Made by a program: the position numbers and the translations under genes. From positions 62,001-126,000 of the forward strand of contig CAJNDT010006011.1 in NCBI GenBank assembly GCA_905221615.1: DNA of 64,000 nt. Reading direction: 5' to 3'. This stretch comes from Symbiodinium sp. CCMP2592. Taxonomy: Eukaryota > Sar > Dinophyceae > Suessiales > Symbiodiniaceae. This document shows positions 1 through 64,000 of the stretch, one piece after another; the stretch's first letter is position 1, and every line of letters begins with the position of its first letter. The notes under the pieces were generated by a model, which saw nothing but the letters and a program-made list of their open reading frames with translations, made no database searches and was not told the origin of the DNA.

Positions 1-732
1 CCAGGCTTCCGGTGATTCCGGTGGACTTGCTGCCTGTTTTTTGTGATGGATCCGCCGTGTTCTGCAAATCCAAGTATCTGATCTGGCTTCTACTGCAATC
101 CTGGTCACGGGTTCGTGGTCGCATGTGGTGATGCCGACTTTGCGGCAACAGCAGTGCAGTACAGAAGCAGCTGCAAGAAGGGCAGCAGATCCAAGCTCTT
201 GTGGTGCATTTCCTGAAATCAGATTGGCTCATGTCTTGTGCCGGTGTGGGCGCTTCACAGTCTGCAGGGCTCAGGCCGCCTGGGCATTGCGACGGTCGGA
301 GCGCTTCTGCTCTACTGTGCTTTTCCGCTAGCTGGCATTTCGCATCATCGTAGGTTGCGGGGCTCACGCAAGAAGGACCTCGGCGCTATGGCTATGTCAT
401 ATTGACATGCCTGAGTTGCTTCCTTGGCCATCGGAGAAACTACAAACAGTGCGTTGTGAGGCCTTTGCCGAAACCGACAAGTATGTCGGTCCGGCTCCGC
501 TGATGGGCCATGCGCCGTGCGTTGTTGAGCGTCGTTCCGCGTTCAGTATAATGGGCGTGTTCTGGGGCGCTGCCGCCTTCAATACAAACACACATGCTGT
601 AGGGTAGTGACATTCATCGTGATACGTGGTTTTGCCTTTGCTACCGACCTGGGTGAGGGATCTGCGTTCAGCTGGGGCCATGCCGGTTCTGGCCGACGAC
701 AGCAGTGGCATGCAGCACCAGCTGCGAGATGT

Positions 733-800
733 GAGACTTGAACCCCTAAACCCTGAAACCCCCAAGCCCTAAACCCGAAAACACCTCAACCCTTGACCCA
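733..800. repeat. Degenerate interstitial telomere-like tract
   Basis: A short run of imperfect heptamers of the CCCTAAA type ('cccctaaaccctgaaaccc', 'agccctaaacccgaaaac') sits inside the repeat field. CCCTAAA/TTTAGGG is the plant-type telomere repeat, also used by dinoflagellates. The tract is too short and mutated to be a chromosome end. It is probably an interstitial relic, perhaps from double-strand-break repair or an old subtelomeric sequence. A cleaner tract of the same type lies at 48938-48972. Confidence 0.65.
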
Positions 801-3800
801 GCCCTAGTCTCAGTTCTTCGAGACACTCGGAATGCTTCTAACTCCGCGTTAGGCGCAATATGTCGCAATCCTGGGTGATGGCCCCGGCCTCACTTGTGGG
901 GACCACTGCAGCGTCAGCCACGGGATGTACAGCAGATCCAAGCTTCTGAGCACGCGTTTGTTGTGTAATCCTGGGTGATGGATGCTAGGCCACACCTGGG
1001 ACCACGCTCCTAGTGATAGTAGTCCTAGTGGTGACAATAGTGGCGCAGCATTAGCAGCGAGATCTGGAGCAGATCCAAAATTCTGTTTGCGCATTTGCTG
1101 CAACCCAGGGCGAAGGACTCGCGATCCCTTGGCGCTATGTTCGCAGCGATGGCCCGTTGAGAGTAGCATCAGCTGCGAAATGTGCAGCAGATCCAAGCTT
1201 CTGAAGTTGTGCACATTTGCTGCTGCTCTGGTGCAGGATTTGCAGTCACGTGGAGCCTTGCTTTCAGCGGCAGCCGCAGCAATGGCGTGCAGCATCAGGC
1301 GCGAGATGAGCAACGGATCCAAAAGCTTCCTCTCAGTGCGCGTTTGTTGCAATCCAGGGTGATGAATCGGTTGTTGCTCCTGCTGGTTCTGTGCGGCGAC
1401 AACAGTGGTGTGCCGTACCAGCTGCGATCCAAGCTTGTGATCGCGCATTTCCTGCAACCTTGGGTGAAGGATCAATGGTCATATTGCGGGGAGCCGATGT
1501 GCGCCTTGCTGGCGGCACTTGGTATAATGCAGCATTTCCACTCCCAAGCCCGTGTCAACAGGTCAAGTGAAGCTCTTTGAAGCCCAAGACCTTCCCTACC
1601 CCCACTTTGCCTGTTTTTACACAGTACGCAACAAAGTTGTGTGGCCAAGATTTGTATATTGCGAAAAACTACCAGTTCCGATAGGAAGGATGTTGGTCAT
1701 CAGGCTGATTCGTAGCCCGTTCCCATGGAGTACGCTGCAGTGCTGGTGCCAGCACGGGGATGCAGCGTCAGCTGGTGAGATGCGCAGCAGGTGCCAGCTG
1801 TGGGCGGCACATCTGCGGCAGTCCTGGGTGATGGCCCGGGGCCACGGGACCATCTGTTGCCAGATTTGAAGCATCCAAGCTTCCGAGTGCGCGTTTGCTA
1901 CTGCAGTGGAGTATCTCCAAGCCTTTCACTGCGGGTTTGTTACCGGGTTTGAATCTGTGCTTACATAGGGCCATGGCATGGGGTTCATCAGAGATAAACC
2001 CGAACATGGTGGCTAAAACAGCGGTAGGCCGTACCAGCTGCAAGACGTGCAACCTCTGATTGTGCGCGTCTGCTGCAGCCCTGCTAAAGGATCCAGGGTT
2101 ACATGGCACCATGCTCGGAGCGGTGGCGACAGCAGTGCGGAACGCGGCGCCTGCTGCGAGGTACCCATCAGATCCCAGATGGCAGTTGCACATCTGCCGC
2201 AATCCTGGATTATGGATCCGTGGCCACTTCGGACATGCCTTTGCTGTCATGCTGGCTGCTAGGGTCTAGGGATATGTTCAGCTTGGGTCATGCGTTCGTG
2301 TGCATCGCCAGCCATCTGCTAGATTGTGGCAGATCCAAATTTCTCCTGTACTCTTGCTGCAATCCCGGATGGTGGGAACAAGGCCACTTGGTGTGACTAC
2401 AGCAGTGCCGTACAGCATCAGCTGACCGTGCTCTGTGTCACTCCACGTAGCGCCGGCCTGTGCGCTTTGTCTCTTCCGTGCATTGCTTCGCATACAGGCT
2501 ATACTTGTGGGTCTGATCAGCTCTGCAGCTTGCTATAGCTGCTGGTTGGCAGTTTGCTTCATACCAGGGCCAAGCGGTACAAGCAAGGCCAGGGCGGTCC
2601 TGCGCTAAGCAGGCTGCACGCTTGGGGCTGATTAGCGGGCTCTGCAGCTCGCTGATGCGAGCTGGCATCTTGCTGAGCGGCTTAGCACAGTCGTAGCGCC
2701 AGCTGCGAGATGCTTCTGAGCGTGCGTTAGTCGCAATATGTCGCAAGTAGTGGTGACAACACGGTGGCGCAGCATCAGAAGCGAGATGGTGCAGGTCCAA
2801 CTTTCTGATGGCGCATTTGCTGTTTCTCTGGGTGAAGAATCGCGATCATTCGGGGTCAAACGTGCAGCGGCGGTACCAACCGTTGAGTGCAACCATCAGC
2901 TGCAACTGTGCAAATTTTGCTGCGGCCTTGGTGCAGAGTTCGCGTTCACCTGGAGCCATGCCTGCAGCGGGGCGGCAGCAATGGAGTGCAGCGTAAGGCG
3001 TGAGATGAGCAGCAGGTGCAAGCTTCTGAGTCGTATTTGTTGCATTCCTGGGTTATGCATCTGTGGTTACATGTGATGGATTTTTGCTAGCTGGGGTAAA
3101 ACCGGTGCAGCTGCAAGACGTGCAGCGTATCCAAGCTTCTTCTTGCGCGTCAGCTGCAACCCTGGGTGAAGGATCAATGGTCATAGTTCGGGGAGCTGTT
3201 GTGCGCCCTGCTGGAGGCACTCGGCATGTTGCAGCATGTCCCACTCCTGAGCCCGTGTGAGCAGGTAGCCAATGCCTCCCCCAACCCCAATTTGTCGGTT
3301 TTTTGCAGAATGAAAAAAAAGCCAATGGTCCCTTTCTCTGGTGGAAATCCCTCCGTCAAACAGGACCCCTGATTGGCCGAGCTTTGTATGCTGAGGCACC
3401 CGCCAGTGCCGATGGGTCGGATGTTGGTCATCAGTCTGACGTGGCAGTCAGTAGCGCGAGCTGGAGCCACGCTTCAGTGGTGGTGTCATCTGCGAGTTGT
3501 GCAGCAGGTCCCAGCGGCTGGTTGCACATGGACTGGAATCCTGGGTGATGGAGCCGTCGTCACTTGCCACCGTGCGCAGCGGTGCCGACAGCAGTCAGTG
3601 GCTCGTGCGTCAGTCGCGAGATACGCAGCAGATTCAAGCTTCTTCTCATGCATTTGCGATTATTGCCTTGGAAGGCTCATCCCGTGGAGCCACGCTGGCC
3701 GCGGTTGCGGCCGCAATGGGGTGTAAACCCGAGCCTTGTGGCGACAACAGTGGCGTGCTGTGCCAGCTGCAGGACGTGCATCCTCTGATTGTGCATCCAG

Positions 3801-4298
3801 TCCAAAACACGCAGGGTTGCACGGAACCTTGCTCGCAGCGGGGGTGACAGCAGTGTGGAGTGCAGCGCCAGCTGGGAGATGCGCAGGAAATCCTATTCCT
3901 ATTTGCACACCTACCGCAATTCTGTGTGTTGGATCCGTGGCCTCTTGCGGCGCGGAGTCATGCCTTTGCTGCCATCCTGGGGCATAGACGTATGTGTTCA
4001 GCTGGGATCAGGCTCTCGTGGGCAGCGACAGTCAGCTGCGAGATGTGTCGCAGATCCAGTTTCCGAGTGCGTATTTGCCGCAATCCCAGCTGATGGATCG
4101 AAGGCCGCTGGGGGTGATAACAGCAGTGCCGCACAGCATCAGCCGACCGGGCTCCGCGTCACTGCGTCTACTGCCGGCCTGCGCGCTTTATCTGTTCATG
4201 TATTGTTTCGCAAACAGGCAACATCGCACACTTGTGCGTCTGGTCAGCAGCCTCCGCAGCTTGCTGGCTGCTTGTTGGCAGGTTTGCTTCATAACAGT

Positions 4299-4522
4299 AC
4301 CGAGCGGTACAAGACAGGACTGTCCTGCGTTTAGCAGGCTGCCCCTAGGATTCTGATCAGCAAGCTCTGCAGCTTGCTGCTGCGAGCTGGCAATTTGCTT
4401 GGCAGCACCGAGCGGTGCAAGACTTGCGAGGGCTGTCCCGCGTTTAGCAGGCTGCCCCTAGGATTCTGATCAGCAAGCTCTGCAGCTTGCTGCTGCGAGC
4501 TGGCAATTTGCTTGGCAGCACC
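4299..4522. repeat. Tandem ~110-bp GC-rich repeat, two units
   Basis: Two adjacent units begin with 'accgagcggt' at 4299 and 4407. Each runs through 'tagcaggctgcccctaggattctgatcagcaagctctgcagcttgctgctgcgagctggcaatttgcttggcagc' (given here only as a landmark region, 4331-4406 in unit one). The units are nearly identical over their last 80 bp. The same unit occurs twice more in tandem at 51420-51640. The self-complementary pieces 'agcaagctctgcagcttgct' suggest hairpin potential. Function unknown; probably a non-autonomous repeat or satellite unit. Confidence 0.75.
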
Positions 4523-4917
4523 TGTAAGAAACCACGAAACATGTTGGAACATGGCCGAGAGGTGACTGTAATGCCTGAGAGGTGGCTGGTAGTCAAAGTG
4601 TCGGATTCTGAACGGTATAGAGCATAGTGGCAAGGCTGACAAAGGCGCGCCTTACGATCATTTGCCAAATCGTTGGGTTTCGGGTGCAAACCGTGGAGGA
4701 AGAAACAAGACTGGAACGAAACCGGTCCGTCCTCGGCTTCCCCCGTCCCTGTTAGCCTCACTCCTTTTGGGTTGGGGTTGCCGTTGTTGCCACCCTCAAA
4801 ATTAGCCTGGAGTTGGTCAGGCTTTGCTGTGTGCTCGGCCAGAACCAATGCGGGGGGGGGGGGGGCCATGCGGGACGGGAAGGGGAGGGGGGGGGCGGGA
4901 GTGCGGGAGGGGGGGGG
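4523..4917. other. Gene-free spacer ending in a G-rich tract
   Basis: No convincing gene. From about 4850 to 4917 the + strand is almost pure G in runs of 4-13 broken by single other bases, a sequence that could form G-quadruplexes. The first LTR retrotransposon begins directly at the end of this tract. Very similar G-rich DNA continues on the other side of that element (20837 on) and of the second element (36966 on), so the two elements appear to be insertions into one G-rich locus. Confidence 0.7.
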
Positions 4918-5165
4918 TGAAACCATAAACCTCTAAAGGGGTAGCTCTAACAGGTACCTACAGCAATGGCTGCATGCTCATACATATACATTCCGCTGCC
5001 CATTGGCTCACAGTGGTTTTACCATATTGAGACAAGACAAGCTCTCCTTGCGTAGCAAGACAAAACAACTACTGTCCGTGTGCAGGGCGCTGCCCTTTGA
5101 TCCTTAGGGAATAACTGGTCATACACCTCCTCACAAGGAGTATCCCTTGGGGGTGTATCGGCACA
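4918..5165 (+). repeat. 5' LTR of copia copy 1
   Basis: 248 bp, TG...CA termini. It contains several short hairpins: cttgc/gcaag at 5051-5063, agggc/gccct near 5085-5097, and caagg/ccttg near 5134-5150. The last stem is kept in copy 2 although its loop and neighbouring bases differ, which hints at a structured RNA end. A spliced-leader-like stretch lies at 4991-5011. It matches the 3' LTR at 20589-20836 throughout by eye. Confidence 0.92.
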
Positions 5166-5171
5166 GTTTTC

Positions 5172-5184
5172 TGGTAGCGGAGCC
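5172..5184 (+). promoter_or_regulatory. tRNA primer-binding site, copy 1
   Basis: Six bases after the LTR end lies tggtagcggagcc. Its complement ends in ...GCTACCA, i.e. a mature tRNA 3' end including CCA, which is where minus-strand DNA synthesis is primed. The A/U-rich acceptor end GCUA-CCA resembles eukaryotic initiator methionine tRNAs, a common copia primer, but the exact tRNA cannot be named without the host tRNA set. The identical site occurs at 21280-21292 in copy 2. Confidence 0.8.
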
Positions 5185-5267
5185 CGGAAAGGGCCGCCCG
5201 CCTCACAAAGTCCGCTACAGCGGTCGGCCTCGCCGAACGCTTAACCAAGCGGATAAGAGGCAGCACA

Positions 5268-8200
5268 ATGTCGAGCTCGCATAGCGAAGCCGACGGCAGT
5301 TCCCAATCCTCCGGGGGATATGAGAACGAAGAGACCTCCCAAGGTCCAGCTACTTATGTCGCACAGTCATATGCAACATCTGACCGCATGCTTGCATCAT
5401 TAGGCATAACGCCCAAGATCGCGCCTGCCTATGATGGCACCACCTCGTGGTTTGAGTATGAACAGTTGATTGACGACTGGTGCGACATAACAACGCTGGA
5501 TGACACCAAAAGAGGTCCGTCTCTCAAGACGAGGCTCTCCGGATTGGCCGCAGTACAAAAAGAATCACTTAACCGAGAAAGGCTTGCAGCCCCAGATGGA
5601 GTAGATTACTTCAAGAAGAAGATGCGTCCATTTTTCGTGAAAGGAGAACAGTACGTTTTCCTGTGGCGTTTCCTCGGCCTATTCAAGGCATGGAAGGGCA
5701 ACCAAGACTTTGTGACTTGGATTGCTAAGTTTGAGATCGTGCTACAGCGCGTGAAAAACTCATGGATGGATCTCTTACCAGAGATAGCTCTGGAAGATGC
5801 CCATCCAGATTTCATGCAGGCTGTGCAGGCAGATCAAACCTTCTTGCGCCTACAGGATGCAACCGAGAGAGACACATACGCCGCACGTTTCTTCGAAACA
5901 TGGAACAAGGAACGCCTTGATAATCATCGAAGAGCGTTTCCTCTAAATGATAATCTCCTAGCTCTTCTCTTCCTAGTGCAGTCCGACCTAAATGAGATGC
6001 AACGTGAGAGGTTGGTAACAGCATTGACCAACCAAGGTCACCGAATTGAGACCTATACGTACCCTGTGGTACGGCAGACCATGTTCGATCAGTTCTCAAC
6101 GACCAGAACTGGTCTGCAGGATCCCAACATTCGGCACTCTTCTCACAAGAAGGACCGCCATGGAAGGAGAGATCAACGCCGCAAACGCGGAGGTCGAAAC
6201 TTCCTCATCCTCGATCAGGGTGAATACGACGGAGTCGATGGATTCTGGCTCCAAGACGAAGACACCCTTGAGGAAGGCTTTCTTGCCGCCGAGGATGAAG
6301 AAGCTGTCTTCTGGACAGTTGACGACCATGAAGCCTTCGTTGCAAGGAGATTCAAAAAGGGAAGAAGACCAAGAATGCGTCCCGGATCACCGGGAAGAGC
6401 AAAGGGTGGCAAGCGAAAAGGACGTGGCCGTTTTAGGTCATACCGCGGAAAAGGGAGAGCCAACCAGGCAGAACATGATCCAACTGATTCCAGCTATTTC
6501 GGTAAAGGTAAAGGAAAGGAAAAAGGAAAAGGTGGAAAAGGCAAAGGAAAAGGAAAGGACAAAGGAGATAAAGGAAGCTCCTTCAAAGGGTACAAAAGCA
6601 AAAGGCAAAGGTAAGGATACAGCTAAGTCTGCCTCCTTACAAGGAGACCAAACTGGATCTCCACAGGCCTATGAAAGTTCCACCGCACCGAGCTGGGATT
6701 CATGGTATGAGGACAGTTATTATACTGACTCCAGTTGGAATTATGCCGCTTATGACGATCAAACGTCTTATACATACTATGCATCACAAGCCTCACGAAG
6801 AAAGACACGGAGAAAGAAGAGAAGAAATCAAGCAGGATCATCAGGTAGAGGCACAGATCCGAGCGCGCACCAAGAACCCGTGTACAACTCATCAGTGAGT
6901 TACGTGCCCCAGGTCTCTGAACCATCCGAGGGGCAAGGTGTGGAGACTGCAACAGCAGTGTTTCCGTTGCAGCACACCGTCCTATCTGCTCTCACAGAGC
7001 GGATCAATCTTGATAAGAGCCCTACCTTTGTCATACTTGACTCAGGTTGTACTAGGGCTATGGGTTCCCGCTATGCGGTGAACAGGCTTATCAAGGCCGT
7101 GAAGCAACATGCCCCAGGCATGATTGATTTCACTTTTTCACCTTCGAACACGAAGTTCTCTTTCGCAGATAGTGAAACAGCTCTTATCAAGGAGCGTGTA
7201 ACTCTATGGTTCAACACAACTCCAAGAAGAGATACAACCATAGAAGTTTTGGATCAGGGAAGAGTCCCCATTTTGTTTTCCATCGAACAGATGAGGAATT
7301 TAAGAATGACCCTCGAGTGTAGTCCCACAGCTGACCTAGCAACGTGTGAAGCTTTCGGTTTGTATAAAACCCCTCTTCCGATTAGTACCAATAACCATTT
7401 GGTATTGGACCTTCTAGGCTTCACTTCCACCAGGAAGTATCTCCCTAAGTCAGGTACGTCGTTCAGTGCGACGGAGACTGCTCTAGGAGCCAAGAAGCCT
7501 TATACTAGGATACCGGAAGGTCGCTGTCCAGCCTGTGCCGGACAGAAAAGGGCTCACACGTACCTCAAGGGTTGCGACAAAGCACCTGAGGGAGCAGCTG
7601 ATCCACCACCGAAGAGGATTTCAGGTAAAAAGAAGCCTCTTCCATCTGATCCGGCAGAATCATCTGCCAAGAAACTTGATCCACCAGAACCATCTGGTGA
7701 TGCTCCTGAGCCTTCCGGACCATCGGAACCATCATCAGGCTCTAGGGACAAACCTGCAGAATCCTCTGCACCACATGAACCTCCAGAAGAAGAAAGACTT
7801 GAGGTCCCACCTGCGAAGATAAAGACTCCAAAGGGTCTTAAAAACCTTTTGAAGAAATCCCGCAAATACGCGGTTAAATCTCCTGTTGAAGAGAAGTCTA
7901 AGGTCCCAGGAGCTGATGACGGGACGGAGGTAAGACCACTTGAGTCAAGAGAATACCCGGCTCCTGGTATAGACTCACCTACAGGTGAAGAGATTGTTGC
8001 GGAACCAACGCCATCTCTTCCCATTGCTCTTCGCAGGATTCATGAGAAGCTTAAGGACCCTGTAGAACTCTATAAGCTTCACCTTAAGCACCGTCATATG
8101 AGTACGGATCAGTTCAAGCGACGCACAAAAGCCTTACAGATCCCAAAGGAGATCTACGAGCTATATGACCAACTGGTCAAAAAGTGTTCAGCCTGCCAGG

Positions 8201-11200
8201 AACATGTGAGAGCTCCTTCAAGAGCAAGATTTCTGGTTTAAGATCAGAGACTTTCGGTGATCTCACCTTCGTAGATCACGGTGAGCTTCCAATTCCCGGC
8301 AAGGATAGTCGCTTAGTATTTCTTATTCTCTATGATGGAGCAACAAACTTGTTGACTGCCGAAGTAGTCCAGGATAAAGAAGAACATACTACAATGTCGA
8401 TTATGAATGACTACTTTGAGAAATTTCAGATCAACCCAAAGGTTGTAGTTGGAGATCAAGCATTCATGACTCCAAAAATGGAGGCTTATTACAATCGGCA
8501 GAATATCAAGCCTGTGGCAACAGGACCTGGAACACCATGGCCCAACAGGGCCGAAGCTGCTGTAAGATTGCTGAAGCATCAGATTAAGCTCATACTTCAG
8601 ATCCTGAAGGATGGTGACCCGCAGTATAACGGAATCACCATGAAGTATGGCAACCTCGTTCGCCAAGCATGTTTGGCAAGAAACTCTTCGATTACCTACG
8701 GAGGAGTTACTCCTTTAGAAATGGCCTTTGGAAGGCGTCCTCGAGATGTTATAACACCAGAGAACGCTGATCCCAATCAGTTGACAGGTAATCCAACTGA
8801 TACGGAAGTCACTGCGAGAGCCATTAAGGAGCTTGCCAACAGGGCTTACCAAGAGGCACGCCAATCTGATGATCTGCGTAGAGATCTTGCAGCCAGACTG
8901 TCAATGACCCAAGGACCTTTCTCTTTGGGAGATAAGGTTTTCTACTGGTCAGAAGATAAGTCTAAGATTGGATCCACTGGGTCCAAACATGGATCTTGGC
9001 TAAAAGGAAAGGTGATCTCCGAACTCGGAGGATCCATGGTAGGTGTGGATCTTGGAACACGCATCGTCCGCGTCAATATCTCAAAACTGAGGAAAAACTA
9101 TGACATAACATCTGATGTGGAGATTCCTCTCGCGCCTGATGAGGAAACTCTGACGTCAGAAGGTTCTGACCACGCAAGTTGCATGGTCACCTTCGATGCT
9201 TCCCTGCAGTCGACAGACCTAACGATTCCACATCAAGAGTGTCACTGGCAGGTCACCAGCACTGGGAAGATTGACTTCCTAGAACTCTACGGCGGATCTC
9301 CCCGCATGAGTCACAAAGCTGCCCTGTCAGGTCTGCGAGTAGGTCAGCCAGTCGATTTGCGTAGCGGTCTAGATCTTGAGCAACCGCAAGGTCGCTCCAA
9401 TCTTCTTAGGATCATCAAGGAACAAGAACCTACTATTATTGTTATGTCACCGGACCATTCTCAGTGGTCTAGCTGGTACTCACAGTGGAAGAAAGGCTCT
9501 GCCAAGAGACTTTCTGTTTTAAAATTCTGTGAATCGGTCGCAGACCACCAAATGAAGCTCGGACGTTACTTTGTTCTTGAGAACCCATACTACAGCAGGC
9601 TCTGGTCTTCACCAGAAGCAAAACGCCTGTTTTCTAATCATAAGATCAGCTATGAGGTCTGTAACCTACAGGCCTATGGCATGAAAGATCCAACAGGATA
9701 CTATGAATCGAAATCCTCGATTTTTATGCACAACTTGCCACCGCAAGTTTTAATTCCTCTCCAGAGGCATTCTGCCAAAACGAAATCTCCAACATCTCCA
9801 CCAGGAGACGAAAAGGGTATTCAAGGCTACGGTCTTAAAACGAAACTCGCACAAGTGTATCCTTATGAATTCTGTGAGACCTTTGCCTCGTGTTTGGCAA
9901 GATTCCTGAAACGAGATGCGTATGCATCTCATCTGTCTTTAGTCACAGACATACTAGAATACTCTGGAGATGAATGCCTCCAGGGACTTTCGGAACTTCT
10001 TGATCAGGAGTATTCACTTTTGACAACAAATCCTCTCAAGGATTCAAAACTCCTGCAAGATCCGAAAATCAGATCACTTGTTGCTAGAGTAAATTCTTTA
10101 TCGAGTAAAACTGAATTACCATTGCATCATTCCAAACCATCACCGTCCCTTGATGCCTTGGTGTCAGACATTACTCGCCTTAGATCAAGACTCTTACCAG
10201 GGTCTGGTTTCGAACAGTGTACTCTATACAGAGGTACATTTGGAACAGTCAAAGCACTCACCAGTGTAACTGATGGCGTTCTTGTCTTTTGGAACAAGAA
10301 AAAGCCCAATTCGACTATGACGTGTTGCTTGCCGCACCAGGTTTCCTGGAGCAAGGTACACCCATCAACCTTCTCGGGGGTGCTATTCCAGATGACAGGC
10401 GGCAAGACTTCACCGTCCGTGCGAACACCGCCGGATGTAATCATGTCGGACGAAGAGGTTTCGCCGTCAGACCCGTCAGAACCAATGAGCACTAATCGCT
10501 CACGGATCACATCTGACGATGTTTCTATGCCGGAACCAGATCAGCCGATGCCTCCCGGCACGCCGCCGTCGCGTCCTCCTCCTCCCATACCTCCACCGCG
10601 ACTACCGGCCGTTTCCTCCGATGAGCCCGTGGCTCCTGCTCGGGCTAAGCCTCGCGTGCATCCGCCTCCTCGCGTTCCGTCTCCTCGGCGTCTGGGGGGT
10701 GATGTGTCGCCAAGGTCTTCATCGGAAAGGAAAGTTTCGCCACACAAACAGAAATCACCTTCACAGGTGCCGACACCAAAACCTAAACCGAAGGCACATC
10801 CACAGGGACCCATTCTTCCGTTACAACAAGATGAAGAAGACACTGAAGAAGAACTGGTCCCAGACGACCCCGGACAACCGTCCGCTCCTCCTCACACTTC
10901 TGGTTCACCAGAACCGGAGAGCGATGCCGAGTCAGAAAACACAAGGTATTACTCTGATGAGGAAGGTGACTTGGTCGTAGATGAGAAGGACTGGGTCCTT
11001 CTCACAGAAGAACAGAAACTGTGCAGTAACACAGGTTCTTTCTCCATGCCTCGGTACATGCATGGCGGACCCGTAGACATCAGAGAGGTAACATCAAGAG
11101 TGAGGTCAGACCGAACACGGTATAAACCCACCAAAAGGTTCCGATCTGACATTCGTGAAGAGTACGATCTTCTCACGGAAGAGGACAAGGCCTTATCCCT

Positions 11201-13136
11201 AAGTTCCCCCAGGAACTCAGCGAATCTAACCCAGAAGGCACAACGGAAGGAGGCAACCGCCAAGGAAAAGCGTGAGATGAAGAAACAGTTTGATGAAGCG
11301 AAAGCAGCAGAATATCAGAGCTGGCTAGACAATGATGTCTTTGAGCTCGTCGATACACGGAAACTCGGAAACATCCGAAATTATGTCACTGGTCGATGGG
11401 TCCTGACTCTAAAAAGAGACAAGGACGGAAACTTCCTTAAGTGCAAGGCCCGATGGGTCCTGAGAGGTTTCCAGGATCGACAGAAGGACATTCAGCAAAC
11501 TGATAGTCCTGCTGCGAGTCGCCCAGGTTTCCGCTTAGCGATTCAACTAGCAGCTAACAAGCTGTGGAATCTGACACACATCGACCTAAAGACTGCTTTC
11601 CTGCAGGGTGAAGCCTATGATGAGTCGAGAGACATAATCTGTCAGATTCCTCCTGAAGCAGGTTATCCTTCCTACATTGCAGCGAGGATGAAGAAACCCG
11701 CTTATGGACTTAACGATGCACCTCGAAGATGGTGGAACATCGTTGATAAGGCACTCCTGTCTTATGGCCTGGTGCCAACCCGTGCGGATCGCTGTACATA
11801 TGTTCTGTATGGTAAGAAGTCTGCAACAGCAGATGCTGAGCTCAAGAAGTCTCAGCCAAAGACCATGGAATCAGCGATTGACTATCTCCTAGATCCCATA
11901 GCAGGCAACAATGCCAAGGGTAGACAGGTACATGGAGTAGTCTGTTTGCATGTAGATGACCTGTGCATGGCCGGTGATGACACCTTTCGTAAGGCCGTGA
12001 TTGAATCGATCAAAAAGGAATTTGCAGTAGGTTCTGAAGACACGAATGATATCATGTTTGTAGGACAGAGATTAGTCTGGAAGGATGCTACAGCATCAGT
12101 GCCAGCACATATCTCAGTAAATCAGAACCTAGCTGTTGAAGCTCTAGAAGAAATTGTTTTTGACAAGAAGCTCAACAATGAGCAACAATGCACACCACAG
12201 CAGCACACTGCTTATAGAAGTGTTTTAGGACAGATCAACTGGCTACAAAGCCGGACTCAAGCTCACATCTGTTATCGCTTCAGTCGGTGTGCGAGCAAGG
12301 CTGCCAAGCCTACTATCGGTGATATTCGAGAATTGAACAAGCTTGTTAGGATTTTGAAGTCTACCGAAGTAGAATTGCGTTTTTGGCCGCTGAAAGGAAA
12401 TCTCAGAATCCTCGGTTACCCTGATGCTTCCTACAGGAACAATGATGACAAATCATCTCAGAGAGCACATGTTATTTTCCTTGCTGAAGATCGAAATCCA
12501 AAGCTAAAGGGAATGAAACAATCAGCAGCAGCTGCTTCTTCCAAGAAGAACGATTTCTCTGAATCCTCTATTAAGGAAACATCCTCGAGAGGTAGCCTGG
12601 TGGATTATGAGTCTCACAAGATTACGACAACCACAATGTCCACAACAGTGGCAGAGCTTAACGCACTGATGCGTTGCTTTGGTACCTGCCTGTTCCTCAA
12701 GGGACTTTGGGCAGATCTCTCATCAGAGACCGTACCTATACATATCAGAACAGATGCGAACAATCTTGTGACAACAGCAGGCACGACACACCTTCCAGAG
12801 CAGAAGGAAACTCACCATCTTATACAGATGCTTCGTAAGGAATCCAACTCTGGATCTTTAGATGACCTAGCTCATGTAAGCTCGAAGTACTGCCTAGCTG
12901 ATGCATTAACAAAGCATTCGGCGCAACCTGATGAGCTTATCAAGGCTCTGGAAACAGGAAATTTACCAGAAACAGACATTCATCCACCCTTCCGTGAACT
13001 TCTTCAACATAAAGCTTTCACTGTTCGGTGGATCATAGACAACCTTAAGAATGCCGCTACAGCGGTAGCCTTCCTTGGAATTGATGTCTCAACAGAGATT
13101 TACCGATTATTTTACTGCCAAGGAACATGGTGGTAG
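5268..13136 (+). pseudogene. gag-pol of copia copy 1, two frameshifts
   Basis: Starts at the first ATG after the primer site (cagcacaATG). Order of parts: Gag-like N-terminus; an Arg/Lys-rich then Gly/Lys-rich basic region (about 6170-6600) in place of a classical zinc knuckle; aspartic protease with ILDSGCT at 7039; a C-x2-C-x7-H-x5-C cluster near 7527; integrase HHCC zinc region near 8070-8200 and DDE core (D at 8273, D at 8453, E at 8552); methyltransferase-like insert about 9270-9720; Pro/Ser-rich linker; RT with HVDD at 11949-11960 (YVDD variant); RNase H with DASY, AELNAL, TDANN and ADALTK; stop TAG at 13134. Compared with copy 2 there is one extra base near 6585-6592 and one missing base near 8225, so the middle third is displaced by one frame. 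Copy 1 also lacks 18 bp (in frame) near 7497. Confidence 0.92.
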
Positions 13137-13176
13137 TCTTGTTTGCTGGTAGCACAACCATGTGCTGGATTTTCTA

Positions 13177-13213
13177 TTTAGACTGTTTTCGTCTAAAAGA
13201 AAATTTGTGTCTG
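13177..13213 (+). promoter_or_regulatory. Hairpin plus internal polypurine-like motif, copy 1
   Basis: Between the gag-pol stop and ORF2 lies a perfect 7-bp stem (tttagac / gtctaaa, 13177-13197) whose right arm runs into taaaagaaaatttgtgtctg (13194-13213). That 20-mer is repeated with one mismatch 2 bp before the 3' LTR (20567-20586), where LTR elements keep the plus-strand primer (polypurine tract). It may be a second, central polypurine tract as in Ty1, or an RNA signal for ORF2 expression. Copy 2 keeps both the stem and the motif (29320-29357). Confidence 0.6.
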
Positions 13214-13359
13214 CAGGCTGCGTTTTCATCAAGATCGGACATGTTCATGAGAACTATATGTTCTGTATCATCCGCAGCCGCTTTCAGCCTCGAGCCTCAC
13301 AGCAATCAGCCTTTTGAGCTAACCAAGCATTCCTGATCCTGTTTGGTCATCGTGCCGTA

Positions 13360-16300
13360 ATGAGCACACGATCAAACTTCCGTAGCCGTGATGGACACGC
13401 CCTACCCAGGGCAGTACAGGCGTACCATGAGCGACATCCACACATGGATAGCTCGTACCCCGAGTCTCGTCGGGAAGCATCACGTCGACACACCGAACAC
13501 GGTGGACACCGATTTCACAAACGTGAGAAAAATCACGAGCCTCCATACATTTACATGGGTCACCAACAGGTGTTCAATCCGCGTCCAAGAGATCTTGCTG
13601 AACTGATCTCACGATGTGGCCATGCGAGTCGAGCAAGGCTCACTCCAATCTCCAGACATGGAGTCAGGCTCTACGAAGGAGTCCTTCAAGGACCATGGGA
13701 CAACAGTCCCCTTTTATACTGGGATAACAACGTGGGTAATCACGCTCGTGATCCACGCCAGTTTTGTACGATGCTTGCACATCACCTTCAGACTGGCCTC
13801 CCACAGGAGGTAAAACAATGTGTGAGTCTTGATGCATCTGGAGAATATGACTATTCCTCCTCAGTGCCAAGACTGGCAGAGGTAACAGGTCTCTCACCAG
13901 AGATGTGCTTCCACATTCTTTCCAAGACCAACAGAGTCGGAAGGTGGTTGGCACACTCAACAAGACACCTTCAGAACCAGCGCCAAGATCTCTTTGCTGG
14001 CCAACACAATTATCTTCTGGACATGTCCAAGTTGGCCGATGCAGAGCTCGCACAGTATACACCACAAGAGATCGCGCTTGGTGTCCTCCTCAACACTAAG
14101 TCCAGGTTCGTGGTCACTATGGTTTATAACCAAGATGGCAAGGCCGAAACAACAGATGCCGCCGTTACCATCCCACCGGATGCAAATGTGCTGACCATGA
14201 CCAAACTTTTCCTCTCGGCAGTGGGAGGACACGGTTCACGACGAACTCTATCAAGAGTTGAAGAACCAGATCCTGAAGAAGAGAGGCCAAGGTCACACAT
14301 GACCATCTCAGACTTCATGGCAACGGGGAGCAATCCTGTGCAGTCCCATGCACAGCGTCTCTCCACTAACGCGCCAAGGCCCGTAGGCATGGAAGATTTT
14401 GTTCGACAGAACAACCCTTGTTACATCATGCATGCCACGGACTTACAGGCATTATCCTCAATCCTGAGGCATGGTCTGGTACCATCAAACCTCCTATCGC
14501 AGGTGGTTACCTCACCAGGTCTTCAAGCTCTCGTGAATGAAAACAGTCGTTCCAACAGGGACACTGTTCAGTTTTCAACGCTAAACCTGGCGAATCCTAA
14601 TCCGACTTTGCTGCGTGCCAACAAGGCACTGCTTCTAGTATTCGACGCAAATAACGTAGTGAACGAAGTCACAAACATGTGGCAGTCGCAAGCAGGGATG
14701 TTTGCTACACCAGAGGTAGTGCATGCCCGTACTCTTAGCGCCGTATTCGCACCCTCTGAACCACTCTGGGTATCATCGCAATACGATGAGCTCAAGAGCA
14801 TCGGACCATGGTGGGCAGACCACTGCTCCGAACAGATGCCGTCAGCGACTTACGAGTCGAAGAAATGGTGCGCAAATTACGGCCAAGAGATCGAATCGAC
14901 ACTTCGGAAGGTGTCAAGGCGAAATCTGCCTCCAGAGCCTCCCAAGGCCAGATCTTCTCACAAGAAGTCTTTCTCTCTGCCAAATACAGAGGCTGACACA
15001 GCTCCAAACCTGGAGCAAACCGCTTCTGCAGGTGAGGTACCTCCGAAAACGGAGACTACTGCAAAGGAGATCCATCCGAGATCCAAGCTCGCCCGGCAGG
15101 CCGAGGCAGACAAGGATCCGGACAGTCTTATGGGACAGCTCTGGAACTCCGACGGCACTAGAAGCGCCACTGAAGTTCTTAAGATAACTACAGGTCACAA
15201 ACCTCCAGAACCTGTTCAGGATACTTCTGCCAACGCAGTTCCTCCCAAGGAAGAATCTTCTGGAACAGAGACGGAACCTGAGGAACCAGATCCTAACCAG
15301 GATTGTGACGAAGAATCAGACGTTGAGTCGGCATCAAGCGAAAAGAGCGAAAAGAGCGAAAAGAGCGAAAAGAGCTCAAAATCTTCGTCATCCTCAGAAC
15401 TCCGAGTTGATGTTAACCCGTCTCACAAGACGAACTCTGCACCTGCAGCGTCAGAGGAGAAGAAAGAATCTCCCACGGAAGAGATCACAGAGAAACTTGA
15501 GAAGGTCAAACTTGACCAACCAAAGCCTGAAACAGAATATGTTCAGAGTTCAGACGAAGAGCCAAGGAAACCAAAATCTCCTAAAAAGGAGAAGGAAAAA
15601 TTCCTAGTTCTCTTCGATCCTGAAACAGAAACTTATTATCGAGTCAACAGAAGCAAGCTCAACCTCGAATACGAGGAGCCTGCTGATGAGGAAGACCTCG
15701 TAAGAGAACATGAGCGCATCAGCGCTCGAATTCGAGAAAATACCAAGCACCGAATCTCGAAGTCACCGTCTAACCCGGCTATGCAACAGGAAATGCAAGA
15801 GAGAATCTGGGTTAGTCGATGGAATCGAAAAATCCGAAGTCCACTCATGATCAAAGATTCTGAGGCTCCTGACGAAGAGGAGTGGGACAGACCCAGAGAG
15901 TCGGCATCTTCCTCCTCTGCACCTCCTAACAAGGAGAGATTTGTAGGAGTACGCAGGACAGCCATGAGCCTTAACCAAAGGATACGAATGTTGCCTCGAC
16001 CAGACAATCCTCTCTGCGATCTCTGCAAACAGCCTACAGGCTATTTTTGCTATTCCTGTGGTACGATTGTATGTGCAGATTGTCGACTTACCCCACAGGG
16101 TAAACAACGGATGTGCGAGTGCGTCTTGCCAATCGATTGCCTTGAGACCTCCAAAGTGAGAGCAGGAATGACCTCAGAAGAGCGTCAGTTTTTATACGAG
16201 GCCATCCTCACACATGAGGACGTAGATTTGGCAGTCCAGAAAATCAACATGTATTGCGACCACGCAAGAAGTCTGTTCGAAAAGGACCATCCAGGCGTTG

Positions 16301-18552
16301 ATCCATGCAGCCTTGATGATATTAGGAACAATCCTCCGAATACGTATGACAGCTCCACAGAGGCTCCAACCCTGGAGGAATATAAGAGCATTAACAAGAG
16401 TCACATCAACATCAAGGACTCTAGAACAAGCCATCCGGCTTCTTTTCTCTCTCTTACTGGCTACGAAGACAAACTGGTGCTCGACGCACATTACGAGATA
16501 GTTCGCAATAGGATGGCCGGTGTTAACGAGAAGAGAGAATACATTGAAGGCTCAAACCCAGACAGCGTATCGCTAAACCTAGTGGTATTCAACTGGGGAA
16601 ATATGGATCGAGCGCCGGTGCCCGCAGGGAATCCCAAAAAGAAGCTCAAACCTGAGAAGGGATTCGATTATCACCCTCTTATTGACATGTGCTTCAACAA
16701 TTCAGCTCATATTACCCTCGTACTCGAGGCAGGAGCACTTGCGTCAGAGTATTCGATCGCAACCATGCGACAACATGAATACAGGGGGATGCTAATCCAT
16801 TCTCCTCCCAAGGAGCCTGAGGCACCCTCGATGTATATTGGAGTCAAGGGTGACCCAACAACAGACATCGCTCTCGTCCACCACTTTTACCGTCATCGAA
16901 CAATGAAGCCTAAGAATGGTGGTCCCAAGAAGCGACTGTGGGCATGCCACGGTGCGGTATGCCGCCTCACCTTTGGGTACCACAGTACCATCCCAGAGGC
17001 AAAAGAATGGGTCCACCCATATTCTGGCCAAAGGATGACGAGAGACGAGTTCATGCAGATTATCGGATATGACCCACTCAAGGGCAAAAATCCTGACAAG
17101 GATGGACCCACTGATGGCTCTTACCTCTCACCAGAGGCGTGCCTGACACTGTCGAACCTCGACCCCTCGCCGATTCTCTGTGAATGGAACGGCCATGTCG
17201 AGGGTGATGAGCCACCAGAGGAAGACTTTGAGTCATACGCAGAGATCTTCTCACAAGAAGCATCAAACGATCTTGACGAGATGTGGTGTACAAAAGGGCC
17301 TTACAAGGTCATCACCATCGCGATCGTCCATTTCAACTCATTCATGACTCATAAGGAAGAACAGAGACGCGAACTGGTGAACGCGTTCCTCAACGAGATT
17401 CTCCCTTTTAAACCGGATGTAATAGCGGGAGATCTCAATAATATTGCGTCGAGGCTCACCTTAAAAGGTGGAGACGTTCACCCGCGAAACAGTTTGTTTT
17501 CTCTATACCTGGAGAAGAAACTTGCAGCATTCAACAAAATAGCAGGAAGGCACTCACAAGTGCGACATCTTTGCTTGAACAACTCCGACCAGCACAGACT
17601 GGCACGTGCAGATCGTCTACCGGCGGACCCGGCGAAGAAAGTTGCTGACCTTGACTGTATCAACAGTTATATCCTTGACTGGAGTAAAACGCCGCACACG
17701 GCGTCACCTAGTCCAAGAGATGTTACACCTGCCGCCGAAAGAACATACTGGGAGCGAATCTCAGATATGTGGCAGGACATGAACAATAACAGGGATATTG
17801 ATATCCGTCTGTTTGTCTCAGTCAAGCAGTACTATTCAACTTTTTCTAACCTTGACCTATGGTTGAGTCCTTCTGACAAAGATTGGCACAGCCCTTTGGG
17901 CTTCACGATACAACCAATCCTTACAAAAGGGAAACACAACCGGTCAGATGCCCAGGTTCAGAAGATCGCTGACAAGCGAAAGGCTTACAAGCAGCGTAAT
18001 GCTGAATACTGGGGTTACAACGATTCATTCGTTTACTCATCCGGCAACAGCTGGTACGACAAATCGCAACCATCAGGTAGCCATCACAGATACGGAAGAT
18101 TCTGGGAATGGCCACAGCCTGAACGTCCCAGCGAGCCTGAAGGTCCTCCTCCAAGAAGGAACCAGGAATCATCGTCCTCTTCACAACAAGATCTACCAAG
18201 ATCAAGGTCCAGGCCTCAAAGAACCAATATTGTTGACAAGCTCAACATGTCTTTGGAAGAGCTGGATGGACTAGAAGAAGAACCGTCACCAACAAAAAGT
18301 GACATCGAAGAACACGAAAGAGAAACATCAAACTTGATGTCTGCTCAGAGAGATGAAGAGGAACAAGAGGACGAATCCTCCAGCCGGAGAAGAAGAAGGA
18401 AGGCATCGCGTCCACCGTCTGCTCCGAGCGGCAAGGCACTCAGAACAGCTGCTACAGCAGCGGGGTTGTCGGGCTGGTTCGGACACCGCAACCGAGGTGG
18501 AGCGAACGCAGAGTCTATCAAGACTGATGAAACTTCACTTCCAACTCACTAA
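13360..18552 (+). CDS. Copia ORF2: Tpt1-like ART + Zn module + EEP nuclease
   Basis: A 1,730-codon open frame starting ATG AGC ACA CGA, not part of normal copia elements. Residues about 125-475 follow the order of Tpt1/KptA RNA 2'-phosphotransferase: an N-terminal lobe (DPRQFCTMLAHHL at 131, TPQEIALG...SRF at 235-250), then a catalytic-lobe pattern HATDLQALSSILRHGL (358-373), NRDTVQFS (399-406), LLLVFDANNVV (about 425-435). Residues 480-880 are acidic/Ser-rich and disordered. An eight-cysteine module lies at 886-921 (C-x2-C-x7-C-x2-C-x4-C-x2-C-x10-C-x-C). Residues 1075-1515 have EEP-nuclease landmarks: VFNWGNMD (N1078), LVLEAG (E1123), IVHFNS (H1324), AGDLNN (D1358, N1360), DWHSPLGF (H1510). 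A Ser/Arg-rich tail follows. The stop at 18550 is created by a base deletion; copy 2 continues. Domain calls are motif readings, not searches. Confidence 0.8.
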   Translation: MSTRSNFRSRDGHALPRAVQAYHERHPHMDSSYPESRREASRRHTEHGGHRFHKREKNHEPPYIYMGHQQVFNPRPRDLAELISRCGHASRARLTPISRHGVRLYEGVLQGPWDNSPLLYWDNNVGNHARDPRQFCTMLAHHLQTGLPQEVKQCVSLDASGEYDYSSSVPRLAEVTGLSPEMCFHILSKTNRVGRWLAHSTRHLQNQRQDLFAGQHNYLLDMSKLADAELAQYTPQEIALGVLLNTKSRFVVTMVYNQDGKAETTDAAVTIPPDANVLTMTKLFLSAVGGHGSRRTLSRVEEPDPEEERPRSHMTISDFMATGSNPVQSHAQRLSTNAPRPVGMEDFVRQNNPCYIMHATDLQALSSILRHGLVPSNLLSQVVTSPGLQALVNENSRSNRDTVQFSTLNLANPNPTLLRANKALLLVFDANNVVNEVTNMWQSQAGMFATPEVVHARTLSAVFAPSEPLWVSSQYDELKSIGPWWADHCSEQMPSATYESKKWCANYGQEIESTLRKVSRRNLPPEPPKARSSHKKSFSLPNTEADTAPNLEQTASAGEVPPKTETTAKEIHPRSKLARQAEADKDPDSLMGQLWNSDGTRSATEVLKITTGHKPPEPVQDTSANAVPPKEESSGTETEPEEPDPNQDCDEESDVESASSEKSEKSEKSEKSSKSSSSSELRVDVNPSHKTNSAPAASEEKKESPTEEITEKLEKVKLDQPKPETEYVQSSDEEPRKPKSPKKEKEKFLVLFDPETETYYRVNRSKLNLEYEEPADEEDLVREHERISARIRENTKHRISKSPSNPAMQQEMQERIWVSRWNRKIRSPLMIKDSEAPDEEEWDRPRESASSSSAPPNKERFVGVRRTAMSLNQRIRMLPRPDNPLCDLCKQPTGYFCYSCGTIVCADCRLTPQGKQRMCECVLPIDCLETSKVRAGMTSEERQFLYEAILTHEDVDLAVQKINMYCDHARSLFEKDHPGVDPCSLDDIRNNPPNTYDSSTEAPTLEEYKSINKSHINIKDSRTSHPASFLSLTGYEDKLVLDAHYEIVRNRMAGVNEKREYIEGSNPDSVSLNLVVFNWGNMDRAPVPAGNPKKKLKPEKGFDYHPLIDMCFNNSAHITLVLEAGALASEYSIATMRQHEYRGMLIHSPPKEPEAPSMYIGVKGDPTTDIALVHHFYRHRTMKPKNGGPKKRLWACHGAVCRLTFGYHSTIPEAKEWVHPYSGQRMTRDEFMQIIGYDPLKGKNPDKDGPTDGSYLSPEACLTLSNLDPSPILCEWNGHVEGDEPPEEDFESYAEIFSQEASNDLDEMWCTKGPYKVITIAIVHFNSFMTHKEEQRRELVNAFLNEILPFKPDVIAGDLNNIASRLTLKGGDVHPRNSLFSLYLEKKLAAFNKIAGRHSQVRHLCLNNSDQHRLARADRLPADPAKKVADLDCINSYILDWSKTPHTASPSPRDVTPAAERTYWERISDMWQDMNNNRDIDIRLFVSVKQYYSTFSNLDLWLSPSDKDWHSPLGFTIQPILTKGKHNRSDAQVQKIADKRKAYKQRNAEYWGYNDSFVYSSGNSWYDKSQPSGSHHRYGRFWEWPQPERPSEPEGPPPRRNQESSSSSQQDLPRSRSRPQRTNIVDKLNMSLEELDGLEEEPSPTKSDIEEHERETSNLMSAQRDEEEQEDESSSRRRRRKASRPPSAPSGKALRTAATAAGLSGWFGHRNRGGANAESIKTDETSLPTH

Positions 18553-20288
18553 CCAGTGAGCAGACTTCTCCGTCTTCAGCATCGCGTGGAATGTGTTCCT
18601 GCTGCTAATGGGCTTACACTGGATGTGGAAGCAGATTACCAGGCCTCCTATCAGATGTATGGAGCGCCAACAACCAAAATCAAAAGCAGCAGCGAACCAA
18701 AGAGTTCCATTCCTCGAACCCGAGGATGAACCGCAGACGCGTGAACCTTTAGGACCCAACAGGGTCAATTCCGGAGAAACAACTGATCTGCGACCTATCT
18801 GGCATACTTCCCGAAGCGAAGTCTACCATCTCTCAGACAGCTGTTACCAGCTCAAGCAAGCAAGAGATGTTTGCAGGAAGGTGCTGTGCAAAAACTGCCT
18901 CCATGCAGTACAAGTTGCGGAGATTCGAAGGAACGATCCTTTTCAAAGAGGTGATACACGTCCACGTGGCACCGAAAGAGACATTGAGCGCTTCCAGACC
19001 TACGATGATGCAAGCACCACTCCTCATATGACGCAATTATTCAAAGATGCCTTGCATGCACAAATGGCCGAAGAAGCCATGCAGGTTACCTATACATCGA
19101 TCCCCAAGGGATCTTCGGCAAAGGCCAAGGGTACATCTGCACTTTCAAGTGCTGCATCGTCGTCAGCGCCCAAGGCAATGCCACCAGGGCCTAACAAGGC
19201 AAACATGTCACCTCCACCTAAGAGTCCTCCGCCAAAGGCGAAAGGAACAGTACCTTCTGATCCTCCAAGACCAAAAGGTCCTACCAGAAGAGGAGGTCAA
19301 AATCGGCGCATTCAACGAAAGGCAGCTAGAGAAGCCCACAACAGTGGACTCTGCACCTATGCAGACGCTGCACTTAACGAAGCCAATCAAGGCCAGGCAA
19401 TTAACGTTACGTGCCGAAACATGGCAGCAAGACACGTCAGCTCTATCGATGCAACGGTAGAAGCAGCCGGCAGTTTACACAACGCGTGCTACAGCACGTA
19501 GAAACATATGATGAAGAGGAACCGTGGAGCACGGAGTTCCTACCAATCGTGGAGGTCCTATTCAGGAACTTAAGCGGCGACGAAACAACTGTCATACATG
19601 ACAATCAAACGGTAACTATGCCTCTTGCGAAATACACAGACCTCCTCAGAATCGCACAAGCATTGCGAGCTCTATCCAGAGAGACAAGGAGGAAAGAAAG
19701 GAACATCTTGACACCATCCAAGATACTCTATCCAGAGTGGAAATCCTTCTAACAGCACTGAAGGACTCAAGGACAGTCTTTAACCAATTGGTCCATTCCT
19801 CACTAGAGATAGAGCGAAGAAATAACAATCTCAAAAATGTCCTCGAGACACTCTTTGACGACCAAAGCTCTGAGGAAGACCAGTCAGAATCTGACAATGA
19901 AGAAGTCCTAACTCCTTCTGCAGCACAGTACTGGAATAGCCTTTATGCCCACGCCTTATCTCCTTCAGGAGATGAAAGTGAAAGATCATGGGCGTCCTCA
20001 GACGGACAGCTTGAAAGAAGAAGGGCTGAACGGGCAAAGGCTAAGCAGCCGCAACCGGCAAAAGCCAAGGCAACTCCAGTCAGCTCACAAGCTGCTCCAA
20101 AGGCCGAGCCAAAGGCGACAACATCCAACCATGGATATGATACTGCAGACGCCGCCTTCACCAGGGCTGAGAACAGATTACTCGGAATCTTTTCAAGTTC
20201 CGAAGAAGACCACTCAGACCCGGATGAGCCACATCCGAACGTCTACGCTCGAGCCTATGATCCAAACCTGGATCCGAATCTGAGATAA
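18553..20288 (+). pseudogene. C-terminal part of copia ORF2, copy 1, frameshifted
   Basis: This continues ORF2 as judged against copy 2, but single-base deletions near 18543, 18562, 19470 and 19668 spread it over successive frames (visible open pieces 18593-19501, 19411-19752, 19737-20288). It encodes a hydrophobic segment (VFLLLMGLHWMW, about 18590-18630), an H-x4-C...C-x2-C motif (YHLSDSC...LCKNC, about 18822-18900), a Pro/Lys-rich linker, a basic patch (RRGGQNRRIQRKAAR) and a predicted coiled coil near the end. It finishes NLDPNLR-stop at 20288. The reading is intact in copy 2, so decay here is recent. Confidence 0.85.
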
Positions 20289-20588
20289 GAAAATTCTCAG
20301 AGTTTCACAACAGTGAATCACAAAGCTCTAACAAGAGCACAATGAAGGGCTGCATAATTCGGTAGAAGAACATTACCAGACCTGATCTTGTACAGATGAT
20401 CTCTCTGACCAACATGCATGAGTGTGTGCAAAAGGAGTGACCTCAACAGTGTACTTCAGTGCTATACATAGCATAAACAATATGCTGTTTTTATCATGAG
20501 TCCAAACTCCGCAACTGTGACAGTGGGCATAACAGTATATGTGTGAATGTGCGGCCATGCTTCCGGTAAAAGAAAATTAGTGTCTGTT
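20289..20588 (+). other. 3' untranslated region of copia copy 1 with polypurine-like motif
   Basis: 300 bp without a gene, almost identical to 36416-36715 in copy 2. It ends with taaaagaaaattagtgtctg (20567-20586) two bases before the 3' LTR, the position expected for the plus-strand primer. The A/G core (aaaagaaaa) is 12 bases from the LTR rather than directly abutting it, which is unusual. Confidence 0.6.
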
Positions 20589-20836
20589 TGAAACCATAAA
20601 CCTCTAAAGGGGTAGCTCTAACAGGTACCTACAGCAATGGCTGCATGCTCATACATATACATTCCGCTGCCCATTGGCTCACAGTGGTTTTACCATATTG
20701 AGACAAGACAAGCTCTCCTTGCGTAGCAAGACAAAACAACTACTGTCCGTGTGCAGGGCGCTGCCCTTTGATCCTTAGGGAATAACTGGTCATACACCTC
20801 CTCACAAGGAGTATCCCTTGGGGGTGTATCGGCACA
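20589..20836 (+). repeat. 3' LTR of copia copy 1
   Basis: 248 bp, TG...CA, matching the 5' LTR at 4918-5165. It carries the copy-1-specific 'cctcctcacaaggagtatccc' variant. Copy 2 has a different variant in both its LTRs, which proves that each element has its own LTR pair and that they did not arise by sharing an LTR. Confidence 0.92.
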
Positions 20837-21024
20837 GGGGGGGCGGGAGGGGGGGGCTAGGGGGGGGGTGAGGGGGGGGGAGGGCGGGTGGCAGTTGGAA
20901 TGGGTTGTTTTTGAGTGGATTTTTTGGAATGGGTTGTTTTTTTGGATTTTCAAACCTTTCCCCCCCCTCCCTAGTGAGGTGGGGTGGGGTGGGGTGGGAT
21001 TGGGTGAGGTGGGGTGGGGTGGGG
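20837..21024. repeat. G-rich / GGGGT microsatellite spacer between elements
   Basis: 188 bp. Long G-runs come first, then two copies of 'ggaatgggttgttttt', then a run of ggggt/gaggt pentamers (about 20980-21024). No gene. It supplies the 5-bp target duplications of both flanking elements: GGGGG for copy 1 and TGGGG for copy 2. Confidence 0.8.
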
Positions 21025-21273
21025 TGATTCCGTAAACCTCTAAAGGGGTAGCTCTAACAGGTACCTACAGCAATGGCTGCATGCTCATACATATACATTC
21101 CGCTGCCCATTGGCTCAAGTGGTTTTACCATATTGAGACAAGACAAGCTCTCCTTGCGTAGCAAGACAAAACAACTACTGTCCGTGTGCAGGGCGCTGCC
21201 CTTTGATCCTTAGGGAATAAACTGGTCATACACCTCCTAACAAGGAGCATATCCTTGTGGGTGTATCGGCACA
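21025..21273 (+). repeat. 5' LTR of copia copy 2
   Basis: 249 bp. It differs from its own 3' LTR in the first bases and by loss of two bases at about 21116 (ctcaagtgg). Both LTRs of this copy share 'aataaactgg' and 'aacaaggagcatatccttgtg', distinguishing them from copy 1. The caagga/tcctt(g) hairpin is kept by this variant. Confidence 0.9.
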
Positions 21274-21279
21274 GTTTTC

Positions 21280-21292
21280 TGGTAGCGGAGCC
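21280..21292 (+). promoter_or_regulatory. tRNA primer-binding site, copy 2
   Basis: tggtagcggagcc, identical to the site in copy 1 and again six bases after the LTR. Complementary to a tRNA 3' end ...GGCTCCGCTACCA. Confidence 0.8.
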
Positions 21293-21375
21293 CGGAAAGG
21301 GCCGCCCGCCTCCTAAAGTCCGCTACAGCGGTCGGCCTCGCCGAACGCTTAACCAAGCGGACAAGAGGCAGCACA

Positions 21376-24300
21376 ATGTCGAGCTCGCATAGCGAAGCCG
21401 ACGGCAGTTCCCAATCCTCCGGGGGATATGAGAACGAAGAGACCTCCCAAGGTCCAGCCACTTATGTCGCACAGTCATATGCAACATCTGAACGCATGCT
21501 TGCATCATTAGGCATAACGCCCAAGATCGCGCCTGCCTATGATGGCACCACCTCGTGGTTTGAGTATGAACAGTTGATTGACGACTGGTGCGACATAACA
21601 ACGCTGGATGACACCAAAAGAGGTCCGTCTCTCAAGACGAGGCTCTCCGGATTGGCCGCAGTACAAAAGGAATCACTCAACCGAGAAAGGCTTGCAGCCC
21701 CAGATGGAGTAGATTACTTCAAGAAGAAGCTGCGTCCATTTTTCGTGAAAGGAGAACAGTACGTTTTCCTGTGGCGTTTCCTCGGCCTATTCAAGGCATG
21801 GAAGGGCAACCAAGACTTTGTGACTTGGATTGCCAAGTTTGAGATCGTGCTACAGCGCGTGAAAAACTCATGGATGGATCTCTTACCAGAGATAGCTCTG
21901 GAGGATGCCCATCCAGATTTCATGCAGGCTGTGCAGGCAGATCAGACCTTCTTGCGCCTACAGGATGCAACCGAGAGAGACACATACGCCGCACGTTTCT
22001 TCGAAACATGGAACAAGGAACGCCTTGATAATCATCGAAGAGCGTTTTCTCTAAATGATAATCTCCTAGCTCTCCTCTTCCTAGTGCAGTCCGACCTAAA
22101 TGAGATGCAACGTGAGAGGTTGGTAACAGCATTGACCAACCAAGGTCACCGAATTGAGACCTACACGTACCCTGTGGTACGGCAGACCATGTTCGATCAG
22201 TTCTCAACGACCAGAACTGGTCTGCAGGATCCCAACATTCGACACTCTTCTCACAAGAAGGACCGCCATGGAAGGAGAGACCAACGCCGCAAACGCGGAG
22301 GTCGAAACTTCCTCATCCTCGATCAGGGGGAATACGACGGAGTCGATGGATTCTGGCTCCAAGACGAAGACACCCTTGAGGAAGGCTTTCTTGCCGCCGA
22401 GGATGAAGAAGCTGTCTTCTGGACAGTTGATGACCATGAGGCCTTCGGTGCAAGGAGATTCAAAAAGGGAAGAAGACCAAGAATGCGTCCCGGATCACCG
22501 GGAAGAGCAAAGGGTGGCAAGCGAAAAGGACGTGGCCGTTTTAGGTCATACCGCGGAAAAGGGAGAGCCAACCAGGCAGAACATCATCCAACTGATTCCA
22601 GCTATTTCGGTAAAGGTAAAGGAAAGGAAAAAGGAAAAGGTGGAAAAGGCAAAGGAAAAGGAAAGGACAAATCAGATAAAGGAAGCTCCTTCAAGGGCTC
22701 AAAAGCAAAAGGCAAAGGTAAGGATACAGCTAAGTCTGCCTCCTTACAAGGAGACCAAACTGGATCTCCACAGCCCTATGAAAGTTCCACCGCACCGAGC
22801 TGGGATTCATGGTATGAGGACAGTTATTATACTGACTCCAGTTGGAATTATGCCGCTTATGACGATCAAGCGTCTTATACATACTATGCATCACAAGCCT
22901 CACGAAGAAAAACACGGAGAAAGAAGAGAAGAAATCAAGCAGGATCATCAGGTAGAGGCACAGATCCGAGCGCGCACCAAGAACCCGTGTACAACTCATC
23001 AGTGAGTTATGTGCCCCAGGTCTTTGAACCATCCGAGGGGCAAGGTGTTGAAACTGCAACAGCGGTGTTTCCGTTGCAGCACACCGTCCTATCTGCTCTC
23101 ACAGAGCGGATCAATCTTGATAAGAGCCCTACCTTTGTCATACTTGACTCAGGGTGTACTAGGGCTATGGGTTCCCGCTATGCGGTGAACAGGCTTATCA
23201 AGGCCGTGAAGCAACATGCCCCAGGCATGATTGACTTCACTTTCTCACCTTCGAACACGAAGTTCTCTTTCGCAGATAGTGAAACAGCTCTTATCAAGGA
23301 GCGTGTAACTCTATGGTTCAACACAACTCCAAGAAGAGATACAACCATAGAAGTTCTGGATCAGGGGAGAGTTACCATTTTGTTCTCCATCGAACAGATG
23401 AGGAATCTAAGAATGACCCTCGAGTGTAGTCCCACAGCTGACCTAGCAACGTGTGAAGCTTTCGGTTTGTATAAAACCCCTCTTCCGATTAGTACCAATA
23501 ACCATTTGGTATTGGACCTTCTAGGCTTCACTTCCGCCAGGAAGTATCTCCCTAAATCAGGTACGTCGTTCAATGCGACAGAGACTGCTCTAGGAGCTAG
23601 GAAGCCAAAGGAAGAAGGAAGACCTTATACTAGGATCCCGGAAGGTCGCTGTCCAGCTTGCGCAGGACAGAAAAGGGCTCATACGTACCTCAAAGGTTGC
23701 GACAAGGCACCTGAGGGAGCAGCTGATCCACCACCGAAGAGGATTTCAGGTAAGAAGAAGCCTCTTCCATCTGATCCGGCAGAATCATCTGCCAAGAAAC
23801 CTGATCCACCAGAACCATCTGGTGATGCTCCTGAGCCTTCCGAACCATCGGAACCATCATCAGGCTCTAGAGACAAACCTGCAGAATCATCTGCACCGCA
23901 CGAACCTCCAGAAGAAGAAAGAATTGAGGTTCCACCTGCGAAGACAAAGACTCCAAAGGGTCTTAAAAACCTTCTGAAGAAAACCCGCAAATATGCGGTC
24001 AAACCTCCTGTTGAAGAGAAGTCTACAGTCCCAGGAGCTGATGACGGGACGGAGGTAAGACCACTTGAGTCAAGAGAATACCCGGCTCCTGGTACAGACT
24101 CACCTACAGGTGAAGAGATTGTTGCGGAACCATCGCCATCTCTTCCCATTGCTCTTCGCAGGATTCATGAGAAGCTTAAGGACCCTGTAGAACTCTATAA
24201 GCTTCACCTTAAGCACCGTCATATGAGTCCGGATCAGTTCAAGCGACGCACGAAAGCCTTACAGATCCCAAAGGAGATATATGAGCTATATGACCAACTG

Positions 24301-27300
24301 GTCAAAAAGTGTTCAGCCTGTCAGGAAAACGTGAGAGCTCTTTCAAGAGCGAAGATTTCCGGTTTAAGATCAGAGACTTTCGGTGATCTCACCTTCGTAG
24401 ATCACGGTGAGCTTCCAATTCCCGGCAACAATAGTCGCTTAATATTTCTTATTCTCTATGACGGAGCAACAAACCTGTTGACTTCCGAAGTAGTCCAGGA
24501 TAAAGAAGAGCATACTACAATGTCGATTATGAATGACTACTTTGAGAAATTTCAGATCAACCCAAGGGTTGTAGTTGGAGATCAAGCATTCATGACTCCA
24601 AAAATGGAGGCTTATTACAACCGGCAGAATATCAAGCCTGTAGCAACAGGACCTGGAACACCATGGCCCAACAGGGCCGAAGCTGCTGTAAGATTGCTGA
24701 AGCATCAGATTAAGCTCATACTTCAGATCCTGAAGGATGGTGACCCGCAGTATAACGGAATCACCACGAAGTATGGCAACCTCGTTCGCCAAGCATGTTT
24801 GGCAAGAAACTCTTCGATTACCTACGGAGGAGTTACTCCTTTAGAAATGGCCTTTGGAAGGCGTCCTCGAGATGTTATAACACCAGAGAACGATGATCCC
24901 AATCAGTTGACAGGTAATCCAACTGATACGGAAGTCACTGCGAGAGCCATTAAGGAGCTTGCCAACAGGGCTTACCAAGAGGCACGCCAATCTGATGATC
25001 TGCGCAGAGATCTTGCGGCCAGACTGTCAATGACCGAAGGACCTTTCTCTCTGGGAGATAAGGTTTTCTACTGGTCAGAGGATAAGTCTAAGATTGGATC
25101 AACTGGGTCCCAACATGGATCTTGGCTAAAAGGAAAGGTGATCTCCGAACTCGGAGGATCCATGGTAGGTGTGGATCTTGGAACACGCATCGTCCGCGTT
25201 AATATCTCAAAACTGAGGAAAAAATATGACATAACATCTGATGTGGAGATTCCTCTCGCGCCTGATGAGGAAACTCTGACGTCAGAAGGTTCTGACCACG
25301 CAAGTTGCATGGTCACCTTTGATGCTTCCCTGCAGTCGACAGACCTAACGGTTCCGCATCAAGAGTGTCACTGGCAGGTCACCAGCACTGGGAAGATTGA
25401 CTTCCTAGAACTCTACGGTGGATCTCCCCGTATGAGCCACAAGGCTGCCCTGTCAGGTCTGCGAGTAGGTCAGCCAGTCGACTTGCGTAGTGGTCTAGAT
25501 CTTGAGCAACCGCAAGGTCGCTCCAATCTTCTTAGGATCATCAAGGAACAAGAAACTACTATTATTGTTATGTCACCCGATCACTCTCAGTGGTCTAGCT
25601 GGTACTCACAGTGGAAGAAAGGCTCTGCCAAGAGACTTTCTGTTTTAAAATTCTGTGAATCGGTCGCAGACCACCAAATGAAGCTCGGACGTTACTTTGT
25701 TCTTGAGAACCCATACTACAGCAGGCGCTGGTCTTCACCAGAAGCAAAACGCCTGTTTTCCAACCGCAAGATCAGCTATGAGGTCTGTAACCTACAAGCC
25801 TATGGCATGAAAGATCCAAAAGGATACTATGAATCGAAATCCTCGATTTTCATGCACAACCTGCCACCGCAGGTTCTAACTCCTCTCCAGAGGCATTCTG
25901 CCAAAACGAAACCTCCAACATCTCCACCTGGAGACGAAAAGGGTATTCAAGGCTACGGTCTTAAAACGAAACTCGCACAAGTGTATCCTTATGAATTCTG
26001 TGAGACTTTTGCCTCGTGTTTGGCAAGATTCTTGAAACGAGATGCGTATGCATCTCATCTTTCTTTAGTCACAGACATACTAGAATACTCTGGAGATGAA
26101 TGCCTCCAGGGACTTTCGGAACTTCTTGATCAGGAGTATTCACTTTTTACAACAAATCCTCTCAAGGATTCAAAACTCCTGCAAGATCCGAAAATCAGAT
26201 CACTTGTTGCTAGAGTAAATTCTTTATCGAGTAAAACTGAATTACCATTGCATCATGCCAAACCATCACCGTCCCTTGATGCCTTGGTGTCAGACATTAC
26301 TCGCCTTAGATCAAGACTCTTACCAGGGTCTGGTTTCGAACAGTGTACTCTATACAGAGGTACATTTGGAACAGTCAAAGCACTCACCAGTGTAACTGAT
26401 GGCGTTCTTGTCTTCTGGAACAAGAAGAAGCCCAATTCGACTATGACGTTTTGCTTGCCGCACCAGGTTTCCTGGAATAAAGTACACCCATCAACCTTCT
26501 CGGGGGTGCTCTTCCAGATGACAGGCGGCAAGACTTCACCGTCCGTGCGAACACCGCCGGATGTTATCATGTCGGACGAAGAGGTTTCGCCGTCGGACCC
26601 GTCAGAACCCATGAGCACTAATCGTTCACGGATCACATCTGACGATGTCTCCATGCCGGAACCAGATCAGACGATGCCTCCCGGCACGCCGCCGTCGCGT
26701 CCTCCACCTCCCATACCTCCACCGCGACTACCGGCCGTTTCCTCCGATGAGCCCGTGGCTCCTGCTCGGGCTAAGCCTCGCGTGCATCCGCCTCCTCGCG
26801 TTCCGTCTCCTCGGCGTCTGGGGGGTGATGTGTCGCCAAGTTCTTCATCGGAAAGGAAAGTTTCGCCGCACAAACAGAAATCACCTTCACAGGTGCCGAC
26901 ACCAAAACCTAAACCGAAGGCACATCCACAGGGACCCATTCTTCCGTTACAACAAGATGAAGAAGATTCTGAAGAAGAACTGGTCCCGGACGACACCGGA
27001 CAACCGTCCGCTCCTCCTCACACCTCTGGTTCACCAGAACCGGAGAGCGATGCCGAGTCAGAAGACACAAGGTATTACTCTGATGAGGAAGGTGACCTGG
27101 TCGTAGAGGAGAAGGACTGGATCCTTCTCACAGAAGAACAGAAACTGTGCAGTAACACAGGTTCTTTCTCCATGCCTCGGTACATGCATGGCGGACCCGT
27201 AGACATCAGAGAGGTAACATCAAGAGTGAGGTCAGACCGAACACGGTATAAACCCAACAAAAGGTTCCGATCTGACATCCGTGAAGAGTATGATCTTCTC

Positions 27301-29279
27301 ACGGAAGAGGACAAGGCCTTATCCCTAAGTTCCCCCAGGAACTCAGCAAATCTGACCCAGAAGGCACAACGGAAGGAGGCAAACGCCAAAGAAAAGCGTG
27401 AGATGAAGAAACAGTTTGATGAAGCGAAAGCAGCAGAATATCAGAGCTGGCTAGACAATGATGTCTTTGAGCTCGTCGATACACGGAAACTCGGAAACAT
27501 CCGAAATTATGTCACTGGTCGATGGGTCCTGACTCTAAAAAGAGATAAGGACGGAAAATTCCTTAAGTGCAAGGCCCGATGGGTCCTAAGAGGTTTCCAG
27601 GATCGACAAAAGGACATACAGCAAACTGATAGTCCTGCTGCGAGTCGCCCAGGTTTCCGCTTAGCGATTCAACTAGCAGCTAACAAGCTGTGGAATCTGA
27701 CACACATCGACCTAAAGACTGCTTTTCTGCAGGGTGAAGCCTATGATGAGTCGAGAGACATAATCTGACAGATTCCTCCTGAAGCAGGTTATCCTCCCTA
27801 CATTGCAGCGAGGATGAAGAAACCCGCTTATGGACTTAACGATGCACCTCGAAGATGGTGGAACATCGTTGATAAGGCACTCCTGTATTACGGCCTGGTG
27901 CCAACCCGTGCGGATCGCTGTACATATGTTCTGTATGGTAAGAAGTCTGCAACAGCAGATGCTGAGATCAAGAAGTCTCAGCCAAAGAACATGGAATCAG
28001 CGATTGACTATCTCCTAGATCCCATAGCAGGCAACAATGCCAAGGGTAGACAGGTACATGGAGTAGTCTGTTTACATGTAGATGACCTGTGCATGGCCGG
28101 TGATGACACCTTTCGTAAGGCCGTGATTGAATCGATCAAAAAAGAGTTTGCAGTCGGTTCTGAAGACACGAACGATATTATGTTTGTAGGACAGAGATTA
28201 GTCTGGAAGGATGCTACAGCATCAGTGCCAGCACATATCTCAGTAAATCAGAGCCTAGCTGTTGAAGCTCTCTAGCTGTTGAAGCTCTAGAGGAAATTGT
28301 TTTTTTTTTTTTTTTCAACAATGAGCAACAATGCACACCACAGCAGCACACTGCTTACAGAAGTGTTTTAGTACAGATCAACTGGCTACAAAGCCGGACT
28401 CAAGCTCACATCTGTTATCGCTTCAGTCGGTGTGCGAGTAAGGCTGCCAAGCCTACTATCGGTGATATTCGAGAATTGAACAAGCTTGTTAGGATTTTGA
28501 AGTCTACTGAAGTAGAACTGCGTTTTTGGCCGCTGAAAGGAAATCTCAGAAGCCTCGGTTACCCTGATGCTTCCTACAGGAACAATGATGACAAATCATC
28601 TCAGAGAGCACATGTTATTTTCCTTGCTGAAGATCGAAATCCAAAGCTAAAGGGAATGAAACAATCAGCCGCAGCTGCTTCTTCCAAGAAGAACGATTTC
28701 TCTGAATCCTCTATTAAGGAAACATCCTCGAGAGGTAGCCTGGTGGATTATGAGTCTCACAAGATTACTACAACCACAATGTCCACAACAGTGGCAGAGC
28801 TTAACGCACTGATGCGTTGCTTTGGTACTTGCCTGTTCCTCAAGGGACTTTGGGCAGATCTCTCATCAGAGACCGTACCCATACATATCAGAACAGATGC
28901 GAACAATCTTGTGACAACAGCAGGCACGACACACCTTCCAGAGCAGAAGGAAACTCACCACCTCATTCAGATGCTTCGTAAAGAATCCAACTCTGGATCT
29001 TTAGATGACCTAGCTCATGTAAGCTCGAAGTACTGCCTAGCTGATGCATTAACAAATCACTCGGCGCAACCTGATGAGCTTATCAAGGCTCTGGAAACAG
29101 GGAATTTACCAGAAACAGACATTCATCCACCCTTCCGTGAACTTCTTCAACATAAAGCTTTCACTGTTCGGTGGATCATAGACAATCTCAAGAATGCCGC
29201 CACAGCTGTAGCCTTCCTTGGAATTGATGTCTCAACAGAGATTTACCGATTATTTTACTGCCAAGGAATATGGTGGTAG
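21376..29279 (+). pseudogene. gag-pol of copia copy 2 (nonsense + 17-bp duplication)
   Basis: The first 2,130 codons (21376-27768) are uninterrupted and give the cleanest view of the polyprotein. Gag is about 1-300 and the basic G/K region about 300-450. Protease DSGCT has D591. The C-x2-C-x7-H-x5-C cluster is 759-775. Integrase has H944/H947-H949, C979 and C982 with DDE D1009, D1069, E1102. The methyltransferase-like insert runs about 1335-1500 (FLELYGG at 1343, ENP at 1444). A Pro-rich linker follows, then the start of RT. At 27766 a TGT codon of copy 1 is TGA, cutting RT after its first motifs. The frame then resumes (HVDD near 28075-28090) until a tandem 17-bp duplication (28255-28271/28272-28288) shifts it, next to a run of 16 T (28300-28315). 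RNase H is open again from 28476 to the stop at 29277; its last motif reads ADALTN instead of ADALTK. Confidence 0.92.
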
Positions 29280-29319
29280 TCTCGTTTGCTGGTAGCACAA
29301 CCATGTGCTGGATTTTCTA

Positions 29320-29357
29320 TTTAGACTGTTTTCCGTCTAAAAGAAAATTTGTGTCTG
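29320..29357 (+). promoter_or_regulatory. Hairpin plus internal polypurine-like motif, copy 2
   Basis: Same arrangement as 13177-13213 in copy 1: stem tttagac/gtctaaa (loop one base longer), overlapping taaaagaaaatttgtgtctg at 29338-29357, which is repeated at 36694-36713 just before the 3' LTR. Retention in both copies supports a role. Confidence 0.6.
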
Positions 29358-29498
29358 CGAGCTGCGTTTCCATTAAGATCGGACATGTTCATGAGAATTA
29401 TATGTATCATCCGCAGCCGCTTTCAGCCTCGAGCCTTACAGCAATCAGCCTTTCGGGCTAACCAAGCTTTCCTGATCCTGTTTGGTCATTGTGCCGTA

Positions 29499-32400
29499 AT
29501 GAGCACACGATCAAACTTCCGTAGCCGTGATGGACACGCCCTACCCAGGGCAGTGCAGGCGTACCAGGAGCGACATCCACACATGGATAGCTCGTACCCC
29601 GAGTCTCGTCGGGAAGCATCACGTCGAAACACCGAACACGGTGGACACCGAATTCACAAACGTGAGAAAAATCATGAGCCTCAATTCATCATCATGGATC
29701 ACCAACAGGTGTTCAATCCGCATCCAAGAGATCTTGCTCAATTGATCTCACGATATGGCCATGCGAGTGGAGCAAGGCTCACTCTAAACTCCAGACAGGG
29801 AGTCAGGCTCTACGAAGGAGTCCTTCAAGGACCATGGGACAACAGTCCCCTTGTATACTGGGATAACAACGTCGGTAATCACGCTCGTGATCCACGCCAG
29901 TTCTGTACGATGCTTGCACATCACCTTCAGACAGGCCTCCCACCGGAGGTAGAACAATGTGTGAGCCTTGATGGATCCGGCGAATATGACTATTCCTCCT
30001 CAGTGCCAAAACTGGCAGATGTAACAGGTCTCTCACCAGAGATGTGCTTCCACATTCTTTCCAAGACCAACAGAGTCGGAAGGTTGTTGGCACACTCAAC
30101 AAGACACCTTCAGAACCAGCGCCCAGATCTCTTTGCTGGCCAACACAATTATCTTCTGGACATGTTCAAGTTGGCCGATGCAGAGCTCGCACAGTATACA
30201 CCACAAGAGATCGCGCTTGGTGTCCTCCTCAACACTAAGTCTAGGTTTGTGGTCACCATGGTTTATAACAAGGATGGCAAGGCCGAAACCACAGATGCCG
30301 CCGTTAACATCCCACCGGATGCAAATGTGTTGACCATGAGCAAAATTTTCCTTTCGGCAGTGGGAGGACACTGTTCACGACGAACTCTACCAAGAGCTGA
30401 AGAACCAGATCCTGAAGAAGAGAGACCAAGGTCACACATGACCATCTCAGACTTCATGGCAACGGGGAGCAATCCTGTACAGTCCCATGCACAGCGTCTC
30501 TCCACTAACGCGCCAAGGCCCGTCGGCATGGAGGATTTTGTTCGACAGAACAACCCTTGTTACATCATGCATGCCACGGACCTACAGGCATTATCCTCAA
30601 TCCTGAGGCACGGTCTGGTACCATCAAACCTCCTAGCGCAGGTGTTTACAGCACCAGATTTCCAAGCTCTTGTGAATGAAAACAGTCGTTCCAACAGGGA
30701 CACTGTTCAGTTCTCAACGCTAAACCTGGCGAATCCCAATCCGACCATGTTGCGTGCCAACAAGGCACTGCTTCTGGTATTCGATGCAAATAACGTAGTG
30801 AACGAAGTCACAAACCTGTGGCAGTCGCAAGTAGGGATGTTTGCTACACCAGATGTAGTGCATGCCCGTACTCTTAGCGCCGTATTCGCACCCTCTGAAA
30901 CACTCTGGGTATCATCGCAATACGATGAGCTCAAGAGCATCGGACCATGGTGGGCAGACCATTGCTCCGAACAGATGCCGTCAGCGACTTACGAGTCGAA
31001 GAAATGGTGCGCAAATTACGGCCGAGAAATCGAATCGGCACTTCGAAAAGTGGCAAGGCGAAATCTGCCACCAGAGCCTCCCAAGGCTAGATCTTCTCAC
31101 AAGAAGTCTTTTTCTCTGCCAAAGACACAGGCTGACACAGCTCCAAACCTGGAGCAAACCGCTTCTGCAGGTGAGGTACCTCCGAAAACGGAGACTACTG
31201 CAAAGGAGATCCATCCGAGATCCAAGCTCGCCCGGCAGGCCGAGGCTGACAAGGATCCGGACAGTCTTATGGGACAGCTCTGGAACTCCGACGGCACCAG
31301 AAGCGCCACCGAAGTTCTTAAGATAACGACAGGTCACAAACCTCCAGAACCTGTTCAGGATACTTCCGCCAACGTAGTTCCTCCCAAGGAAGAATCTTCT
31401 GGAACAGAGACGGAACCTGAGGAACCGGATCCTAACCAGGATCGTGACGAAGAATCAGACGATGAATCGGCATCAAGCGAAAAGAGCTCAAAATCTTCGT
31501 CATCCTCAGAACTCCGAGTTGATGTTAATCCGTCTCACAAGACGAACTCTGCACCTGCAGCGTCGGAGGAGAAGAAAGAATCTCCCACGGAAGAGATCAC
31601 AGAGAAACTTAAGGAGGTCAAACTTGACCAACCAAAGCCTGAAACAGAATATGTTCAGAGTTCAGACGAAGAGCCACAGAAACCAAAATCTCCTAAAAAG
31701 GAGAAGGAGACATTCCTAGTTCTCTTCGATCCTGAAACAGAAAGTTATTATCGAGTCAACAGAAGCAAGCTCAACCTCGAATACGAGGAACCTGCTGATG
31801 AGGAAGATCTCGTAAGAGAACATGAGCGCATCAGCGCTCGACTTCGAGAAAATCGCAAGCACCGAATCTCGAAGTCATCGTCTAACCCGGCTATGCAACA
31901 GGAAATGAAAGAGAGAATCTGGGTTAGTCGATGGAATCGAAAAATCCGAAGTCCACTCATGATCAAGGATTCTGAGGCTCCTGACGAAGAGGAGTGGGAC
32001 AGACCCAGAGATCCGGCATCTTCCTCCTCTGCACCTCCTACCAAGGAGAGATTTGTAGGAGTACGCAGGACAGCCATGAGTCTTAACCAAAGGATACGGC
32101 TGATGACACGACCAGATAATCCTCTCTGCGATCTTTGCAACCAGCCTACAGGCTATTTTTGCTATTCCTGTGGTACGATTGTATGTGCAGACTGTCGACT
32201 TACCCCACAGGGTAAACAACAGATGTGCGAGTGCGTCTTGCCAATCGATTGCCTCGAGACCTCTAAAGTGTCAGCAGGAATGACATCAGAAGAGCGTCAG
32301 TTTTTATACGAGGCCATCCTCACACCTGAGGACGTAGATTTGGCAGTCCAGAAAATCAACATGTATTGCGACCACGCAAGGAATTTGTTCATGAGAGCCC

Positions 32401-35400
32401 ATCCAGGCGTTGATCCATGTAGCTTTGATGATATTAGGAATAATCCTCCTAATACTTACACCAGCTCCACAGAGGCTCCAACCCTGGAGGAATACAAGAG
32501 CATTAACAAGAGTCACATCAATATCAAGGACTCCAGAACAAGCCACCCGGCTTCTTTTCTCTCTCTTACTGGCTACGAAGACAAACTGGTGCTCGACGCA
32601 CATTACGAGATAGTTCGTAATAGGATGGCCGGTGTTAACGAAAAGAGAGAATACATAGAGGGCTCAAACCCAGACAGCGTATCACTAAGCCTAGTGGTAT
32701 GCAACTGGGGAAATATGGATCGAGCGCCGGTGCCAGCAGGGAATCCCAAAAAGAAACTCAAACCTGAGAAGGGATTCGATTACCACCCTCTTATTGACAT
32801 GTGCTTCAACAATTCAGCACATATTACCCTCGTACTCGAGGCAGGAGCACTTGCGTCAAAGTATTCGATCGCAACCATGCGAAAACATGAATACAGAGGG
32901 ATGCTAATCATTCTCCTCCCAAGGAGCCTGAGGCACCCTCAATGTATATTGGAGTCAAGGGTGACCCAACAACAGACATCTCTCTCGTCCACCACTTTTA
33001 CCGTCACCGAACAATGAAGCCTAAGGCTGGTGGTCCCAAGAAGCGACTGTGGGCATGCCACGGTGCGGTATGCCGCCTCACCTTTGGGTACCACAGTACC
33101 ATCAAGGAGGCAAAAGAATGGGTCCACCCATATTCCGGCCAGAGGATGACGAGAGATGAGTTCATGAAGATTATCGGATATGACCCTCTCAAGGGTAAAA
33201 ATCCTGACAAGGATGGACCCACTGATGGCTCTTACCTCTCACCAGAGGCGTGTCTGACAATGTCGGACCTCGACCCTGCGCCGGTTCTCTGTGAATGGAA
33301 CGGCCATGTCGAGGGTGATGAGCCACCAGAGGAAGACTTTGAGTCATACGCAGAGATCTTCTCACAAGAAGCATCAAACGATCTTGACGAGATGTGGTGT
33401 ACAAAAGGGCCTTACAAGGTCATCACCATCGCGATCGTCCATTTCAACTCATACATGACTCATAAGGAAGAACAGAGGCGCGAACTGGTGAACGCGTTCC
33501 TCAACGAGGTTCTCCCTTTCAAACCGGATGTAATTGCGGGGGATCTCAATAATATTGCGTCGAGGCTCACCTTAAAAGGTGGAGACGTTCACCCGCGAAA
33601 CGGTTTGTTTTCTCTATACCTGGAGAAGAAACTTGCAGCATTCAACAGAATAGCAGGAAGGCACTCACAAGTGCGACACCTCTGCTTGAACAACTCTGAC
33701 CAGCACAGACTGGCACGTGCAGATCGTCTACCGCCGGACCCGGCGAAGAAAGTTGCTGACCTCGACTGTATCAACAGTTATATCCTTGACTGGAGCAAAA
33801 CGCCGCACACGGCGTCACCTAGTCCAAGAGATGCTACACCTGCCGCCGAAAGAACATACTGGGAACGAGTCTCAGATATGTGGCAGGACATGAACAGAAA
33901 CAGGGATATCGATATCCGTCTGTTTGTCTCAGTCAAGCAGTACTATTCAACTTTTTCTAACCTTGACCTGTGGTTGAGTCCCTCTGACAAAGATTGGCAC
34001 AGCCCTTTGGGCTTCACGATACAACCAATCCTTACAAAAGGGAAACACAACCGGTCAGATGCCCAGGTTCAGAAGATCGCTAACAAGCGACAGGCTTACA
34101 AGCAGCGTAATGCTGAATACTGGGATTACAAAGACTCATTTGTGTATTCATCCGGCAACAGCTGGTACGACAAACAGCAACCACAAGGTAGCTATCACAG
34201 ATATGGAAGATTCTGGGAAAGGCCAAGGCCTGAACGTCCCAGCGAGCCTGAAGGCTCTCCTCCAAGAAGGAGCCAGGCATCATCGTCCTCTTCACAACAA
34301 GATCTACCAAGATCAAGGTCCAGACCTCAAAGAACCAATATTGTTGACAAGCTCAACATGTCTTTAGAGGAACTGGACACGCTTGAGGAACAACAAGAAG
34401 AAGAACACTCTCCAACAAAGAGTGATATCGAAGAGCACGAACGAGAAACATCAAACCTGATGTCTGCTCAAAGAGATGAAGAGGAACAAGAGGACGAATC
34501 CTCCAGCCGGAGGAGAAGAAGGAAGGCATCACGCCCACCGTCTGCTCCGAGCGGCAAGGCACTCAGAACAGCTGCCACAGCAGCGGGGTTGTCGGGCTGG
34601 TTCGGACACCGTAACCACGGTGGAGCGAACGCAGAGTCTATCAAGACTGATGAACCTTCACTTCCAAACTCACTAACCAGTGAGCAAGACTTCTCCGTCT
34701 TCAGCATCGCGTGGAATGTGTTTCTGCTGCTAATGGGCCTACACTGGATGTGGAAGCAGCTCACCAGGGCTCCCATCAGATGTATGGACCGCCAACAATC
34801 AAATGCAAAAGCAGCAGCGAAACGACCACCACCATTTCTCGAACCCGAGAATGAACCACAGACGCGTGAACCTTTAGGACCCAACAGGGTCAATTCTGGA
34901 GAAACAACGGATTTGCGACCTGTGTGGCACACTTCCCGAAGCGAAGTCTACCATCTTTCAGACAGCTGTTACCAGCTCAAGCAAGCAAAAGATGTTTCAA
35001 GGAAGGTGCTGTGTAAAACCTGCCTCCAGGCAGTACAAGTTGCGGAGATTCGCAGGAACGATCCTTTTCAAAGAGGTGATACACGATCACGTGGCACCGA
35101 AAGGGACATTGAACGGTTTCAAACCTATGACGATGCAAGTACTACTCCTCATATGAGGCAATTATTCAGTGATGCATTGCATTCACAAATGGCCGAAGAA
35201 GCCATGCAGATTACCTATACATCAATCCCTAAGGGATCCTCGGCAAGAGCCAGAGGTACATCTGCACTCGCAAGTGCCTCATCGTCGTCAGTGCCCAAGG
35301 CAATGCCACCAGTGCCTAACAAGGCAAACATGTCACCTCCACCTAAGTCTCCTCCGCCAAAGGCGAAAGGAACAGTACCTTCAGATCCTCCGAGACCAAA

Positions 35401-36415
35401 AGGTCCTACCAGAAGAGGAGGTCAAAATCGGCGCATTCAACGAAAAGCAGCTAGAGAAGCCCATAACAGTGGACTCTGCAACCATGCAGACGCTGCACTT
35501 GGCGAAGCCAATCAAGGCCAGGCCATTAACACTATGTGCCGAAACATGGCAGTAAGACACGTCAGCTCTATCGATGCAACGGTAGAAGCAGCCGAGCAGT
35601 TTACACAACGCGTGCAACAGCATGTAGAAACATATGATGAAGAGGAACCGTGGAGCACGGAGTTTCTACCAGTCGTGGAAGTCCTATTCAGGAACTTGAG
35701 CAGCGACGAAACAACTGTCATACATGACAATCATACGGCAACTATGCCTATTCAGAAATATCTCGACCTCCTCAGAATCGCACAATCATTGCGAAACTCT
35801 ATCCAGAGAGACAAGGAGGAAAGAAAGGATCATCTTGACACCATCCAAGATACTCTATCCAGAGTGGAAATCCTTCTAACAGCACTGAAGGACTCAAAAA
35901 CAGTCTTCAATCAATTGGTCCATTCCTCACTAGAGATAGAGCGAAGACATAAAAACCTCAAAAATGTCCTTGAGACACTTTTCGACGACCAAAGCTCTGA
36001 GGAAGACCAGTCAGAATCTGACCATGAAGAAGTCCTAACTCCTTCTGCAGCACAGTACTGGAACAGCCTTCATGCCCACGCCTTATCTCCCTCAGGAGAT
36101 GAAAGTGAAAGATCATGGGCGTCCTCAGACGGACAGCTTGAAAGAAGAAGGGCCGAACGGGCAAGGGCTAAGCAGCCACAACCGGCTAAAGCCGAGGCAA
36201 CTCCAATCAGCTCACAAGCTGCACCAAAGGCCGAGCCAAAGGCGACTACATCCAACCATGGATATGAAACTGCAGACGCCGCCTTCACCAGGGCTGAGAA
36301 CAGATTACTCGGAATCTTTTCAAGTTCCGAAGAAGATCACTCAGACCCGGATGAACCACATCCGAACGTCTATGCTCGAGCCTATGATCCAAACCTGGAT
36401 CCGAATCTGAGATAA
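29499..36415 (+). pseudogene. Copia ORF2, copy 2, one frameshift near 32909
   Basis: Begins at the ATG equivalent to 13360 in copy 1 and ends at the same C-terminus as 20288; about 2,300 codons. The first part is open to 33017 and the second from 32942, because one C is missing near 32909 (aatcattc versus aatccattc in copy 1). Contents in order: Tpt1/KptA-like region, acidic/Ser-rich linker, eight-Cys module, EEP-nuclease region (the frameshift falls inside it), Ser/Arg-rich stretch, one hydrophobic segment (about 34695-34760), H-x4-C...C-x2-C motif (about 34945-35040), basic Pro-rich stretch, and a coiled coil (about 35780-35990) followed by an acidic tail. Upstream of 29499 the frame is open to 29349, but that extension is not conserved in copy 1, so 29499 is the likely start. 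Possible products: an accessory protein for target entry or RNA processing, or an env-position protein; unknown. Confidence 0.85.
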
Positions 36416-36715
36416 GAAAATTCTCAGAGTTTCACAACAGTGAATCACAAAGCTCTAACAAGAGCACAATGAAGGGCTGCATAATTCGGTAGAAGAACAT
36501 TACCAGACCTGATCTTGTACAGATGATCTCTCTGACCAACATGCATGAGTGTGTGCAAAAGGAGTGACCTCAACAGTGTACTTCAGTGCTATACCTAGCA
36601 TAAACAATATGCTGTTTTTATCATGAGTCCAAACTCCGCAACTGTGACAGTGGGCATAATAGTATATGTGTGAATGTGCGGCCATGCTTCCGGTAAAAGA
36701 AAATTAGTGTCTGTT
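36416..36715 (+). other. 3' untranslated region of copia copy 2 with polypurine-like motif
   Basis: Non-coding and nearly identical to 20289-20588. The polypurine-like 20-mer is at 36694-36713, two bases before the LTR. Confidence 0.6.
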
Positions 36716-36965
36716 TGAAACCATAAACCTCTAAAGGGGTAGCTCTAACAGGTACCTACAGCAATGGCTGCATGCTCATACATATACATTCCGCTGCCCA
36801 TTGGCTCACAGTGGTTTTACCATATTGAGACAAGACAAGCTCTCCTTGCGTAGCAAGACAAAACAACTACTGTCCGTGTGCAGGGCGCTGCCCTTTGATC
36901 CTTAGGGAATAAACTGGTCATACACCTCCTAACAAGGAGCATATCCTTGTGGGTGTATCGGCACA
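36716..36965 (+). repeat. 3' LTR of copia copy 2
   Basis: 250 bp, TG...CA, followed immediately by the TGGGG target duplication and then by a G-rich tract (36966-37014). Confidence 0.92.
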
Positions 36966-37625
36966 TGGGGTGGGGGGGAGGGGGCAAGGTGGGGGAGGGG
37001 GGGGGGGAGGGGGTTAGAACCCCGTCTTTTGCAACTGAAACTGGAGGAGGGGCGTGCTTGAGTGGTTTGCGATTACTAAACAGCTTGGAAGAGTCGTGGT
37101 TTTTCATTTCAACTTGGTGGGCCCGAGTCCAAGTCGGAGTTGCCACAGGTTCGGCGGTGTCTTTTCCACCGCAAAGTCGCATGTGGCAGATGGCTGAGGG
37201 TTTCGGGTTTGAGCCGTCGCATGAAGGAACCCCGCTTTGCACAATCAAACGGACTTGCGGAACCAGTCAGTCTATGTCTGGCCAACAGTTGACGATGGTC
37301 GAGGTATTGAGCTCCCGAAAGGGCTGGGCTCCCGAAGTCCTCGACCTGTGAACCTATGAGTTGTTACTTATTTAGCTTTTTGCCCACAAACATCCAGATG
37401 ATGCAACACATTTGCCACATCGTTTTGTGCCGAGCTTTTCGAGCTTTGAGCTTGACATTGACATTCAGTGTTCATGATCTGCCGCATTGATAGCTGCAGC
37501 TGAGGCTCTCATTGGGCCCTCACTATTTCACACAGAAATACCACCAATAAATCAGAAGTTGAGCAGTTTCCACCATAAGCTTCTAAAACAGGAAACACAT
37601 TCCAGCACCCGAAGCATGATTTGCC
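36966..37625. other. Spacer: G-rich start, then no recognised feature
   Basis: The first 50 bases are G-runs continuous in character with 4850-4917 and 20837-21024. The remainder (about 37015-37625) is single-copy within this window, with no credible ORF, tRNA or repeat that I can recognise. It could hold the promoter and leader of the following gene. Confidence 0.5.
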
Positions 37626-40600
37626 ATGGACAACACATTTTGGGCAGGCTTTTTGTTAATCCACATGTTGGTCACCCATGTTTTCGTAGCTATGGTAGCG
37701 AGCACAGCGACCTGGGCTTGGCTAGGAATTCTGGACGAGGTTGTTGGCAAAGTTGAATCGATCGCTCATGAGCCATCCTACGTTCCAGAATTCTTGCGAA
37801 ACAAGCTTGCTCATGCTGGTGTCAAGCTGCAACCGCCTGATCGATCAGCTTCATCATCTACAACAGTACCGGTGCGTGGTTTGGTATCTGTGCGTGTTGG
37901 TGCAGCTTTTGATGCAGCATCGAGAGGAGCATGGTCTAGGGAGGCATTGTTTCTTCAGCGTGCAGTGTACAAAGGCGCTTTGGATGGGTACCTACTTCAG
38001 ATAGCTAGTTCTTATTTTTTTCCACCTTGGGAAACCGAGCTGCATATTTGCGAGCTTCAGCGGAAGGCTCATCGATGGAATGAGAATAAGCGCTCTGGAG
38101 GCATTCGGCTTGCACTGTCTGGCAAAGGTCGTCGTCTAAGTCATCATATTTTCCTGCCACAGTCTTGGAAGCTCGGAGGATGAGTCTCCTACAGACATAA
38201 ATCGGTTGATTCTAGACCTAAGTGTCAGCAAGGCGGGGGCGCCTGATGGGCAAGTGCAGCCTGTGAGCAGCGTGTTGGAACCAGCCGAGATTGCATCATT
38301 GGACTTGAGCCAGTGCCCTTGTATCTTGTTGCCGAATTTTTTGTTTCAACTGGTCAAAGCAGGTTTGTGGAAAGAGGTGGTAGCTTTGGCTCGATGGTCG
38401 CACCCAGAAGTGCCATCACTATCCCAGGGTTTGCCGGAGGATTGGGTGCGATTGAATAAAGGCAAGTCAGAACAACCCAGGCAGCCTGCAATTCTGTCAG
38501 AGAGAATGGCAGGTCTTTGTAGTTCACTATTGCGTCGTGCCACACCGCACTTGCTTTCTGAAGAGATGGACGAGGAACTTGCAGCTGGTGTACAGGGTGA
38601 GGTTGACATATGTATCAATGCATTGGAAAGTCATGCTTTATCCATGATGCCTTCTCGTCGGGGACTTCGGGATCAATCGAACAGTCGAAGTGCAGAGTGC
38701 TTGCTAGCTCAAGTTTTGGCAGCGATGGATTTGCGTAATCAGGGACATTTCAAACGTCATGCCATGAAATTTTTGCGCTGTGTGCCAGCAGACTTGCAAG
38801 AAGTGTTGCGAGTCCACTTCGAGAAGCACGGGGCGAGCCAGAGCGCAGTGGTTCGCGGAGGCCTCTTTCTGGATCTTGCTCTTTTGTGCGAGCATCGTTC
38901 GCGGATGGCGCGGTTGGGGCCGGTGGTGCGATATGCGTGGGGGGATGCGACCAGCAAAGGCGGCCGAGAAATCTACAACACACGATGTCGTTTCATAGAA
39001 TTATCAAAAGTGGTTGAGCTCGCACGTGGCTGGAGGTTTTTGTGCTTGAACCTAGCTTCGGATGATCAAGATTCAGAGCAAGCAGAGCAACGTTGTGTTC
39101 ATTCGCAGGCATTGTTTGACAATGTTCATTTACACACACATGTCCCTCAATACCTCGGCCAAGGCCGCACGACGTTGCTGGACAAAGTCAGTGCGCATGT
39201 ACATTCCACACTTCTGGAAGCTGGCACAGTTTCTGCGATGTCGGATGTGCTAAAGAGCGTGGTGGCATGGGTCACTGATATGGGTGTAGAAGCTGGTCTT
39301 CCAAACTGTCATGTGAGCACTCCAGAGTCAACCTTGCCATCCTTTGTTCGTCCCAGTCGACTTCAGGTGTGTCCAGAGGATGCCGAGTTTGTTGAAGAAG
39401 GGTTCTATGAGATGCAGGGAGAGGCTGCCTCGAATGCTGCCCTGATGCCAGCAGCCATTCATCTGCCAGGCGTGTGTCATGCCGTTCACAATGCAAGTGC
39501 CAACTTGAACTCAGCATTGTCTTACTTCGATGATTTTCTGAGCAAGCTGCGTGTTGTACACAAGTTCTTGGGATCACCAAGTCGAAGAGACCGTTTTGTA
39601 GAGGTGGTTTTGCAAGGCAAGCCGAGTTACGATGTCGGTAAGAGTCTTTTCAAATCGTTTACCAAGACACTGTATGAGGAGCGATGGGGCGAAGTGGCCT
39701 CGTATTTGAAATCTGCACAATCTCTTTTCACTTTTCTGAGGTTACATTGGGATGAGGTTGCGTATGTCCGGGATGCGGGCGATGCGGACGTCGCAAGTGC
39801 AGAAGATAACTTCACAGCAGGTGGTTTGACAGCGTTGATAAAAGACGGGTTCTTCCATGCTTACTGGGAGATGCAGCTACACATCCGCCTTTGTTTGCAG
39901 CGGTTTTTGCGTTGGGCTGAAGGCTGTTCTTGCCATCCTTTTGCAGATGGCACCCCGCACACCCGAGAGACGAAACTGCGAGGTGAAATTTCTTGCCCAC
40001 GTGAGGTATCTTGCACCTGCCCCATGATGGGCTGCCAAGCGCCATTCCTTGTTGAGGGGAAGCTGCAAAGTTTCAGGGAAGAGCTGCTGTCCACGGGTTT
40101 TAACGATGTAGTGTTGAACTGCCATTGCCAGTTGACTGCAGTGCAGTGGAGTGATCTGGAAGCTGAGTGGAAGCGTGGGTGCCAGTACTTGTGTGAAAAT
40201 CTCAAGCTGCGGCTGGCTTTTTTCGGGAAGCTGCCGTGGTCCATCTTAGGGGGTTGCCATCCGGATCCCGAGGTGTCAAGGAGATTGCTTGCTGCCGCCA
40301 GGGATGCATGGAATGAGTTGCCAGCCGATTCCCACGAGCTGCAGCACCCAGTTGCTAAAGAATTGTTCGCGTCTAGCCTCATGGAGGAGGAACTTGGCTC
40401 TTATTTGTCAAGGGAATCAGCTTTGGAGGACTTGCCGCTTCTAGAGACATTCTTGGCGAAGCTTACCTTTGTGCAAGTGGCAGAGCGTATCATAGAAGGT
40501 GCACACAAGGAAATGGGCAAGGTGACTAATTCCAAAAGCCCATCTGCACTGTCGATAGCACTTCGGGCTCCTGAGTTGAATCGCAGGTTGTCTCTCAGCT

Positions 40601-42906
40601 CAACTTTTTTTGCTGATCTTGTTGAGGCTTTTGAGAAGACTCGAAAGATTCGTAAGTTTCGCGAAGAGTTTCCTGCCCATGCCCAGCATCCGGACATCTT
40701 ATCCTTGGACAAGAAAGCTCAAACGTCGAAGTTCGTTTCTGTGGTGAGACATGTCCTCTATCGTGACCCGCGTCACCAGCATGCCGACCTTTCGACTGCC
40801 AAAACAAATCTTCAACAGGGACAAAAGGAACAGGATAGGCTAGCCAAGCCTTTCGCTGCAGCAGCTCCCAAGGCGTCAGAGGCAACAATCATTGCCCGTG
40901 CTGTCAGTGCGTTCGTGCAGGAAAGTTGCGAGGAAGATCAGTCTCGTGTTTTTTCGATTGGAGACATGTTCTTCACACCTCTTGTATTGCGGCCATCAGC
41001 TATTCGTCGGCCAAGGCATGCCCCGGGGGTCCAGGCCGATGTTGGTCGCGGGGATATGTTGGTGTCTGTCCTGCAACACGATGCTGCGTCTGAAGGTCCT
41101 CATTCCCCTTTTGTCTCGCCGTTGCAGTCAGAAGCGCATAAGCTGAATCTGGAGACAAAGGTTGAAGAAATGGGAGTGTCAGGTTTCTTGGAAGGGTTCC
41201 GGTCGTGGCAGATGAGTAGCTCTCGCCATTTCACGTTGCCGTTGCCTGCAAACGTGCGTGTGGATGCGAGTGAGCTTTCTGTGCTAGTGACTGAAATGTT
41301 GGACAAAGACTGTCTGGCAGGCAGAAGCGGAATCCTTCTAAGGCCCTCCCAGGAACAGACTCGGTTGCTTCAACAGTGTGAGGCATGCGGCGTGGCGGAG
41401 CAGTCCAAGGGTGGCTGGATTCTTTCTGTAGAGGGCATCCGCAAGTTGCAGGTTAGTCGTAGGCTGGAGCAGCCAAGCCTGTTTGGTGACAGCCGTGGCA
41501 TCCCGTTGCAGGATTGCTCGCTTGGCCAGCTTCTTATGCGAATGAGGTCAGAAGGTTGGCAGATGCATCCCAAACCCAGAGTCAGGAAAGGTATGGTGTT
41601 GAAATACATTGTCGGTGAGCCGCGTGTTTGGCATTCGTCTGTCTTGAATGTAAACAAAAACTATCTGTGCTGCTTGTTAGATGCTGAGAACTTGAAGCAC
41701 ACTCATGGCACCGAGTGGATACCGCATGCCGCCCCGGCCAAGACCTACGAGCTCCTTCTCTCGGGAGTGCCCTCGTCAGAGGCTTTGCAGGCTGCCTTGG
41801 AGGATGTCGCCGCGAAGCGGAAGGCGCCCAGGTTGCAAGTTACGGACGGAGATGTTGAAGGGGACTTCGCGGCTGCGCCGGTTGGCAAGAGAGCTCGTAT
41901 CGCTTTGAAGGACCAGGTTCAGGATGATCCGGAATTAGGCGAGGATCGTCCAGATGAGGACAAGGCCAGTATTTGTACAGAGGAAATTCAAGAAGATCTG
42001 GAGCGATTGATCGCAGAGGCCGACGAGGTCGAAGGTGGGGTTGAATTGGGTGCAGAGGAAGGTGGTGCTGGTGCGGCATCCAGTGCTGCCGGGCCTGCCG
42101 GGTCCGCTGGAGCACCTGCGGCTCCAGCGCCAGCAGCAAGGTCTTCCATCGAGAGTGTTCCAGCAGTTCCAGCTGGTGCAGGGATTATTGATGCTGCAAG
42201 TGCGGCAAATGACCTTAGTTCGGCGAGCTTGTTGGCTGGCACTGTGGCTCGCCTTCAAGAGCGTAGCAGTGCAGGCTATGGTGCTGGCTTTTCCTTCAGC
42301 AGGAAGCAGCCCCGCTCTGCTCCACCTTTCGGTGGAGTGGAGGCCACTTGTAGGTACCATCGTAAGAACACTTCTACTGGCTGCAAGAAGTTCATTAGAT
42401 TGACTGGCTTGTCAGCCGAAGCTGAGCAAGAGTGCTATGTTACATTAGCCCACTGGTGTAACATGGCCACGAAGTATACGAGACAGCGTGACCATCTCCG
42501 CATGTCCCTGAAACCAGAAGACATCCCGCCAGCTGCCGTTGTGGAGCAGCAGGCTCTCGTTGAACCGCCGCCGGATCGTGTGCAAACGGACAAGGAATTG
42601 GATGATGCAGAAGCTGCAGCGAAATCCAAGGCCAAGGCTAAAGCCAAGACGAAGGCCCAGGCCAAAGTCAAAAGTAAAGCAAAATCAAAGTCGAAAGCCA
42701 AGGCAAAATCGGCTTCCGTTCACCATGATGTCGCAGACGACGGGCCTTCATTTGCAAGTGCCCCTGCCCCTGCCGCTGGGGGCGACGAAGCTGCTTCAGA
42801 TCCCGAAAGCAGTTCAAGCAGTAGTGCTGAGTCTGAGTGTGACAGCGGCAGCAGCAATAGCAGCCGTAGCAGCAGCAGCTCCAGTTCCAGTAGTTCAAGC
42901 AGTTGA
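37626..42906 (+). CDS. Very large transposase-like protein, probable 67-bp intron
   Basis: Two open stretches, 37626-38183 and 38194-42906, are in different frames. A GT-AG intron at 38128-38194 would join them in frame (GGCAAAG|gtcgtc...cctacag|ACATAA), giving about 1,740 residues; a simple frameshift is the alternative. Family not recognised with certainty. Transposase-like features are WGDATSKGG (Asp codon 38944), VTDMGVEAGL (Asp codon 39277), a C-H-x2-H-N motif at 39475-39492, and a Cys-rich insert (CSCH ... CPREVSCTCPMMGC, 39925-40040), together suggestive of an RNase H-fold DDE enzyme such as hAT- or KDZ-like types. The final acidic residue was not identified. Further on come a basic KRAR patch (41887), an acidic/Ala-rich linker, a small C-x2-H...C motif near 42348, K/A-repeat and a Ser-rich tail typical of disordered nuclear proteins. 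Confidence 0.7.
38128..38194 (+). other. Candidate short intron
   Basis: gtcgtcg...cctacag, 67 bp, with a pyrimidine-rich 3' part. Removal restores a single frame between the two open stretches of the transposase-like gene. It rests on frame logic only; no transcript evidence. Confidence 0.45.
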
Positions 42907-45172
42907 TCTGTTCCGTACTTCGCCCGAGCACGGTGGATGGAGGCCAGCCCCAGGTTTTGCTTGTGTTGCCGTCTTGCAGCCTGACAGTGTAGAGACTTGT
43001 TGCTTCAGTGTGTTGTGTTGAGCAAGAACCCTCCCCCACGAATTTGGCAGGACTTCCTAGCCGACTGCAATCTTTGCCTGGGTTTGCGTGGTAAGCCGGC
43101 TAGATCGCAGAGCATGACTGTAACCTTAGCCAATGCGGTGTAGACTTCCACCGTCACAGTGGGGGGCTTTGTGCAGCGGCAGCAAAAGATAAGTTGGCGT
43201 GTGTTGCAGGTCCCTTCATGGCGGCTGGTTGGTGCTCGCCGCAATACTTTGTGATGGCAAGGCCTGGTCACTGTAGGAACTCTTGCCTCGCGTTTGGTCG
43301 GCCTGGAAGGCTTCCGTTGCAAGTTGTAAGGTGAAGTAAGGTGTTGTAGGCAGGACAGATCAGATTGTGCAAGCTGAGACAGACAGCCCCGAAGTACCGC
43401 AGAAACCTGCCAACGTGCTTGCAGCGGAAGATGTGTGTTCAGTTAAGCCAGGTGGGGGGGCCATTGCATTGATGCGGCGGTCGTTGCCCCGGAGTGCTGC
43501 AGTTGAAGAGTTTTGTGGCTTCAGTAGCTTTGCGTCGACAGTGCAGAAGCGACTTTGGCGCTTTTTCCTCTGTGTGGGTTGTGCGAGGTCCTGAGAGGTG
43601 CATTCGATCGTGAAGTGAGCCGTTTTTCTGAGGTGGGAGGCCCTTTGGGGCCCGAGAGGTCTTTTTGCTGGGAAAGTGGGTCGGCCAGGCACCAAGCGGT
43701 TGTGACAGCGGTTGAGGGCTAGCAAGGGATGATAATGGGGTCCGGGGCTGTCCGGGACGGCCCGGTTCGGGTTTAGCGACGCTTAGCGACGCTTAGCGAC
43801 GCTTTAGCGACGGTTTCCGGGCCGTTCCGGGTAGGGTCAAGGAAAGTAGTAGCGACACTTAGCGACGGTTTAGCGACGGTTTCGCGACGGTTTGGGGTAC
43901 CCAGAAGACGTGTTTTAGGGCTTAGTTTTGGCCTAGCGACGGTTAGCGACGGTTAGCGACGCTTTAGCGACGGTTGGGTCGGTTTGTATTAAACATTAGC
44001 ATTATTGAGCAAAACCATGAACCCACCAGTTTCAGCACAAACTTTCTTCTTTTTTCGCTTCGAAGCCAGTACGAGCCCCATATTGGCCCATAGTGGCCCC
44101 ATATGGATCCACCAAGCCCACGAAGCCACAAAATCTCCTTGAAAGCCTTTGCCTCCAGTGTTTCCAAGCAGAAGCAGCAGAAGTGGGCCAAAAGAATGTA
44201 GGTCGGTCGAAAAGATTCTATTTGGGCCCCGGCTGGCCCCCTGGGCCCCTGGTGCATGCCTGTAAGTACTTTTCGTAGTTTTGCGCTGTGTTGGCCCAGT
44301 GCTCAGTGCTCCCCCACACGTTTGTATTCGTATTATGGGGCTATAGGCCGGCTGTTGTGCGGGGGTCTTTTCTTGCTGCTGCTATTCCCGATCCCGAAAC
44401 CGACGAGCCTAGAGTAGAAACTCAGACCAGAAGCCCCTACCCTGCAACCGTAGTTGAAACCAACAAGGCACGGGCGGCTGCCGGCGTGGGCCGGCATTGC
44501 TTCTTCCTTTGGTGACAGGCCAGGCCTCCGTCATCCGTGACAGTAGGACCGTCAGTCACTTTTGTCTAGTCAATCAGCAATCGCTGTCGCACTGTCAGTT
44601 GAATCTAGGTCCGGGAGACACAACAAATTCAGAGTGCGAATCAGCAGTGCCATCCCATGCCAGGGCCGGGAGAAAGTGGTGGTGCCATGAACTTCCTTTC
44701 TGGATGCCTTGAGCCCAGTGCCTCACATGCTGACATGCTTCGGTAGTCTTATACGGATACGTAAATAGTGGCATCCCTTCTACGTTGCCTGTTCTGCTGC
44801 TGTTCGGAAGGATAGGACACATACAACACGTTCCTGTGCCCATTGATGCCCGAGGTGGCTCGCCTCGGGTTGCGGGTTCAGAGGCTGGTCGTTGCAAGCT
44901 TCCTCAAGGCTGAACCGAAAGCAGACATGTGCGGATGATTAGCTTGGCGAACATGCTTAGAGTGCTTTTGCAATCTTTTTTTATTTAAGAACTTTTTTGG
45001 CTCAATATCTCATTTTGGCTTTGCCGTGGCAGTGAAAGCTCAAAGGCGTTTCACCAGGACAGCTCGAAGATCGGAAACCAACTAGAAATGCGAATAGCAG
45101 ACTACGTGCTTCAAAACGGATCATGTAGATCGTGCCTGACCTACGACTTCACTAGCAGTCTCGTCCTGCTAC
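42907..45172. other. Gene-free spacer with a GC-rich minisatellite
   Basis: 2.3 kb with no supported gene. It contains the TTAGCGACG minisatellite (43772-43975) and, at 44992-45020, two adjacent partial matches to the end of the dinoflagellate spliced leader upstream of the methyltransferase gene. Open frames here are short and compositionally random. Confidence 0.6.
43772..43975. repeat. TTAGCGACG(G/C) minisatellite
   Basis: About a dozen copies of agcgac(g/a), spaced 10-11 bp in three clusters (43772-43811, 43850-43893, 43933-43975), with unit variants ttagcgacgc, tttagcgacgg and ttcgcgacgg. The clusters are separated by related 'ccgggccgttccggg' material. Function unknown. Confidence 0.8.
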
Positions 45173-46693
45173 ATGGATCGCCCTAGCAAGTTCCGAAGAT
45201 GTGGCACTGCCTTGGCTGAGTCAGAACCAGGCCCGAAGACAGTAGGTGAGCTCTGTGAGTGGCCACGTGAAGATATTTCAGACCGGCTGATTGCCAAAAC
45301 AGGCATATCTGCCAAGAACTTGGTTGGTGACTTTGCCGGTGCTGATCGGACTATCTGGGTCACCAGCTCCTTTTCTGGGATAGCCACAGTGGAGCACTGT
45401 CTCACCCGCCTGGCGGCTCAGCACGGTACGGCGGACTTTGGCGAACCAAAGTCTACCTTCCCTCCTTTTTGCTTCTACAGCATGTGGGAGGTGAACGAAA
45501 CCTGCCGCAAGACAGTGGCTAACTCCAAACTCCAGCCAATGCACATTTTCGGAAGTGTCTGTGACAAGTGTTCTGTGGATGTCCAGGACAGATTGGAGTT
45601 TGTGCGGTCAAGCTGGTGCCAGCGGCAGCAGGAAGGTATGCCAGCCGAGCAGAAAAGGCAAGCTGCTTGGAAGCAGGAGTGCGATGGAAAATGCATGAGC
45701 AAGTTGCTTTCGGTAGGCACGGGTGCGTGCGGCATCGGCAAGAGATCGAAGACGGCATACTGTTACCGCCACAAGCGACAATGCCTTGTGGATCCACCGG
45801 TCACACACCGGGACCTGCACTTTGAGATCGCAGGGACGCCTTGCGTGGCTTTCAGCCCGCAGGGCGGTCGATCAGGCTGGCTGCATGAGACATCGATCCC
45901 CACGTCGATTTGGTTTGCTGCAACAAGTAAGAGCAATGTGGACTTGGTGTTTCACGAATGCAGTCATATGTTCCCCAGCGAGGGTGCCTTTGGCATGGCT
46001 TTCTCTGCTGGCGGCGGCTTCGAGTTTAGCGTTGTCAAAGTGATGGCAAGCACGGTGGGCATCCCCATGCAGCGTCCCCGAAAATTTACCTTGGCGTGGC
46101 GCAAGGAAGCCCTGCAGAGTCGAGCCCAGCTTACTGAGGACTTGTTCGCTGGAGTTTGTGGGTCTTCAGTTCAGTGCAGCAGCCACGACTTTTGGTGTGC
46201 CCCACAAGAGAAAGTTCAGGCTGCTTTGATCGCCCAGGCGAAAAAACATGGCGCGGACTGGTCATTGGCCAGCCTGGGCCGAGATGCTCTCAGCACTGGG
46301 GACAGAGTGCGGCTGTCAGGTTACGAAACCGCTGCCCGGGACCAAGAAGGCAGCCAGGATCAGCTTGCTGTCGTAGATCTTTCGCAGAACGTGGCCTGGA
46401 GACCCAAGCTGGGCTCCGGGTTGCCATCCATACTATGCGGCTCAAGGGTATGGTCCATGCAGCACGAGAGGGTTTTGATCAGCGAGGAACTCTTCGTCCT
46501 AATGGGCTGGCCTGTACCCGGCATGGGGATAGGGATGAAGGACGACGGATCGTTTCCGTTTCAGGACGACATCTTCCTGAAAGATGGAGCCGCCAAAAAG
46601 ATGACAGGTAATGCGATGCAATGCAGGCTGGTGGGCTTGTTCCTTGCGTTGGCTTTCCATATTCTTGAACCCAAAGATGCTGATGCAACTTGA
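45173..46693 (+). CDS. DNA (cytosine-5) methyltransferase homologue
   Basis: A single-exon ORF of 506 codons starting at ATG after 'tgctac'. Motifs of C5 methyltransferases appear in canonical order. Motif I-like SSFSGIATVE is at 65-74 (SAM binding). A variable Cys-rich stretch (CDKC...C...C) follows. Motif IV is GTPCVAFSPQ with the catalytic Cys at 224, motif VI-like FHEC has Glu at 262, motif VIII-like RPRKFTL is near 302-308, and motif X-like MTGNAMQ has GNA at 479-481. A normal motif VI is ENV, so HEC is a deviation. The catalytic Cys and Glu are both present, so activity is possible. Dinoflagellates are known to have recruited DNMTs into retrotransposons. This copy is free-standing but sits between two co-directional mobile-element-like genes. 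Lack of introns and spliced-leader-like relics upstream suggest retroposition. Confidence 0.82.
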   Translation: MDRPSKFRRCGTALAESEPGPKTVGELCEWPREDISDRLIAKTGISAKNLVGDFAGADRTIWVTSSFSGIATVEHCLTRLAAQHGTADFGEPKSTFPPFCFYSMWEVNETCRKTVANSKLQPMHIFGSVCDKCSVDVQDRLEFVRSSWCQRQQEGMPAEQKRQAAWKQECDGKCMSKLLSVGTGACGIGKRSKTAYCYRHKRQCLVDPPVTHRDLHFEIAGTPCVAFSPQGGRSGWLHETSIPTSIWFAATSKSNVDLVFHECSHMFPSEGAFGMAFSAGGGFEFSVVKVMASTVGIPMQRPRKFTLAWRKEALQSRAQLTEDLFAGVCGSSVQCSSHDFWCAPQEKVQAALIAQAKKHGADWSLASLGRDALSTGDRVRLSGYETAARDQEGSQDQLAVVDLSQNVAWRPKLGSGLPSILCGSRVWSMQHERVLISEELFVLMGWPVPGMGIGMKDDGSFPFQDDIFLKDGAAKKMTGNAMQCRLVGLFLALAFHILEPKDADAT

Positions 46694-47241
46694 GCTCTGA
46701 GCGAGTGAGCGTGGGTGTGCTGGAGCACATACCATGTGAAGCTAGATTTGCGAGTGTATCGGCCTGTAGAAGCTTGGTTTGAGCAGTTTGAGCCGATCAA
46801 AAGAGTATAGTCTAGTGTAGCCGCAGGCCAGTGTCGAGTCTTTGCATGAGAATCTTTCTAAATTTGCAGCGTGGGCTAGAGACTCTCAAATACACGTCGT
46901 TGCTTGCCAGGCAGCAGTTTCTTATCGCTTCTGGGCAGACCGATACCAGCTTCATGATGACAAGCAACGAAGTGCAGACGGTTGGCTCATGTCTTCGAAG
47001 CCAAGCTATGGCCAGGATTAGGGAAGTCTTGACAGTGCAGACATGAACATGTTTCGTTGTGCTCCGGAAATAAAGCATTCCTTGCAGTCTGACATGGTGC
47101 ACATCAGCTTCTGATTTGGCAGATGTTGCAGTTTGCCTCGCTTGCCATGCTAGAGGCGATCAGTTTTCGGGCTCTGGGGTGTGGGTTGCACGGCCTCGCT
47201 TAGCCGGCTTAGCCGCTGAGCGGTGCATTCCTGTCCATTCC
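46694..47241. other. Spacer between methyltransferase and zinc-motif genes
   Basis: About 550 bp. Open frame from 47116 runs into the next gene, but its first codons precede the first good ATG. Nothing else recognised; probably 3' UTR of the upstream gene and leader of the next. Confidence 0.45.
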
Positions 47242-50107
47242 ATGGCGGATGGAGGACCAGCAGTGGATGTTGAGTCGGCCATGGATTCACTAGACCAAGA
47301 GTGGGCGGAGATGATGAACAATCCAGAGGATGCCCGAGTCTCTCCCCCGCCGAAGCGTAGGCGTGTGAGTGGAGAGATGAGCCAGGCGTCTGCAAAGAAA
47401 AGTGCCAATCCCAAGGCTAAGACGAAGCCTAAAGCTGTTGCAAAGACCATTCTCAAGGCTACATCCAGCAGAGGTCCCAAGCACAGGCTTTGCAAAGGCT
47501 GCAGGAAGAAAATTCCTGTGGAAGAATGCCCTCCGGGGTTTTACGGGTGTTATCCGTGCAAGCGAGCATTGGATAACATCACGAAGCTTGCAGCGAGACA
47601 AGGTGAGGAGCAGCAGGCGTTTGTACGAACTGCCAGGGCTGATGATGACAAATGCTTTGCAATGGTCCAGTCGTACCTCGAGGCATGCCCGGAGTCGCTC
47701 GAGACCGCCTCAGGCAAAAAGCGAGGCCAGTGGAGCGTTGTTCGCTACATGGAACGGGTGACGGCGGCCACTGGCCTGCTAAAGGACGCGGTGGGAGAGA
47801 TGATGTGGCTCAAACTTTACATCGAATTCGCCCAAACGACCAGAGGAGGGCGATTGACAGACGACCAGGCCTTGGCGACTTGGAAGCAGTGGGAAGAGAA
47901 GAAGAACCGTGGCGAGCAAATTCTTCATGATTTCGGAGGGCCAGACAACAGCCAGCTGCGGTTTTGGGTTAAAACCGCTGACACCCTGACCTACAGGTCT
48001 TCCTTCTTCAAGGAGAAGTCCGTGGAGTGCGAAGGCGAGAGCATTCGCAAAGCCAGTGATGACCAGGTTGATCGCCTGAAGGCAAACATCACTCGCAACC
48101 ATGGGAATGAGGCTGAGTTTGACGGCATTGCCGCATCCATGGCTGTCAACGGCCAGAACGCATTCTTGGGAAAGGATGGATTCCTTGACATTCTCCAGCT
48201 GAAGGCCGATGTCGAGGACGACTCGGAGGATGAGGCGCACGAGCCGGAGGCCACCGCTTCATTGGCTGAAGGTTCTGAGGAGAAAGGCAAGAAGGACAAG
48301 AAGGCGGACGCGGACAAGACGGCATGGGTGGAGCGAGACAAGCAAGTCTCCCAGTCAGTGCGTGCAGCCACGGCAGCTTTGCATGCCTTCCAGGAGAAGT
48401 CTCAGAGGCAGTTGGCTCGCCAGGAATCTGAGATGACGGAGCTGATCGCAAAGTTCGGCGACGAGAAGAGCAACTTCATGGGGGAGATCAAGATCTATGA
48501 GGTGCGCCTCGAGGCTTTGAAGCTATGCTTGCAAAACGATGAAACCGCTTTGAAGCAATTCATTGCCCGCTTTGCCGGCGGCTTGGCCGTCAACTCCGAG
48601 GACGCGGATGCCAGCAGGAAGGTGGAGATCGGCAACTGCCCTCCCATCGAGCTGTACCAGAAGCTCCAGACGTTTGACGGCCTCAGCAAGCTCATCGAAC
48701 GGTACCACACGGCCACGCAGGCGAAGCACATCAAGGCCACAGTGTGATTCGTCGTAGATGTTGTGTTCTCGTTTCGTCCTTTGCGTCTCCGTTTTGCAGG
48801 CTGGGGTCCGGGATTTGTTGTATGCATGAAGCAAACGGGCCATGAATTGCATTGCTCGAAGCTTTTACCTGTGCAACCTACTCCTGCAAGGGTACGCTTA
48901 AAGTGCCTAAAACCTTGAGTTTGCCTTAAATTAACCCCTAAACCCTAAACCCCCCAACCCTAAACCCTAAACCTGTCAGGACATCACCGCCGTTCTCACC
49001 GAGGCTCGTCTTCCATTGTCCCAGCTCCTTGGGGCTTGCTTGCGTGCAGAGAAGTCGATTAAGGGCGCCCAGGATCAGTTGAAGAAGCAGCGCGATCGAC
49101 GGCAGGCGGAAGCTCAGAAGCCCAGGCCCAACCCCGCATCAAGCGATGCAGCAGCCCTCTTCGATCAAGGTGCCGCCGTTGCAGAGGAGCTTCCAAGGTA
49201 TCAGTTGGCAGGCTTGAAGGATGCGACCTTCAACATGTCCGCACCTTTCGTGATTGCGGCTCCCGAGTGGGTAGTGCAGGCCGAGGCAGAGAAGGGCAAC
49301 TTCAAGTTGGCCATGGATGAATTCATCACGACTTTTGATGTGACCCGAAAGCAGCAGAAGGGCATCCGTGTTTCGAAGGTCCCGGAGCATCCTCTTGAGG
49401 ATGACAGCTTCGATATGCGTAAGTTGTCATTGCAGGCTTTAGGCCATGGCCCTGAGATCAGAGATCTTCCAGCGACTGCAAGCGCAGAGCTTATCAAAGC
49501 TATGAGCCCGTCTTTCTTCGGCATCGATGCAGGCTACGACAAGGTGAGTGGAGAATACCTCGGCTTGCCCGTGCTGCGGCTCACCGCCTATGGCACACGG
49601 AAGGTCGTCCTCACGGAGATGCTTCAGTTGGTGAACTTCATGGTCAACAAGAAGGGCATCCAGGGCAACATCACGGTCGCTCGGTGCTCTTCCTTCTTCA
49701 AGTGCATGGGGCCACAAGTCTTGAAAGAGTACAAAGAGCAATCTTTGCTCTTCACAGGCACGATCGCCAAAGGTGATGTGTTGTACCTGCCATGTGGATC
49801 CTTGTGTGCTGAGTATGTCACAGAGGTCACGGTCGGCTACCGGCTACCGGTGTTGCTGAATGAGAGCGTGATCGACAAGAACATTATGGCCACCTTGACT
49901 CGCAAGACGGAGGAGTTGAAGGCTGCGGCGTCATCCAGCTCAGATTCGAAGAAGGCCGAGATGGACTTGAAGCTCTTGGAAGAGTGGATTGGTGCGGCGA
50001 GAACCAAGTTAATCCCCCCGGTGCCCCCATCAGCTGAGCCTCGTGCCGAGGAGCCAAAAAATTCCGAGCCACCTCGCAATCCACCTGAGCCTCAGGCTTC
50101 GGCTTGA
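47242..50107 (+). CDS. Two-exon zinc-motif protein of unknown function
   Basis: Exon 1 is 47242-48741 and exon 2 is 48980-50107, joined by a GT-AG intron (48742-48979) that keeps the frame (GCC ACA | GAC ATC). I chose the ATG at 47242 (tccATGGCG) rather than the upstream non-ATG extension to 47116. The predicted product is about 875 residues. Near the N-terminus are a KRRR nuclear-localisation-like patch and a C-x2-C...C...GFYGCYPC zinc-binding motif (47491-47565). The middle is helical and acidic with K-rich stretches and a likely coiled coil around 48350-48560. The C-terminal half (exon 2) looks globular, then ends Pro/Glu-rich. Not recognised as an enzyme. Its orientation and position after the transposase-like and methyltransferase genes make a shared mobile unit plausible. 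Confidence 0.65.
48742..48979 (+). other. Predicted intron containing telomere-like repeats
   Basis: 238 bp, GTGTGA...CCTGTCAG. Bases 48938-48972 are nearly pure CCCTAAA heptamers, placed just before the acceptor where they double as a pyrimidine-rich tract. The call rests on precise frame joining and GT-AG ends. Confidence 0.6.
48938..48972. repeat. Interstitial CCCTAAA telomere-like tract
   Basis: About five heptamers (cccctaaaccctaaacc, ccaaccctaaaccctaaacc) on the + strand. Same motif type as 733-800 but much better preserved. Confidence 0.85.
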
Positions 50108-51419
50108 GGCTGAGTCTTTCAAGCAGTGTTGCCACTGCTACGACATCAGAGTTTTCCGATGGAGGGCCGCGTGTCGCATCATATCCAGTGTCATTGTGCT
50201 TGTTGTGAATAGTTTTGCTAAATACTCCAAAATATAACTTAAAGCCCCGCTCTTTACAGGTGCACTCCAACTCAGAGAATCGGATCGCTGCGGCCCGTCC
50301 GTCTTCTGCTTTTGCTTGAAACACGCACCCATGTCGATGGAGAAACACGCTTGCAGTTGCTCTCCAGCACAGGTTTCAGGTCCCAGGTGTCAGTGACATG
50401 TGCATGCCCGGAATCGCAAGCCGCAAGCTTCACTCCCACGAGTCCGTGCCAGGCGAAGCTGATGTGAGACGGGTCGGTACCGAAAAGTTTCACGTTGAGC
50501 TTTCAGCCCTCCAGTTCAATCACTGTTCCAAAGCCCAATTACGTAATAACTTATAAATAGTCCCTTTAGGTCCTTTGAAAGCCAAGCTGCTCAAGCCTCG
50601 ACAAGAGACTTCAAACCCGGCGTGTGAAATAACTGATAACGGTTTGCTCGTACAATGCGCATCCGGGGTGTGGTTGTTTCAGTTGCCGAGCCAGTTTGCA
50701 TTCTTCAGCTTCGAGGTTGCAGCAGAGGCTCGCGGAACTTTCGAGCTCTCAGGGCTCGGTATCGCTCGAGTGTAGGTTGCAGGTGTTGGAAGGTTCAGGC
50801 CATCAAAGTCTGTATATCCCATCACCCATGCCACCCCAACTGTCCGCAACTTGTCAACACACTCAATGATTTCGTTATTGCTGCCGCTTGATCAGGCAGG
50901 TGTCAGAACTTTGATTTCGGGCACTCGAGAAATCATTCGCGCAAGCTTTTCAACACATGACAATCTTGCGGGGCTTCGCCCCATACCGCCTTTTCTGGGC
51001 TTCGCCCGTACCGCCTTACTCCGGTATAGGTTCTTCTGGAATCGCATCCCGAGTTTGCAGTTTGTAGTCCCAACCCGTTTGGATGGCTTCTGAATCGTTA
51101 TATCGGTCGTGCCAGTCGTGTTAATATACTCTTCTCGGCGGCCTATGCTTGCCAATCAGCCTATTGGTGATTGTTATTGATGTTTTTTGTGTAGCTGGTT
51201 CTTGATGTGGTATTTGTGCTCATCGATACTCATAGGTATGGGTTTTGATCCCACTGTGGCAAAGTAGCAACAGGCACTAGCCAGAGCATCGGGTACAATT
51301 CCATCAGGGTTGAACCGTCGCTGGGATATTTATACTGGGGGCATCTTCAGAACACCTCTTGGGCCGTCAACGGCCATCAAGAAAATGTTCCAACATGCCC
51401 CGTGGTTTTATACAGCAGC
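50108..51419. other. Gene-free spacer
   Basis: 1.3 kb with no credible gene. A small hairpin-forming 'ggggcttcgcccc' and its near copy 'gggcttcgccc' lie at 50970-51010. At 51386-51411 is 'atgttccaacatg...cgtggtttta', whose reverse complement recurs at 4523-4552 beside the other copy of the 110-bp tandem repeat. Confidence 0.5.
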
Positions 51420-51640
51420 ACCGAGCGGTGCAAGACTTGCGAGGGCTGTCCCGCGTTTAGCAGGCTGCCCCTAGGATTGATCAGCAAGCTCTGCAGCTTG
51501 CTGCTGCGAGCTGGCAATTTGCTTGGCAGCACCGAGCGGTGCAAGACTTGCGAGGGCTGTCCTGTGTTTAGCAGGCTGCGCCTATGAGTCTGACCAACAG
51601 GCTCTGCAGCTTGCTGTTGCGAGCTGACCCTTTGCTTAGC
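51420..51640. repeat. Tandem ~110-bp GC-rich repeat, second locus
   Basis: Units starting 'accgagcggt' at 51420 and 51531, about 111 bp apart, closely matching those at 4299-4522; the second unit diverges towards its end. No coding content. Confidence 0.75.
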
Positions 51641-54231
51641 AGTCTGGTCATCAGGTTCTGCAGGCTGACCTGGGGCTGATTAGCAGGCAAAAAAAACAAC
51701 AAACATAACACAAAGCACAACAAAAGATATTATCCACCTGTCGCAACTTCGGGGAAGGCTGTGACTCTGTTCCTCTTCTGGCCTGTTGGTACGCTGCTCT
51801 CAGCCGGGCCGTGCGTGACCCATTTGCATAAGTGTTGCGCAGCTGTGGGCATTGTACCCGCTGAATAGGTGCAGGCGCTTTGCACCTGCTTTCAGGGTGT
51901 TTTGTTTAAGCTTAAAGCTTGACCATGCGGTCTTACATTTCAGTGGACACATCACTTTTGGTGCGTGCGTTGTGCCGCTCGTAGAGTTGTGATCTCGTCA
52001 CCTCGTCACTGTGTTTTCTGTGCGGGCGCAGGTTGCAGCGTCAAGTGATGCCGACGTCGCTGGCGACATCAGCAAGTTTCAGGCCCAGCTGCGAAGTGCA
52101 GCAGATGGTGCGCTTGCTGCCATGTTCTGGCGTATTTGCGCAGACAGCTGGTGACAACAGTCACGTGCGGCCTCAAAAGCGCGATGTGCAGCAATCGCAG
52201 CTTCTGATTCGGTAAAAAAAAACCTTGCTAATCTGTGTGTGGTCCTGTCAGCAGTGCGGTATAGAATCAGCTGCGACCTGTGCAGCCGACCCATAGCATT
52301 GTGGCGCATGTGTTGCAATCTTTCTATGAAGGATCAGGGGTTACGTGTGTCGTTGCCGACTTCGGTGCCGACAGCAGTTACGTGCAAGCACGCATGTGCT
52401 AAGGTTAACTCCGAAGATGGCTCTTGGCTGCCCCTTTGTGAAGCCTCTGCTTGTGTTTAGGGCTTGCTTTGATGATCGACGGCCACGTGATGCTACGTAG
52501 CTACATGTGCAATTTTGCTTCATGCGCGCTCTTGCCGAAGCGCCATCCTGTTGGCTCTAATGGTGACAGAGATGCTCTGGAGTTTTGGCGGCACATTCAC
52601 AGCCATTTTTTCGTGATGCATCATTTAGGCCTTGATGCGAAAATTGTTTGGGGCAGTGACAGTCACAGTTGGGCGAATTCTGTGCAAATGTGCTGCTACT
52701 CGATTCCAGCCGCTACATGCAAACACTAAAGGGTCTGGTGCTTTCGAGCCCTTTCTTGCTGACAGACCCATGTTGGGTTGGTGGCATGACGATGCAGATG
52801 TGCGACCTGTCTCTTCCGTCCAGCTGCGCTACATATGAACACTACGGGTTTTATTAGATGCTTTTACAAGTGAATGTCTTGGTTTTTGGAATAATTAGCA
52901 ACAGTGTTGCTGCAAGTTTCAGCTGAAGATCCTGCGACGTGCCATTGGCTTGCAGATTCTCGGCTCGACAGCAGGTTCGTACAGGAGCAGCTGAAGCATA
53001 TGCAACAGATCCAGTTTCCCAAAAAGGTGCACATAGGTGCACTTGCTGCCTTCCTGGGCGATTTTTCCATGTTCGTTTTGGGACGCTGATGTGGTTGGTG
53101 GTGACAGCACTGCCATGCAGGAGCAAATGCGGCATGCCCAACAGCTCCAAGTGTTTGTAGATGCATGTGCTGCAGTCTGACACTGGCTCTGGTGACAATT
53201 GACATCGGTATCGCAGATAGTGGCTTTTACTGATGCAGCTCGGCAAGTCCGTGTGACCGATCTAGAGCCACTTCTGGTGATTCTGCCCCTGGCGGCGGCA
53301 GCAGCGCCGCAAGGAAGCAGACGACGCATGTGCAACAGATCAGGATTGCTTTGCTGCATTTGCTGCTAACCTCGGCAAGGTTGTGCGTGTGAGGGTCCAA
53401 GGTCTGCTTAACTAGGTTTTAGGCCTTTAACAACTCTCTGAAGACCCTGCCTAACGGAAAACGTATGTGTCTGTTAGGTTGGGTATTAAGGTCCGGAGCA
53501 AGACAGGGGGGCACCCTTTAGAACATCCGACCTGGTGGACTTTCGTAGTTGTGTAGTCACCGGACCTCGTAAATGCAGTGGCGATGGTAGTCCCATGCAG
53601 TTGCGGCTGAAGGAGGCGCAACAGCTGCAAGCTGCCAGTAATACATTTTGTACGGGAGGAGCTGCAGATTTGCATCACGTTCAAGCTACAAGTCGTCCCG
53701 GGTGCCTTTTCTGATCACGTGGGATTATCCTTTGGCGGCGGCAGCATGCCGTACGGGATCGGCGGCAGCATAGCAGCATGTTCGTGGCCCACACTGATGC
53801 AACCGCTGCAATCCTGGGCGACAGATTTGTGGTCACTTGGGGTGATGCAGTCCCTGGGCGGTGCAGGCTCTGGCATCCTGATTGGTGTCACCTTTCTATC
53901 GGCGAAGCCTGCGAAGATTCCTGAGTTGCGCATTGCCACGCATTGCTGATCCGGGGTCCCCAACATCACACAAGCCTTGCGGTAATTCCTGTGTGGCAGC
54001 ACACGCTATGCGTGGCATCTGGCTCGACGGTTGTCGTTTCATGCAGGTCCTCAACATGCTCCGCTAATGCTGGTGTTGACGGGCGAATGCACAAGCCTGC
54101 TTCTGTAGCTGGGACGGCACGTCCCAACTCAGTGTGGTGGCACACGTGCGGTCACATGCACCTACCGATACCCGCCTACCGCCAGCACGTTTGCGGCATC
54201 TTCGTCCGGTTGTGCGCCTCTGGCCCAACAT
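51641..54231. repeat. Degenerate repeat field, same family as the left end
   Basis: Diverged modules with the phrases seen in 1-4522 ('cagctgcgacctgtgcag', 'gtgacaacagtcacg', 'gtgcagcaatcgcagcttctgatt', 'tgctgcaatcctgggcgacag'). No supported gene. The DIRS-like element begins at its right edge. Confidence 0.6.
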
Positions 54232-54307
54232 GCATGTGTGCACTTGAGTGCGTGATTGCTGTAGGCTTCTGCATTCTGTATATGTTTTCTCAGCTCTTTC
54301 TGCTCTC
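54232..54307 (+). repeat. Split direct repeat A1
   Basis: 76 bp from gcatgtgtgcacttg to tctgctctc. Matches A2 (60163-60238) with a single g/a difference. It ends at the base before the gag ATG, so it serves as the leader of the element. Confidence 0.9.
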
Positions 54308-55927
54308 ATGTGGGAGAAATTCCTGGTAGCTCTGACTGTCCTCCTGGGAAAGGGGCTTGAGCCATCTCGCTTCGTGCCGCTGGTCAATCAGTGCGAGTGC
54401 GATTGCCGCTGTGATTGTGGCACGACCGAAGAGTTCGAGTCTCCCCGCGAGGCGGGGGTTCCAGGCTGGATTTTGCTGATTTGCGCTGCCGTGGCCAGTC
54501 ATCTGCTTACCATTGCTTTAGCGTTTCGGATAGCCTCTCGAATTTGGAGCCCGAGCCGCACCTCGGAGTCTGTGACGGGAAATAGCGTCAGGAGAAGAGG
54601 TCCGAGCATGGAGCTCGGTAGTCTGCTCCGCGTTTGGTACACTGATGATGACGTGTGGCATGAGCGCATAGTCCTGCTTCATGGTGACGGGGATGACATG
54701 TACTGGGTTGTGACGCCAGACTTGGATGTGTATGAGGAAAACCTTGGGGGCAATGCAGTTGATGGTCCTGAACGGGTCCGAAAAGTGGCCCACGGTGCTC
54801 GCAGCCGATACAATCGGCCCATCTACCGCTTCAGGGATGTTGTGGACAATGCTTTCGTGTCGAAGTACATCAAGGAAGCTTGGCGCGAGCACGAAGGGCT
54901 TCACGGAATGCCTCCTGAGACTGAAGGCGTCCAGGTTCACTTGCCGGACGGTTTTGTCAAGGATCTCGTCAGCTTCGGACCTCGTTTTCGGGTACGTGAG
55001 AAAAGCGCCCCAGGTACACCGACCCGACCAGCGGTTGTTGATGCGAGGGCCGCCTCCTCAGGTGCGGGCGGTTCACCGCCTGTCGACTTCGAGACCTGGG
55101 TTGTCATGTACCAGAGCAATGGGGAGGGGCTTGGCGAGCAAGTGGTCCCTCCCAAAGACGCCGGCCTGCTCAGAACCGAAGGCCGCTGCTACAAGATCTT
55201 CGATAGAGAGGGAGTTGTGTGCTTAGTCCAGGGCTGCTCGCCGGAGGAAGCTCACAGGGTAAGCCTTGCAGCCAAAGAGCAGTCGCGAGATAGAGATCGG
55301 GAGGAGCGAGATGTTCGAGTACTCCCGGTGCTGTTCGATTCGGCTGACGAACGATGGAGAACCTTGGGAGAGGCAATCCCCGACTACGAGGAGATTGAGT
55401 ATGAAGATTTCCCGTTACAAGGACCGAGGACAATGTATCGGGACCTCAAGCAGCTGCGGCGTCTTGGCATGAGCTTCGTGCAACATCATGAGAGCTGGGT
55501 GCGGAAGTCCGGGGTGCGCAGTTCAGACCGCTCTATCTATGAACATTCCACTCTGTGCCGTTCGCTGGACTACATGGCGAGCTATGACCAACTCAATTTG
55601 CCAGCCCTTGCATGTGCCGAGGCTCTGAATCGCCGCCGAGCTTTGATAGAGTTGGCGCACCAGGGGCGGCCCGAGGCGCCCAGCTACGAGGCGGCGGAGG
55701 AGGTGCTCGGAGTGAGGGAGTCTGGCGATGGAAGTGTGGTGGATCCAGCTCTTACGCAGCATGCTGCAAAGCGACAGGCTGCAAAGGCTGAGGTGCTCAA
55801 GCAAACCAGGCTTGCCGCGGAAGAGAAACGGCACGCTTACCGGCGCAGTGAGGAAGAGAATGGTGGTGCAGAGCGTCCTGGAAAGGGCAACGGCAAGAAG
55901 AAGAAGGATGAGCAGAACGCCCCCTGA
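54308..55927 (+). CDS. DIRS-element Gag-like protein with Cys cluster and membrane segment
   Basis: 539 codons from ATGTGGGAG directly after repeat A1 (an upstream GTG would extend it into the repeat; rejected). The N-terminus has a dense Cys cluster (CECDCRCDC, residues 29-37) and one clear hydrophobic segment (about 52-74, GWILLICAAVASHLLTIALAF). The rest is soluble, with a long Lys/Glu-rich helix at the end (KGNGKKKKDEQ). There is no homology that I can name beyond the position; Gag-like ORFs with N-terminal Cys runs and a membrane helix are what I would expect in dinoflagellate DIRS elements. It overlaps the start of the RT ORF by 20 bases. Confidence 0.75.
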   Translation: MWEKFLVALTVLLGKGLEPSRFVPLVNQCECDCRCDCGTTEEFESPREAGVPGWILLICAAVASHLLTIALAFRIASRIWSPSRTSESVTGNSVRRRGPSMELGSLLRVWYTDDDVWHERIVLLHGDGDDMYWVVTPDLDVYEENLGGNAVDGPERVRKVAHGARSRYNRPIYRFRDVVDNAFVSKYIKEAWREHEGLHGMPPETEGVQVHLPDGFVKDLVSFGPRFRVREKSAPGTPTRPAVVDARAASSGAGGSPPVDFETWVVMYQSNGEGLGEQVVPPKDAGLLRTEGRCYKIFDREGVVCLVQGCSPEEAHRVSLAAKEQSRDRDREERDVRVLPVLFDSADERWRTLGEAIPDYEEIEYEDFPLQGPRTMYRDLKQLRRLGMSFVQHHESWVRKSGVRSSDRSIYEHSTLCRSLDYMASYDQLNLPALACAEALNRRRALIELAHQGRPEAPSYEAAEEVLGVRESGDGSVVDPALTQHAAKRQAAKAEVLKQTRLAAEEKRHAYRRSEEENGGAERPGKGNGKKKKDEQNAP

Positions 55928-58230
55928 GCCGGGGGCCGGCCGTGCTTCTGAGGGTGCAGGGGGCATGGCCGGAGTTTTTCACGGCACTCATTCGATTTTC
56001 CACGAGCCGGAGACCAGACATGGCGACCTTTTCCCACTTCCTGTGGCTGGTGATCTCCGGGGTTTTGCTGGGAGTTTGAGTTCGTTGAGTTCTCGGAGGG
56101 CGCGCCAGCGTGTCCTCAAACGCCGGCTTTTCGAAGACCGGCAACGCGGGACGCTTTGGGCTTTAAACCACCTGGCCGGTTTTGATGACGAACGGCTATG
56201 GCCGAGTTCTCCAAGGAATCAGGCTCAATCGTCCGTTATTCGCAGGGTGAGGGATGTGCATGTACAGAGGCCGCCCCCACCACAGAAGTTGAGTCCGCAG
56301 GCAGCGCTTCGGCAGCTGCTGCTTAAGAAGGCGGGGTCCGCATACTCTGAGGTCCTGCCAGGGCAAGTCGCGACGTATGTCAGGGAGAGAGTGTCGCTTC
56401 CCCGTGATCAAGAGGAGCCCGTGCCCTTAGAGACCCTGCTGCCTCACACTGAGAAGGAACAGTTGCGGGACTTTAAGACCCACATGATGCTCAGTGATGA
56501 GGAGATCGCCGGGGTCCTGGAGAAGGGTTTGGTTGGTGATAGGTATATGGACCCTCGCCTGGAGGGGGGAGGGCGAATCTATCACGAGTTTGTGGCCGAC
56601 TTGATTGAGAGCAAGTTGGTCGGCTTCACCACCACTCCACGGGTACAGGTAGGCGCTTTTGTGGTCACGAAGAAGGGTCAGAAACAGAGGTTGATAATTG
56701 ACGCTAGACGCACGAATAAGCTGTTTCGGAGTCCTCCTTCAACGGTGCTGGGTTCGATGGACAGTTGGACTCGTCTAGGATGTGCCCCGGATGCCCAGCT
56801 GTTCATCGCTCAGGAGGATGTCAAGGATTACTTCTACCGACTCAAGATCACAAAGGAGCTGGGCGAGTACTTTGCTCTTCCTAAAATAGACCCGACTCAG
56901 CTGAAGGAGATCCTCGGCTACATTCCCTCGGAGCTACAAGGGCTGATCGACACGTCCCAGGCCCCGATTTACCCGCACATGATCGTTCTTCCGATGGGGT
57001 TCTCTTGGGCATTCCATCTTGCACATGTTGCGCATGTGGAACTCACTCGGCGTACCCTACCGAGCGCTCGGATCGTGCAGGACAAGAGGCCTGCGCCAGT
57101 GATGGGCAAGTCCTCGGAGTACTGTCGGCAGGCCGCCCTGGTTTATGCCGACAATGGAAATCATCTAGGAGTGGACCGGGAGAGTGTACGGCGTGATCAG
57201 GGGCAGATGATGGATGCGCTTCATTCGCACGGCCTGGCTACACATGATTTGGTGGAGAGCTCAACACTGTGCGAGAGTTTGGGAGTCAGGATCGATGGTC
57301 TCGGGGGTGTGGTGCAGACAACCCCGCTCCGAGATCATCGATTAGATCAGGCTTTGTTAGGGTGCAGCATGTCACTGCGCTTCTCGGGCGAAGAGCTTCA
57401 GGTCCTGATCGGGCATCTTACCATGAGAGCTCTTCTTCACCGAGGCCTGCTGAGTGTGCTCCGGCATGTCTATGTGTTCATTGAGCAAAACTACTCACGG
57501 AGAACTAAGCTGTGGCCGTCAGTGAAGCGAGAGCTCGAAATGTTCAGGTGCCTCATGGTGTTGGGATACAGTGACATGCGAGCTCAGTGGCATCCCGAGG
57601 TGTATTGTACGGATGCTTGCTTGACGGGCTATGCCGTGATGAAAAGGGTTTTGCCGCAAAACCTCGTGAGGCAGTTGGGCTCCCAGGATGAACGGTGGAG
57701 GTTTTATCGTGGGTCTGGGCCTCGTCTTGCACCTCGAGTCGCCGCTTTAGCAGAAGCTGATGTTTTCAGTGACATTTTGACTGTGAAGCCGGAGGTTGAG
57801 GGAGAAATCCTGGGAGACTGGGAAACCAATCCAGACTTCCCCGAGGTTCCGAGTGGAGTGCTTCGATCCGAAGACTGGGCGCGAGCCTGGAGCGCTCCTT
57901 TCGGCTACAAGGAGCCGGTGCACCTGTTGCAGGGGCCGGAGCATATTAGCAACTATCAAGCATGCGGGTCGTGATGCCAGAGTCCATGGTAAGCACCTGC
58001 TTGTGTTGAACGACAATATAGGGGTGGTGCTAGCGTTGCAGAAGGGTCGCTGTAGCAATTTTGGTCTACTGCGTATCCTCCGCCGCACGCTGGCTTATAG
58101 TCTGGCCTGTGGCATCCGGATACATGCAAGATGGGTCGCATCAGAGTTGAACGTGGCTGATGCCGATAGCCGGCGCTGGGAGCCGAGGCTCCACCGACGG
58201 GACCATGAGACCCCAGGCAAGAGGCCAGAA
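55908..58230 (+). pseudogene. DIRS reverse transcriptase / RNase H, one-base insertion
   Basis: The start is ATGAGCAGAACGCCC inside the gag end. RT motifs are VVTKKGQKQRLIIDAR (about 56663-56706), a QEDVKDYFYRLKI catalytic-Asp motif (about 56810), PMGFSWAFH (about 56992), and the catalytic loop YADNGN at 57144-57161. The usual second Asp of YxDD is Asn. RNase H begins CTDACLTG (about 57608). At 57931-57940 an extra G (aggggccgg) ends this frame at 57974, while the RNase H continuation (KHAGRDARVHGK..., VLNDN, ADADSRRW) lies in the next frame from about 57936 to 58190. That frame stays open to 59508 through the recombinase gene, so the true end is unclear. Confidence 0.85.
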
Positions 58231-59275
58231 GAGAAAGATCGAAATCTTCACGAGAGCGGAGGTACGGAAGGCCAACCGGAGGTGCCGCAGTCCGCATCCG
58301 CTCGATGTGGAGGAATCCTTCATTCGCAGCCGCAGCCGATCCAGGCTGCGGGACCCACCCAGTGGGAGGCTGCAGTTTCCGGCCCTGATAGCGCTGTCCG
58401 ACTACGCGGACGACCTGTTCTTGAATGGGGAAGGTTCCAGTTATGGCCAGAAGCTTCAGGCGGCGCTGGAGTTTTGGAGACCGGAGGCGGCTCGAGAGGG
58501 CAGCCTGAAGCTTCCCAGATTCAAAAGGGCGCTCAAGGGTTGGCGTCGTATGGCGCCCAGCCAAACCAGGCTCCCTATGATCGAATACGTGAAAAGTTCG
58601 GTCTCTGGAATCCTGCTTTGGAACGGCCAGAAGGAGATGGCAGTCTTCAACGAGGTGACCTATTCGACATACCTCCGGCCCGGAGAAGCTCTCAAGCTAA
58701 AAGCAGTGGACTACGTTCGTCGTGCTGGCGCCCCGACCGGGTACCCGCGCTCCATCCTGGTCTTGGCCCCATTCGAGAGGGGGGAGAGCAGCAAGACGGG
58801 GATTTTCGACGAGGTAGTCATCTTGGACGACACCAGGGTGCCGTGGCTGGAGCAGGTCTTGGACAGACATGTCAATCAGCGCATCCGCGCTCACGGCGAG
58901 GATGCAGATCTTTGGGGTTTCAATGCAAAGCAGTATCTTCAAGAGTGGCGCAAAGCAGTGGAGGCGCTGCAAGTCCACGACTTCGCCACGAGCCCCTACC
59001 AGAACCGTCATGGAGGGGCGAGTCGAGACCACCTTCTACGCCTGAGGAGTGTACAGAGCATTCAAAGGAGGGGGAGGTGGGCTACCGACTCTTCGGCCCG
59101 TATCTACGACAAGCCAGGCAGGCTGCAGCAGATGGTGACCCGCCACTCGAAATGGGCGGATTTTGGCGAACATGTTCGCAAGCACTTCCTGGACTTGTAC
59201 CTCAACAACACCTGCCAGCTTCCAGCAGCGCTTCGCAAGCAGGTTGCGAAGCTTTCACAGGCAGGACAATGCTGA
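58160..59275 (+). CDS. Tyrosine recombinase of the DIRS-like element
   Basis: 371 codons, intact. The catalytic pattern of tyrosine recombinases is visible: Arg173 in TYLRPGEAL, His284 in NRHGGASRD with Arg289 five residues later, GRW at about 306, and the nucleophile Tyr316 in ARIYDK. The RPGE and RHGGAS wording is typical of DIRS/Crypton-like recombinases. It would integrate the circular cDNA. It overlaps the end of RNase H at its start, and its stop overlaps the next ATG (aATGCTGA at 59269-59275), so translation of the following methyltransferase ORF may be coupled. Confidence 0.88.
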   Translation: MPIAGAGSRGSTDGTMRPQARGQKRKIEIFTRAEVRKANRRCRSPHPLDVEESFIRSRSRSRLRDPPSGRLQFPALIALSDYADDLFLNGEGSSYGQKLQAALEFWRPEAAREGSLKLPRFKRALKGWRRMAPSQTRLPMIEYVKSSVSGILLWNGQKEMAVFNEVTYSTYLRPGEALKLKAVDYVRRAGAPTGYPRSILVLAPFERGESSKTGIFDEVVILDDTRVPWLEQVLDRHVNQRIRAHGEDADLWGFNAKQYLQEWRKAVEALQVHDFATSPYQNRHGGASRDHLLRLRSVQSIQRRGRWATDSSARIYDKPGRLQQMVTRHSKWADFGEHVRKHFLDLYLNNTCQLPAALRKQVAKLSQAGQC

Positions 59276-59957
59276 GTCTGTTTGGGGGCACGTCTGAGGT
59301 AGCCAAGGCCTTCGCCAGAGGTGGAGGCGCTGCATTCGTTGTAGATTTGGCTCACTCTCCAAAGAACGATCTCTCTAGGCTGTCGGCATGGACCTCGATC
59401 TGCAAAGCCGTTTCCAACTTCGACGTGCTGGGTATTTATATATTCCTTGCAATACCTGGTCTAGAGCACGCAGAGCACCGAAGGGTTCAAACATGCCACA
59501 GCCTCTGAGAGGCGATCTGCCCGACACAGTGCTAGGACTTCCAGGGCTTCGCGAGCTAGATCGAGAAAAAGTCGTACGTGCCAACAACATGCTTTTTGGA
59601 GCATACAAGCTGATCCGCAAGTGTCTGCGGCTGGGCATTCCTGGATACATAGAGAACCCTGTCAGTTCCCGTATCTGGAAAACCCGTCAAATGCAACGCC
59701 TGCTCCAGGACACCCGCGTCCAGCTCGTGAAGACGGACATGTGCATGTACGGAACCCAATGGCGAAAGCCCACTGCCTTACTGCTCTGGCTTTGCAAAGA
59801 TGCGCATTTCTTGAGGTGTCATGGTTCAAGTGTCTGCGAGCGTACCTCAAGGCCGCATCTGCAGCTTACGGGCATGCAAGGCAACAAGTTCGTTACAGAG
59901 CTAGCGCAAATTTATACTCGTCCTTTTGCTGAAGAACTTGTTCGGCATCTGCGCTGA
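59269..59957 (+). pseudogene. DIRS methyltransferase-like ORF, two-base slip
   Basis: Starts ATGCTGAGT overlapping the recombinase stop. It reads SLFGGTSEVAKAF (motif I-like SAM loop), then the frame is lost at a TA slip (ttatatatt, 59434-59443). From there the other frame, open to 59957, gives IPCNTWSRAR (motif IV-like Pro-Cys) and YIENPVSSRIW (ENP, motif VI-like), then MCMYGTQWRKPT and a conserved end. A Pro-Cys and ENP pair points to a C5-methyltransferase-like fold, compact at about 225 residues. Known DIRS methyltransferases are usually assigned to the Dam/N6-adenine group, so the class needs a profile search. Confidence 0.75.
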
Positions 59958-60006
59958 CTATTTGTGGCCCACCCTCACCACCCTGAGCCATTTTGGACAT
60001 GGGGGT

Positions 60007-60166
60007 GGGAATCAGTGTGACCAGAGGTCATACTAACGAGCAGCGAGCTCAAATTTCCCCGGAGGTGATGTTCTCGCTGAGCAGCTCGTTGTCTACAGAT
60101 CGTCATGCTGAGTGCGTGCACAAAAGTATGCGTAGGAGATGCGTCTAGTCTGGAAGCCGGAAGCAT
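60007..60166 (+). repeat. Split direct repeat B1
   Basis: 160 bp from gggaatcagtgtgacc to ggaagccggaagcat; identical by eye to B2. Its last four bases (gcat) are the first four of A2. Confidence 0.9.
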
Positions 60167-60238
60167 GTATGCACTTGAGTGCGTGATTGCTGTAGGCTTC
60201 TGCATTCTGTATATGTTTTCTCAGCTCTTTCTGCTCTC
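60163..60238 (+). repeat. Split direct repeat A2
   Basis: 76 bp copy of A1 placed between B1 and B2. 14 bases (ccgcccacccgccc) separate it from B2. Confidence 0.9.
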
Positions 60239-60252
60239 CCGCCCACCCGCCC

Positions 60253-60412
60253 GGGAATCAGTGTGACCAGAGGTCATACTAACGAGCAGCGAGCTCAAAT
60301 TTCCCCGGAGGTGATGTTCTCGCTGAGCAGCTCGTTGTCTACAGATCGTCATGCTGAGTGCGTGCACAAAAGTATGCGTAGGAGATGCGTCTAGTCTGGA
60401 AGCCGGAAGCAT
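60253..60412 (+). repeat. Split direct repeat B2
   Basis: 160 bp copy of B1 that forms the right end of the element; the next base is outside it. It ends in ...aagcat, the same tetranucleotide gcat that opens A1. Confidence 0.9.
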
Positions 60413-61879
60413 CCTTATCCTTGTTGTGGCAACCGCCAACAGCTTGAGCTTTCAAGTCTGCCATGAACCTGTGGGTTAGTACCGCTGACGGTGCGTGGTT
60501 GCTTCGCTTCCCCCGTCAGTGAGGGCTGGCCGTAGGCACGGGTCAAAAACCGGGGTTGTCTTGCTCAGGCCGCACTAGTGAGATAGAAACAGCTGCTGAA
60601 CTTTCCTGGTATGCTTCAGTCTTCGCTTCGCTTCTACCATGCTAAAACAAAAAAGCAGCAAGAAGTCTGTGGGACAGTACCGCTTGCGGCGCGCGGTCGC
60701 CTCGCTTCGCCCGTGAGTGTGGGCTGTCCAGCATCACAGGCTGTAAAACAAAAAAACAAAAAAGCGCTTTTGGCCCTGCTTGGTGGTACCGCCGGCGGTG
60801 CGCGGTCGCCTTGCTTCCCCCGTCGGTGAGGGCCACCTTTTTCCAGCGGGGCGGGCTGCAGAAGGCATGGGCTGTGGGCATTCAGCATCGACGCACTTCG
60901 AACATGCGGCTTTTTTTTCGCCGAGTAGATCGGTCAGGGCTCAGTTTCCTGGGATCGTGCCTGATAGCTCCCTAGTCATGCTTTGTCATCGTGCAACGTT
61001 GTCAACTTGAGACTTGTGGCTCTGAAGGTTGGCCTTGCTGGCTTGCGGCATTCCAGTCAACCGAACACGTCTTTACTTTGGCCTGATTGAAAGCATTCGG
61101 TCTCTTTCCTTTTCCGCGGCAGTTTCATACTTGGCGACTTATGCATCGAACTCTAGCTTGCTTTGCTTCAGACTTCGCAACTGCTTCGTTCGACCACCAC
61201 GTAAAAGGAAGGAGTCCGTTGTCTGTGTGAGTGCATAGCCGAACCCTGAACAAATCCAGTTTGTGCCCTGCTGTAGAAAGCGGCTGTAGCTTCTGGTTGT
61301 GAACGGTATTTGTGTTTACTCAAACGTGTTTACAACAGAGCTATAACGCTTCATGTACATTTGAATGCTTGGTGATTTTACACTGCTAAAGCCGCTTTGC
61401 TCAGCAGTAGCTTCACACATGTTGTTGCAGCAGACATGTGGGAGCTTTACGTTTTTTCACCCACCCGTCCCTCCCTGTGAGGGCCTTTGCGTCCTGGGCT
61501 TCGCCTCAAGATGCATTTGTCGCCTGTAGGCTATCTCATGTTTGTGATATCATAGCTCTTTGCTGGCTTTTGTCGTTGTTGTGGACGTACTGGCGACTTA
61601 TGCATCGAACTCTAGCTTGCTTTGCTTCAGACTTCGCAACTGCTTCGTTCGACCACCACGTAAAAGGAAGGAGTCCGTTGTCTGTGTGAGTGCATAGCCG
61701 AACCCTGAACAAATCCAGTTTGTGCCCTGCTGTAGAAAGCGGCTGTAGCTTCTGGTTGTGAACAAAACGGCTCTGCATCAAATCACGTGGATCGGAGACC
61801 TCTGAACTTCCGTGAGCCGTCGGAACTTCCGGCTCGAGCTGAAGCATCTCGCTTTGTTTAGTTTCAAATATCCGCAGAA
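60413..61879. repeat. Repeat-rich spacer upstream of the last gene
   Basis: No supported gene. It contains three diverged ~52-bp GC-rich copies at 60478-60531, 60676-60729 and 60785-60835 (gtaccgc..cggtgcg..gtcgcctcgcttcccccgt..gtgagggc). They are interleaved with A-rich stretches such as aaaacaaaaaagc (60643-60656, 60747-60766). It also contains a 173-174-bp direct repeat (61132-61305 and 61591-61763) differing by one T. The second copy lies about 115 bp before the gene start and may carry leader or promoter sequence. Confidence 0.7.
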
Positions 61880-64000
61880 ATGCAGCAAGCCATGCTGCGG
61901 CTGATCGTTTTGATCTCGCCAGTGCTGGCAATGAAGACCAACACGCAGAGGACCGCCCCTTTCGATGTGCTCGAAGGCTCCAACCTCACAGGCGAAGATG
62001 CCAAGGTGCTGGAAGACATTGTGTTGAAGAATGCGCAGCATGACCTCAAGCAGGCAGCGGAGGTGCCGAGCCCCGAGACGAACGACACCGAGGGCCTTAG
62101 TGGGAACCGCACAGAGAACGCGAGCGCCACCAACAGCACCGGAGCGATGGACGGCCTCGCAGAGAACTTGGAGTTCTTTTTTCTGAAGGCACCGCCCCAT
62201 GCCCAACCCCAAGCCCTCGAGGCTCCAAGGGGCGGGGAACCCCATTAAAAGCTTCAGCTACATGAGACTTTAGGAGACACAGCCTCTTTAGACATCGTGC
62301 CTCTCGGTCCCCACCCAAGAAACACCCGGCAACTTGTCAAGGTGGCCCAGCTGGAGCCTTGGCAGCATTCAGTGGGGTCTTCAATGGGTCAGCAGGAACA
62401 CAACTCTCTGAGCTGAGCATGAACTCGATGAGGAGACGGTGGTCGAGCTCCAACAGCTGGAGATTCGAAGCTGCCACGAGAAGATCGGCAAGTTCGAACA
62501 TATCCTGGGGATGGAGACGGCCAAGTTGTCCTTGCTGGAGCTGCAGCAGAAGGAGCAGCAAAGGACCCAGCAGGCACAGACGATTTTTCAGAGAGTCGTG
62601 AAGAAGCATCATCACCAGCGGGAGAAGAAGACCTTCGTCACGCCTGTGAAGACCACGGAGGGAGAGGCCCATGTGGAGCCTTTGGAGCCCAGCAGCCTCC
62701 TAAGAGAGCGCCAAGAGAGGAGTGCCGGCAGGGCCGAGCAGGGCAAACACAGCAGCAAATGGGGCTTTATTGGAGACGCCGTGAACACCGTAAAGGACAC
62801 AGTGGAGTCAGGTACAGGCCTAGTCGGAGATGCTCTTGGCGATGCCTACGAGGCGGCGACCGACAAGATTTCTTTCGTGGCCGACACCGTCATCGACACT
62901 GTGGAGAAAGCCATCGACATCCTCTCGCGGGGCTTCTCGTCCTGGGGTGCCTCTTGCAAATGGGAGGAACCAGAGATCCATTTTGGCGCATCGGCGGGTT
63001 CCATAAAGTTTCCGGGAGCTCTTTGCCACATCACTCTGATGGGGCAGAGAATCAAGCTCTTTGACTCGCGTTGGAGCAAAGGCTTCTGGAGCGCGCCGTT
63101 TACGACGGCCATGCAGTCAGTGGTCAGAATGGGCAGTGAGCTCACGGAGTGCGTGCAAACAGGGATCAAGATAGTCATTTGCCTTGCCGAGAAGATCATC
63201 TACCATATGCCCTGGTCGTCCGTCGATGTGATGCAGCGATGGCTTGAGCGCCAATCCGGGGCGCTGAAGTCTGTGGTCACCATGGGCAGTGAGCTCACGA
63301 GCTGCGCACAAACAGGGCCCGGCATAGTCGCATGCCTTGCCGGCAAGATCGTCGACGTCTTACCCTTGGACTCCCTCATTGGCCGTTCCAATCCCCTGCA
63401 GTCAGTGGTCAAACTGGGCAGTGAGCTCACAACCTGCGCACAAACAGGGCCCGGCATAGTCGCATGCCTTGCCGGCAAGATCGTCGACGTCTTACCCTTG
63501 GACTCCCTCATTGGCCGTTCCAATCCCCTGCAGTCAGTGGTCAAACTGGGCAGCGAGCTCACGAGCTGCGCACAAACAGGGCCCGGCATAGTCGCATGCC
63601 TTGCCGGCAAGATCGTCGACGTCTTACCCTTGGACTCCCTCATTGGCCGTTCTAATCCCCTGCAGTCAGTGGTCAAACTGGGCAGTGAGCTCACGGAGTG
63701 CGTGCAAACAGGGCCCAAGATTGTCATTTGCCTTGCCGAGAAGATCATCTACCATATGCCCTGGTCGTCCGTCGATGTGCTGCAGGGATGGCTTGAGCAC
63801 CAATCCGGGGCGCTGAAGTCTGTGGTCACCATGGGCAGTGAGCTCACTACCTGCGCGGATGCAGATGCCCAGGGCCTTGTGTCGTGCCTGGGTAACAGGA
63901 TCATCCAGTACGTGCCGCCTTTGAGCCACTTGAACCACATGGGCGACATCCTCGCCGACTTTCTGGAGGGCTTTGCGAAGGTGGCGGCAACTGTGGCTGG
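61880..64000 (+). CDS. Secreted repeat protein, partial; at least one intron
   Basis: The first exon starts at ATG 61880. It has an N-terminal hydrophobic signal peptide (about residues 5-17, LRLIVLISPVLA) and five N-glycosylation sequons (NLT, NDT, NRT, NAS, NST). Its frame stops at 62246. A second open frame runs from 62412 to the window edge without a stop and has no ATG near its start, so an intron ending at an AG near 62411-62417 is inferred; its donor was not fixed. Exon 2 encodes a Glu/Gln-rich coiled coil (about 62420-62640), a basic patch, amphipathic D/T/V repeats (62760-62930), then cysteine-containing tandem units from 63120. The units start at 63120, 63273, 63405, 63537, 63669 and 63822 (spacings 153, 132, 132, 132, 153 bp), each with SELT-x-C and a later Cys. 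No known family recognised. The gene continues beyond 64000. Confidence 0.7.
63120..63974 (+). repeat. In-frame 132/153-bp tandem repeats
   Basis: Two unit types: a 51-codon type (ending MPWSSVDV..W.E.QSGALK) at the outer positions and a 44-codon type (ending DSLIGRSNPLQ) three times in the middle. The three middle units are almost identical at DNA level, including third codon positions, which indicates recent duplication or homogenisation. All periods are multiples of three. Confidence 0.85.

What the first reader, a model, noticed from the sequence alone, without database searches (positions are those of the whole stretch)
13360..20288. Copia element with a giant second ORF joining ART, zinc, EEP, membrane and coiled-coil parts
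Ty1/copia elements normally carry only gag-pol. Here about 6.9 kb after pol encodes one multi-domain protein (about 2,300 codons in the uninterrupted reading seen across the two copies). A Tpt1/KptA-like ADP-ribosyltransferase fold combined with an APE-like EEP nuclease in an LTR element is a combination I know of from no described element. Conservation of the whole frame in two copies argues that it is functional cargo, not random capture.
Basis: partly seen in the sequence, partly recalled or inferred. Interest (0 to 1): 0.92.

Follow-up and report, generated by a model that had tools for sequence, protein, structure and literature searches.

The report
Giant retrotransposon carrying RNA-repair-like enzyme ORF
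A 16-kilobase jumping gene in a coral-symbiont alga carries, besides its usual replication genes, a huge conserved second protein that contains a relative of an RNA-repair enzyme, and it lands mostly in runs of G.

Summary
Window 4918-20836 and 21025-36965 are two recent Ty1/copia LTR elements (15.9 kb, TG...CA LTRs, 5-bp target duplications). Between pol and the 3' LTR each has a 6.9-kb ORF2, broken in both window copies. In the host genome (1.1 Gb, Symbiodinium-like) 34 of 66 scored copies keep a frame of 2,310-2,325 codons, and 15 intact copies give pN/pS 0.16: ORF2 is under purifying selection. Relatives 55-66% identical occur in other Symbiodinium; two database models join ORF2 parts to copia pol.

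[quoted passage not shown] A B-box-like zinc finger is marginal. The EEP domain rests on motif order and a weak profile match; both AlphaFold2 models failed.

Two facts go beyond the finding. First, 298 of 343 non-5' LTR ends run directly into NGGGG (background 0.4%): the element inserts in G tracts, in one preferred orientation. Second, canonical Tpt1 domains recur in this genome (149 listed matches), including the third ORF of a 10-kb LINE-like element. My paper searches showed no Tpt1 in retrotransposons. Function is inferred: probably NAD-dependent RNA-end processing.

The parts
4913..4917 (.). 5' target site duplication GGGGG (copy 1)
4918..5165 (+). 5' LTR, copy 1, 248 bp, TG...CA
5172..5187 (+). 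primer-binding-site-like TGGTAGCGGAGCCCGG, 6 nt after the LTR (tRNA not identified; initiator Met suspected from recall)
   Evidence: sequence
5268..8241 (+). gag and protease part of gag-pol (frame broken in copy 1; one frame in copy 2, 21286-27768)
   Evidence: no Pfam match to this part
8169..13136 (+). pol: integrase (rve, weak), RVT_2 reverse transcriptase (11331-11810), RNase H region
13195..13213 (+). AAAAGAAAATTTGTGTCTG, repeat of the motif before the 3' LTR; at -165 or -164 from the ORF2 ATG in 20 of 20 fetched copies
13360..18552 (+). ORF2, first open piece (1730 aa from ATG)
13927..14859 (+). Tpt1/KptA-like ADP-ribosyltransferase domain; tetrad R202 H203 R249 R419 (from ATG 13360)
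16003..16086 (+). B-box-like zinc motif
   Evidence: 6.7e-5, 23.4 bits, cut-off 24.1
16570..17904 (+). putative EEP (endonuclease/exonuclease/phosphatase) domain: NWGNM, LVLEA, VHFNS, GDLNN, DLDCIN, DKDWHSPL
   Evidence: motif order (motifs recalled); no Pfam match
18560..19501 (+). ORF2, second open piece: hydrophobic stretch (18563-18634) and a Cys-rich stretch (18824-18901)
   Evidence: read from sequence; positions
19602..20288 (+). ORF2, third open piece, acidic C-terminus
20568..20586 (+). AAAAGAAAATTAGTGTCTG before the 3' LTR (possible polypurine tract region)
20589..20836 (+). 3' LTR, copy 1, identical to the 5' LTR
20837..20841 (.). 3' target site duplication GGGGG (copy 1)
20837..21024 (+). 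stretch between the two elements, 54% G, with G runs at both ends
21025..36965 (+). second copy of the element with both LTRs, target duplication TGGGG

Best explanation
This is a young, high-copy 16-kb Ty1/copia retrotransposon of a Symbiodinium dinoflagellate. Its second gene makes a 2,307-residue accessory protein with an NAD-dependent Tpt1/KptA-type domain, a B-box-like zinc site, a probable EEP phosphodiesterase and a hydrophobic stretch. Shown: the element, the intact and selected ORF2, the Tpt1 resemblance with all four tetrad residues. Inferred: the Tpt1 domain acts on 2'-phosphate or phosphorylated ends of nucleic acid (the element's RNA, its primer tRNA or its cDNA), and the EEP domain trims or nicks a neighbouring phosphodiester, so that the element mends or protects RNA or DNA ends during replication or against host nucleases. 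The hydrophobic stretch may hold this at a membrane. I put the element-plus-selected-ORF2 part at 0.95, Tpt1-like ancestry at 0.85, EEP at 0.6, and the end-processing role at 0.35.
For: LTRs, 5-bp duplications and RVT_2. 34 of 66 copies with full frame. pN/pS 0.156 over 15 of 20 fetched copies. Pfam PTS_2-RNA in 3 of 3 domain pieces, best 2.1e-4. Profile-profile with 7 Tpt1 sequences P 6.4e-5 (reversed 0.25), with 11 P 1.4e-6 and 9.6e-7, against 0.058-0.059 reversed. R202, H203, R249, R419 in 20 of 20 fetched copies, both window copies and P0001-P0003; R-H to R spacing 47, in E. coli KptA 48; the tetrad is essential in Tpt1 (PMC6333775, passages). Phages and a few RNA viruses carry KptA, read as RNA repair (PMC9503650, passages). 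Canonical Tpt1 is carried by a LINE-like element in the same genome.
Against: The Pfam score stays under its curated cut-off (19.5 against 26 bits for the window's domain piece; E 0.061 in the whole first piece of ORF2). The profile match covers the NAD lobe; the N-lobe alone gives P 0.051, no better than some reversed or unrelated controls (0.051-0.063). Compared with KptA the domain has about 25, 48 and 23 extra residues between motifs. EEP has no Pfam match, its N-half gives P 0.5, and SDH is replaced by D-W-H. Profile searches of solved structures found neither domain. Both structure models failed. Copies for pN/pS were the best-scoring ones over the first 667 residues, and only intact frames were used, which lowers pN. 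No expression or activity data.
Confidence: 0.6

Rival explanations
1. ORF2 protein aims or assists integration: the zinc and putative EEP parts bind or nick G-rich DNA, and this gives the element its strand-oriented insertion into G tracts.
For: 298 of 343 non-5' LTR ends run into NGGGG; 15 of 18 fetched 3' flanks are G-type and 2 are C runs, so orientation is not random; 5-bp duplications lie in the G run.
Against: Integrase of other copia elements sets targeting without such an ORF (recalled); no copia relative without ORF2 was examined for G-tract preference; EEP activity is unproven.
Confidence: 0.2
2. ORF2 protein acts on the host: the ART domain ADP-ribosylates host protein or RNA to blunt silencing or nucleases, as phage ARTs do.
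For: Most viral ARTs are fast-evolving and suggest conflict roles (PMC9503650, passages); the ORF2 domain is diverged, with HAT for HGT and about 48 extra residues before it compared with KptA.
Against: The four residues with which Tpt1 holds the RNA phosphates are kept, which argues for a nucleic acid substrate.
Confidence: 0.2
3. ORF2 is a structural or envelope-like protein in which captured enzyme domains no longer work.
For: It has a hydrophobic stretch and sits where env sits; pN/pS is somewhat higher than in gag-pol between the window copies (0.22-0.32 against 0.17-0.18); P0001 and P0010 carry a hydrophobic leader-like stretch before the common start.
Against: All tetrad residues, and the EEP-like motifs, are invariant among the intact fetched copies except one exact motif in L016.
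Confidence: 0.15
4. ORF2 is a neighbouring host gene or chimaeric assembly, not part of the element.
For: None found.
Against: Inside paired LTRs with duplications in both window copies, repeated in 66 scored copies, and joined to copia pol in database models P0003 and P0005.
Confidence: 0.01

Closest known systems
Ty1/copia (Pseudoviridae-type) LTR retrotransposons
   Same: LTR ends TG/CA, 5-bp duplications, gag, integrase before RVT_2 reverse transcriptase and RNase H
   Different: 15.9 kb instead of about 5 kb (recalled), a 2,307-codon second gene after pol, insertion mostly in G tracts
Tpt1/KptA RNA 2'-phosphotransferase (PF01885)
   Same: Order of the motifs, Arg-His-Arg-Arg tetrad, spacing of the first three tetrad residues, GGHGS for QGHS and HAT for HGT
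   Different: Below the Pfam cut-off, about 25, 48 and 23 extra residues between later motifs, embedded in a giant multi-domain protein
Symbiodinium DNMT-carrying LINE and DIRS elements (PMC5890265)
   Same: Same genus, retroelements with captured, conserved enzyme domains
   Different: Those carry cytosine methyltransferases in LINE/DIRS; the paper says Copia there lacks DNMT and has no word beginning Tpt1, KptA, phosphotransferase or ADP-ribosyl
Bdelloid rotifer LTR elements with enzymatic ORF3 (PMC5408684)
   Same: Extra ORF besides gag and pol encoding an enzyme (DEDDy exonuclease, GDSL esterase), shared between element classes
   Different: Different enzymes, animal host
KptA-carrying phages and RNA virus polyproteins (PMC9503650)
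   Same: Selfish genetic element carrying a KptA domain
   Different: No retroelement: 0 hits for words beginning transposon or retroelement or retrotransposon (listing)

Membership tests
Ty1/copia LTR retrotransposon | paired LTRs with TG/CA ends and target duplications | tested here: met
   both copies
Ty1/copia LTR retrotransposon | RVT_2 reverse transcriptase downstream of integrase | tested here: met
   RVT_2 2.5e-17 at 1055-1214; rve 0.023 at 34-123 (weak, under its cut-off)
Ty1/copia LTR retrotransposon | gag-pol as the only genes | tested here: not met
   ORF2 present; taken as a variant, since extra ORFs are known in LTR elements (PMC5408684)
Tpt1/KptA (PF01885) | score over Pfam's curated cut-off | tested here: not met
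   19.5 bits against 26 for the window's piece; 13.8 bits in the whole open piece
Tpt1/KptA (PF01885) | Arg-His-Arg-Arg tetrad | tested here: met
   R202 H203 R249 R419; tetrad defined in PMC6333775
Tpt1/KptA (PF01885) | profile similarity | tested here: met
   P 1.4e-6 and 9.6e-7, reversed 0.058-0.059; covers NAD lobe only, N-lobe P 0.051
Tpt1/KptA (PF01885) | fold: winged-helix lobe plus ART lobe | tested here: inconclusive
   model failed, pLDDT 37.5
Tpt1/KptA (PF01885) | NAD-dependent removal of RNA 2'-phosphate | not testable with these tools
   needs biochemistry
EEP (PF03372 and kin) | Pfam or profile similarity | tested here: inconclusive
   no Pfam match; profile P 3e-4 for the C-half, 0.5 for the N-half
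EEP (PF03372 and kin) | ordered N, E, H, GDxN, D, DH residues | tested here: inconclusive
   order present and kept, but the final motif is D-W-H, and the list of motifs is recalled
EEP (PF03372 and kin) | four-layer alpha/beta fold | tested here: inconclusive
   model failed, pLDDT 29.7
B-box zinc finger (PF00643) | score over cut-off | tested here: not met
   23.4 against 24.1 bits

The most novel reading that the evidence does not exclude
Dinoflagellate retrotransposons of two classes (a copia LTR element and a LINE) have each taken up a Tpt1/KptA NAD-dependent RNA-end enzyme, and the copia element uses its giant ORF2 protein to process nucleic acid ends and to insert, in one preferred orientation, into G tracts. 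That would make RNA-repair chemistry a recurrent tool of retrotransposons and give a new kind of sequence-directed LTR integration.
Probability: 0.25. Interest if true: 0.88.

Novelty: new variant of a known kind. Interest (0 to 1): 0.74.

Why it matters
The wide presence of Tpt1/KptA where no substrate is expected has been called a longstanding conundrum (for bacteria; PMC6333775, passage). A selected Tpt1 inside retrotransposons would point to a substrate made during retrotransposition and would make that question testable. The G-tract preference is one of the sharpest sequence preferences that I can recall for a copia element, and its polarity can be used to find what directs the integrase. 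Both bear on how dinoflagellate genomes became so large and repeat-rich.

Tried and rejected
AlphaFold2 of both domains with 6 and 8 aligned sequences: pLDDT 37.5 and 29.7, so no fold search was run. Pfam on EEP halves, up to E 10: only Stealth_CR4 at 0.031 in one of five pieces, taken as spurious. Profile searches of solved structures with the 3-row alignments: Kelch and unrelated chains only. Relatives in prokaryote genome contigs and viral contigs by six peptide patterns: none. Three ExoIII-type chains as EEP yardstick: P 0.053, reversed 0.14, so own-genome EEPs were used instead. Host-gene or chimaera origin of ORF2: rejected on LTR pairing and copy number. Random insertion with non-templated G tailing as the cause of the G flanks: thought unlikely, since the tracts are irregular, lie on both sides in the window, and carry target duplications. 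My first reading of the Tpt1 N-lobe put LQT at the Arg-His place; TRHL is better by spacing and is where hhalign's (non-significant) N-lobe match falls.

Not done because the genome search stayed busy: count of C-run flanks genome-wide and a search with P0001 for more distant families.

Paper searches for prior reports. One search found no paper; the others listed only their top 6 to 15 papers, and none of those listings points to Tpt1 or G-tract insertion in retrotransposons. The heat-activated copia paper of S. microadriaticum (PMC5776459) is not held, so I know only its citation and one sentence about it in PMC11453091.
Full report
WHAT IS THERE. The window lies in a 1.098-Gb unnamed assembly (G000). 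Its ORF2 is 95-96% identical to Symbiodinium sp. CCMP2592 proteins P0003 and P0004 over their best stretches (37% and 29% of the query), so the host is probably a Symbiodinium close to that strain. Two LTR elements lie head to tail: 4918-20836 and 21025-36965. The LTRs are 248-250 bp, start TG and end CA; the pairs are 248/248 identical, and 246 identities with 3 mismatches and 1 gap; each element is flanked by a 5-bp duplication, GGGGG and TGGGG. Pol has RVT_2 at 2.5e-17. After the pol stop (13136) and 223 nt, ORF2 begins at ATG 13360.

ORF2 IS REAL. In the window it is broken in both copies. In the genome the first 667 residues gave 1,862 first-look candidates, of which 66 were scored, all 98-100% identical over the query; 34 of 66 have a stop-to-stop frame of 2,310-2,325 codons and 2 read longer. 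Of 20 copies fetched, 15 have 2,304-2,307 codons from the same ATG; the other five (L014, L015, L018, L021, L028) were dropped from the rate count. Over the 105 pairs of the 15, pN is 0.0054 and pS 0.0343, ratio 0.156. By segment: 0.39 (residues 1-100), 0.14 (101-510), 0.12 (511-860), 0.05 (861-940), 0.10 (941-1050), 0.16 (1051-1540), 0.08 (1541-1740), 0.23 (1741-2050), 0.16 (to the end). The copies were chosen by protein score over residues 1-667 and by intact frame, which lowers pN; residues beyond 667 were not used in the choice by score and show 0.05-0.23. Between the two window copies the ratio is 0.22-0.32 in ORF2 and 0.17-0.18 in gag and pol; pS itself is higher in ORF2 (0.12-0.19) than in gag-pol (0.06-0.08), so the two halves may have different histories (one RNase H piece aligned over only 15 codons and is not used).

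RELATIVES. Three searches of 5.8 billion proteins gave 10 proteins (5, 3 and 2; two of the searches scored only the best 8,000 candidates). P0001 (1,900 aa, 56% over 99%) and P0002 are near-full relatives. P0003 joins a pol stretch, and P0005 joins RVT_2, to ORF2 parts, so the linkage is seen in CCMP2592 and in S. microadriaticum models. P0007 is from Symbiodinium sp. KB8. The four with an organism name (P0003, P0004, P0005, P0007) are all Symbiodinium; six have no name. None was found in prokaryote genome or viral contigs.

THE TPT1-LIKE DOMAIN. Pfam PTS_2-RNA matches 3 of 3 domain pieces, best 2.1e-4, the window's piece 0.0011 and 19.5 bits, under the cut-off of 26; in the whole open piece of ORF2 it is 0.061. 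A profile of 7 Tpt1 sequences (E. coli KptA, three database chains, three bacterial loci) gives P 6.4e-5, reversed 0.25. With four sequences of this genome added (L037, L038, L040, L050) it gives P 1.4e-6, and with a larger query 9.6e-7; the reversed query gives 0.058-0.059, and the EEP profile 0.39-0.59. The match lies on the NAD lobe. The essential Tpt1 tetrad (Arg18, His19, Arg68, Arg121 in the Clostridium thermocellum enzyme; PMC6333775, passages) has counterparts R202-H203, R249 and R419, numbered from 13360. They are present in 20 of 20 fetched copies, in both window copies and in P0001, P0002, P0003; P0009 and P0010 keep the first three and end before the fourth. The step from R-H to R is 47 residues, in E. 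coli KptA 48; later steps are longer by about 25, 48 and 23. The N-lobe by itself is not significant: P 0.051, while reversed or unrelated controls reach 0.051-0.063; its local alignment falls on TRHL against LRHK. I take the domain as a diverged Tpt1 relative, not as a proven member.

THE EEP-LIKE DOMAIN. The order N (NWGNM), E (LVLEA), H (VHFNS), GDLNN, DLDCIN, DKDWH[SN]PL is what I recall of EEP enzymes, and all six are present in 18 of 20 fetched copies; L014's frame stops before them, L016 lacks the exact LVLEA string. Against it: no Pfam match, and a profile match limited to the GDLN neighbourhood: P 3e-4 for the C-half, 1e-3 whole, 0.5 for the N-half; reversed 0.36-0.82. That EEP profile has 19 sequences: 17 of the 18 stretches (L065 dropped for a stop), L049's and E. 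coli ExoIII. The model failed. A LINE EEP in the same genome also has a changed last motif, SRHFPL. I hold EEP at 0.6.

OTHER PARTS. B-box zinc motif at 16003-16086, 6.7e-5 but just under cut-off. A hydrophobic stretch (DFSVFSIAWNVFLLLMGLHWMWKQ) and a Cys-rich stretch, read from sequence. AAAAGAAAATTxGTGTCTG stands both 164-165 nt before the ORF2 ATG (20 of 20) and before the 3' LTR (18 of 20; in L015 the contig ends and L021 reads N). It could be a second polypurine tract, as in Ty1 (recalled), a trans-splice acceptor for ORF2, or the scar of the former 3' end before ORF2 was gained.

G-TRACT INSERTION. The exact LTR end CTTGNGGGTGTATCGGCACA occurs 739 times. 396 are followed by GTTTTC, the 5' LTR junction, which leaves 343; 298 of these (87%) are followed by NGGGG. 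NGGGG begins at 0.40% of positions in 31.7 kb of the window outside the elements and their next 100-120 bases, and no 20-mer there has 14 or more G. In the fetched copies, of 18 with a visible 3' end 15 are G-type, 2 are CCCCC and 1 is GTTTTC followed by G. So both the site and the strand are chosen. The genome-wide C-run count could not be obtained, and the 45 remaining ends were not sorted. That G-rich stretches act as landing pads would explain why two copies stand side by side here, 188 bp apart with G runs at both junctions. Whether integrase or ORF2 does this is open.

TPT1 IN OTHER ELEMENTS. A Pfam search of the same genome with PF01885 had 1,550 candidates and 152 matches, best 8.6e-50; of the 149 listed, all are over the cut-off and 104 lie in open frames of 660-680 aa (counted). 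In four contigs (C890, C980, C459, C5312) neighbouring copies lie 10.1-10.6 kb apart. One such unit (L049, L050) holds a 304-aa ORF, a 1,576-aa ORF with RVT_1 (4.8e-22), UCH ubiquitin protease (3.3e-8) and a weak EEP (0.0082), and the 665-aa ORF with canonical Tpt1: a LINE-like element with Tpt1 in a third ORF. Other copies of the unit were not opened. A second group has canonical Tpt1 in other long frames (six loci read: L037, L038, L039, L040, L042, L044); I did not show that these are retroelements. So Tpt1 is common in repeated frames of this genome, and the copia ORF2 domain is a distant relative.

KNOWN AND NEW. Extra enzymatic ORFs in LTR elements are known (PMC5408684, abstract and outline), and Symbiodinium LINE and DIRS elements carry methyltransferases (PMC5890265, passages). 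KptA is known in phages, a few DNA viruses and a few RNA virus polyproteins (PMC9503650, passages). I saw no report of Tpt1 in a retrotransposon or of a G-tract copia element in the listings; that library lacks most subscription papers. I therefore call it a new variant of a known kind, with two unusual features.

MECHANISM. Shown: element, copies, selection, Tpt1 resemblance, G-tract sites. Inferred: ORF2 protein handles phosphorylated ends of RNA or cDNA with NAD, with the EEP-like part cutting or trimming beside it. Rivals: targeting factor, host-directed ART, structural protein.

Noticed in passing
window 4913-4917, 20837-20841, 21020-21024, 36966-36970; genome-wide: The element inserts in G tracts: 298 of 343 non-5' LTR ends are followed by NGGGG, with G on the element's strand; 2 of 18 fetched copies show C runs.
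   Followed up: partly
L049, L050 (G000:C890): A 10.1-kb tandem LINE-like unit with a weak EEP match, RVT_1, a UCH ubiquitin protease and a third ORF with an ART-like HGT motif and a canonical Tpt1 domain.
   Followed up: partly
L037-L048: Canonical Tpt1 domains in other long repeated frames, type of element not determined.
   Followed up: partly
window 9276-9596: Between integrase and RT, pol has a stretch that reads like a worn cytosine methyltransferase (FLELYGGSPRMS, IVMSPDHSQWS, FVLENPYYS; motifs recalled); Pfam does not see it (positions).
   Followed up: no
window 13195-13213 and 20568-20586: Nearly the same 19-nt purine-rich motif stands before ORF2 and before the 3' LTR, in the copies where visible.
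   Followed up: partly
L017, 3' end: This copy keeps GTTTTC, the 6 nt between LTR and primer site, after its 3' LTR, as if cDNA end trimming had been skipped.
   Followed up: no
window 54248-59508: Frames with a YADN reverse-transcriptase-like stretch and a tyrosine-recombinase-like stretch, as in DIRS elements; no Pfam match at E 0.01 in the two frames scanned (54248-55924 and 57787-59505); the YADN frame 55716-57974 was not scanned.
   Followed up: no
window 45140-46693: Frame with methyltransferase-like motifs (GTPCVAFSPQG, HECS; read by eye), no Pfam match at E 0.01.
   Followed up: no
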